Shown piece by piece: positions 1 through 37,343 of a DNA stretch of 37,343 bases; the first letter of the stretch is position 1; every line of letters starts with the position of its first letter. The DNA is from Alcaligenaceae bacterium (GTDB taxonomy: Bacteria; Pseudomonadota; Gammaproteobacteria; Burkholderiales; Burkholderiaceae_B): the NCBI GenBank assembly GCA_947378965.1, contig CANCMG010000038.1, positions 1 to 37,343 on the forward strand, in the 5' to 3' direction. The translations under genes and the position numbers were made by a program. The notes below the pieces were generated by a model. The model had not been told where the DNA came from. It saw nothing but the letters and a program-made list of their open reading frames with translations, and searched no databases.

Positions 1-462
1 ATCCAAAAGCTGAGCGACGATATCGCGGATATAGAGAAGAAACTCACGCTCTGGAAAAAAGAAGAGCGTTCGGCAGTAAAAATCATGGAAATACCTGGTG
101 TGGGGATACTCACCGCCACTGCAGCTGTTGCCACGATGGGCGATTCGGGTGCGTTTAAGAACGGGCGAGAGTTTGCTGCCTTTCTGGGTCTGGTACCCAA
201 ACAAAGTGGCACAGGCGGGCGGGTTCGTCTGCAAGGGATCAGTAAACGGGGTAACGTTTATCTAAGAACCTTACTGATTCATGGGGCACGGGCGAGGATT
301 AACTTACAGAAACAGCGAGACCCTTGGATAGAACAGTTGCTGGCGCGTCGCCCGTTTAATACGGTGGTGGTAGCGCTAGCTAACAAGATGGCACGAACGA
401 TCTGGGCCTTGATGGCGCATGATCGGGAATACCAAAAGAACTACGTGATCAGTATCGCGTAG
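1..462 (+). CDS. IS110-family (IS1111 group) transposase, C-terminal part
   Basis: The reading frame is open from base 1, so the N-terminal part, including the RuvC-like DEDD domain, lies outside the window. The visible 153 residues form the Transposase_20 domain: a helical lead-in, then EIPGVGILTA, a helix-hairpin-helix-like GxG motif, followed by FAAFLGLVPKQSGTGG and the RLQGISKRGNVYLRTLLIHGA block. These are hallmarks of IS1111-type transposases, which act as recombinases guided by an element-encoded RNA. The frame ends at a clean TAG-type stop with no visible frameshift in this part. Whether the full enzyme is intact cannot be judged from this window. Family assignment is confident from motifs; the exact element is not identified. 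Confidence 0.92.
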   Translation: MQKLSDDIADIEKKLTLWKKEERSAVKIMEIPGVGILTATAAVATMGDSGAFKNGREFAAFLGLVPKQSGTGGRVRLQGISKRGNVYLRTLLIHGARARINLQKQRDPWIEQLLARRPFNTVVVALANKMARTIWALMAHDREYQKNYVISIA

Positions 463-720
463 CTGATTAACAACAAAGAGGAGTTGAACAGCTAATAGGT
501 TGCGCAGGTAGATATGAGATAGATGGCGGAACAGGTCGGACCGCGAGAAAGTAAACCTGTATGTTTGTCTGGTCCTTTAAAGGACGTTACGGAGACTAGG
601 GCTTTCTCGGCGAATTCCATCAGGGTCAGCAGGCTTCGCGTCTGCACAAACAGACCGGATATAAGACTGCAACCACCTTTACTGTCGATATCAAATATTT
701 CTTGCCAAACCGGGAGGCGT
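463..720 (+). ncRNA. Candidate bridge (seek) RNA region of the IS1111 element
   Basis: IS110-family elements encode a structured guide RNA in a non-coding end; in the IS1111 group this is the end downstream of the transposase gene. This stretch is about 260 bp without a convincing ORF. It contains several potential hairpins: the perfect palindrome GTCCTTTAAAGGAC at 572-585, a GCAGGC/GCGTCTGC stem at 629-645, and a GCTG/CAGC pairing near 463-495. Location and structure fit a guide RNA. The RNA ends, strand and targeting loops are not determined here, and the call rests mainly on family knowledge. Confidence 0.35.
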
Positions 721-729
721 TCATATAAG
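702..729 (+). promoter_or_regulatory. Candidate outward promoter at the IS right end
   Basis: TTGCCA at 702-707 matches the -35 consensus in 5 of 6 bases and TATAAG at 724-729 matches the -10 consensus in 5 of 6, with a 16-bp spacer. Transcription would start at about 735-737, essentially on the ATG of the downstream gene at 735, so the transcript would be leaderless or nearly so. The -35 lies in IS sequence and the -10 at or across the IS boundary. Confidence 0.45.
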
Positions 730-734
730 ACCAT

Positions 735-1316
735 ATGGCAACCTTTACTTCAAAACGTTTTACTCAACTCACCATCGATACTGTTGCGCCCGAAGCGCGC
801 GAACTCGCGGGCGACATCTTAAAGATTTCGAGCGTTGGGCTGGCCGGCCCCTACAACGTCATGTTGCGCAGTCCAGTGTTTGCAGATCGCATGAAAAAAA
901 TGCTCGACTATCTGCGCTGGAACTCTTCGATTCCAATGCGCTTAAGCGAGTTGGCGATTCTGATTCAAGCCCGCATCTGGACATCACAAGTTGAATGGCA
1001 CGCGCATTACCCGATCGCCTTGCGCGAGGGCTTGCCAGCGCACGTGGCTGACGACATCAAAGCAGGGATTCGCCCACGTAACATGCAGCCCGACGAAGCT
1101 GCTGTGTACGACGTTTGCACCACCATGACACAAAATCATGAAATCAGCGACGAACTGTTTAACAGTGCCAAAGCCATCTTGGGCGAACAGCAAATCGTAG
1201 ACGTGATTGCCGTGACCGGCACCTACGTCACCATCGCCATGTTGCTCAGCTTAGGCGAAGAGCCCGTGCCTGTCGGCAAGCCCTTGCCCTTCCCTGAAAA
1301 AGCTCGCTCGGCTTAA
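735..1316 (+). CDS. Carboxymuconolactone decarboxylase-family protein
   Basis: This 193-residue protein belongs to the AhpD/CMD superfamily. It shows the family core of helices with LSELAILIQARIW followed by an EWHAHYPIAL segment, in which Glu and two His occupy positions typical of the metal- or substrate-binding site of non-redox members. It has no CxxC motif, so an AhpD-like thiol peroxidase role is unlikely; a decarboxylase- or lactonase-like role on a small acid is more plausible. The ATG at 735 fits the family N-terminus. There is no good ribosome binding site: GGGAGG at 712-717 is 17 bp away and belongs to the IS end. The gene stands alone on the plus strand and ends before a hairpin. 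Substrate is unknown. Confidence 0.85.
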   Translation: MATFTSKRFTQLTIDTVAPEARELAGDILKISSVGLAGPYNVMLRSPVFADRMKKMLDYLRWNSSIPMRLSELAILIQARIWTSQVEWHAHYPIALREGLPAHVADDIKAGIRPRNMQPDEAAVYDVCTTMTQNHEISDELFNSAKAILGEQQIVDVIAVTGTYVTIAMLLSLGEEPVPVGKPLPFPEKARSA

Positions 1317-1342
1317 CCCGAACAAGCACGGATTGCAGCATA

Positions 1343-1374
1343 ACCAGCCAAGACAGATAACCGTCTTGGCTGGT
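1343..1374. terminator. Hairpin between convergent genes
   Basis: ACCAGCCAAGAC (1343-1354) pairs perfectly with GTCTTGGCTGGT (1363-1374) across an 8-base loop, giving a 12-bp stem. It sits 26 bp after the stop of the CMD-family gene and 99 bp after the stop of the convergent minus-strand gene. There is no clear T-run on either side, so it is either a weak or factor-assisted terminator or an mRNA 3'-end stabiliser. Confidence 0.55.
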
Positions 1375-1472
1375 CGTGTGCAAAACGAGTCATGCACCGT
1401 ACGTCTTTATCTTGATCGAAAAAGAGATAGCGCGATGATCAAAACCTGTCGAAGCAAGGACGACTGACTAGA

Positions 1473-2564
1473 TTAATACGTGTATTTTTTGACCTGCGCT
1501 TCGTCCCAATCGATTCCTGAGCCGGGTTCGTTGCGCAGCATCGCCTGACCCGCGACAATTTTTAGTGGCTGCTGCAAGATTGGGTTGGCCCAATCGACAT
1601 ATTCAAGCCAGTGAGCCGTTGGTGTCACACACATTAGGTGCGCACTCACCTCTGGAAACAAATGCGTCGACATTGGTAAGGCTGCCGCATCAGCGATTGC
1701 CGCAGCACGCAGCCACCCCGACACACCACCAATGCGCTCTAGGTCAGGCATCACATAGTCGCTTGCCTGCGCGGCAATGGCGCGCGACATATCTCGTGAG
1801 CCCCAGTAATTTTCGCCAATCTGCACCGGGGTTTTTAACGCAGCCGCCACGCGCGCGCAGCCTGCGTGATCATCGGCCCGCACGGGCTCTTCGATCCAGG
1901 TTAATCCCAAGTCATCGAGTGCATGCCCGCGGCGAATTGCCTCGGAAGGGTCTAAGCCTTGGTTGTAATCGGTCATGAGCCGAACTCCGGCAGGCAAGGC
2001 ACTTTGTACCGCTTTGACGGCCGCGACATCATCGTTCAAGTCAGCGTAACCCAGACGTAACTTCATGCCAGTAAAGCCGCCAACCAGTAGTTCGTTTGAC
2101 TCGCGCGCCAAGGCTGCTACCTCAGCGCGTTGCCCTGTCAGGCCTAAGCCGCAACTGTTGTAGGCGGTAACCGGTTTGAGTTGCCCACCTAACAGGCACG
2201 CCAAGGGTTGCTTGGCTTGTATAGCGAGCGCATCCCAAACTGCCATATCAATTCCAGAGATTGCCATGCCAACTAAGCCAACCGCCCCAAGTAGAGTGAA
2301 GCGCTGCGTCAGCAGACGTTCGATTTCAAACGGCACCAAGGGCTGCCCCACCAACAGGCTTGCCATATCTTCAAGCAGAGCCACTTGCGCCTTAAGCGCA
2401 AGTGGTGTGACTGCAAACAAATAACTGCGGCCCACCACCCCCTCAGAGGTCGTGAGGTCAAGCAATACCATCGGGGCTTTGCTGACGGCTCCGGTCGACG
2501 TTTGCAAGGGTCGCTTGATCGGCGCAAACACTGCTCGTGCCGTGAGTGAGTGAATAGTCGTCAT
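1473..2564 (-). CDS. Mandelate racemase-like enolase-superfamily enzyme
   Basis: The 363-residue protein has the two-domain enolase-superfamily fold and aligns without gaps to classical mandelate racemase across the active site, by recalled MR numbering. Metal ligands correspond to D199 (TDYNQG), E225 (WIEEP) and E251 (GENYWG). D274, H301 (STHLF) and E321 (AHWLE) match the His-Asp dyad and catalytic Glu. The first catalytic Lys is K168, but the second, K166 in MR, is Arg (R170, MKLRLGY). Such enzymes abstract the alpha proton of a 2-hydroxy or sugar acid to racemise or dehydrate it. I chose the ATG at 2564 because GGAG lies 8 bp upstream; the longer reading frame starting at 2585 has no such site. 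It lies 30 bp downstream of the NIPSNAP gene, probably in one operon. Confidence 0.88.
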   Translation of the reverse strand: MTTIHSLTARAVFAPIKRPLQTSTGAVSKAPMVLLDLTTSEGVVGRSYLFAVTPLALKAQVALLEDMASLLVGQPLVPFEIERLLTQRFTLLGAVGLVGMAISGIDMAVWDALAIQAKQPLACLLGGQLKPVTAYNSCGLGLTGQRAEVAALARESNELLVGGFTGMKLRLGYADLNDDVAAVKAVQSALPAGVRLMTDYNQGLDPSEAIRRGHALDDLGLTWIEEPVRADDHAGCARVAAALKTPVQIGENYWGSRDMSRAIAAQASDYVMPDLERIGGVSGWLRAAAIADAAALPMSTHLFPEVSAHLMCVTPTAHWLEYVDWANPILQQPLKIVAGQAMLRNEPGSGIDWDEAQVKKYTY

Positions 2565-2594
2565 TGCTAAATCTCCGATGGCCAAAACTGCGCG

Positions 2595-2921
2595 TTATTT
2601 TAGGTTTGAAAACTCAGTGGGTTTCAAAATCGTGCGCGAAACACCAGCAAGCAGAGGGCCATCTTTTTCAGAGGCGGCGCGTGCAGCCAGCCACTTTGGA
2701 TCCGCCATAAACGTGGCCGAGGCGCGATCGCGATGGTTCATGTCATCCCATTCGAGCATGTAATAAAAGTCGTTGGTGTTTTCGCCAATATCAACCGTCC
2801 AGAAACCCACAGGACGAAAATCGTGAGTTTTCCAGATTGGTACAGTGTGATTAGCAAAACGCTCAATCAAAGCGGGCAATTTACCTGGGGCTGCGTGATA
2901 GACGCGAAGTTCATAAATCAT
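2595..2921 (-). CDS. NIPSNAP-family protein
   Basis: This is a 108-residue dimeric alpha/beta-barrel (ferredoxin-like) protein of the NIPSNAP family. It starts with the typical MIYELRVYHAAPGKLPAL, followed by FRPVGFWTVDIG, FYYMLEWDDM and a C-terminal TILKPTEFS segment. Bacterial members are often encoded with catabolic enzymes, and their biochemical role is mostly unknown. The ATG at 2921 is preceded by AGGAGA at good spacing. It is the first gene of a two-gene minus-strand unit with the mandelate-racemase-like enzyme, suggesting a shared role in breakdown of a hydroxy or aromatic acid; that link is inference from position. Confidence 0.87.
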   Translation of the reverse strand: MIYELRVYHAAPGKLPALIERFANHTVPIWKTHDFRPVGFWTVDIGENTNDFYYMLEWDDMNHRDRASATFMADPKWLAARAASEKDGPLLAGVSRTILKPTEFSNLK

Positions 2922-2973
2922 GGGGTTGTCTCCTGGTGGTAGATATTTTTATGAATTGGTTACTTGTTATTGA

Positions 2974-3078
2974 CACTTAGAACTTAGCACTTAGAACCTA
3001 GAACCCAGAACTTAACATCTAGAACCGGGCGCTGAACGCTAAGCACCGAGCATTGAGAACTAAGAACCGAGCCCTGAT
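2974..3078. repeat. Degenerate 7-bp tandem repeat, about 15 units
   Basis: The intergenic DNA can be cut into consecutive 7-mers from 2974: CACTTAG, AACTTAG, CACTTAG, AACCTAG, AACCCAG, AACTTAA, CATCTAG, AACCGGG and so on to AACTAAG, AACCGAG (3065-3071) and CCCTGAT. The consensus is roughly (A/C)AC(C/T)TAG or (A/C)ACCGAG. It lies between the divergent NIPSNAP and FKBP genes and contains no ORF. Confidence 0.7.
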
Positions 3079-3169
3079 CATAACCAGAACTGTCGTCTCA
3101 TGAACAAGAATATACTATCTGCCTGATCTTGGGTCTGTTACCCAGTCTGTATAAAAAAGGTAAACAAAA

Positions 3170-3517
3170 GTGACTACATTTCAAAAAATTGACACGACGC
3201 TCGGCACTGGCGCAGAAGCGACTCCTGGCAAACACGTGTCTGTGCACTACACAGGCTGGCTCTTTGATGCGGCCGCTGCAGAGCAAAAAGGGACCAAATT
3301 TGATAGTTCGGTCGATCGCGGTCAATTATTTGACTTTCCGCTCGCGGCCGGCCATGTGATCAAAGGCTGGGATGAGGGTGTTGCTGGCATGAAGGTCGGC
3401 GGCAAGCGCACGCTCATCATTCCACCAGAAATGGGCTATGGCGCACGTGGTGCAGGCGGTGTGATTCCTCCTAACGCAGTCTTAGTATTTGATGTTGAGC
3501 TTCACGGCGTCGAGTAA
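3170..3517 (+). CDS. FKBP-type peptidyl-prolyl cis-trans isomerase
   Basis: This is a single-domain 115-residue FKBP that catalyses prolyl cis-trans isomerisation during protein folding. Core motifs are complete: [23 protein letters not shown], the active-site stretch [31 protein letters not shown] and [13 protein letters not shown]. There is no signal peptide, so it is cytoplasmic. It starts with GTG at 3170, supported by AAAAAAGG at 3153-3160, 9 bp upstream. It is monocistronic and flanked upstream by the 7-bp repeat array. Length and sequence are those of the common proteobacterial fkp/fbp genes. Confidence 0.95.
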
Positions 3518-3681
3518 CTCGCAATAAGTTATCGCTCGCTGGGCTATCGCATCAGGTATAGTTCTGCGGGCTATCGCGGTTGTGTTTTTTACATTAAAGT
3601 CAAGCAGACTTTTCTATAACGCTATGATCACTGATAGTCATGCAAACAATCACTACTCGCAAAACTGCGGTTGATCGCGAC
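3518..3681. other. Intergenic region with a short leader-like ORF
   Basis: There is no supported gene here. The decamer GGGCTATCGC occurs twice (3541-3550 and 3568-3577). A 16-codon ATG frame runs 3624-3674 with no clear ribosome binding site, and ends 7 bp before the hairpin at 3682. TATAAC at 3615-3620 could be a -10 box, but the nearest -35-like TTTACA (3588-3593) is 21 bp away, which is too far to be convincing. Confidence 0.35.
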
Positions 3682-3708
3682 GACCGCCCTTTAGGGCGGT
3701 CTTTGTCT
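3682..3708 (+). terminator. Rho-independent terminator-like hairpin before the Bug gene
   Basis: GACCGCCC (3682-3689) and GGGCGGTC (3694-3701) form a perfect 8-bp GC-rich stem with loop TTTA, followed by TTTGTCTT. It is 165 bp after the FKBP gene and only 6 bp before the TTG start of the Bug receptor. It can be read as the FKBP terminator, or as an attenuator or RBS-sequestering element of the downstream gene. Confidence 0.7.
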
Positions 3709-4661
3709 TGAAGCAAATTCTCGCTGGCTTGTTCCTCCTGCTGTGCCATGCGATGGCGCAGGCCCAGCCCTCTGTCATACGCTTGATGGTTGGGTTTCCG
3801 GCCGGAGGCGGGACTGATGCGATCGCTCGCATGCTGGGCGAGCAACTCGGCGCTGCCTTGGGCACAAACGTAATTGTCGAAAACAAAGCCGGCGCGGGCG
3901 GGCAAATCGCGGCCCAAGCGCTTAAAACAGCACCTAAAGATGGGTCGGTGCTGTTTTTATCGCACGACCATACGATTTCAATTTTGCCCTTGGTTCTTAA
4001 AAATCCTGGCTTTCATCCGCAACAAGACTTCACTCCTGTTGCAGGCTTTGCCTCGTTCGCCAATGGCCTCGCCGTTTCACCTGGCACACCAGCAACCTCG
4101 TATGCACAATATCTTGACTGGGTTCGCTCGCAAGCTAACACGCGGCTCTCTGTTGGGATCCCCGCACCGGCTTCTGTACCTGAATTTTTAGTCAAGGTAC
4201 TCGCCACGCAAGCCAAACTTGATTTGCAACCTGTGCCCTACCGCGGTAGCGCACCGATGCTGATCGATATGCTTGGTAATCAGATACCCGCAGGCGTTGC
4301 CTCGGTGCCTGACTTTATTGAATACATCAAGGCGGGTAAGGTTCGCATGTTGGCTGTGCTAGGCAAGCAACGGCAAGTTTTATTGCCAGATGTGCCCACC
4401 CTCGCCGAACTCGGACTGACAGGCTTTGACGACCTGCCCTATTACGGCATTTTTGCACCAGCAGGCACGCCAGAACAAGTGACGGCACGCTATGCGATGG
4501 CCGTCGAAAAAGTGTTGCAGCAACCACAGCTATATGAACGCCTGCAAGGCTTGGGTCTAACGGTTGAATTCATGTCCTCGTCCGCGTTAGCCGAGCGCGA
4601 GCGTATCTACTCACAAAGCTGGGCCCGCTTGATTCAAAGCAATGGCTTTATGCCACAATAA
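3708..4661 (+). CDS. Bug-family (TTT) solute-binding protein
   Basis: This 317-residue periplasmic receptor belongs to the TctC/Bug family, which usually captures a small carboxylate for a tripartite TctABC transporter. The signal peptide is visible (MKQILAGLFLLLCHAMAQAQ), followed by the family motif VGFPAGGGTDAIARMLGEQL, NVIVENKAGAGGQIAAQ, the VPYRGSAPMLIDMLGNQ block and a DVPTLAELGLTGF segment. The start is taken as TTG at 3708 because the only upstream in-frame ATG (3624) is closed by a stop at 3672, and the signal peptide needs this start. A strong hairpin ends 6 bp upstream. No TctA or TctB genes are nearby, so it is an orphan receptor; its ligand is unknown. Confidence 0.9.
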   Translation: MKQILAGLFLLLCHAMAQAQPSVIRLMVGFPAGGGTDAIARMLGEQLGAALGTNVIVENKAGAGGQIAAQALKTAPKDGSVLFLSHDHTISILPLVLKNPGFHPQQDFTPVAGFASFANGLAVSPGTPATSYAQYLDWVRSQANTRLSVGIPAPASVPEFLVKVLATQAKLDLQPVPYRGSAPMLIDMLGNQIPAGVASVPDFIEYIKAGKVRMLAVLGKQRQVLLPDVPTLAELGLTGFDDLPYYGIFAPAGTPEQVTARYAMAVEKVLQQPQLYERLQGLGLTVEFMSSSALAERERIYSQSWARLIQSNGFMPQ

Positions 4662-4831
4662 TTTGTTTGTTGTAACGCTAACAAAATCATCACCCCAAGG
4701 CTGCATATTGTAAATCGCAGATACTCAGATCAAATTGCACAGGCCTTCAAAAGCTGAAGTCTGCATAATCGCACTCACACTTGAGGCCTAAAACAGAAAA
4801 CTGTACAGACTACATTTTCTGCCCCTAATGC

Positions 4832-4860
4832 AAAAACTGACCCAGAGGGTCAGTTTTTTT
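4832..4860. terminator. Bidirectional rho-independent terminator
   Basis: AAAAACTGACCC (4832-4843) pairs with GGGTCAGTTTTT (4847-4858) around an AGA loop. T-runs occur in both reading directions. It sits between the convergent Bug receptor (ends 4661) and lipoprotein gene (ends 4887) and would serve both. Confidence 0.9.
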
Positions 4861-4886
4861 ACGACTCAAATAAAACTAAGCTGACT

Positions 4887-6146
4887 TTATTTGATGAGCA
4901 CAGCAGGTGACAGAGGAATTGAACCAGGAACTTTTGTCAGGGTCAACATTTGCGACAACATCACCAACACTTGATTAGTGTAAGTGTCGTTATTGTCATC
5001 ACGTGGTACAGAGTACGAGGTACCTTGGTAAGTAACGCTCATTAACGCGTTTGAAGAGCTAGTGCCTTTGTTAACAAGGAATAAAGGCTTCGACTTCGCG
5101 TAAATTTCTTCAATGTTTGAGTTGGCAGCAATTTTGTCAGAATCAACAACCCTGATCACACGGCCATCTGGAGCATTTTGTATATTGACCAATGCGCCCA
5201 AGAACTCAAACACGTTACGTACAGAACGCAGCTTAATGATCAAAGTCACTTCTGGCTTTGACTTGTCGACAACTGCGCTACCAGCTTTAGAACTCTTGCA
5301 ATATGCCGACTGAGCAACTCTGAACGACAACTGCTCATCGGCTGCCTGTTGCTGCAAGCAGATGCGAGCGTCAGGAGGCATCATTCTCATGACTTGGAAG
5401 CCATCACGTCCGCCAGCTAACTTGACAGGCACCAAGGCAGTCCCTGGGATAGAAGTCGCCGTCGCAATACCCTGCAGGCTACGATTAGCCGTCTCGGCAT
5501 CCATTGGGGCCGAAACAGGCATCATGCCTTGAGTTTGCTCAACGGTGATACCTGCACGCACCAAGTTGAACAACGTCCGTTGAAAGTCAACAAACTTTGG
5601 TGAGTAGGGATCATTGAAAAACTTAACCAGTGTCTTTCCTTGTGTATCTTGTCCCTCGATCGACTCGATGGCAAGCGAAAATAAAACGTCGCGTGTGGCG
5701 AGTTGTGAATTGCCTAAACTTGCAATCGCACCTGGCTTCAAGTCAGACAGAAACGACACCATAAAACTTGAGTTGTCTAGTGATGACTGTGTGAAATTGA
5801 AACTGTTATTCACCCCGAGCGATGCGTTACCGGCCACACTTGAACCGCCGATCGGTGAAAAGAAACCCGAAACTGACGATGGTGCAACACCGTAAATTGT
5901 CGGGCCTGCCCCCACCGAAGCGTTCACGCTGCCAGAACCCATGACAGAAGGCATGTCAAGAAAGCTGACAGGCATAGATTTTGAAGCGCGAACAATATTC
6001 AACAGCACATTGTCATTTGCGTATTGCTCGAGAACCTCGCGATAGGCCGAAGACATTTCGCGGAAACTTGTCGAATTTGTCAGACCTCCGCATCCCGACA
6101 GCACAGAGATCAATAAAAGCGGAACTAGCTTTAGCATTCTAGACAT
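4887..6146 (-). CDS. Uncharacterised lipoprotein, last gene of envelope cluster
   Basis: This 419-residue protein has a lipoprotein signal (hydrophobic run, then LSGC with lipidated Cys19). The mature N-terminus carries a distinctive conserved-looking stretch, YANDNVLLNIVRASKSMPV followed by SFLDMPSVMGSGS. A long Gly/Ser/Asn-rich section follows, and the C-terminal part includes a VRNVFEFLGALVN segment, VTYQGTSYSVP and a hydrophobic end. I recall uncharacterised proteobacterial lipoproteins of this general form but can name no family. The residue after the lipidated Cys is Gly, not Asp, so sorting to the outer membrane is expected. ATG at 6146 has GAGG 5 bp upstream. It is the last of seven co-directional genes, 94 bp after its neighbour. 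Function unknown. Confidence 0.75.
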   Translation of the reverse strand: MSRMLKLVPLLLISVLSGCGGLTNSTSFREMSSAYREVLEQYANDNVLLNIVRASKSMPVSFLDMPSVMGSGSVNASVGAGPTIYGVAPSSVSGFFSPIGGSSVAGNASLGVNNSFNFTQSSLDNSSFMVSFLSDLKPGAIASLGNSQLATRDVLFSLAIESIEGQDTQGKTLVKFFNDPYSPKFVDFQRTLFNLVRAGITVEQTQGMMPVSAPMDAETANRSLQGIATATSIPGTALVPVKLAGGRDGFQVMRMMPPDARICLQQQAADEQLSFRVAQSAYCKSSKAGSAVVDKSKPEVTLIIKLRSVRNVFEFLGALVNIQNAPDGRVIRVVDSDKIAANSNIEEIYAKSKPLFLVNKGTSSSNALMSVTYQGTSYSVPRDDNNDTYTNQVLVMLSQMLTLTKVPGSIPLSPAVLIK

Positions 6147-6180
6147 ATAAGCCTCATAAAAAATTGACTATTTTTGTTTA

Positions 6181-6208
6181 TAAAAGATAAAAGATAAAAG
6201 ATAAAAGA
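6181..6208. repeat. Perfect 7-bp tandem repeat (TAAAAGA x4)
   Basis: Four exact copies of TAAAAGA lie in the 94-bp gap between the small membrane protein gene and the lipoprotein gene, about 35 bp upstream of the lipoprotein start. Perfect short tandem repeats are prone to slippage and could affect an internal promoter or the mRNA leader here. Confidence 0.85.
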
Positions 6209-6240
6209 ACAGCCTAGACGGAACAACAAAAAACCAATCA

Positions 6241-6456
6241 CTAACTGACTTGCTTAAACCTCCACCAACTACTAGTTTGAATCTTTGCGCTTTTGGGTTG
6301 ATTCGCAGAAGGTTTAAAACTCAATAATAGATAAAAAATCAAAGGTGGTGTCAAAAAGAACGAAGCCAACAGAACACCCCAAAAGCCAATTCGACGATGT
6401 CTTCCATATGCAGCCACCAACACACAGAGTGTGTAGTACGCAATCGTTAATTCCAT
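6241..6456 (-). CDS. Small two-helix inner-membrane protein
   Basis: This 71-residue protein has two predicted membrane helices: roughly residues 2-16 (LTIAYYTLCVLVAAY) and 23-46 (GFWGVLLASFFLTPPLIFYLLL), linked by a basic GRHRR turn, then a short polar tail. Similar small proteins with a GFWGxLLxSFxLTP helix are widespread and uncharacterised, so no function is assigned. The ATG at 6456 has a strong AGGAGA site 6 bp upstream, which supports real translation. It lies 50 bp downstream of the SPFH gene and 94 bp upstream of the lipoprotein gene on the same strand, so it is probably co-transcribed and may be an accessory subunit of the membrane complex. Confidence 0.72.
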   Translation of the reverse strand: MELTIAYYTLCVLVAAYGRHRRIGFWGVLLASFFLTPPLIFYLLLSFKPSANQPKSAKIQTSSWWRFKQVS

Positions 6457-6506
6457 ATAGGTCTCCTAAATACTAAGTCGCTAATTTATGGTGGCAGGTC
6501 GAGCTT

Positions 6507-7745
6507 TTATTTTGAGGCTGCATTGGGGGCCGCAGCTCCGGGGGGAGGTGCGCCGGCAGCGGGGGCGGGAGCGCCAGCGGCAGGTGCAGGGGCACCACCA
6601 GCGGGTACGCCGCCAGCAGGGGCAGTAACCGCAGCTCCGCCACCAGCGGGTGCAGCAACAGCGGCTCCGCCACCAGCGGGTGCACCACCAGCAGATGCAG
6701 GTGCAGGTGCAGGTGCAGGTGCAGCAGCAGCAGGCCCAGCAGGTTTAAGACCGCCACTCGGACCAGCTGCCCCTGCCGGAGCCGCTGACGGAAGCGAGAC
6801 TGGAGTGACTGAATCCCCACCTAGAATTAGCGGCAACCCATTTGGTGATGACCCAAAAATGACAACTTTTGAGTTGGCAGACTCAGCTAATTTAAGTGTT
6901 GCTTCAATACCGCGGATTTTCAAATAATTATCCGTCAAGCCTGAGTTCACAATGTCTTGGTATTTTTTAATACCGCCCGCCTCAACCTCTTTACGCTCAG
7001 CCTCGAGACGTGCAGCCTGCACTTTAAACACGCCCGCCTCAGCGATCTGCGACTCTGCAATTTTGCTACGAATCGCAGCCTGTATTTCTGCTGGAAACTC
7101 TATCGATTCAAGCTGCACTGCTGTGATACGCAATAATCTGACATAGTCAAGACCAGGAGGCCCGAGCTTGTCTAGAATCACTTGATCAGACATAATCGCG
7201 ATTTCGCTCACGGCTTTTTCAAGCTGCTTCGTAAACGCCTCTTGCGAAGTCAATTCGGCAAACATCACTCGCGTCTTTCCGGTGACCTCTGGCAAAATCA
7301 CTTTCGTCACATAGTCAGGCCCGACAAATTTATGCAGCATCGGCAACCCGTACTTATTCACCTGAAATTGAAAAGACACCTTGATATCTGACCTCAGTTG
7401 ATCCTTGGTCAACACTTCCATTTCAATTTTCTTCATCTGCACTCGAGCGTCATACTGAGTGACCGTATTTAAGGGGAATACGATATTGACGCCCTCTCCC
7501 AAGATCTGGTCCATCGAAATACCGCCGAACAAGGGGCGATAAATCACACCAACAAAGCCAGCCGGAATGAGGATCACGACGCGTTGCCACAACACGACCA
7601 CGGCGATGGACGCGAGAATGACTGAAAAGGTTAGCCCAATATAATTGCGCGCAAACCAACCACTGATGGCAGAAACCAACCAAGTCAGCGGATAAAAGAT
7701 AAAATTCAATACCCGCTTACATATAGCTAGAAATCGACTTAGCAT
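6507..7745 (-). CDS. SPFH/Band 7 (prohibitin-like) membrane protein with low-complexity tail
   Basis: This is a 412-residue scaffold-type membrane protein. Residues about 14-55 hold two hydrophobic segments. A prohibitin-type SPFH domain follows, including IPAGFVGVIYRPLFGG, a VSFQFQV strand, LDYVRLLRITAVQLESIEFP and an Ala/Glu-rich coiled-coil region, then GGIKKYQDIVNSGLTDNYLK near residue 275. From about residue 310 the protein is almost only Ala, Pro and Gly. SPFH proteins form large oligomeric rings or cages at membranes and organise or regulate partner complexes. The gene follows the ABC exporter by 9 bp, so a functional link to that exporter is likely. The tail is unusual for the family and is encoded by repeated GC-rich DNA. 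The domain call is secure; the partner is inferred. Confidence 0.88.
   Translation of the reverse strand: MLSRFLAICKRVLNFIFYPLTWLVSAISGWFARNYIGLTFSVILASIAVVVLWQRVVILIPAGFVGVIYRPLFGGISMDQILGEGVNIVFPLNTVTQYDARVQMKKIEMEVLTKDQLRSDIKVSFQFQVNKYGLPMLHKFVGPDYVTKVILPEVTGKTRVMFAELTSQEAFTKQLEKAVSEIAIMSDQVILDKLGPPGLDYVRLLRITAVQLESIEFPAEIQAAIRSKIAESQIAEAGVFKVQAARLEAERKEVEAGGIKKYQDIVNSGLTDNYLKIRGIEATLKLAESANSKVVIFGSSPNGLPLILGGDSVTPVSLPSAAPAGAAGPSGGLKPAGPAAAAPAPAPAPASAGGAPAGGGAAVAAPAGGGAAVTAPAGGVPAGGAPAPAAGAPAPAAGAPPPGAAAPNAASK
6601..6720. repeat. 30-bp and 6-bp repeats inside the SPFH gene tail
   Basis: Blocks 6601-6630, 6631-6660 and 6661-6690 are successive copies of a 30-bp unit; the last two share the core CTCCGCCACCAGCGGGTGCA. 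From about 6697 to 6720 the unit shrinks to four copies of a GGTGCA-type hexamer. All period lengths are multiples of 3, so copy-number change would lengthen or shorten the Ala/Pro/Gly tail without a frameshift. Confidence 0.75.
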
Positions 7746-7754
7746 AATTTAATC

Positions 7755-9392
7755 TTAATGTTTTGCGTGAAGAGACTGACCGTTTTCCATGTAAATGACA
7801 TGATCTGCTAACTCGTAGTACTGGTCATCATGTGTAATCGCAATCACCGTCTTACCCAGCTCTCGCAACTTTGGAATAATTCGCTCATAAAACTCTTGTC
7901 TAAATTCTGGGTCCTGGTCTGCAGCCCATTCATCCAAAACAATGATTTGCTTCTTCTCAAGCAATGCGACCAGCAAAGCCAAACGCTTTCGCTGCCCCGT
8001 CGAAAAATTAAGGTCAGAGAAAATGCCATCATCAATGGCAACCTTGTTTTCCATTTGAAACAGAGTCAGCAGATCGTTGAGCTCTGCCTCATCAGTGACC
8101 GGTACGCCATACAATTTCTTAAACAAATAAAAGTCGCTAAATACCACCGCAAACAGATCTCGATAGGCTGCATTGCTTGGCTCAGCAATCGGTTGTCCAT
8201 TCACGAGCAACCTGCCAGACTTTGACTGATACAGCCCGAGCAATACACGCATCAAGGTCGTTTTACCAGAGCCGTTGTTACCTCGAATAAAATACACTTT
8301 ACCGATCTCAAACTCGTAACTGATCGGGCCAAGTGAAAATGATCGCGCGCCTCCATCCCCGCTGTGTACGTAGGTAATCTCTTCAAGGGCCAGCGTCTTA
8401 ATCTCTGAAAACTCAGTCAGCCCAGGCGCTGTTCGCTCAGTGCTTTCATACGAAAGTTTATCGCTCAGTTCTCGTAAATTACGAGCAGCCGCGTTTGCCA
8501 TCGTCATATTCGGCACCACAACAATTGCCGAAGATACTGAACTAGCTAAAAACAAGGCAGTCGTTGTCACTGTCAGCACATCCGACGAAAACTCAGGCGA
8601 GAAAATCGGCACGACAAAAATGATTAAACCAACCACCAGATACATTAGCATCTGTAAATAGGTGAAAAACTGTACAACATCTTGAACCAATTTTGTTTTT
8701 TCAGTTCTAACCACCCTCGCCTCGGCAATGAGATCGCGCGTCAATCCCAACGCTCGCTGCGAATTCATTTTCACTTCTTTATAACCACTTAAAAATGCTC
8801 CATACATCCCATTAACCTGCGCCTCTTTCACCGACAACACTCGAACACCACCGACCAACTTATTGAGTTCGATGACCCCAACAAAAGACACAATGGCAAT
8901 TGCGACTGACAGGATTAAACAGGCCGTCAACGATATTGTGGCCATGTAAAGCATCAGAAAGCACACTGTTAGCAAAGACTGAAACAGAGACAGTACCGAA
9001 TTGACTTGCTGAGATACTAACTCGGTGTCCCTGTTCAAGACTTCGAGGATGTAATCACGACCTAATTTGTCTACCTTTAGCAAATTAGAGCGAAACACAT
9101 CATGCATGATGCGAATTTTGAAGCGATAGATAAACTGTTGAGCCTTTGCAACGTTCTCTTTGTTCGCACGCTGGGCAGCCATCAAAAAAACCACAAAGAT
9201 GACAGCATACGCAACGAACATGAGCGTCACGCTTTCATTTTTTGAAACACTGGCTGCAGCCTTGTTAATCACCGCGATCAACAAAGTATTAAGAGTCCCT
9301 ACCAAACCTGCCAACAGACACAATTGCCTCAGGTGCTGAGGATTTGAGTCTGTCAAAAAGTTAATAAGCTCAGATTTAACTGGATTGCGCAT
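7755..9392 (-). CDS. Cyclic-peptide/siderophore-type ABC exporter (SyrD/PvdE-like)
   Basis: This 545-residue half-transporter carries an N-terminal six-helix membrane domain (about residues 20-300) and a C-terminal ATPase. Walker A is RGNNGSGKTT near residue 371, the signature is the atypical FSTGQRKRLAL near 462, and Walker B with extension is IIVLDEWAADQDPEF near 481-496. The TGQRKRLAL signature and DEWAADQDPEFR string are the marks of the cyclic peptide transporter subfamily (PvdE, SyrD), whose length is also about 550. Such proteins move a non-ribosomal or lipopeptide precursor across the inner membrane as homodimers. No peptide synthetase is in the window; the nearest candidate cargo source is the divergent PKS. 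It lies 49 bp after the DUF697 gene and 9 bp before the SPFH gene. Confidence 0.92.
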   Translation of the reverse strand: MRNPVKSELINFLTDSNPQHLRQLCLLAGLVGTLNTLLIAVINKAAASVSKNESVTLMFVAYAVIFVVFLMAAQRANKENVAKAQQFIYRFKIRIMHDVFRSNLLKVDKLGRDYILEVLNRDTELVSQQVNSVLSLFQSLLTVCFLMLYMATISLTACLILSVAIAIVSFVGVIELNKLVGGVRVLSVKEAQVNGMYGAFLSGYKEVKMNSQRALGLTRDLIAEARVVRTEKTKLVQDVVQFFTYLQMLMYLVVGLIIFVVPIFSPEFSSDVLTVTTTALFLASSVSSAIVVVPNMTMANAAARNLRELSDKLSYESTERTAPGLTEFSEIKTLALEEITYVHSGDGGARSFSLGPISYEFEIGKVYFIRGNNGSGKTTLMRVLLGLYQSKSGRLLVNGQPIAEPSNAAYRDLFAVVFSDFYLFKKLYGVPVTDEAELNDLLTLFQMENKVAIDDGIFSDLNFSTGQRKRLALLVALLEKKQIIVLDEWAADQDPEFRQEFYERIIPKLRELGKTVIAITHDDQYYELADHVIYMENGQSLHAKH

Positions 9393-9441
9393 CGGGATAC
9401 TTGTTGATTTGAAAAATAGGGGCCACTCGCGGTACGTGACC

Positions 9442-10608
9442 TTAAGCCTGTGCCTGCACGGTCTTGCCTTTAAACTTCAATTTACGTTTTTCAATTTGTG
9501 CTGCCATGTATTGCCTGATTTTTTCTGGCTGGAAGTCGTGCATTCGTCCATCGGCCTCAAAGTGGCTGATGAAGGCTGCACCAATGGCTTGACTCGTCAC
9601 ATAGGATATCGAGGGTTCTACCGCAAACATAAACACTGGACCGATGCCGGGCGCGAAGCGCACCATTTGCTTCGCAAGCACGCCCGCTAGCGTTTGCGTC
9701 GCTGCGCCACCTGCAACACCAGACGCTATCGCCACTGCGGCCTTGTGTTCGAAGTCGACCTGATACAGTTTACATAGGTCATAAATCATCTTTACCTGTA
9801 CGCCAGAGATTGCCGCCAAATCCACGAAGGGTGCCGGTATGAAGCTGACTGCGACTGACCATTTCGACCAACGCGCAACAATCTTTTGCGCCGACAGTTT
9901 TGTTCGGGTGGCCTCTGCCTTCAAAGACACGCGCGCTCGGCTCAATTCGTTTTGAAAAATATCTTCAGCAGTTAAATACGGACCAGATAACGCAAGCCCG
10001 CCAGTCGGCTGGCTCAGCACCCCTGGTTGCTCGAGCACCTTAACCGGGGTACACGGATGACTAATAATTTCTTCTTTGCGATTTGGGGTCAACACTGAAG
10101 ACCGAGCAATTTCTGCTGCCATCAACTGTTCTGCCGTCTGAGTGCCGGCATGATTGGCCCCCTTCACATCATTGAGTGGCTGGGTCATTACCGCAGCTTT
10201 CAGGTCCAACGGATTGGCACGAGTCGTTTTCGCGACTTGGGGTTGAGTTTGGGGTTGAGTTTGAACTTGAGCTTGAGCGTTATGAGCCGAGTCGCTCGCA
10301 GCAATCTCTTCTTTAGAAACCGGAGCGGTAGGACCTGCCTTGGTCGCCATCACTTCGTTAGCGGCAACAATATTTTTTTTGCGCGGCCGCGCGGCCTTAT
10401 CAACTTTTGCAGTCGTATCAACTTTTGCAGTCTTCTCAACTTTTGCAGTCTTCTCAACCTTCGCGGTTGTATCAACTTTTGCAGTCTTCTCAAACTTCGC
10501 GGTTGTATCAACTTTTGCAGCCTTCTTTACCTTTACAGCCGGCTTAGCGCGAGTCGAGATTTCGTCTAGCGGATTCTTTAGGATTGTTTTGCGTGATTGC
10601 GTGACCAT
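9442..10608 (-). CDS. DUF697-domain membrane protein with Lys-rich repeat
   Basis: This 388-residue protein has two parts. Residues 26-73 are eight consecutive hexapeptides of the type KVDTTA, KVEKTA or KFEKTA, then the basic stretch RPRKK, giving a highly basic, histone-H1-like tail. A disordered Gln/Thr/Pro-rich linker follows. Residues about 235-370 match DUF697 (YcjF-type): WSVAVSFIPAPFVDLAAISGVQ, then MIYDLCKLYQVDF, a Gly/Ala-rich hydrophobic hairpin and FISHFEADG. DUF697 proteins are membrane-associated and often linked to GTPases or stress responses; their function is unclear. The short motif NPLD occurs twice (residues about 12 and 140). The ATG is 3 bp after the parA stop, with AAGG overlapping that stop, so the two are probably translationally coupled. 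Confidence 0.85.
   Translation of the reverse strand: MVTQSRKTILKNPLDEISTRAKPAVKVKKAAKVDTTAKFEKTAKVDTTAKVEKTAKVEKTAKVDTTAKVDKAARPRKKNIVAANEVMATKAGPTAPVSKEEIAASDSAHNAQAQVQTQPQTQPQVAKTTRANPLDLKAAVMTQPLNDVKGANHAGTQTAEQLMAAEIARSSVLTPNRKEEIISHPCTPVKVLEQPGVLSQPTGGLALSGPYLTAEDIFQNELSRARVSLKAEATRTKLSAQKIVARWSKWSVAVSFIPAPFVDLAAISGVQVKMIYDLCKLYQVDFEHKAAVAIASGVAGGAATQTLAGVLAKQMVRFAPGIGPVFMFAVEPSISYVTSQAIGAAFISHFEADGRMHDFQPEKIRQYMAAQIEKRKLKFKGKTVQAQA
10390..10533 (-). repeat. 18-bp tandem repeat encoding eight hexapeptides
   Basis: Eight in-frame copies of an 18-bp unit encode K-(V/F)-(D/E/K)-(T/K)-(T/A)-A hexapeptides. On the plus strand the repeated strings are CAACTTTTGCAGTC-like. Units fall into two types, DTTA and EKTA, in a mixed order, suggesting expansion by duplication of pairs as well as single units. 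Confidence 0.88.
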
Positions 10609-10611
10609 GAT

Positions 10612-11376
10612 TTACCTTGATTGATGTGCGATCACTTCGCGTGCGAGCGCACGAAAATCTTCTGCAACAATTGAGTTCGGCTGATACTGCAATATGCTTT
10701 TTCGGAACGAAGGTGCTTCTGCCAGTCGAATGTTTTCTCGAATACGCGCAACTAAAACTTTCTCACCAAATCTTTCAATCAATGCCTCGATAATGTCTTT
10801 CGAATGACGAGTGCGTTGATCAACCCGACACGGCAACAACCCTAGCAACGATAACTGAGGATTTAACACCTCCTTCACGTCATCAAACGTCTGCATCAAC
10901 TGCGCGACGCCCGACAGCGTCATCACATGCGTTGTCACAGGGATTAACACTTGCTGAGCCGCGCACAATGCATTCAAGGTCATTAAACCCAGTGTGGGTG
11001 GCGTGTCAATCAACACATAGTCAAACGCCAAGCTCTCAAGCGAGGCCAAGCGCCGTTTCAATCGCGTTTCAACCGCCAGTTCGCCTGCCAAAGACTTTTC
11101 GATGCTGGCTAAACTTCGGCTACCAGCCAACAGGCTTAGCCCTTCTGTGTTGGTATCGACTAACAGGCCAGCGGCCGCAACCTTAGTAGTAAAAAGTTCA
11201 AACACCCCACGCTCGTCGTTATCTGCACCGAGCCACTGACTCGCATTTGCCTGAGGATCAAGATCGATCAGAAGAACCTTTTGTTTAAGTTCTGCTAGCG
11301 CCGCCGCCAGATTAACGGTGGTCGTTGTCTTAGCACAACCTCCCTTTTGATTGGCAACCGCAATTGTGATGGTCAT
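10612..11376 (-). CDS. Orphan ParA/MinD-family ATPase
   Basis: This 254-residue ATPase has the deviant Walker A motif KGGCAKTTT (Lys11 and Lys16), the Walker A' region LLIDLDPQANASQWLG, Walker B YVLIDTPPTLG and the ParA-typical PVTTHVMTLSGVAQLM segment. There is no N-terminal DNA-binding extension. ParA proteins make dynamic gradients on nucleoid DNA or membrane to position plasmids, chromosomes or large protein assemblies. No parB and no obvious centromere repeats are beside it, and the neighbours encode envelope proteins. A role in positioning or assembling a membrane complex is therefore more likely than DNA segregation. It starts 6 bp after the binding-protein gene and precedes the DUF697 gene by 3 bp. 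Confidence 0.92.
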   Translation of the reverse strand: MTITIAVANQKGGCAKTTTTVNLAAALAELKQKVLLIDLDPQANASQWLGADNDERGVFELFTTKVAAAGLLVDTNTEGLSLLAGSRSLASIEKSLAGELAVETRLKRRLASLESLAFDYVLIDTPPTLGLMTLNALCAAQQVLIPVTTHVMTLSGVAQLMQTFDDVKEVLNPQLSLLGLLPCRVDQRTRHSKDIIEALIERFGEKVLVARIRENIRLAEAPSFRKSILQYQPNSIVAEDFRALAREVIAHQSR

Positions 11377-11382
11377 GGTTGT

Positions 11383-12174
11383 TTATTTAGGCCTCGTCAA
11401 GCTCTCATTAAAGACCTCGCGGTACTTACTCAGCAACGCAGGGTAGCGACGCGCACTATGGGCTGCACTTAGTTGGTCTGCAAACTTTTCTCGCACTAGG
11501 TTCCCGCACTTTGATCTTTTAGAGAACGCCAGAAACCCCTCAGATTGCGTCGGATAGGTGTTCAAGATTTGCAGCGTCGAGCCAAGATTTCGAATCATCA
11601 TCTGCTCGTAGACCGCATTTTCATAGCCCAAAATATAATCTACCTTTTTATCGATTAACAGATCAATCACTTTGTCGATGCTAGGTGCCTTAATCAGCTT
11701 TAAATTCTTTTGCACAAACTGCCCAAAAAAACCATCACCATAGGTCTCACCAGCGCCAGCTGCTCCAGACAGTTTCGTCAGTTCATCTAGCTTATTCAGT
11801 GGGAAGGCATCGCCACGCCTGACCACGACGTAGAGAAATTGGCTAGACATGGCTGGGCGTACGTACTCAAGGTACCGCTCGCGCTCTTCAGACCAATTGG
11901 CTGAAAATACCACATCAACCTCGCCGCGATACACTGCCGCCAAGGCTTCGCGCCATGTTGGGTATGGGCGAACCTCAATGTTTGTAACGCCCGCTGCGCG
12001 AGCTATGTTAGAGGAGAACTCAACCGCAGCGCCTATCAGCTTGCCCTCGCTTATCCAAGAAGAGGGAGCTGCAGCCGGGGGCCCAGTCATCGTGAGGGTT
12101 GAGCATACTTGCGCCATGCCCGACCCGCTTGTCAAGCATAGCAACAATGCTAAGAAGGGCCATAATTTTTTCAT
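11383..12174 (-). CDS. Periplasmic solute-binding protein, family 3 (SBP_bac_3)
   Basis: The protein has 263 residues from the ATG at 12174, with a signal peptide (KKLWPFLALLLCLTSGSGMAQ). The mature part is a bilobed extracellular solute-binding family 3 domain: SEGKLIGAAVEFSSNIAR, PYPTWREALAAVYRGEVDVVF, NWSEERERYLEYVRP and a YILGYENAVYEQMM segment. Family members bind amino acids or similar polar compounds. No permease or importer ATPase is nearby, so it may act as a sensor or as the receptor of this envelope cluster. A reading frame extends upstream to a TTG at 12207 across a hairpin, and a GTG at 12183 is possible; 12174 gives the most normal signal peptide. It is the first gene of the seven-gene unit. 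Confidence 0.85.
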   Translation of the reverse strand: MKKLWPFLALLLCLTSGSGMAQVCSTLTMTGPPAAAPSSWISEGKLIGAAVEFSSNIARAAGVTNIEVRPYPTWREALAAVYRGEVDVVFSANWSEERERYLEYVRPAMSSQFLYVVVRRGDAFPLNKLDELTKLSGAAGAGETYGDGFFGQFVQKNLKLIKAPSIDKVIDLLIDKKVDYILGYENAVYEQMMIRNLGSTLQILNTYPTQSEGFLAFSKRSKCGNLVREKFADQLSAAHSARRYPALLSKYREVFNESLTRPK

Positions 12175-12190
12175 TTTCTTCACAAATAAG

Positions 12191-12206
12191 TGCCTGCCTT
12201 CAGGCA
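12191..12206. other. Small hairpin in the leader of the envelope operon
   Basis: TGCCTG (12191-12196) and CAGGCA (12201-12206) form a perfect 6-bp stem with loop CCTT, 17 bp upstream of the chosen start of the binding-protein gene. It may shape the 5' end of the operon mRNA or be an operator. Confidence 0.4.
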
Positions 12207-12394
12207 ACCTGATTTTGCAACCACGGTCTACCGCAAAAGTATAGGTTTAAAGCGGCAAAAACCCTTGCAAAAAGCTGAACCAACTCTGTCAAAAGCTCGC
12301 ATTTGGCAAGCCCTCTGCAATGCGGATGGTGGTAAATCGTATAATCAGAGACTAAAACCAAATAAATGCACTCTTCACCTGTCGCCATGCAAAT
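12207..12394. promoter_or_regulatory. Divergent control region between the two clusters
   Basis: These 188 bp separate the minus-strand seven-gene unit from the plus-strand exported-protein gene. A perfect plus-strand -10 box, TATAAT, lies at 12340-12345, about 50 bp before the ATG at 12395; no good -35 sits at the usual distance. I see no clear minus-strand promoter. The shared region could co-regulate both directions. Confidence 0.4.
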
Positions 12395-13231
12395 ATGAAA
12401 TGTCTTTTTGCGCCCATCCTAGTGCTGACTAGCGTTTTGTGTTCGGTCGCTCTTGCGCAACCCGTGACAAACTCCACGCCCGCTGCGACCGTAGTTCCAT
12501 CAAATACACAACAGGCTGCCTCATCAACACAGCCGCAAGGTTCAAACTCGCAGAACAACTCCGCTTCGGTAGTCCAACCTGATAATTGGCAATGCATTTT
12601 ACACGCAGCATACTTCAATATTTGGCGGCTTGAAGTGATGATAACTACGCTTTCAACGTACCGCTTACAAAACTGCCCCGCGTCGCGTATGGATCGAGTC
12701 ACGAGCGCCTCTGTAGCCGCCCAATTAAGAACGGTTTCAAGCTTCTCTACCATTGTCAAGGGTGGTTCGCATCAGCAGGTAATGGACATCAATTTGACCC
12801 CAGTTTCATCCGAGTACTTCTGGGTGAGCGACCTTAAATTTGCTGTGGCAAGCTCGGCGCATGTCAGCCTCAAGCAATTATTCCAGACCACCAAACTCAA
12901 AAGCACAAAAAACTTGGCGGCGGCAAACTACATTCCATTTAAAATGCATGGAGACATGCATTTCATCTGGAATACTGGCACGCTAGCGCATCGGCTTGTT
13001 TCACCCAAAGGTGAAACGTACATCATGACTAGCTATACCCAAGAAGTGCAGCCTATTTTGACGCGCGACACCCTCTCAAACCTAGACACCATGCTTAGGC
13101 TTCCACCTGGCTGGAAGTTTGAAAATTATTTTCTAGACAGAAATATCGTAGTTCGTGCGGGCGTTGCCAACGACAACTCTGTAGAGATGATCTTTGACGA
13201 CTTGAATAACAACTATGTGCTGTACGAATAG
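12395..13231 (+). CDS. Exported protein of unknown function
   Basis: This 278-residue protein has a clear signal peptide ending ALAQ, then about 40 residues rich in Thr, Ser, Gln and Asn that look like a disordered spacer. The mature part includes a SVAAQLRTVSSFSTIVKGG segment, a HVSLKQLFQTTKL segment and a C-terminal part with GETYIMTSYTQ, LSNLDTMLRLPPGWKFENYFL and VEMIFDDLNNNYVLYE. The last stretch, an LP.GW motif followed by a D(D/E)L.N.Y end, reminds me of a secreted uncharacterised family, but I cannot name it. There is no strong ribosome binding site. It is divergent from the envelope cluster and 142 bp before the PKS, so it could belong to either. Confidence 0.7.
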   Translation: MKCLFAPILVLTSVLCSVALAQPVTNSTPAATVVPSNTQQAASSTQPQGSNSQNNSASVVQPDNWQCILHAAYFNIWRLEVMITTLSTYRLQNCPASRMDRVTSASVAAQLRTVSSFSTIVKGGSHQQVMDINLTPVSSEYFWVSDLKFAVASSAHVSLKQLFQTTKLKSTKNLAAANYIPFKMHGDMHFIWNTGTLAHRLVSPKGETYIMTSYTQEVQPILTRDTLSNLDTMLRLPPGWKFENYFLDRNIVVRAGVANDNSVEMIFDDLNNNYVLYE

Positions 13232-13373
13232 CAAGTCAAACGCAAACCGCCTGCAAGCTGTCTTTAGGGTCGACTGCCCTTGCCGCCCATGGAAAGTGAC
13301 GGTTTTTGTGAGGTTACGACACAGACGAAGGGTAAAATAGCAGGTACCACTTTTGACGCGCCGCGCCCACCCT
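13232..13373 (+). promoter_or_regulatory. Upstream region of the PKS gene
   Basis: TAAAAT at 13333-13338 is a possible -10 box; the best -35-like hexamer, TTGTGA at 13306-13311, is 21 bp away, so the match is weak. If used, transcription would begin near 13345, only about 8-29 bp before the candidate starts at 13353 (TTG) and 13374 (ATG). AGG at 13342-13344 could serve the TTG start; no Shine-Dalgarno sequence precedes the ATG. Confidence 0.3.
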
Positions 13374-16300
13374 ATGAGCACACTTCCTGCGATTCGACAT
13401 GGCTCTGCGTTGCCTGATCGAGTCAGCAAACTTCAAAATTTATCGACGGCCCTTCTCGCTGTCTCGCACTCAACACCGATCGTTTTCATCGACAGCCAAG
13501 GCCTAGAGAACAATCTCACCTATGGCCATTTAGTTGATTCGGCCAAATGCATTGCAGCAGGGCTCAAAGAGCAAAGACTGCAGCCTCGTCAAAAAGTTTT
13601 ATTGCAGTTGTCACTCAGCGAAGATATTTTGCCCGTCTTCTGGGGCTGTCTATTTGCAGGGCTTGAGCCAATCGTCGTGCCGATTCCGGTCAGTTACGAT
13701 TTAGAGAGTCGCGCGCTTGAACAATTGATTCATATCTGGAACTTGTTAGAGCAACCACTGATCTGCACGACTGCGGCACTCGCCCCGACGCTGAGTGGCT
13801 CGAGTCGCTTTCCTGAGCTACAAGACGCTCGTATCGCAAGCATGGAGAGTCTTCGGCAACACGCTCCGATCGAAACGATATACCGAGCAACATTAAGTGA
13901 TGTCGCTTTTTATGTGTTGTCCTCTGGCAGTACTGGGCTGTCAAAGGCCGTTGAACTGACGCACGGCAATCTCTTATCACGGGCGATCGGCACCAACCTG
14001 TTGTGTGGCAGCCAACAAAGCGATGTCATTTTAAGTTGGTTGCCCTTTGATCATATCGGCAACATCTCGGCGTATCACATCAGCCCTGCTCTAGAGGGCA
14101 GCAAACTTGTTTACGCACAAAAAGAATTCGTTTTAGCGCGACCTCTGCGTTGGCTCGATTTGATTGACAAGCACCGTATCACGCATGGCTGGGCCCCCAA
14201 TTTTGCGTTTGCTCTGGTCAGCAAGGCGCTCAAAAACCAAAACAACGGGCAATGGGATTTGTCGTGCGTCATAGGCTTACTCAGTGCGGGCGAATTAATC
14301 GCGCATTCGACAGTGACCGAATTTCTCGAGGCGGTTCGCCCTTATGGCTTGCGTCGTGAAAGCCTGATTTCAGCCTTCGGCATGGCAGAAACCTGTTCAG
14401 GGGTCTCTTATCACTTGCCTCCGGCTGGGCAGTCAATCAAATTTGTGCATATTGATCGCCATCAGCTAAGTGGTTCGATTCGACACGTTGCACCAAACGA
14501 CTCAACCTGCATTTCGTTTGCCAGTTTAGGGCCTGTTATTCCAGGCATGTCGATGCGGATTGTTGACGAACACAATCAAGTGGTCTCTGAAGAGACTGCC
14601 GGCAGATTTCAGTTGCGGGGCGCTGGCCTGATGCCAGGCTACTATCGCAACCCTCAAGCTAATCAAGCGTTTGTTGAGGATGGTTGGTTTGATACGGGCG
14701 ATGCCGCCTTTATCTCAAATGGCGAGCTGGTCATGCTTGGCCGCGTGGGGATGGGGATTATCGTCAATGGTGCGAACTTATCAAACATTGAGATTGAGGC
14801 TGCGGCCGAACAAGTAGAGGGTCTCGAGCCCTCGTACACGGCTGCTTGTGCAGCGTTTGCACCTGGCACAGACAGGCTTCACCTTGTTGTGTTTTTTCAC
14901 ACCTTGGTCACCGACGAGCGTGAATTAGCGAGTTTATTCAAACAAATTCAATCAAAGCTCACTCAACACGTTGGTATCAAAGCCGACTTCCTGATCCCGC
15001 TTGGCGCTGAAGCGATCCCAAAAACCGCGATCGGAAAAATCCAGCACAAGCAACTCAGTGCACGTTTTCAGCAAGGTGATTATGCAGCGGTGATCGAGCG
15101 CGTCGAAGCGCTGCGCCTGTTGTTTCAAGAGGCACCGAGTGCCTCGGTGCTCCCAGCCTCAGAAATCGAACAACAAATCGCTTCAATCTGGCAAGATGTG
15201 TTGGGCATTCCCCAGGTTGGCGTCCAAGATAACTTCTTTGAGTTAGGCGGCGATTCGTTGTCGTTGGTACAAGCCCACGAGCGGCTCATCGAAATTTTTG
15301 GCCCTACCCTAACACTCGTTGATTTGTTTACTTCACCGACGATCGAAATGCTCGTCAAACAGTTATCGGGTGAAAACACTCAGGCAAGTCCGACAGAAAA
15401 GGGGCAAGCGCGAGCCAACGCACGTCATAGTCACCAGGCAACAGGTGCGAGCAAAGACATCGCGGTGATCGGTATGTCCTGCCGCTTTCCAGGCGCAGAT
15501 GACATTGAGACTTTCTGGAAAAATCTGGCCGCCGGTGTTGAGTCGATTACTTTCTTTGACGACAACGACCTGCTCAAGAGTGGTTTTTCGCGCGAAGTCT
15601 TTGATCGACCCGATTATGTCAAAGCCAGTCCGCTGATTTCGGATGCTCGAGGCTTTGATGCCGAGTTCTTTGGCTATTCTGCACGTGACGCAGAGCTCAT
15701 GGATCCTCAGCAACGCCTGTTTCTCGAATGCGCCTGGGAAGCCTTCGAGGTTGCTGGCTACGATCCTACCGCTTACCCAGGGGTAACGGGTGTGTATGCG
15801 GGTGCTGCCATGAACACCTACTTGCTGAATAACGTGCTTCCAAATCGAAGCATGCTAGATTCGCAAGATGATCTGAATGTTGCAACGCTTGATTCAATGG
15901 GCGGCTTCATGCTCATGGTTGCAAATGATAAAGACTACCTCACCACCCGAGTCTCGTATAAGTTGAACCTCGGTGGGCCGAGCATCAATGTGCAAACCGC
16001 CTGTTCAACAGGGTTGGTCACCGTGCATATGGCCTGTCAGTCTTTATTGTCTGGTGAAACCGATCTCTTTCTGACTGGCGGTGCGTCGGTGCAGTCTCCT
16101 CAGCACGCGGGCCATCTGTATCAACCAGGCATGATTGTCACGCCTGATGGGCACGTTCGGTCCTTTGATGCCGAGGCGCGCGGGACAATCTTTGGTAGCG
16201 GGGTCGGTGCCATCTTGCTCAAGCGGCTTGATGATGCTGTACGCGACGGTGATCATATTTTTGCTGTTGTCAAAGGATCCGCCGTCAACAATGATGCAGG

Positions 16301-19300
16301 CGCAAAAGTTGGCTATATGGCTCCGAGCAGCGATGGGCAAGCGGTCGCTGTCGCAGAAGCGATCGCGGTCGCGAACGTATTGCCCGAAACGATTGGATTT
16401 GTTGAGGCGCACGGCACGGGAACTGAGATCGGCGATCCGATTGAGCATGATGGCTTGGCTCAGGTATTTCGCGCGCAAACACAAGCGATTGGTTTTTGCG
16501 CACTGGGTTCAGTCAAAACCAACGTTGGGCACTTGCAGATTACGTCAGGCACCGCGGGCTTTATTAAGACCGCACTCGCCCTGCATCACAAGCTCATCCC
16601 ACCTCTGCTGAATTTCAAGACACCCAATCCAGCCTTAAAACTTGAACAGAGTCCGTTTTTCATCAACACAGAGGCCTGTGAATGGAAGACCACTGGCACG
16701 CCACGTCGAGCGGGCGTTAACTCTTTAGGGATCGGTGGCACCAATGCACATGCGATTCTTGAAGAAGCACCGACTGTCAGTCGAGTTGCAAATACAAATG
16801 AGCGTACTGCACATGCCTTGATGTTGACGGCTCGAAATGAAGTCGCCTTACGCCAATACGCGGGGCGCTTTGCGCGCTATTTCACCGAGCACCCAGAAGT
16901 TAATCTTGCAGATGTCTGTTTCACTGCCAATACTGGGCGCAAGATATTTGATCAACGCGTTTCAATCGTTGGTGCAACGGCGCAAGACTTTATTGCGCAA
17001 CTAACGTCCATCGAAAAGAGTGAGTCATGTGCCGGCGCCGTTCAACACGACGCCAAAGCCAACTCAAAAAGCAAAATTGGCTTTCTCTTTACGGGCCAAG
17101 GCTCGCAATACCCAGACATGGGGCGGCATTTATTCGAAACTGAGCCGGTCTTTCGCGAGCAGTTAAACCTTTGCGCTGAGCTGTTTTTGCCATTGCTTGA
17201 AAAGCCACTGTTAGAGATCATGTTCGATAACGAGTCGGCAAATGGCCTGATTCATCAAACTGGTTATGCGCAACCTGCCTTATTTGCGCTTGAATATTCC
17301 CTCGCAAAATTTTGGCAAGCACTCGGAGTCGTGCCACACGCCGTCATGGGTCACAGCCTTGGTGAATACGCCGCAGCGTGTTTTGCAGGGGTCATGAGCC
17401 TTGCCGATGCGGTGCGCATGGTGGCTGGTCGCGCCAATCTCATGCAAGCCTTAGAACAGTCTGGCGAGATGTGGGCTGCGTTTACCAGTGCAGCCACGGT
17501 TCGGCCTCTACTCGCCGGTGTCAGTCAAGATGTTTCGATTGCGGCTGAAAATAGCCCAGACAACACCGTGCTTTCAGGTTGCAGCGCGCCCTTAGCTGAA
17601 GTGATTGCCAAGCTGGCAGCGCTAGGCATTCGCACGCAAAAACTCAACACCTCGCATGCCTTTCATTCAAGGCTGATGGAGCCCATGCTCGATCAGTTTG
17701 AACAAATCGCCCAAAGCGTAGCGTTTCAAAGCCCCCAACTCACGTTGATCTCGAATTTAACTGGTACCGCTGCCTCAGATGAGGTAACCATGCCTCAATA
17801 CTGGCGGCAACATATCCGGCAGCCGGTTAAGTTTCAAGCGGGTCTCGAACAGATGGCTGCGCTGGGCTGCCAGGTTTTTGTAGAAATCGGCCCTCGACCA
17901 ACCCTGACTGGGCTTGGTACGCAATGTCTACCCGATGATTGCCTCTGGTTACCAAGCATCAAACCGTCTGAAGACAACTGGATAACGCTTCTGAAGAGTT
18001 TGGCGCAACTTGCCGTGCTTGGTTTAGTCGATTTGAAAAACTTAGATCGTGAACAACAGCGACTGCGCCTGCCGCTTCCGACTTATCCATTTCAACATAC
18101 ACCTTACTGGCTTGAACGACCCGCGGCGCAGGCAACCGCGACTCATCAGCAAGCACAAACGCTGCTCGGACAGCGACTACAAATTCCAACTATTTCGAAC
18201 ACGATTTTTCAAAACGACTTTAATGCAGTCGCCCTGCCTTTTCTAAAAGATCACCTAATACACGGTGAAGTGGTTGTCTCGGGCGCCTGTCACGTCACAA
18301 TGCTGTTAGACGCGGCTCAACTCTTATGCAAAGAACAACCCTTTACGCTCCAGAATATTCACTTCCCCGAGCCCTTAGTCATTGAAAAAGATCAGACACG
18401 CACCGTTCAAGTCGTGATCGAGAAAAATGCGCAAGGTCGCCGTGAAGCCCAATTAATCAGTTTTGATGCAGCGCTTGCTGGTGACTTAATTCTCACTAAT
18501 CAGCACGCTCAAGCAGACATTGTTGAAACAACCGTGGCTGTGAACGAGGCACTTGCGCTTGCACACATACGTTCGGGCTTAACTCAGACCGTCAATATCG
18601 AAGCGTTTTTGCACGAATTGGCAGGCAGAAAAATTGAACTGGGCGCAAGCTATCGCTGGGTAAAAAGCATCCAACGTAATGCTCGCGAAGCCCTTGGCGT
18701 GATGACAGAACCCTCGTCGCGCTCTGGCTTGGCCATGCAACAACGCCACCCTGGCATGCTCGATGCAGGTTTCACGCTTCTGTTAGCAATGGGGATGCAC
18801 CAAGAAGGCACCACATGGCTACCCTTCGCGATTGAAGCCGTGCGAGTCCTCAAACAAAAACATGAGGTTCCGGCGTATGCCTACCTCGCGCTGCGTGACG
18901 GCAGCAATAACGAGCATGCAACGGCAGACGTCAAACTGTGCGATGCCGCTGGAAACGTATTAATTGAATTAGTCGGTTTGCAAGCCCGTCAGGCCGATCT
19001 GTCTGCACTGAATCGCAGTGCTCAACGCAAAGTGACCGCGTTAATGCACGAAATCGTCTGGGAGCCGATCGAACTGACGGCCTCGCTCGACGTCGAGTCA
19101 TCACGTGAAGAGCCTTGGCTGATCTTGGCTGACCGTCTTGGGGTTGGCCATTTGCTTTCCCAGCGCCTCGAACGGGCGGGTCAGTCGTGCCTGATTGTGC
19201 GCGCCAAGGGGGATGGAGTCGCTCAGGTCAGCACGTCGACCCACACGATTGATCCCTTAAGCGCCACAGCCTTTTCAAATTTAATCCAATCACTTGGCCC

Positions 19301-20948
19301 CAAGCCTAAGCTCGCTGGCATTATCAATTTATGGCCCTTGGATGCTTCAACCGATGGCGTGTCCAACACCATTGCAGCACAATTGACGTCTGGCGCTACG
19401 GTGTTGCATTTACTGCAGGCGTGTGTCAAACATAATGTCGTGATCAGCCAGCGCTTCTGCTTGGTCACGGATCGCGCCCAAGCCTTGACAGGCGATACAT
19501 TTCCCATCAATAGCGCGCAGTCAACGCTTTGGGGGATCGGTATGACTGCGGCACTTGAGCACCCTGAACTTAAAGTCACGTGCGTTGACTTGCAATTAGC
19601 GGTTCCTGAACGTGCCGCACAGCAACTGTGGCACACAATGCACCTCAAGCAAAACGAGTGGCGACTGGCATACCGGGCTGAGCAAGCGTTCGTTGCGCGA
19701 ATCAATCGTGTTCGAGAGGCAACCACACCTGAACAGCAACCACTTGTGTTTTCAGCGCATATTACTTACGTTGTGACCGGTGCAACCGGTGGTCTCGGAC
19801 TTGCTACCGCCGCTTGGTTAGTTGAACACGGTGCTCGCCACCTATTGCTATTAAGCCGTCAACCGCTTTCAACCCAGGCCCAGCAAGCGATCAACACGCT
19901 GAGCCAACAAGGCGCGAGCGTCGCACACCTGTGCGTTGACATCGCCGATCGCCAGTCACTAGAAAGCGCACTGCTGTCAACACAAGCCGAGGGTGCACGT
20001 AAGCTAGGCATCCTCCACTGTGCTGGCGTCTTAGACGATCACCTCTTGATCGACCTGCAGTGGTCTAACTTTGATAACGCCTACTCTGCCAAAGTATTAG
20101 GAACATTAAATCTTGACGAGTTAACTCGGCAGCTTGATGTTGACTGCTTTGTCATGTTCTCGTCGGCAGCGTCACTGCTTGGTAACCGCGGCCAGGCCAA
20201 CTATGCTGCAGCCAATAGCTTCATGGACGCGATCGCCCATCAACGCAAACTTGCTGGTCTGCCCGCCCTGAGCATTAACTGGGGCCCTTGGGCATCGGTG
20301 GGGATGGCGCAGTCTAATTCGAAAATTTCTAGACAACTTTCGGCACAGGGATTTACGGCGCTCAGCACTCAGTTGGCTTTACAGGCGCTGGGTAGCAGTT
20401 TGCTTGGGACTCGAACTCAGGTGGGCGTGATTGATTGTCAGTGGGATCAATACCTTCAAGGTGCTGAACAGCTTCAGTCTTTTTTAAGCAAAGTCGCGAC
20501 CGCGCCAATCAACACGCAAGAACAACAACGCCAAGATGCACAGTCAGCTATTGTTGAGCAGTTTGCTCGAGCCTCTACGGCCGAACGCCTAAGCTTGTTG
20601 ACCACCATCGTGAACACTCAGATTCGTAAGATTTTAGGACTTGCCGAAACGATGGCGGTGCCTGAGGATCAAGCCCTGACCGATCAAGGCTTTGACTCAC
20701 TGATGGCGGTACAACTGACCAATGCGGTCGGTCGAATGCTTGGGCAACGACTGCCTGTGAGCCTGGTGTTCAACTACCCATCGCCAAAAGCGCTTTCCTT
20801 ATATCTTTTAGAATTAATCAACGGTCAACTTGCAACACCTGAACAGGCTGCGGCAACGGATAGTGGCGCCAAGGCTTCTCAAACGAGTTCAAGCGACCGT
20901 GCTCGCTCTTTGCTCGACGATCTTGATAACCTGCTTGAACAATCATGA
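13374..20948 (+). CDS. Modular polyketide synthase (AMP ligase-ACP-KS-AT-DH-KR-ACP)
   Basis: From the ATG at 13374 this is a 2524-residue type I PKS with a loading module and one extension module. The order is: an acyl-AMP ligase of FAAL type (about 20-590; SSGSTG at 183, GWAPNF, GMAETCSG); ACP1 (GGDS, Ser628); KS (about 665-1100; Cys877 in TACSTG, His1013, His1053); AT (Ser1328 in GHSLG, malonyl-type HAFH at 1428-1431); DH (His1627, Asp1797; the usual Pro of HxxxGxxxxP is Ser); KR (GATGGLG at 2136, Tyr2277, and the LDD signature of B-type reductases); and ACP2 (Ser2442). No enoylreductase and no terminal thioesterase are present. The expected product is a starter acid extended once to a 3-hydroxy or 2-enoyl thioester. 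TTG at 13353 is an alternative start. The next gene, a thioesterase, overlaps by 4 bp. Confidence 0.95.
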   Translation: MSTLPAIRHGSALPDRVSKLQNLSTALLAVSHSTPIVFIDSQGLENNLTYGHLVDSAKCIAAGLKEQRLQPRQKVLLQLSLSEDILPVFWGCLFAGLEPIVVPIPVSYDLESRALEQLIHIWNLLEQPLICTTAALAPTLSGSSRFPELQDARIASMESLRQHAPIETIYRATLSDVAFYVLSSGSTGLSKAVELTHGNLLSRAIGTNLLCGSQQSDVILSWLPFDHIGNISAYHISPALEGSKLVYAQKEFVLARPLRWLDLIDKHRITHGWAPNFAFALVSKALKNQNNGQWDLSCVIGLLSAGELIAHSTVTEFLEAVRPYGLRRESLISAFGMAETCSGVSYHLPPAGQSIKFVHIDRHQLSGSIRHVAPNDSTCISFASLGPVIPGMSMRIVDEHNQVVSEETAGRFQLRGAGLMPGYYRNPQANQAFVEDGWFDTGDAAFISNGELVMLGRVGMGIIVNGANLSNIEIEAAAEQVEGLEPSYTAACAAFAPGTDRLHLVVFFHTLVTDERELASLFKQIQSKLTQHVGIKADFLIPLGAEAIPKTAIGKIQHKQLSARFQQGDYAAVIERVEALRLLFQEAPSASVLPASEIEQQIASIWQDVLGIPQVGVQDNFFELGGDSLSLVQAHERLIEIFGPTLTLVDLFTSPTIEMLVKQLSGENTQASPTEKGQARANARHSHQATGASKDIAVIGMSCRFPGADDIETFWKNLAAGVESITFFDDNDLLKSGFSREVFDRPDYVKASPLISDARGFDAEFFGYSARDAELMDPQQRLFLECAWEAFEVAGYDPTAYPGVTGVYAGAAMNTYLLNNVLPNRSMLDSQDDLNVATLDSMGGFMLMVANDKDYLTTRVSYKLNLGGPSINVQTACSTGLVTVHMACQSLLSGETDLFLTGGASVQSPQHAGHLYQPGMIVTPDGHVRSFDAEARGTIFGSGVGAILLKRLDDAVRDGDHIFAVVKGSAVNNDAGAKVGYMAPSSDGQAVAVAEAIAVANVLPETIGFVEAHGTGTEIGDPIEHDGLAQVFRAQTQAIGFCALGSVKTNVGHLQITSGTAGFIKTALALHHKLIPPLLNFKTPNPALKLEQSPFFINTEACEWKTTGTPRRAGVNSLGIGGTNAHAILEEAPTVSRVANTNERTAHALMLTARNEVALRQYAGRFARYFTEHPEVNLADVCFTANTGRKIFDQRVSIVGATAQDFIAQLTSIEKSESCAGAVQHDAKANSKSKIGFLFTGQGSQYPDMGRHLFETEPVFREQLNLCAELFLPLLEKPLLEIMFDNESANGLIHQTGYAQPALFALEYSLAKFWQALGVVPHAVMGHSLGEYAAACFAGVMSLADAVRMVAGRANLMQALEQSGEMWAAFTSAATVRPLLAGVSQDVSIAAENSPDNTVLSGCSAPLAEVIAKLAALGIRTQKLNTSHAFHSRLMEPMLDQFEQIAQSVAFQSPQLTLISNLTGTAASDEVTMPQYWRQHIRQPVKFQAGLEQMAALGCQVFVEIGPRPTLTGLGTQCLPDDCLWLPSIKPSEDNWITLLKSLAQLAVLGLVDLKNLDREQQRLRLPLPTYPFQHTPYWLERPAAQATATHQQAQTLLGQRLQIPTISNTIFQNDFNAVALPFLKDHLIHGEVVVSGACHVTMLLDAAQLLCKEQPFTLQNIHFPEPLVIEKDQTRTVQVVIEKNAQGRREAQLISFDAALAGDLILTNQHAQADIVETTVAVNEALALAHIRSGLTQTVNIEAFLHELAGRKIELGASYRWVKSIQRNAREALGVMTEPSSRSGLAMQQRHPGMLDAGFTLLLAMGMHQEGTTWLPFAIEAVRVLKQKHEVPAYAYLALRDGSNNEHATADVKLCDAAGNVLIELVGLQARQADLSALNRSAQRKVTALMHEIVWEPIELTASLDVESSREEPWLILADRLGVGHLLSQRLERAGQSCLIVRAKGDGVAQVSTSTHTIDPLSATAFSNLIQSLGPKPKLAGIINLWPLDASTDGVSNTIAAQLTSGATVLHLLQACVKHNVVISQRFCLVTDRAQALTGDTFPINSAQSTLWGIGMTAALEHPELKVTCVDLQLAVPERAAQQLWHTMHLKQNEWRLAYRAEQAFVARINRVREATTPEQQPLVFSAHITYVVTGATGGLGLATAAWLVEHGARHLLLLSRQPLSTQAQQAINTLSQQGASVAHLCVDIADRQSLESALLSTQAEGARKLGILHCAGVLDDHLLIDLQWSNFDNAYSAKVLGTLNLDELTRQLDVDCFVMFSSAASLLGNRGQANYAAANSFMDAIAHQRKLAGLPALSINWGPWASVGMAQSNSKISRQLSAQGFTALSTQLALQALGSSLLGTRTQVGVIDCQWDQYLQGAEQLQSFLSKVATAPINTQEQQRQDAQSAIVEQFARASTAERLSLLTTIVNTQIRKILGLAETMAVPEDQALTDQGFDSLMAVQLTNAVGRMLGQRLPVSLVFNYPSPKALSLYLLELINGQLATPEQAAATDSGAKASQTSSSDRARSLLDDLDNLLEQS

Positions 20949-21724
20949 ACACAAAATTTAATCGCTGGGTGACCTGCCCTTTTCCCCAGCCAGAAGCCAC
21001 GCTGCGCATTTTTTGCTTTCCTTTTGCGGGTGGTGGTGCCTCGATCTATCGTGGTTGGGGAAAACTATTCGGCTCGAAAGTAGAAGTTTGTCCGATTCAA
21101 TTGCCCGGCAGAGAAAACCGCTTTAGCGAACCAGCGTTCAAAGAGGCTCGGGCACTTGCGCAAGCGCTAGCTAGCCAACTGCAACTGTATTCGGACAAGC
21201 CTTTTGTCATGTACGGTCACAGCATGGGTGCACTCGTTGCGTTTGAATTGACACGCGTGCTGCAAGCCAATGGCATGACGATGCCCGAAGCGCTAATTCT
21301 GGGCGCACATCGCGCCGCGCATTTACCTCGCACCCGCGAAACGCTCTACAACTTAGACGACAAGGCCTTTATTGACCGCTTGCAGCGCTTTGGCGGGTTT
21401 CCTGAAGAAGTGTTGGCAAGCGCCGATTTGTTGCAATTTCTGATGCCAACACTGAAAGCGGATTTCACGCTGTGCGATACCTATGTGTATACCGAGCAAG
21501 AACCATTGAACTGCCCCATTCATATTTTTGCTGGTGCCGCCGACCCTGAAGCGCCTCCATCAGTGATGGAGGCATGGTGTCAGCACTCAAATACTGACAC
21601 ACAAATGCATATTTTTCAGGCTGGTCATTTTTTTATTCGCTCTGATCTCGAGCGCGTCGTAGACACTCTAAAAACGATCTTACCGTTATCGCAAACAGGC
21701 GTGGCGAACATGCCACACGCCTAA
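20945..21724 (+). CDS. Type II thioesterase
   Basis: This 259-residue alpha/beta hydrolase is of the GrsT/type II thioesterase family. It has the FPFAGGGAS entry motif, QLPGRENRF, the nucleophile motif GHSMGA (Ser93) and a C-terminal GHFFI with the catalytic His. These enzymes release or edit acyl chains on carrier proteins. Its ATG overlaps the PKS stop codon in an ATGA arrangement, so the two are co-translated. As the PKS lacks an integrated thioesterase, this protein is the likely product-releasing enzyme, although proofreading of misprimed ACPs is the usual role of the family. Cytoplasmic; no signal peptide. Confidence 0.93.
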   Translation: MNTKFNRWVTCPFPQPEATLRIFCFPFAGGGASIYRGWGKLFGSKVEVCPIQLPGRENRFSEPAFKEARALAQALASQLQLYSDKPFVMYGHSMGALVAFELTRVLQANGMTMPEALILGAHRAAHLPRTRETLYNLDDKAFIDRLQRFGGFPEEVLASADLLQFLMPTLKADFTLCDTYVYTEQEPLNCPIHIFAGAADPEAPPSVMEAWCQHSNTDTQMHIFQAGHFFIRSDLERVVDTLKTILPLSQTGVANMPHA

Positions 21725-21756
21725 AGACAAGCAAGCTAATCTTTCTGAGGATCAAC

Positions 21757-22935
21757 ATGCTAAATATTAAAGAGTTTCACGGTCGCATCATCGATCTCGA
21801 TACACATATTCAACCTTCACCCGGCAATTACGAGCTTGCGGGTGGCGAAGTTGGGCGTAATTTTGCCCAACGCTTTGATGAAGTGATCAAGAGCTTACCA
21901 AAAGACGAGGCTCAACAAATCATTGCTCGTTCAGGCAAAGAGTTTACTGAGCTCACCGACGAAACAGTTTGGCGCACGAAGGGGTCAGCGGCACCGGGCG
22001 CATTCAACGCCGATAACCGAATCAAGACCCTTGATTACATGGGTGTCAGTCGAAGTTTTATGTTCTCTGATCCTGGCATTCAAACGGCGGCCTTTGCCGA
22101 TAATGCACTTGGCGTTGCCACGATGCGCCACTGGAACGATTTTATTCTCAATCTCGGAAAACGAGATCCAAACCGCTTGCGTGCAGTTGCTCTCATCAAC
22201 ACGCATAATGTTGATACAGCCGCGCAAGAAATTGAGCGTGTACTCAAAGCGGGCGGTCGTGCCTTTGTGATTGCAAGTTCTGTTGCGCCTGGCAATGCCT
22301 CACCCGCACACCCTGCAATGGACAAAATCTGGGGCATGATTCAAGAGGCTAACGCCACGATCATGCTGCACCTTGGTGGCGGACGTGCCGTCGGTGACGA
22401 GTTCGACTTTCTCAAAAATCCGAACTGGGATAAAGGTATTCCTCACTTTAGCCAACAATCGGAAGCTGTAATCTCTGAAGGGGATGCAATGAATCCCTTC
22501 ACTGCCTGCGCCATGTTTTACGCACCACAAAACTTTATTTCTACACTTGTGCTGGGTGGGGTGTTTGAGCGTTTTCCAAATCTGCGCTTTGGCGCAATTG
22601 AACTTGGCGCGATGTGGTTAGGCCCAATGGCCGCGCATTTGGATAATGTCATGAAGATCTTCAGAAGGCGTATGTCTGGCGTACTGTCTTTGAAGCCCTC
22701 TGAATACGTTCAACGAAACATTCGCGTCACCCCGTACTGGTTTGAAAACGTCGCCGATTACATTGATCATCATGGATTAGCCGACTGCTACTGCTACAGC
22801 AGTGATTTTCCTCATCCTGAAGGGGGCACTCGCCCCATGCAAGATTTTGAAGAGCGTATTGGGCGCCTAGGACAAAAAAGTGCCGAAGCGTTTTACGTCA
22901 CCAATGCCGAATGGGTCTTGCCAGAACTGAAGTGA
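21757..22935 (+). CDS. Amidohydrolase-family (ACMSD-like) metalloenzyme
   Basis: This 392-residue TIM-barrel protein belongs to the Amidohydrolase_2 group, which includes decarboxylases of aromatic acids and hydrolases. Visible features are the N-terminal DLDTHIQP, which holds only one of the two His residues of a typical HxH motif, then IMLHLGGGR, GVFERFPNLRFGAIELGAMW and SSDFPHPEGG with the metal-binding Asp near the C-terminus. GAGG lies 6 bp before the ATG. It follows the thioesterase by 32 bp on the same strand and ends in a hairpin, so it is probably the last gene of the PKS unit. It could tailor the product, for example by decarboxylation or hydrolysis. That role is inference. Confidence 0.85.
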   Translation: MLNIKEFHGRIIDLDTHIQPSPGNYELAGGEVGRNFAQRFDEVIKSLPKDEAQQIIARSGKEFTELTDETVWRTKGSAAPGAFNADNRIKTLDYMGVSRSFMFSDPGIQTAAFADNALGVATMRHWNDFILNLGKRDPNRLRAVALINTHNVDTAAQEIERVLKAGGRAFVIASSVAPGNASPAHPAMDKIWGMIQEANATIMLHLGGGRAVGDEFDFLKNPNWDKGIPHFSQQSEAVISEGDAMNPFTACAMFYAPQNFISTLVLGGVFERFPNLRFGAIELGAMWLGPMAAHLDNVMKIFRRRMSGVLSLKPSEYVQRNIRVTPYWFENVADYIDHHGLADCYCYSSDFPHPEGGTRPMQDFEERIGRLGQKSAEAFYVTNAEWVLPELK

Positions 22936-22984
22936 CACCTTTGAGTGCTCTGGGCCCTAGGCAACCGCAAGTCAGGGTACGCAT

Positions 22985-23007
22985 GCGAACCAGTCGAACT
23001 GGTTTGC
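22985..23007. terminator. Hairpin after the PKS unit
   Basis: GCGAACCAGT (22985-22994) pairs with ACTGGTTTGC (22998-23007) with loop CGA and one G-T pair. It lies 50 bp after the amidohydrolase stop and before the convergent YchJ-like gene. No T-run follows, so termination efficiency is uncertain. Nothing else is evident between 22936 and 23086. Confidence 0.45.
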
Positions 23008-23086
23008 TGCGGAGCCAGTCTAGCGCGAGTTTTCTGATCTGTTTAAGCATTGATATCCTCTGCGCCCTCGCCCTAACGGATACCGT

Positions 23087-23509
23087 TTAAACGAAGCGAG
23101 GATGCTCAGGGGTGAATAAGATACCGTCAACATAAAACCAACGTCCGTTATCTTGAATAAAACGGCTTCGCTCGTGCAAGCGAGTGGGTTGGCCTTTTAA
23201 GCGGCTAAGCGCTACAAACTCAACCTCAGCCTGCGCTGGGCCAGTCAGTCTGTACCCCCTGACCTCAAGACCTAGCCACTTGACGTCCGGCTCAAAGTTC
23301 AGATCTGAGGGACATGTTGTCTCTAGCCAGGTTTTTTTTAGATAGTCTTCGCGACCCAGTACAAAGGCGCTGTAACGCGAACGCATCAAGCTCTCGGCGT
23401 CAGGCGCAGGCATCGTGTCAAAGTGCTCAAGATAGCGTCCGCAGCATTGGCTCAGCAAAAGCAATTTGTTTTTATTCTTTCTTCCGCAACAGCAGAGCAC
23501 TCGCTTCAT
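23087..23509 (-). CDS. YchJ-family (UPF0225) protein
   Basis: About 140 residues. The core ESLMRSRYSAFVLGREDYLKKTW, followed by VEFVALSRLKGQPTRLHERSRF and GRWFYVDG, is typical of the YchJ middle domain, an NTF2-like fold. The N-terminus has a Cys-rich CCCGRKNKN plus QCCGRYL arrangement that corresponds to the SEC-C-like zinc motif of YchJ, with a longer basic spacer than usual. No C-terminal SEC-C motif is present. Two ATGs compete: 23521 touches the AAGG sequence directly, so I favour 23509, which has AAGGA at workable spacing. The biochemical function of the family is unknown. It stands alone on the minus strand. Confidence 0.87.
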   Translation of the reverse strand: MKRVLCCCGRKNKNKLLLLSQCCGRYLEHFDTMPAPDAESLMRSRYSAFVLGREDYLKKTWLETTCPSDLNFEPDVKWLGLEVRGYRLTGPAQAEVEFVALSRLKGQPTRLHERSRFIQDNGRWFYVDGILFTPEHPRFV

Positions 23510-23611
23510 TTTGGCATGCATCCTTAAGTCAGCTTAATAAAGCCATTTTCCTGAGTTCAGTGCCCAATAGCCTCGACGATTAGCTTCAGCCCAAAAACCC
23601 GCGCAACACGA

Positions 23612-24268
23612 TTATTGAGATTTTGAGTGTGTCACTAAAAACGCTGGCACCTTCAAGCCCCAGTGAATCGCAGCGGCGCGCATTAAAAACGTTAGTGCCG
23701 TGCAGCTGATCAAGATCTCTATCGCGTACTGAGGATAAAAATGTAGGCTTGCCATCAACAACAAGCATCCAAGTGCCACAGGAATCGCATACAACTCAGT
23801 GGACATTAACAAATTTTTTCTGCCCGCGATAACGTCGCGCATGATGCCCCCACCAATGGCGGTGATTACCCCCAGTATGACGGGCCCCAACGGCCAGCCA
23901 AAAGCCATTTCATACGTTTTCATGGCACCCTGTATGCCAAACAGGGCGGCTCCGAGGCCATCGAGGTAAAGCATTAACGTAAAAACTTGCGGCTGAGTAA
24001 AGAACGAGCGTCCGACGAAGGCTAGCAAACTCGAGAATATTGCGACCTGAATAAACACCAAATCCTCAACCCAAAAGGGCTGCACGCCTAACAAAAGATC
24101 GCGTACGGTACCCCCTCCGACTGCGGTGATCACACCGAGCACCATCACCCCAAAAATATCTACACCACGATCGGCGATTGCTAACACAGCTGTGATGGCA
24201 AACGCCATGGTGGCGATAATCGCCAGCCAAAACATGATGACATCGATTGAAGCCTGGGGGTTTAACAT
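23612..24268 (-). CDS. TRIC/UPF0126-family membrane channel
   Basis: This 218-residue integral membrane protein has about seven hydrophobic helices and an internal duplication. The two repeats carry the near-identical motifs GVITAVGGGTVRDLLLG and GVITAIGGGIMRDVIAG, which are diagnostic of UPF0126 (YicG/YadS) proteins, the bacterial relatives of trimeric intracellular cation channels. The Gly-rich motifs form kinked pore helices. Probable role is passive cation transport across the inner membrane. The ATG at 24268 has AAGG 8 bp upstream. It lies 91 bp downstream of the aminotransferase gene on the same strand, separated by a weak hairpin, so it may be a separate unit. Confidence 0.92.
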   Translation of the reverse strand: MLNPQASIDVIMFWLAIIATMAFAITAVLAIADRGVDIFGVMVLGVITAVGGGTVRDLLLGVQPFWVEDLVFIQVAIFSSLLAFVGRSFFTQPQVFTLMLYLDGLGAALFGIQGAMKTYEMAFGWPLGPVILGVITAIGGGIMRDVIAGRKNLLMSTELYAIPVALGCLLLMASLHFYPQYAIEILISCTALTFLMRAAAIHWGLKVPAFLVTHSKSQ

Positions 24269-24301
24269 GCGTATGACCTTCGAAAACGTTACAGACAGCT
24301 A

Positions 24302-24321
24302 GCAAGACAAAGACGTCTTGC
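24302..24321. terminator. Weak hairpin after the aminotransferase gene
   Basis: GCAAGAC (24302-24308) pairs with GTCTTGC (24315-24321) around AAAGAC, in the gap between the aminotransferase stop (24360) and the TRIC-like start (24268). No T-run follows on the minus strand. Confidence 0.35.
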
Positions 24322-24359
24322 CCTCTGAGTCAAATCAGTCAAGACTTGCGCGTGCGCAC

Positions 24360-25556
24360 CTAAACACGCGATGACTTGTACCAGTCTTTGACCGCTGTAA
24401 CGTAGCGCGCCACGCCTTGTTCGACAGTGACGGATTCTAGCGCACCGTAAGACAGACGCTGATAGTTAGCCTGTGGGGTGTCAAACAACCCAAAGGTAAA
24501 GCCGGGTACGGACACTACTTTATGTGTTTGCGCCATGGCACGATTAAACGCAAGACGTTCTGTGCCAACGGCCAAGCCAGGCAATTTAAGTAATACATAA
24601 AACGCACCTTGCGTTTTTGGAAACTCTATCAGTTCACCCAAGGCTTCGAGTCTGTCGTATACATTTTTTCGTACGATCGAAAGCGCATCGATTTTAGGTT
24701 GCGCCCAAGTGCGACCATATTTCAACACCTCAAGCGCCAACATTTGCGAGACAACTGGCGCGCAGATCAAATTGGTATCTTGTACTTTGTTCATCGCCTC
24801 GAGCAGGTCAGCCGGAAACACCACGTAGCCGATCCGCCAACTCGCCATGCCGTAATTCTTGGACATGGAAAAAAACGAAATGGTATGCCGATGTGCCTCA
24901 GGCAACGCTGCTGGTGAAAAATGTTCAGCCCCGTCATAGGTAAAATATTCATAGGCTTCATCACTGAAGTGATAAATATTTTTTTTAGCGCATAAGGCAT
25001 TCACGGCCGTTAAGGACTCTTTTGAGTAGACCGCGCCGGTTGGATTATTAGGTGATACGGTGATGATCGCACGCGTGCGCGGCGTCACTGCTGCGGCCAA
25101 TGCCTCAACGTTTAGACTCCAATCATCGTTGACCGGTACCGGCACAGGCACACAGCCAACCATTCGAATCGCCATCTCTTGATTGAAATAATACGGAGTC
25201 GGCAAAATAAACTCATCGCCTGGATCGCCCACCGCAAGCAGGCAATTCAAAAACGCCATATTGCTGCCGGCGGTGACCATCACAACCGAATCGCACCCGC
25301 AGTGAATATTGTTTTCGTCTGCTAGCTTTTGTGTCAATGCGTCGATCAAGGCCGGATGGCCAATAATCGCTTGGTATTTATTGAGCCCAACATCACTCAT
25401 CAAACTAGGTAGCGCCGCAAGAGCCTGGGCGGGGGGGCCATAATTCACGACGCCCTGCCCTAAAGAAATTGTGCCCGGATTATCGCGCACCAAAGCGGCA
25501 ATGTCAGGCATCACCGGTATATCTACCGAGGCCATACGGCGAGAGAAACGTTTCAT
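24360..25556 (-). CDS. Class I/II PLP-dependent aminotransferase
   Basis: This is a 398-residue fold-type I aminotransferase of the AspC-like group. It has the substrate-side motif SLGQGVVNYGPP, the cofactor motifs VTAGSNMAF and VSPNNPTGAVY, FSDEAYEYFTYDG, the Schiff-base lysine in FSMSKNYGMASWRIG (Lys233) and the C-terminal RLSYGA with the carboxylate-binding Arg. It would move an amino group between an amino acid and a 2-oxo acid. The frame extends to a GTG at 25580 inside the previous gene; the ATG at 25556 lies 5 bp after that gene's stop and has AAGG about 10 bp upstream, so I prefer it. It is the last gene of the catabolic unit. Confidence 0.92.
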   Translation of the reverse strand: MKRFSRRMASVDIPVMPDIAALVRDNPGTISLGQGVVNYGPPAQALAALPSLMSDVGLNKYQAIIGHPALIDALTQKLADENNIHCGCDSVVMVTAGSNMAFLNCLLAVGDPGDEFILPTPYYFNQEMAIRMVGCVPVPVPVNDDWSLNVEALAAAVTPRTRAIITVSPNNPTGAVYSKESLTAVNALCAKKNIYHFSDEAYEYFTYDGAEHFSPAALPEAHRHTISFFSMSKNYGMASWRIGYVVFPADLLEAMNKVQDTNLICAPVVSQMLALEVLKYGRTWAQPKIDALSIVRKNVYDRLEALGELIEFPKTQGAFYVLLKLPGLAVGTERLAFNRAMAQTHKVVSVPGFTFGLFDTPQANYQRLSYGALESVTVEQGVARYVTAVKDWYKSSRV

Positions 25557-25561
25557 CGACG

Positions 25562-26473
25562 TTACACCTTTGTCAGCCACCCATGGGTATCCGGGGTCAG
25601 GCCACGCACAGCATCAAAATAAATTTTCTGCATTTTTTTCGTAATCGGCCCAATCGCACCATCGCCTACCGGCAGACGATCAATTTTCACGACAGGGATA
25701 ATTTCTTGCCCAGTACCACACAAAAAAGCCTCATCGGCAAAATACAATTCACTGCGATCGACTTCGCGTTGTACCACCGCCTGGCCAGTCGCTTCTTCAT
25801 ACAGCGTGATAATGGTGTCGCGCGTCACACTTTCTAAAATGTTGCTACCGATGTTGGGGGTAATCAACTTGCCGTCTCTGACCATAAAAAAACAAGCAAT
25901 AGGTGCTTCAGAGACTTTGCCAGCAGGTGTCAACATCAAGGCGCCATCGTAGCCGTCAGACTTAGCCTGTAATTGCGTTAAACGCGCGTTGTGATAGTTT
26001 GCGGTGGCTTTAATACGCGGCGGGCTCGCGTTATCAGACAACCGACTCCAAGAGCTCACACCCAAACTCATGCCAGTGTCTGCAAACTTTGGGCGTTCGC
26101 GGGGTGAGGCGGCCGCTGTGTAGCCAACGGGCCCCGTTTGGGCCATCAGCCCCAGCGCTTCGATGTACACCAACAAACGAATATACACATCATCATCCGG
26201 TTCATTGGCACGAATCAAGCCCGACAGCGCTTCACGCATGCCGTCTTCGGTGAAGCTGTGATCAAAACGCATGACCTTCATGCCAAGCACCAAACGCTTG
26301 AAGTGTTCGGCGAATCTAAAAATTTTAAATTCACCTGTCGTGGGATTGCGATAGGCACGCAAGCCTTCAAAGACCGCCGTTGCATAGGTCATGCCCAAAG
26401 ACATCGGATGCACACTTGCTTGCTCGTAGGGCAGCAACTTATCGTTTTGTAAAATAATTTTGGGTTGCCACAT
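25562..26473 (-). CDS. Branched-chain amino acid aminotransferase-like (class IV)
   Basis: This is a 303-residue fold-type IV PLP enzyme of the IlvE group. Evidence: YATAVFEGLRAYRN at residues 30-43, IRLLVYIEALGLM, the PPRIKATANYHNARL stretch with the catalytic Lys155, GYDGALMLTPAGKVSEAP, the cofactor-phosphate motif NILESVTRDTI and a GTGQEIIPV end segment. IlvE-type enzymes convert Leu, Ile and Val to their 2-oxo acids; related enzymes act on D-amino acids. Its site in a catabolic operon, 4 bp after a Bug receptor and 5 bp before a second aminotransferase, suggests a specialised or catabolic role rather than the housekeeping ilvE, so no symbol is given. AAGG lies 9 bp before the ATG. Confidence 0.9.
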   Translation of the reverse strand: MWQPKIILQNDKLLPYEQASVHPMSLGMTYATAVFEGLRAYRNPTTGEFKIFRFAEHFKRLVLGMKVMRFDHSFTEDGMREALSGLIRANEPDDDVYIRLLVYIEALGLMAQTGPVGYTAAASPRERPKFADTGMSLGVSSWSRLSDNASPPRIKATANYHNARLTQLQAKSDGYDGALMLTPAGKVSEAPIACFFMVRDGKLITPNIGSNILESVTRDTIITLYEEATGQAVVQREVDRSELYFADEAFLCGTGQEIIPVVKIDRLPVGDGAIGPITKKMQKIYFDAVRGLTPDTHGWLTKV

Positions 26474-26477
26474 GGCC

Positions 26478-27449
26478 TTAATCCTTTTTTAAATTTAATT
26501 CTGGGATGAGCTTTCCCATTTGACTATAGACGCCCGTCACCGAAGCGGTGAACGCAGCATGATCGAGATAAGCAGGTGTCCCTTTTAGCTTGTTCAGCAA
26601 ATCAATAAACCCAGGCGTGCGCACCATGTCAGACGCTGCGGCTTCCCACTCTTTGATGACGTCTGGTGGCATGCCCCCAGGTCCTGCAATCCCGTAAAAG
26701 ATCGGTACTGAGATCGGAAAATTCAACTCTTTATACGTTGGCACGTTCGGGTATTCTGGGATCTTGTCTGGACCACTCTCAGCCAACAGTCGAATCGTAC
26801 CCGCTGCGGCGTGCGGTGGAAACTCTGCAGCAACCAACGCCTGAATCTGCCCCCCGAGCAAACCATTCATGGCGTCAGCACCGCCCTTATAGGGCACATA
26901 GGTCGCCTGTATACCGGCCGCCTGAAAAGCAGCTTGCGTCGAGATATGTGTGCCACCATTGGTTGCCGCCGTTGACCAAAATAGCTTGTTGGGATTGGCC
27001 TTTGACCACGACATCAACTCTTGTATGGTCTTAAACGCTGAATCCGCTTTCACAAAAAGCGGTTGCGCGCTCACCAGGGTCTGAAATAAGTAGGTGAAGT
27101 CTTTACTGGGATCATAGGTCTGGGGCTGAAAATACGGCGCAACGGTAAAGGGGCTGGTCGTGGCCAACGCAACGGTATAGCCGTCAGGCTTGGCGCGCGC
27201 TAACAGACTTGTCGCAATCGTGCCACCAGCGCCTGGTTTATTGTCAATAATGACGGGTACCTTCCAGCGTTCACGCAAGTAATCGCCGATCCAGCGCGAC
27301 GACATGTCACCGCCGCCACCCACCGCAAAACCAACAAGGATGGTAATTGGCTTAGACGGAAACTTTTCAGCTGGCTGAGAAAAGCATGGCGCCATGAGCA
27401 AGTAAGACGCTAGTACGCTGAGACAAACTTTTGCAGATAGTTTCAACAC
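26478..27449 (-). CDS. Bug-family (TTT) solute-binding protein
   Basis: This is a 323-residue periplasmic receptor with a signal peptide (VCLSVLASYLLMAPCFSQP). Family motifs are ITILVGFAVGGGGDMSSRW, VIIDNKPGAGGTIATSLLAR, PDGYTVALATTSPF and VPYKGGADAMNGLLGGQ. The start is GTG at 27449 with GGGGT 6 bp upstream. Its stop is followed after 4 bp by the IlvE-like gene, whose ribosome binding site overlaps the end of this gene, so they are co-expressed. No TctA/TctB genes are in the window. The neighbours suggest its ligand is the substrate or product of the adjoining enzymes, perhaps a 2-oxo acid or hydantoin-derived carboxylate; this is inference. Confidence 0.92.
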   Translation of the reverse strand: MLKLSAKVCLSVLASYLLMAPCFSQPAEKFPSKPITILVGFAVGGGGDMSSRWIGDYLRERWKVPVIIDNKPGAGGTIATSLLARAKPDGYTVALATTSPFTVAPYFQPQTYDPSKDFTYLFQTLVSAQPLFVKADSAFKTIQELMSWSKANPNKLFWSTAATNGGTHISTQAAFQAAGIQATYVPYKGGADAMNGLLGGQIQALVAAEFPPHAAAGTIRLLAESGPDKIPEYPNVPTYKELNFPISVPIFYGIAGPGGMPPDVIKEWEAAASDMVRTPGFIDLLNKLKGTPAYLDHAAFTASVTGVYSQMGKLIPELNLKKD

Positions 27450-27485
27450 GGTACACCCCTATAAGATCATGACTATCGCGATACC

Positions 27486-29135
27486 TTAACCTCGCATCGC
27501 CTTGAGTTGCTGCGAATACCCAGCTGGATCAATTTGCACATCGATCAAACTAGGGCCTTGATGCCTTAAAGCCTGAGTTAAGGCTTCGTGATACTGCACT
27601 TCGTTAGTGGCCTCAAACCCTTGACCGCCCAACGCCTGCATGGCTTGTGCAAAGTTATGTTTGCCCCAACGCACACCGCGGCTCGGCAGTTGCTTACTTT
27701 GTTGCTTGATGTCAATTAACGACAAGGCACTGTCATTAAAGACGACCACAACAATACGCGCCCCTGAATCAATCGCCGTACAAAGCTCGCCTAAACACAT
27801 CATCAGCCCGCCATCGCCCGTAAAACAAATGACGGGTTGCTCGGGTTCGTCCAAGGCAGCTGCAATGGCCGCTGGCAAAGCAAACGCCATCGTCGCCAAA
27901 CCGTTTGAAATTAACACGTCACCAGGCTGCGTGACAGCAAAAAATGCAGTCGCTGAAAACATATGCGCACCAGCGTCGACTGACATGCGCGGTCTGAATC
28001 TTTGCTCAGCGTAAGCCTGCGTCGACAGTTGCACCAACCGATCAGGGGCGACACCGAACTGAACCGACGGGTAAGCAAGGCGCGCCAAGACATCGTGGCG
28101 CAAGCCTTCGATTTGCTCGAGGGGCCAACTCGATACATAGTCGCTTAGCTGTTCGTTCAGAGCGTGCACGTGTCGCTTTAAGTCACGGCTGACACGCGCC
28201 AACGGCTTGATGTAATGGATGTCATGGAGCGCGTTCGATAACTCGACGGCGGGCCTGTTATAGGGCCACGGCTGCAAAATCATTTCTACCGGATCCAAAC
28301 CCACCATGACCATCAAATCAGCCTGTGCCAGGCAGTCGGCCTCTTGGATACCGCCGGTAAAAATGCCCACCACTTGAGGGTCGAGATCCGAAATCACCCC
28401 TTTAGCCTTATACGTTTGCAAGACAGGGCACTTTAAGTACTGTGCAAGTTGTCTGACTTCAGCGGCACACCGACGCGCCTCGAGCCCAATAATCAGCACC
28501 GGCTTTTTAGCAAACTTGATCTGCTCAGCAATGTTTTGCAGTGCGACACGTTCAATCGCGTCGACTGACTTGACTGGCGCGGCAATGTGCGGCGCAGCCA
28601 GCAGTCTGCGAGCGACCTCACCCGTCAGTTCGATATGCACGGGCCCCATCGGCGCCTGAAGCGCAAGCGCGATGATCGCCTCAATCTCAGCCGCGGGCGT
28701 GTCAGATTCGAGTCGCGTGACCCCTTTGACAACGGGCTGCAGTAGCGCCTTTTGGTCGAACACTTGATGGGTAATATAGGTAAGCTGTTTGTCAGTAAAA
28801 CCATCTGTGATCACAAGAACAGGCGCACGATCCAGCTTTGCGTAAGCGACGCCGTTGGCGGCGTTCGCCACTCCGGGGCCCTTGGTCATCAAGGCCACAC
28901 CCGGGATGCCAGTGGTTTCGGCCACGGCACCCGCCATCATCACGGCCGCATTTTCAGTTTTTGTCAGTGTGAAACTGATTCCGACTTCGGCTGCGGCTTC
29001 GATCAAATCCAAAGACGAGCCCCCGCCCGGTAAACCAAACATCTGGCGTACCCCTGCTCGCGCTAAGGCTTGCGCCAGCGCTTGCACGATCGTAATTTGT
29101 AATTTTGTGTTCAAGATGATTACCGTTGGCTTCAA
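27486..29135 (-). CDS. ThDP-dependent enzyme, acetolactate synthase-like
   Basis: This 549-residue three-domain enzyme uses thiamin diphosphate. The N-terminal PYR domain has FGLPGGGSSLDL and the activating Glu61 (LTKTENAAVMMAG), a central domain follows, and the C-terminal PP domain binds the cofactor through GDGG (440) and VVVFNDSALSL. The family includes acetolactate synthase, sulfoacetaldehyde acetyltransferase, benzoylformate decarboxylase and related 2-oxo acid enzymes; the exact reaction cannot be read from sequence. Beside two aminotransferases, a 2-oxo acid decarboxylase or carboligase role is attractive. The start is uncertain: the frame opens with TTG at 29135 with no good ribosome binding site, and TTG at 29111 is another option. 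It lies 62 bp after hyuA. Confidence 0.88.
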   Translation of the reverse strand: MKPTVIILNTKLQITIVQALAQALARAGVRQMFGLPGGGSSLDLIEAAAEVGISFTLTKTENAAVMMAGAVAETTGIPGVALMTKGPGVANAANGVAYAKLDRAPVLVITDGFTDKQLTYITHQVFDQKALLQPVVKGVTRLESDTPAAEIEAIIALALQAPMGPVHIELTGEVARRLLAAPHIAAPVKSVDAIERVALQNIAEQIKFAKKPVLIIGLEARRCAAEVRQLAQYLKCPVLQTYKAKGVISDLDPQVVGIFTGGIQEADCLAQADLMVMVGLDPVEMILQPWPYNRPAVELSNALHDIHYIKPLARVSRDLKRHVHALNEQLSDYVSSWPLEQIEGLRHDVLARLAYPSVQFGVAPDRLVQLSTQAYAEQRFRPRMSVDAGAHMFSATAFFAVTQPGDVLISNGLATMAFALPAAIAAALDEPEQPVICFTGDGGLMMCLGELCTAIDSGARIVVVVFNDSALSLIDIKQQSKQLPSRGVRWGKHNFAQAMQALGGQGFEATNEVQYHEALTQALRHQGPSLIDVQIDPAGYSQQLKAMRG

Positions 29136-29197
29136 TTAAGTGTCAGTGCAGTTGAATCGACGAGGGCTGCATCGTTACGTATAGGTGAGGGATCGTG

Positions 29198-31345
29198 TTA
29201 ATGGACTACCTGTGCTGTGGGGTCGACGAGCTGAATCAACATGTTGTGGTGTTGATCGATCACAACCTTGGCGTACTTTGGCACCACGACCGTGGATTCG
29301 CGCTCTTCGACGATCGCGGGGCCTTCAAAGTGCATACCGGTCTTTAAGGCATAACGGTCATAGACTGGGGTTAATACAAAGTCTTTACTAAATACACAAA
29401 AAACTTCGCGCCGGTTTTTGATTGCAGCGTCTGCAGACGTGCTAGACGCTTCAGTGTGAATCAGATTTGCCTTGAGCTGTTCAAGTAAGTTAGGCAGCGG
29501 CCCTTGCACCACAACCCGCCAAGATACGACCTCTGCTGGCGTATCGGTTTCGATACGACCATACAAATTTTGATAACAGCGATTAAACTCTTCAGACAAA
29601 TGTTGCTTAAACGATTGCTTGAGTCGGCCCATCGAGACCGGCACCTCAACCTCGTAGCCTTGGCCTACATAGCGCATCGCAGCACTGACATGGCTGCTAC
29701 ACAACGCGGCAGCTAGGCCCGACTCGGCCAGCATCGCCAGGCCTTTCTGTTTTAAACCGTCGATTAATTGCTCAACGCTCTGCTCATCTAACTGTAGCAC
29801 CGGCGAAACAGAGGCCTGCACAAATTGAAACGACATCGGCGACGCCAAAAAACCAAAGGCCGAGGCAACGCCCGCACCCATCGGCATCACCAAGCGCTCG
29901 ATTCCAAGCTTAAGCGCCACATGGCACGCATGCACAGGCCCAGCACCGCCGATCGGAATCATCGCATAGCTCGAGGCCTTTAAGCCTTTTTCAAGTGCAT
30001 GAATACTCGCGGCCTGCGCCATGGTCTCGTTGACGGTTTCATGAATGCCGAACGCCGCTGCAGTCACTGAGACCTCAAGGTGATCCGCAATTTGCTTTTG
30101 AATACAGTCGCGTGCTGCAGCCAAGTCTAAGGTCATCGAACCACCCAAGAACGAGTTAGCATCTAAGTAACCCAATACGAGATCGGCATCCGTCACCGTT
30201 GCATCTTGCCCTCCTTGCCCATAACAAGCGGGACCAGGCACGGCGCTTGAACTATCAGGGCCCACTTGAATCAAGCCCAGGCTGTTGATGCGCGAAATAC
30301 TACCGCCACCCGAGCCGATTTCAATCATGTCGATCGATGGCACTTTTAAAGGGATCCCACTGCCCTTTTTAAAGCGCTGAAGGCGCGCCACTTCAAAATC
30401 AGTGGTCACTGCACTTTTGCCCTCGTCAATCAAACACGCCTTGGCAGTGGTGCCACCCATATCAAAGCAAAGGATCTGCGTTAAATCGGCCATTTGCCCG
30501 ATCAACGACGTCGCTTGCACGCCACCCGCGGGGCCTGATTGCACCAACCTGATGGGATACTCAATCGCCGTATGAAAGTGCACCGTGCCGCCATCGGATT
30601 GCATCAAATACAAATCTTGATCGATCCCGAGCTGCTTGATACCAGCCATCAAGGCTGAGATATATTTTTTAAACAATGGCTGTACATACGCATTACAAAC
30701 CGTCGTGGCGGTACGCTCGTACTCCCCTATTTCTGGCATGACCTCGCTAGAAATACAAACAGCCACGTCAGGTAAGAGCTTGGCGAGCGCTTGTTTAATT
30801 TGAATTTCATGCTCAGGAAACTGAAACGAATGCAACAAACACACTGCGACTGCATCAACCTTTGCGTCTTTGATAGCCTGTGCAGTTTGAGGCAGCGTTG
30901 AAAGGTCTAAGGGGGTCACCACCGAACCGTCATGCCCTACACGTTCTTTGATTTCAAAGCACAGCGCCCGCGGGACCAACGGTTCAACCGGAGTCAAAAA
31001 TAAATCATAAATGTCGTAGCGCCATTCACGACCGATTTGCAAGACATCGCGAAACCCTGCTGTCGTGATCAGCGCCGTCCGCACGCCTTTGCGTTCGATC
31101 AAGGCATTGGCAACCAAGGTGGTACCGTGAATCACGTTTTGAACGTCGCTCGCTTGCACCCCATTATTTTCAAGAATCAACTGGATACCTGTTAAGACGC
31201 CAATCGATGGGTCCTGCGGTGTTGTTAACACTTTTTCGTTACGTAGCTGCCCCTTCGCGTCGACCATCACCAAGTCTGTGAAGGTTCCGCCAATATCCAC
31301 GCCAATACGAAAAGGTGCCAACAGTGGCTTAAGCGTCTGACTCAT
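29198..31345 (-). CDS. hyuA: Hydantoinase/oxoprolinase A subunit
   Basis: This 715-residue ATP-dependent subunit belongs to the N-methylhydantoinase A/5-oxoprolinase/acetone carboxylase beta family. The N-terminus has the actin-like phosphate motif FRIGVDIGGTFTDLVMVD, followed by VIHGTTLVANALIERKG, GPAGGVQATSLIG, DMGGTTAKACLI and the C-terminal IGGAGPVHACHVA block. With subunit B it hydrolyses a cyclic amide, or carboxylates a ketone, using ATP. AAGGAA lies 8 bp before the ATG, which overlaps the hyuB stop as ATGA. The true substrate (hydantoin, oxoproline, ketone or other lactam) is unknown. The symbol is given for family, not for proven substrate. Confidence 0.92.
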   Translation of the reverse strand: MSQTLKPLLAPFRIGVDIGGTFTDLVMVDAKGQLRNEKVLTTPQDPSIGVLTGIQLILENNGVQASDVQNVIHGTTLVANALIERKGVRTALITTAGFRDVLQIGREWRYDIYDLFLTPVEPLVPRALCFEIKERVGHDGSVVTPLDLSTLPQTAQAIKDAKVDAVAVCLLHSFQFPEHEIQIKQALAKLLPDVAVCISSEVMPEIGEYERTATTVCNAYVQPLFKKYISALMAGIKQLGIDQDLYLMQSDGGTVHFHTAIEYPIRLVQSGPAGGVQATSLIGQMADLTQILCFDMGGTTAKACLIDEGKSAVTTDFEVARLQRFKKGSGIPLKVPSIDMIEIGSGGGSISRINSLGLIQVGPDSSSAVPGPACYGQGGQDATVTDADLVLGYLDANSFLGGSMTLDLAAARDCIQKQIADHLEVSVTAAAFGIHETVNETMAQAASIHALEKGLKASSYAMIPIGGAGPVHACHVALKLGIERLVMPMGAGVASAFGFLASPMSFQFVQASVSPVLQLDEQSVEQLIDGLKQKGLAMLAESGLAAALCSSHVSAAMRYVGQGYEVEVPVSMGRLKQSFKQHLSEEFNRCYQNLYGRIETDTPAEVVSWRVVVQGPLPNLLEQLKANLIHTEASSTSADAAIKNRREVFCVFSKDFVLTPVYDRYALKTGMHFEGPAIVEERESTVVVPKYAKVVIDQHHNMLIQLVDPTAQVVH

Positions 31346-33021
31346 GCTTCATTCCTTTTTGCGACTGAGACCAAGGCCTCAACTTGCGTACCCGAGAGGC
31401 CATAATCTTTTTGAGCGCTTTGGGCAGACACCACACCATCTTGCAAATCCTTTGCTAAAGCTTTGGGGTCACGCTTGAGGGGTGAAAACATACCGCCCCC
31501 GCCCGGCGTCTCGAAGGTCACAATCTGACCCTGATTGATCGTCGTCACTGATTTACCTGGGATGCGTGTGCCGTCAAGCAAGTCAACTCCCAATCGGCCG
31601 TCTACACCACCTAAAAACCCGCGTGGCGGGTACTTGATCCTTTCGTGCCGAATCATGAACGTCAGAGGCTCGGGTGATAACGATTGAAACGATAACCGCT
31701 GGCCCATACCACCGCGATACATCCCGGCACCGCCACTGTCAGTGATCAAGCTTTTTTCTGTTATCAACATCGGCGTTTGATTTTCAAACTGCTCGATGGG
31801 ATTGTTGGCGATGTTGGTCGGAAAGCTCAAACACGCGGGGCCATCACTTTGGGCGCGCGCACCATAGCCACCACTCATAAAAAACATTTTTACAAATTTT
31901 CGATTTGAACGATCTACGCCTTTAAAGTAGACGTTCCAGATCGGCGAACCGCTATCAGCGATCACTTTATCTGGGATGATTTTGGATAAGGCACCAAAAA
32001 TCACAAACGGTAAGTAGTGCCCAGATAAATGTCGACCCCACACGGGGGCTGGTCGTGTCGGATTAACCAACGATCCTTCTGGCGCCAACAAGGTCAAGGG
32101 CCTTAACCCGCCATCATTATTGGGCGAGCCAGGGTCAAAGGCGCACTTAATGGCGTACGCGCTGTAGGCAAAGGTAAAGTTGTAAACCGAGTTGATTGGC
32201 TTATCAATTTGCGGATCCGTACCCGCGAAATCAACCAAAATATCAGACCCTGTTTTTTTGATCGAACAGCAAATCGTCAGTGGCTTATCAAAGCCATCGG
32301 CAGTGACCTGATCGGTGCACTCGCCATCAGGGATCGCCTCTAACATTTTGCGCATGCTCAACTCAGAGCGCGACAGGATCGAATCCGTGACGCGCTTGAG
32401 GTCATCGATTCCCTCTTGCTGCAAAAGATTTAACAGTTTTGTTTGAGCCAAGTCATACGCTGCAAATTGCGCACGAATGTCGCCCAGGGTTTCGTTGGGC
32501 TCACGCAAGTTTTCTTGCAAAAAAGAAATCACATCAGTATTTTCTTCACCGCGTCGCACGATTTTTAGAATCGGGATACACAAGCCCTCTTCGTACGAAT
32601 CTTTTGCGAATGGCGACGGCGCACCACCGATATCGACGGTATGAAAGGTTGAGCCGACAAACGCCACGAGCTCGCGACCACGAAAAATGGGACGCACCAT
32701 GGTGATGTCATTTAAATGCCCGGTGCCAAGCCAAGGGTCGTTTGAAATTAAAACATCGCCAGATTCAAGACTGTGCTGCGGATGCTTTTGAAGCATGGCC
32801 TGCAAAGTTCTGGGCATAGTCCCTAAAAAGGACGGAATCGATCTGGATGATTGGGCGAACACTCTGCCGTCAGCATCCATCAACGAGCAAGCAAGGTCCC
32901 AATTTTCGCGTACCACGACAGAAAAAGAGGTACGCACGAAGGTTTGTGCAACTTCATCCATCAAACCGGTTAAGCGCCTCCAGACGATACCGAGTTGAAG
33001 AGCGCTGATATTTTTACTCAT
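31342..33021 (-). CDS. hyuB: Hydantoinase B subunit
   Basis: This 559-residue partner subunit is of the N-methylhydantoinase B/oxoprolinase family. Typical motifs are RENWDLACSLMDADGRVFAQ, GDVLISNDPWLGTGHLNDITM, FVGSTFHTVDIGG, NYNF-like SVYNFTFAYSAYAIKC, the DSGGAGMYRGGMG segment and a C-terminal TPGGGGMFSP. It works as a complex with HyuA, to which it is translationally coupled by a 4-bp overlap. AAGGTAG lies 7 bp before the ATG at 33021. It begins 219 bp after the preceding Bug receptor gene; that gap contains only a weak CGGCAC/GTGCCG stem (33104-33126) and no gene, so hyuBA may have its own promoter there. Confidence 0.92.
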   Translation of the reverse strand: MSKNISALQLGIVWRRLTGLMDEVAQTFVRTSFSVVVRENWDLACSLMDADGRVFAQSSRSIPSFLGTMPRTLQAMLQKHPQHSLESGDVLISNDPWLGTGHLNDITMVRPIFRGRELVAFVGSTFHTVDIGGAPSPFAKDSYEEGLCIPILKIVRRGEENTDVISFLQENLREPNETLGDIRAQFAAYDLAQTKLLNLLQQEGIDDLKRVTDSILSRSELSMRKMLEAIPDGECTDQVTADGFDKPLTICCSIKKTGSDILVDFAGTDPQIDKPINSVYNFTFAYSAYAIKCAFDPGSPNNDGGLRPLTLLAPEGSLVNPTRPAPVWGRHLSGHYLPFVIFGALSKIIPDKVIADSGSPIWNVYFKGVDRSNRKFVKMFFMSGGYGARAQSDGPACLSFPTNIANNPIEQFENQTPMLITEKSLITDSGGAGMYRGGMGQRLSFQSLSPEPLTFMIRHERIKYPPRGFLGGVDGRLGVDLLDGTRIPGKSVTTINQGQIVTFETPGGGGMFSPLKRDPKALAKDLQDGVVSAQSAQKDYGLSGTQVEALVSVAKRNEA

Positions 33022-33240
33022 TGTCTACCTTATATTTTTTTACGTTTTACAGTCGCAAATATCACGCACTTTCAAAATTAGCGATATTGAGCGCAGTCGA
33101 GTCCGGCACAGAACAGTATCGTGCCGCACAGCATATCCCGTCATATCAAACGCATCACAGCACGGCACTGCATGCGACTGTGCAAGACACGCGTTAGCGC
33201 CCCGTTAAATGGCTGGCGAATAGTAAAACTTAGAGAGGAT

Positions 33241-34212
33241 TTAATCAATTTTGGCGCCAGAGCGCCTAATCACCTCGGCCCACTTTGCGGTTTCACGTTT
33301 TGACAACTCAGAAAACTCTTCGGGCGTGCTTGGTGAAATTTCAGCGCCTAAGGATTTGTATTTTTCGATCAGCTCTGGACTTTTTAACGCTTGCAAGACC
33401 TCAGCATTTAAGCGTTTGACGATCTCTGGTGACAAATTAGCCGGGCCAATCAAACCGCCCCACGCTACCACTTCGTAGCCGGTGAGACCTTGCTCTGCCA
33501 CCGTAGCAATCGTCGGAAATGTTGGCGAGCGTTTATTGTCAGTGATGCCAATGCCACGCATGCGCCCTGATTGCACGTGTGGCCCAGCCACTGGCGAATT
33601 GCTCAGGGCCACGTGAACCGAACCGCCCATCAAATCTGTCAACATCGCTGGTGCAGATTTATAAGGCACGTGCAACAGCTCGATACCCGCTAAGCTGCGA
33701 AAGTACTCCATCCCCAGATGCGAGGTTGTGCCGTTGCCGTCTGAACCGAAAACAACTTTACCCGGATTCTTTTTGGCGTACGCTATGAGCTCTTGAACGG
33801 ACGTCACTGGCAGGTCATTATTCACAACCATTAAGTTCACCACACGCAAAGCGTTTGCGATCAAGGTCAGATCTTTTTCAACGCTATACGGCACCTTGGT
33901 CAGCAACGATATATTGGTCGCCAAAGAGACAACATTGCCGTAGGCCAGCGTGTAACCATCAGGCGCCGAGCGCACCAGATCCATGGTCGAAATCACGTAC
34001 GACGCACCGGGCTTGTTATCAATCACAATCGGCACGCCCATTTGCTTAGACATCTGCGCGCCAAGTGTGCGCATCAAGACGTCAGGTGCTCCGCCCGGGG
34101 CAGAGCCCACAATCAAGCGAATCGGTTTGTCTGGATACGCTGCAAAGGCGTTAAACGCCATACAGCCCAAGAAGCTTGCAAGACAAGCCAACCGTGTCGA
34201 AAAAAATTTCAT
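33241..34212 (-). CDS. Bug-family (TTT) solute-binding protein
   Basis: The protein has 323 residues from the ATG at 34212, chosen because AGGAGA lies 7 bp upstream and a normal signal peptide follows (STRLACLASFLGCMAFNAFA). Longer readings to 34257 lack both. Family motifs are IRLIVGSAPGGAPDVLMRTL, VPIVIDNKPGASYV, PDGYTLAYGN, VPYKSAPAMLTDLMGG and ATVAEQGLTGYEV. It is the third orphan Bug receptor in the window and is transcribed away from the class II aldolase gene. It may deliver the substrate for hyuBA, which follows on the same strand. The ligand is unknown. Confidence 0.92.
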   Translation of the reverse strand: MKFFSTRLACLASFLGCMAFNAFAAYPDKPIRLIVGSAPGGAPDVLMRTLGAQMSKQMGVPIVIDNKPGASYVISTMDLVRSAPDGYTLAYGNVVSLATNISLLTKVPYSVEKDLTLIANALRVVNLMVVNNDLPVTSVQELIAYAKKNPGKVVFGSDGNGTTSHLGMEYFRSLAGIELLHVPYKSAPAMLTDLMGGSVHVALSNSPVAGPHVQSGRMRGIGITDNKRSPTFPTIATVAEQGLTGYEVVAWGGLIGPANLSPEIVKRLNAEVLQALKSPELIEKYKSLGAEISPSTPEEFSELSKRETAKWAEVIRRSGAKID

Positions 34213-34396
34213 GAAAGTCTCCTGGAGAGGAACATAGGGGCACCCTAGAATGTACAACCAAAGCTAGAGTAGAATTTTCATTGAATCGTTCATTCCGATA
34301 AGAAGTACTGTGTCTGCTAGGCAGGGTTGCCAGCGACAGGCCAGGAGTAGTTTCTTACCGCCTTCAAAACACTCACCCGCAAAAACGGAGTCATCC
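34213..34396. promoter_or_regulatory. Divergent region between Bug receptor and aldolase genes
   Basis: These 184 bp contain the ribosome binding sites of both genes (AGGAGA for the receptor, GGAG at 34387-34390 for the aldolase). The part 34265-34305 is AT-richer and likely holds promoters, but I find no convincing -35/-10 pair. Confidence 0.3.
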
Positions 34397-35236
34397 ATGG
34401 CGCAAACGCCAGAAAAAGACCAGAAATTAGACCTCGGCGACCGCGAGTCAATTTATCAACCCACACAGAAAGGGCTGATTTTTCCAGAAAGACCCATCGG
34501 CATGTCGATCGCACAAGAGCGTCACCACCGCAAAGAGCGGCTGGTTGCTGCGTGTCGGGCTTTTGCGTTGCAAGGTTTTGACTATGGTTTTGCAGGGCAC
34601 TTAACCGTTCGCGATCCGCAGCATCCTCACTTGTACTGGACTAACCCGATGGCGGTGCATTTTTCGCAGGTCAAAATCTCAAACCTGATTTTGGCGGATC
34701 ATCAAGGCACCGTGGTTGAGGGCGACTATGCGATCAATCAGGCGGGCTTTGTGTTGCATGGTGCAGTGCACGAAATGCACCCCGATATCATCGCGATGTG
34801 CCACGCCCATACGGTCTACGGTACGGCCTTTGCCTCGCTCGGTAAAAAGCTCGATCCAATCAGTCAAGATGCCGCAGCCTTCTATGAAGATCACGTAGTG
34901 ATTGGCGCTGAGGCCGGTCAAGTCGCCGTAGAGACCAAAGCGGGCCTGGGCGTTGCCGAGTCCTTCAAAGGGGTCAAAGCGGCTATCCACCGTAATCACG
35001 GGCTTCTGACAGCCAGTCGCCACAGCATTGAGGCGGCTGCCTTTTGGTTTATTGCGCTTGAGCGCTGCTGTCAACAACAACTGCTGATTGAAGCGACGGG
35101 CCTCAAGCCCACGCTGGTGCCGCACGACAAGGCACTGTACAGTCGCGAGCACGTTGGCAGTGAGTATATTGGCTGGCTACATTTTCAAACCATCTGGACC
35201 CAGTTGTTGCAGACGCAACCGGACATGTTTGATTAA
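34397..35236 (+). CDS. Class II aldolase/adducin-family protein
   Basis: This 279-residue protein is of the class II aldolase/adducin head family, zinc-dependent lyases related to fuculose-phosphate aldolase. The metal-binding His pair is in MCHAHTVYGTAFAS and the third His in AIHRNHGLLTAS. Other family landmarks are RLVAACRAFALQGFDYGFAGH and INQAGFVLHGAVH. Members in this genomic setting often act on small hydroxy or oxo acids rather than sugar phosphates. I use the ATG at 34397 with GGAG 6 bp upstream; the open frame extends to a GTG at 34310 but codes for an atypical leader. The last ten codons form the first unit of a 43-bp tandem repeat that continues past the stop. Confidence 0.9.
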   Translation: MAQTPEKDQKLDLGDRESIYQPTQKGLIFPERPIGMSIAQERHHRKERLVAACRAFALQGFDYGFAGHLTVRDPQHPHLYWTNPMAVHFSQVKISNLILADHQGTVVEGDYAINQAGFVLHGAVHEMHPDIIAMCHAHTVYGTAFASLGKKLDPISQDAAAFYEDHVVIGAEAGQVAVETKAGLGVAESFKGVKAAIHRNHGLLTASRHSIEAAAFWFIALERCCQQQLLIEATGLKPTLVPHDKALYSREHVGSEYIGWLHFQTIWTQLLQTQPDMFD

Positions 35237-35410
35237 CTAGAACCCGTTGCTGCAGACGCAACCGGACACGTTTGGCTAACTAGAACCCGCTGCTGTAGAC
35301 GCAACCGGACACATTTGACTAACTAGAACCAGTTGCTGCAGACGCAACCGGACACGTTTGACTAACTAGAACCAGTTGCTGCAGCCCAAACCCGAGATGT
35401 TTGACTAACC
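35203..35410. repeat. 43-bp tandem repeat, about 4.8 copies
   Basis: Units begin at 35203, 35246, 35289, 35332 and 35375, an exact 43-bp period. The first unit is the aldolase 3' end including its stop; the next three repeat it with a few substitutions; the last is more diverged and stops at the oxyR end. Shared core strings include GACGCAACCGGACA and TAACTAGAACC. The array fills the whole gap between two convergent genes and the oxyR stop codon (35405-35407) lies in its last unit. Confidence 0.93.
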
Positions 35411-36307
35411 GCCTCGCGACTCTTTTAATACTCTTACAAGCGCATTAAATTCTTCTATCCTGGCGGTTGACGGCCTGGCAATTAAGGCAATCTTTCGTTT
35501 AGGCGCCGGCGCCGTCAACGGCCTTGCGATCAAGTTGGTTTGTATCAGCAGGCCAGACTTGACTGCCATCTCGGGCAGCAGCGCAATCCCCAAACCAGAC
35601 TCAACCATTTGCACCAGCGTGAGCAGACTGGTGGCTTCGATGCCATCGGTACTGGCCAAGTCGCTTTTTGTGCAGACGGTTAACGTGTGCTCGCGCAGGC
35701 AATTGCCCTCTTCTAGTAACAACACACGATCCGCTAACTGATTGGTTAACTGGATTTCTTTATTTTTAAGTACTGGATCGTGCTGATTGCCAATCAACCA
35801 TAACTCATCATCAAACAGCTCTTTGATCAAAAAACCTTCAGTCTCGTAGGGCAAGGCGATTAAGGCGAAGTCTAATTGGTGCCGGTTGAGCTTATCGATC
35901 AAGTTGGCCGACAAATCCTCACGTAGAACAATTTTCAGATGTGGAAAATCGTCTCTCATTTTGGCTAACAACGCTGGCAATAAAAAAGGGGCAATGGTAG
36001 GGATCACGCCCAGCTTAATCACGCCCATCATCGAACCAGCAGCCCCTTGAACAAAATCGACCAAATCGTCTGCCTGTGCGATTAAACGCTGCGCACGCTC
36101 GACCACGCCGCGGCCGGTGGGCGTGAGTGACACCGAGTGCTTATCGCGCTCGACTAACTGTGTGCCTAGAGTGTCTTCTAGCTCTTTGAGCCCAGCGCTT
36201 AACGTCGACTGCCCGACGAAACACTGTTCGGCAGCCTTCGTAAAGCTCAAGGTTTCACTGAGCGCGATTAAATAACGTAACTGTTTAAGGGTCGGAATTG
36301 CGGCCAT
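35405..36307 (-). CDS. oxyR: Hydrogen-peroxide-responsive LysR-type regulator OxyR
   Basis: This 300-residue LysR regulator has an N-terminal winged helix-turn-helix (LRYLIALSETLSFTKAAEQC, then VGQSTLSAGLKELE) and a substrate-binding-like domain. The two redox cysteines of OxyR are present with the canonical spacing: Cys203 in EEGNCLREH and Cys212 in TVCTK, corresponding to C199 and C208 of the E. coli protein. GLGIALLPEMAV follows as expected. Peroxide oxidises the pair to a disulfide and switches on ahpC, katG and similar genes. It is transcribed divergently from ahpC. Its ribosome binding site (GAGAG, 7 bp before the ATG) is part of the terminal unit of the 10-bp repeat array, and its stop lies in the 43-bp array. 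Confidence 0.95.
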   Translation of the reverse strand: MAAIPTLKQLRYLIALSETLSFTKAAEQCFVGQSTLSAGLKELEDTLGTQLVERDKHSVSLTPTGRGVVERAQRLIAQADDLVDFVQGAAGSMMGVIKLGVIPTIAPFLLPALLAKMRDDFPHLKIVLREDLSANLIDKLNRHQLDFALIALPYETEGFLIKELFDDELWLIGNQHDPVLKNKEIQLTNQLADRVLLLEEGNCLREHTLTVCTKSDLASTDGIEATSLLTLVQMVESGLGIALLPEMAVKSGLLIQTNLIARPLTAPAPKRKIALIARPSTARIEEFNALVRVLKESRGG

Positions 36308-36310
36308 ATA

Positions 36311-36460
36311 TTGCTCTCTCGGTTGCTCTCTGCTGTTCTCTTCTGTTCTCTGCTGTTCTCTTCTGTTCTCTGCTGCTCTCTGCTGCTCTCTGCTGTTTTC
36401 TGCTGTTTTCTGCTGCTCTCTTCTGTTCTCTGCTGTGCTCAGCTGCTCTGAGCTGCTCTC
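36311..36460. repeat. 10-bp tandem repeat between oxyR and ahpC, about 15 units
   Basis: Cutting from 36311 in steps of ten gives TTGCTCTCTC, GGTTGCTCTC, TGCTGTTCTC, TTCTGTTCTC, TGCTGTTCTC, TTCTGTTCTC, TGCTGCTCTC twice, TGCTGTTTTC twice, TGCTGCTCTC, TTCTGTTCTC, TGCTGTGCTC, AGCTGCTCTG and AGCTGCTCTC. Consensus is TGCTGTTCTC. The array starts 3 bp upstream of the oxyR ATG and supplies its ribosome binding site and leader. The plus strand is strongly pyrimidine-rich in its central part. Confidence 0.93.
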
Positions 36461-36465
36461 AGTCG

Positions 36466-36577
36466 CCCCTCGTTATCGATTAAATAGATCATTATCATTA
36501 TTTTAATTCATTTGATTGATTACTCCAACAGGCTCAAACTTCGTCTGTCGTTCAATTTTTCACCCAAAGGGCCTTAT
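36466..36577 (+). promoter_or_regulatory. Probable ahpC promoter and OxyR-binding region
   Basis: After the repeat array comes an AT-rich block (about 36473-36520) containing AAATAGATCATTATCATTAT, which loosely resembles the ATAG/CTAT spacing of OxyR sites. OxyR usually binds between itself and a divergent target gene. No clean -35/-10 pair could be fixed, and the exact operator is not resolved. AAAGGG at 36566-36571 is the ahpC ribosome binding site. Confidence 0.45.
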
Positions 36578-37141
36578 ATGTCGATCATCAACACCGCAGT
36601 TCAACCGTTCAAAACCCAAGCCTTCCACAATGGCAAGTTCATCACTGTTTCGGACGAAAGCCTGAAAGGCAAGTGGTCAGTCTTGATTTTTATGCCCGCA
36701 GCCTTTACCTTCAATTGCCCCACCGAGATTGAAGATGCTGCCGACAACTATGCCGAATTTCAAAAAATGGGCGCCGAAGTCTACATCGTGACCACCGACA
36801 CACACTTCTCGCACAAAGTGTGGCACGAGACTTCACCAGCAGTTGGAAAAGCTAAGTTTCCGTTAGTTGGCGACCCAACCCACACGCTGACACGCGGCTT
36901 TGGCGTTCATATCGAAGAGGAAGGCCTGGCCTTGCGCGGCACCTTCATCATTAATCCTGAGGGCGTCATCAAGACTGCTGAAGTGCATTCGAACGAAATC
37001 GCTCGCGATATCTCTGAAACCTTGCGCAAACTCAAAGCTGCTCAGTACACCGCCGCTCACCCGGGCGAAGTGTGCCCAGCCAAATGGAAAGAAGGCGCAG
37101 CAACCTTGACTCCATCTTTAGACTTGGTCGGCAAGATCTAA
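36578..37141 (+). CDS. ahpC: Alkyl hydroperoxide reductase peroxiredoxin AhpC
   Basis: This typical 2-Cys peroxiredoxin has exactly 187 residues, the usual AhpC length. The peroxidatic Cys47 is in the intact PxxxTxxC motif (PAAFTFNCPTE) and the resolving Cys166 is in GEVCPAKW. GTFIINPEGVIK and the C-terminal end also match AhpC. It reduces hydrogen peroxide, organic peroxides and peroxynitrite, and is recycled by AhpF, whose gene follows. The ATG at 36578 has AAAGGG upstream; the frame is open further upstream to 36512 but without a family-like sequence. It is divergent from oxyR and thus likely OxyR-controlled. Confidence 0.97.
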   Translation: MSIINTAVQPFKTQAFHNGKFITVSDESLKGKWSVLIFMPAAFTFNCPTEIEDAADNYAEFQKMGAEVYIVTTDTHFSHKVWHETSPAVGKAKFPLVGDPTHTLTRGFGVHIEEEGLALRGTFIINPEGVIKTAEVHSNEIARDISETLRKLKAAQYTAAHPGEVCPAKWKEGAATLTPSLDLVGKI

Positions 37142-37183
37142 GTTAGTCATTGCCTGTCGATCTAATCGGCAAGACCTAACTAA
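37128..37183 (+). repeat. Imperfect duplication of the ahpC 3' end
   Basis: TCGGCAAGATCTAAGTTAG at 37128-37146, which contains the ahpC stop, recurs as TCGGCAAGACCTAACTAA at 37166-37183, an offset of 38 bp. The string GATCTAA also occurs between them at 37159-37165. The arrangement resembles the gene-end duplication seen at 35203-35410. Confidence 0.55.
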
Positions 37184-37203
37184 AGACAAAGCAGCAACCA
37201 AGC

Positions 37204-37223
37204 AGACTCTCTTCGGAGAGTCT
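37204..37223 (+). terminator. UUCG-capped hairpin between ahpC and ahpF
   Basis: AGACTCTC (37204-37211) and GAGAGTCT (37216-37223) form a perfect 8-bp stem closed by the very stable TTCG tetraloop. The sequence after it (ATTGGAG) is not a T-run, so it is more likely an mRNA processing or stability element, or a partial terminator that lowers ahpF expression relative to ahpC. Confidence 0.65.
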
Positions 37224-37278
37224 ATTGGAGAGGACAAGACCCTGCCCAATAGGCTCACCAAATATTAAGGAACTCACC

Positions 37279-37343
37279 ATGCTAGATAACAACCTCAAAG
37301 CGCAACTGAAAGTTTATTTCGAAAAGATTGTGAGCCCAATCGT
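37279..37343 (+). CDS. ahpF: Alkyl hydroperoxide reductase subunit F, start only
   Basis: The first 21 codons read MLDNNLKAQLKVYFEKIVSP and onward, matching the AhpF N-terminus (MLD.N.K.QL..Y.EK...P). AhpF is the NADH-dependent flavoprotein that reduces AhpC. AAGG lies 8 bp before the ATG at 37279. It is 137 bp downstream of ahpC on the same strand, past the UUCG hairpin. The gene runs off the window, so its integrity is not known. Confidence 0.9.
   Translation, partial: MLDNNLKAQLKVYFEKIVSPI

Follow-up and report, generated by a model that had tools for sequence, protein, structure and literature searches.

A recurring DUF697, exporter and SPFH gene core, joined by a ParA-type ATPase, in natural-product clusters of freshwater Alcaligenaceae

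The seven minus-strand genes at 4887..12174 of the window (the whole stretch of DNA analyzed, 37,343 nucleotides from an Alcaligenaceae bacterium) belong to a natural-product (PKS/NRPS) cluster. Four of them, encoding a DUF697 protein, the small protein TM2, an ABC exporter and an SPFH protein, constitute a core that recurs beside NRPS/PKS genes in other Burkholderiales, and within the genus the core is preceded by a ParA-type ATPase at nearly all loci that extend far enough to judge. On balance, we consider it probable that the unit is the membrane and spatial arm of the PKS cluster: a membrane platform where megasynthase and exporter would be coupled within a scaffold of SPFH protein and which ParA would distribute.

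The spatial organization of giant PKS/NRPS enzymes and their coupling to export is an open question, for which the excerpts of the published literature consulted offer clues in the form of siderosomes associated with the membrane, a single transporter that tethers its synthetase, and a single SPFH protein picked up by proximity labelling. Here, candidates for scaffold, exporter, adaptor and positioning ATPase are encoded beside the synthase, and cultured strains (Sheuella amnicola and Zwartia species) have them too, so that the question becomes directly testable. If the proposed reading is true, it would assign a role to a domain whose function is unknown, DUF697, and add a new kind to the cargoes of ParA. 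Our literature searches returned no paper describing a system with this set of genes, as the sequence-only reading had supposed, and no report of membrane-scaffold and DNA-partition-type proteins in this role.

Gene content of the unit and its divergent PKS genes

All seven open-reading frames and their proposed family assignments were confirmed by ORF listing and by Pfam and NCBIfam profiles. The first gene of the unit (11383..12174) encodes an SBP_bac_3-type protein with a signal-peptide-like start (PF00497, 38.4 bits, cut-off 26.4), and is followed by a ParA-type ATPase with an intact KGGCAKTT Walker A (10612..11376; AAA_31, 167.3 bits) and by a DUF697 protein (9442..10608) that passes the PF05128 gathering score (37.6 bits, cut-off 27.7). 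The long low-complexity N-terminal region of the latter is basic, with 33 K/R and 21 D/E in residues 1-215 (pI 9.8), and the DUF697 domain proper spans residues 236-347 in the Pfam profile (9568..9903). The ABC exporter (7755..9392) exceeds the cut-off of the cyclic peptide export family TIGR01194 (298.1 versus 286.2 bits), into which PvdE presumably also falls; its top NCBIfam model, NF007813 (PRK10522, multidrug ABC transporter), scored 317.5 bits, below the cut-off of 604. The next protein, with an Ala/Pro/Gly tail (6507..7745), is assigned to the SPFH (Band 7) family by PF01145 (81 bits, gathering score 23.6) and by an N-terminal hydrophobic segment at residues 42-60 in hydropathy analysis. 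The exporter and SPFH assignments of the sequence-only reading are thereby supported. TM2 (6241..6456; 71 aa), a small membrane protein with one segment over the hydropathy threshold used, and LIP (4887..6146; 419 aa), a predicted lipoprotein with a lipobox-like LSGC, reached no Pfam or NCBIfam cut-off; LIP belongs to a conserved family, A5, with 33 rows.

The gaps of 6, 3, 49, 9, 50 and 94 bases previously given between these genes are borne out by their coordinates, and the proposal of a single conserved unit is supported by the spacing seen in own-genus stretches, which is tight between DUF697 and exporter genes (-4 to 87 bases, n = 27 pairs), exporter and SPFH genes (-23 to 18 bases, n = 21) and ParA and the next gene (at most 14 bases, n = 23). 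Because spacing is tight across these 27, 21 and 23 pairs, the gene order exceeds chance. Promoter and terminator scans yielded no excess over shuffled sequences (11 vs 9.9, sd 3.6, and 14 vs 10.6, sd 2.9).

Back to back with the unit, on the plus strand (12395-21724), lie genes for F4, a PKS megasynthase and a thioesterase. What had been taken for a free-standing envelope cluster is, in our reading, the export and organization arm of a PKS/NRPS cluster. F4 (12395..13231) is a predicted secreted protein, without a Pfam family in profile searches, that is co-conserved in relatives (21 stretches, the window among them, hold 21 members). The PKS (13353..20948) contains AMP-binding, PP, KS, AT, DH, KR and PP domains identified with Pfam, and we take its loading domain, by domain logic, to be a FAAL; the discrete thioesterase (20945..21724) scores 155.4 bits with PF00975. 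These divergent genes, which belong with the unit, had been overlooked by the sequence-only reading.

The envelope components of the unit are less constant. LIP and SBP vary among relatives, the LIP family has copies outside the cassette, and distant LIP relatives have unrelated surroundings. LIP was rejected as a marker of the system, with 14/40 named loci showing no ParA, DUF697 or SPFH (L095-L098, L100-L107, L110 and L111); among these, weak NRPS/PKS-like matches occur in L097, L100 and L110, and TE, PPTase and F4 matches in L104. LIP residues 70-120 (5787..5939) are conserved and include two stretches of alternating hydrophobicity that may form a beta-hairpin, in a region where the monomer model is of low confidence. 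As regards an outer-membrane lipoprotein pore of the CsgG-like type, LIP gave no PDB match with E ≤0.001, its model being of low confidence at residues 64-124, and fold searches with F4 likewise gave no PDB match at this threshold; neither fold search was used as support. Together, the parts may form a trans-envelope complex. The outcome of the LIP and F4 fold searches was counted against the platform reading.

Another explanation is that the main task of the unit is uptake or sensing of what the cluster secretes, be it the product itself or a metal complex of it, with SBP and LIP capturing it, SPFH and DUF697 stabilizing the machinery and the exporter being one part. A periplasmic binding protein does recur near the core, as SBP_bac_3 in the window and L212 and as Peripla_BP_6 in L197, L201, L205 and L208, and in some relatives two further proteins are present, F13, which has an SBP domain, and F15, which gives a weak permease-like match. 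However, Pfam and NCBIfam recognized no uptake ATPase or outer-membrane receptor among the seven proteins, the sole ABC protein is the exporter, with no cognate permease and ATPase that would make up an SBP-dependent uptake transporter, and F15 falls under its Pfam cut-off (21.7 of 26.4), all of which makes this explanation quite improbable.

Conservation within and beyond the genus

Among 32 genomes of the window's own genus, which matches the freshwater Alcaligenaceae Sheuella/Zwartia, we found 27 DUF697-exporter pairs, distributed over 24 genomes. An SPFH gene follows the exporter in 21/21 pairs, a count that leaves out the five of 27 at a contig end (L033, L036, L040, L057 and L059) and the L055 stub, and ParA comes first in 23 of the 25 loci where this can be judged, L049 and L055 being left out as their short MAG contigs end before ParA. 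The two remaining loci, L053 and L060, lack it. One genome (G000) harbors two cassettes, each matching its counterpart in G027 and not the other. Of the eight genomes without a DUF697-ABC pair, five have no DUF697 match, including G014, G017 and G029, which are listed as 99-100% complete, and three (G009, G018 and G030) have no such pair within the fetched stretch. The relatives' ORFs were derived with a simple longest-ORF script, which may misplace starts and overlook genes; DUF697 in L147, L184, L185 and L198, and TM2 in L146-L149, were recovered by tblastn or re-listing.

Of the own-genus DUF697-ABC loci, 24/27 are accompanied by PKS/NRPS sequence or by a marker of NRPS clusters (MbtH or CmlA), with support in L053 and L060 limited to pieces of ~290 aa at 30%. 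Neighborhoods were chosen by a DUF697 (or LIP) match, and the SPFH and NRPS/PKS frequencies therefore apply to those loci and not to all genomes.

In other Burkholderiales, the DUF697-TM2-ABC-SPFH core is found beside NRPS/PKS genes without ParA: it precedes two synthetase genes in g20/g28 (L146-L149) and is accompanied by a thioesterase and PKS/NRPS in L184 and L185, with TM2 homologues adjoining the core in L146-L149 and L183-L185. ParA accompanies the core in L099 and L109. The expectation that all seven genes, or at least ParA, DUF697, ABC and SPFH, always travel together does not hold, and ParA is, judged from its distribution, an add-on to the core, because neither L053 and L060 nor the cores of g20/g28 and L183-L185 have it. 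The exporters of L146 (288.7) and L206 (343.2) also pass the TIGR01194 cut-off, and that of L212 lies under it (184.4 of 286.2). An NHLP name for C39-like transporters was tried and kept as tentative only (best model NHLM_micro_ABC1, 168.9, cut-off 853.3). DUF697-SPFH pairs extend to other classes, 9 of the 12 strong matches outside the class having been examined at phylum level, and lie beside NRPS genes in L208-L210, where no exporter was matched within the stretch. DUF697 also occurs alone, with neither SPFH nor PKS/NRPS in 9/13 class-level and 3/8 order-level stretches (L188-L190); for the weak family-level matches L150-L152, the scan showed DUF697 only.

The same distribution bears on whether the block serves surface structures or Zwartia gliding motility, for instance through slime or surfactant secretion. 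Z. vadi, Z. panacis and Z. hollandica all carry the block and, in the available part of one source, are listed as gliding-positive, Z. vadi with no flagella seen (PMC10535154). The gliding test described there is, however, spread in 0.3% agar (PMC10535154), core relatives outside the genus adjoin NRPS/PKS clusters, and the pair is missing from 8/32 genus genomes, so we regard this explanation as very improbable.

ParA and the basic motif of the adjoining gene product

In an alignment of 11 ParA sequences, KGGCAKTT, DLD and DTPP are invariant; we take these to be the deviant Walker A with signature lysine, Walker A' and Walker B, motifs that place the protein among ParA/MinD ATPases. Its best solved matches are 8ray ('ParA family protein') and 1wcv ('segregation protein'), and it scores below the NF041546 ParA_partition cut-off (115 of 180). 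Pfam detected no ParB family among the seven unit proteins, and hence no ParABS partner.

The gene directly after ParA encodes a basic (R/K)KT-x3-NPL motif in 21/23 own-genus ParA loci, the other two carrying variants. In the window it reads RKTILKNPL and occupies DUF697 protein residues 6-14 (10567..10593, minus strand). Adding L099, where it begins at residue 56, and L109, the gene after ParA carries this basic peptide in 25/25 loci, the two variants included, in line with ParA-activating partners (AAP), whose N-terminal peptide is conserved and positively charged. One group bears the motif on a separate protein, F19, instead of DUF697, and the motif is absent where the unit-type ParA is absent; motif and ParA are thus coupled. 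Such partners have a modular peptide at the N-terminus, which the motif resembles. DUF697 (or F19) is likely the ParA partner, and a role for ParA in placement is plausible. A basic N-terminus could also bind nucleic acid or membrane. In L186, a second, different ParA type is flanked by an NRPS gene and by a DUF697 gene whose product starts with a basic stretch.

Alternatively, the core could be a synthesis-export platform in which ParA regulates or tethers the locus or membrane (e.g. by transertion) and positions no cargo. Cores without ParA in L053, L060, L146-L149 and L183-L185 are compatible with this, and the low-complexity basic DUF697 region could bind DNA directly. Yet the motif and ParA co-vary, even in the split version with F19, ParA retains cycling-ATPase residues, and the L186 arrangement repeats the association with another ParA type, which together render this alternative unlikely.

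Proposed platform and comparison with known systems

In the platform reading that we favor, the PKS and discrete thioesterase would make a lipid-like product that the TIGR01194 exporter would move into the periplasm, where SBP, F4 and LIP might handle it, sense it or pass it towards the outer membrane. Exporter and megasynthase would be held by a scaffold of the SPFH protein, whose one membrane segment would serve as its anchor. As an adaptor, the DUF697 protein would sit with exporter and scaffold through its C-terminal domain and contact ParA through its basic RKT-x3-NPL peptide, the contact presumably stimulating ParA, which would use the nucleoid to spread or partition platforms. Only tentatively do we extend this to a new class of 'factory' organelle, in which a megasynthase-exporter platform in a dedicated SPFH cage has a ParA of its own that spreads it across the nucleoid, and DUF697 serves as modular adaptor; across Pseudomonadota, DUF697-SPFH might then generally assist natural-product export (by NRPS/PKS systems and perhaps C39-type peptide exporters), with no fewer than two later additions of ParA (the unit's ParA family and the L186 ParA).

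Several known systems share elements with the unit. Prohibitin-type SPFH assemblies, the best solved matches of the SPFH protein, likewise combine a Band_7 domain with an N-terminal membrane segment, but differ in lacking the natural-product cluster context, and a ring in the window protein is putative. We know of no dedicated SPFH, DUF697 or ParA in the cereulide Ces/CesCD system, which, unlike ours, is Gram-positive. According to the excerpt consulted, its CesCD ABC transporter is required for production and acts as the membrane tether of the biosynthetic NRPS (PMC7527721), a similar coupling of transporter and synthetase. The pyoverdine siderosome of Pseudomonas resembles the unit in its NRPS cluster with an MbtH-like protein, in PvdE, an ABC transporter classed for modified cyclic peptides, and in a proposed membrane-associated synthetase complex with periplasmic steps; its product differs, and the available excerpt names no SPFH, DUF697 or ParA (PMC6206403). 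For balhimycin, an excerpted report places the ABC exporter Tba near the SPFH protein paraslipin by proximity labelling and proposes a membrane microdomain (PMC11960670), whereas in the window it is the SPFH gene that adjoins the exporter gene. Finally, the ParA/MinD systems for cargo positioning (McdAB, PomXZ and ParC) pair, in the excerpts consulted, an ATPase with a partner bearing a conserved, modular, positively charged peptide at its N-terminus (PMC7993993, PMC10241942); in the window, by contrast, the putative cargo would be a membrane megasynthase-exporter platform and the partner DUF697 or F19.

Gene content of the window and its conservation in the genus

The sequence-only reading of one seven-gene minus-strand unit was borne out: all seven ORFs were located in the window with the intergenic gaps it had claimed, running from 12174 down to 4887 in the order SBP_bac_3 protein, ParA, DUF697 protein, ABC exporter, SPFH protein, a 71-aa small membrane protein (TM2) and a 419-aa predicted lipoprotein (LIP). 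At 298.1 bits the exporter clears the 286.2-bit cut-off of TIGR01194, 'cyclic peptide export ABC transporter', the family of SyrD and PvdE. Divergent plus-strand genes, starting 220 bases from this unit, encode F4 (12395-13231), which is predicted to be secreted and has no family assignment, a 2531-aa PKS (domains AMP-binding, PP, KS, AT, DH, KR, PP) and, third, a discrete thioesterase. The window is an entire contig of a 4.5 Mb genome in 189 contigs. It also encodes three homologous predicted secreted proteins of family F7 (3708-4661, 26478-27449 and 33241-34257), which presumably resemble tripartite-tricarboxylate receptors.

In a first sample, DUF697 matches were present in 27 of 32 same-genus genomes versus 1 of 69 others; the five same-genus genomes with no match (G002, G014, G017, G024, G029) include some listed as 99-100% complete. 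Within the stretches examined, DUF697 and ABC genes occur as 27 pairs in 24 of the 32 genomes. SPFH directly follows ABC in all 21 pairs with a continuing contig (gaps of -23 to 18 bases), a count that leaves out L055, where only a stub is present, and five pairs cut by contig end, and TM2 was matched at 13 of the 27 loci. ParA lies at most 14 bases from the next gene in 23/23 cases; it is absent from two testable loci, L053 and L060, and two further loci are cut by contig end. PKS/NRPS sequence was matched at 15 of the 27 pairs, L053 and L060 being counted on pieces of ~290 aa at 30% only, and MbtH (PF03621) or a CmlA-type hydroxylase at nine more; none of these was found at L037, L055 and L058, on contigs of 3 to 8.5 kb. 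The synthases themselves vary: alongside the PKS of the window and those closely related to it, L047 has a KS-AT-KR PKS and L099 a condensation domain. The cassette is retained while its product changes. The cassettes on contigs C38 and C59 of the window's genome are far closer to their own counterparts in genome G027 (ABC 93% and 97%) than to each other (47%), so the genes of the block are passed on together.

Several further features were observed in these genomes. The second DUF697-ABC-SPFH cassette of the window's genome, without ParA (L053, G000:C59:3000-22900, at 6946-12906), has in its vicinity an additional SPFH gene, a homologue of F4 and members of the histidine-kinase, response-regulator and phosphopantetheinyl transferase families. 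A third kind of DUF697 gene adjoins a gene of family F14, read as phosphopantetheinyl transferase from its L047 member, at six of seven such loci (L065, L066, L068, L069, L070, L071); L054, in the window's genome, has such a gene without adjoining F14. A DUF6072 gene recurs near loci of one group (L045:3589-3924, L046, L051, L061, L062), with PF19549 shown for L045 and the others assigned through family F25. For the genus of the window, PMC10535154 lists Zwartia species as gliding, with no flagella seen in Z. vadi.

A basic motif coupled to ParA

Conservation of ParA is high, with columns averaging 69% identity and KGGCAKTT invariant in 11 sequences. Elsewhere in the window's genome there is another close ParA, at 41%, together with a single weak match. 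DUF697 proteins encoded right after ParA start with a short basic motif, (R/K)KT-x3-NPL, whose window form is MVTQSRKTILKNPLDEI. At six ParA loci where DUF697 lacks this basic start (L045, L046, L048, L051, L058, L059), a separate protein of 239-293 aa, F19, is encoded between ParA and DUF697 and carries, at or near its own start, MATTRxKKTxxxNPL or close forms. Counting the variants at L042 and L043 (RPSTIGTNPL, RPNTIGSNPL), the gene after ParA bears the motif in 23/23 own-genus loci, as well as at L099, where it begins at residue 56, and L109 outside the genus. A scan of 68 stretches with 821 ORFs gave 24 matches to the pattern, of which 23 are genes after ParA and one lies inside an NRPS; in six frames of the eleven stretches that lack this ParA (L053, L060, L146-L149, L183-L187), the chance match inside the NRPS was the only one. 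Passages of PMC7993993 and PMC10241942 describe ParA/MinD activators in which a positively charged N-terminal extension is grafted onto a cargo domain, the same arrangement as the basic motif on DUF697 or F19, and the predicted ParA-contacting peptide might likewise stimulate the ParA ATPase.

At L186:4573-6269, in a stretch from another family, a different ParA (344 aa, 29% identical) is flanked by an NRPS on one side and, on the other, by a DUF697 gene whose product starts MSDSQKKPPRRR, with KKPPRRR near the start. This one case is suggestive of independent recruitment of a ParA.

The core outside the genus

Of 268 genomes of the family, 35 have a DUF697 match and 29 a LIP match, the latter comprising 27 of the own genus and two of genus g72; a LIP-profile scan of named genomes gave 40 loci. 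LIP is not diagnostic of the cassette. One g72 stretch, L140 (G167:C20:1-14000, at 2-3357), has an SPFH tail at the contig start (66% identical) followed by F4, TM2, thioesterase and LIP homologues, and is probably a further cassette truncated where the contig stops. In genera g20 and g28, 4/4 stretches (L146-L149) carry DUF697, TM2, ABC and SPFH followed by two synthetase genes, and none of them has ParA, LIP or F4. Because TM2 sits in this unit, we place it in the core.

Among eight stretches at order level (L183-L190), SPFH is present in three and PKS/NRPS-like sequence in five: L184 (hydroxylase, NRPS, DUF697, thioesterase, TM2, ABC, SPFH, phosphopantetheinyl transferase), L185 (PKS, DUF697, SPFH, ABC, TM2, thioesterase), L183 (DUF697, TM2, SPFH, two ABC, a PKS-like piece), and L186 and L187 (NRPS/PKS with DUF697); L188-L190 have neither beside DUF697. 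The link is weaker at class level, where 13 stretches include two with SPFH and three with PKS/NRPS-like sequence, one having both and nine neither. At phylum level SPFH recurs in seven of nine stretches, including L212 (DUF697, SBP_bac_3, ABC, SPFH) and L208-L210 (NRPS, DUF697, SPFH); L206 combines DUF697, a TIGR01194 ABC, thioesterase and PKS/NRPS, and L207 has DUF697 and, on the opposite strand, an ORF resembling TM2. L204, L205 and L211 pair DUF697 and SPFH with large ABC transporters whose first residues resemble, by eye, a C39 peptidase domain, and the platform may serve peptide export too. A periplasmic ligand-binding protein also recurs (SBP_bac_3 in L212; Peripla_BP_6 in L197, L201, L205 and L208).

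Proposed function and relation to known systems

Most likely, the DUF697-TM2-ABC-SPFH core would form a complex that couples a megasynthase to its exporter within a membrane scaffold, with the basic peptide recruiting ParA, which would space or partition these synthase-exporter platforms and so set their localisation. The synthase product would be the exported substrate, and an outer-membrane step is envisaged. For LIP and F4, a sequence search for solved relatives returned none at a meaningful E-value, and their AlphaFold2 models (mean pLDDT 71.5 and 77.7) gave zero PDB matches with E <= 0.001. LIP residues 64-124, low-confidence in the model, are conserved and hold two stretches of alternating hydrophobicity; a beta-hairpin that is pore-forming on oligomerisation is possible but speculative. 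The window's genome also has a LIP copy outside the cassette (L144, G000:C125:1-10630, at 4669-6042), beside a 1455-aa NRPS/PKS-like ORF.

Literature searches, with most subscription journals outside their scope, found no paper joining DUF697 with 'nonribosomal peptide' or with SPFH, and none that combined five of six themes around export, SPFH and clusters; broader searches gave nothing describing this gene set among the matches listed. The parts are of known kinds; their combination and the repeated PKS/NRPS link look new. Comparable proposals, made on other evidence, exist for siderosomes, with synthesis coupled in a membrane-associated complex (PMC6206403), for a CesCD-tethered NRPS (PMC7527721) and for the Tba exporter with paraslipin (PMC11960670), the last being the nearest precedent found and one that the broader searches also listed.
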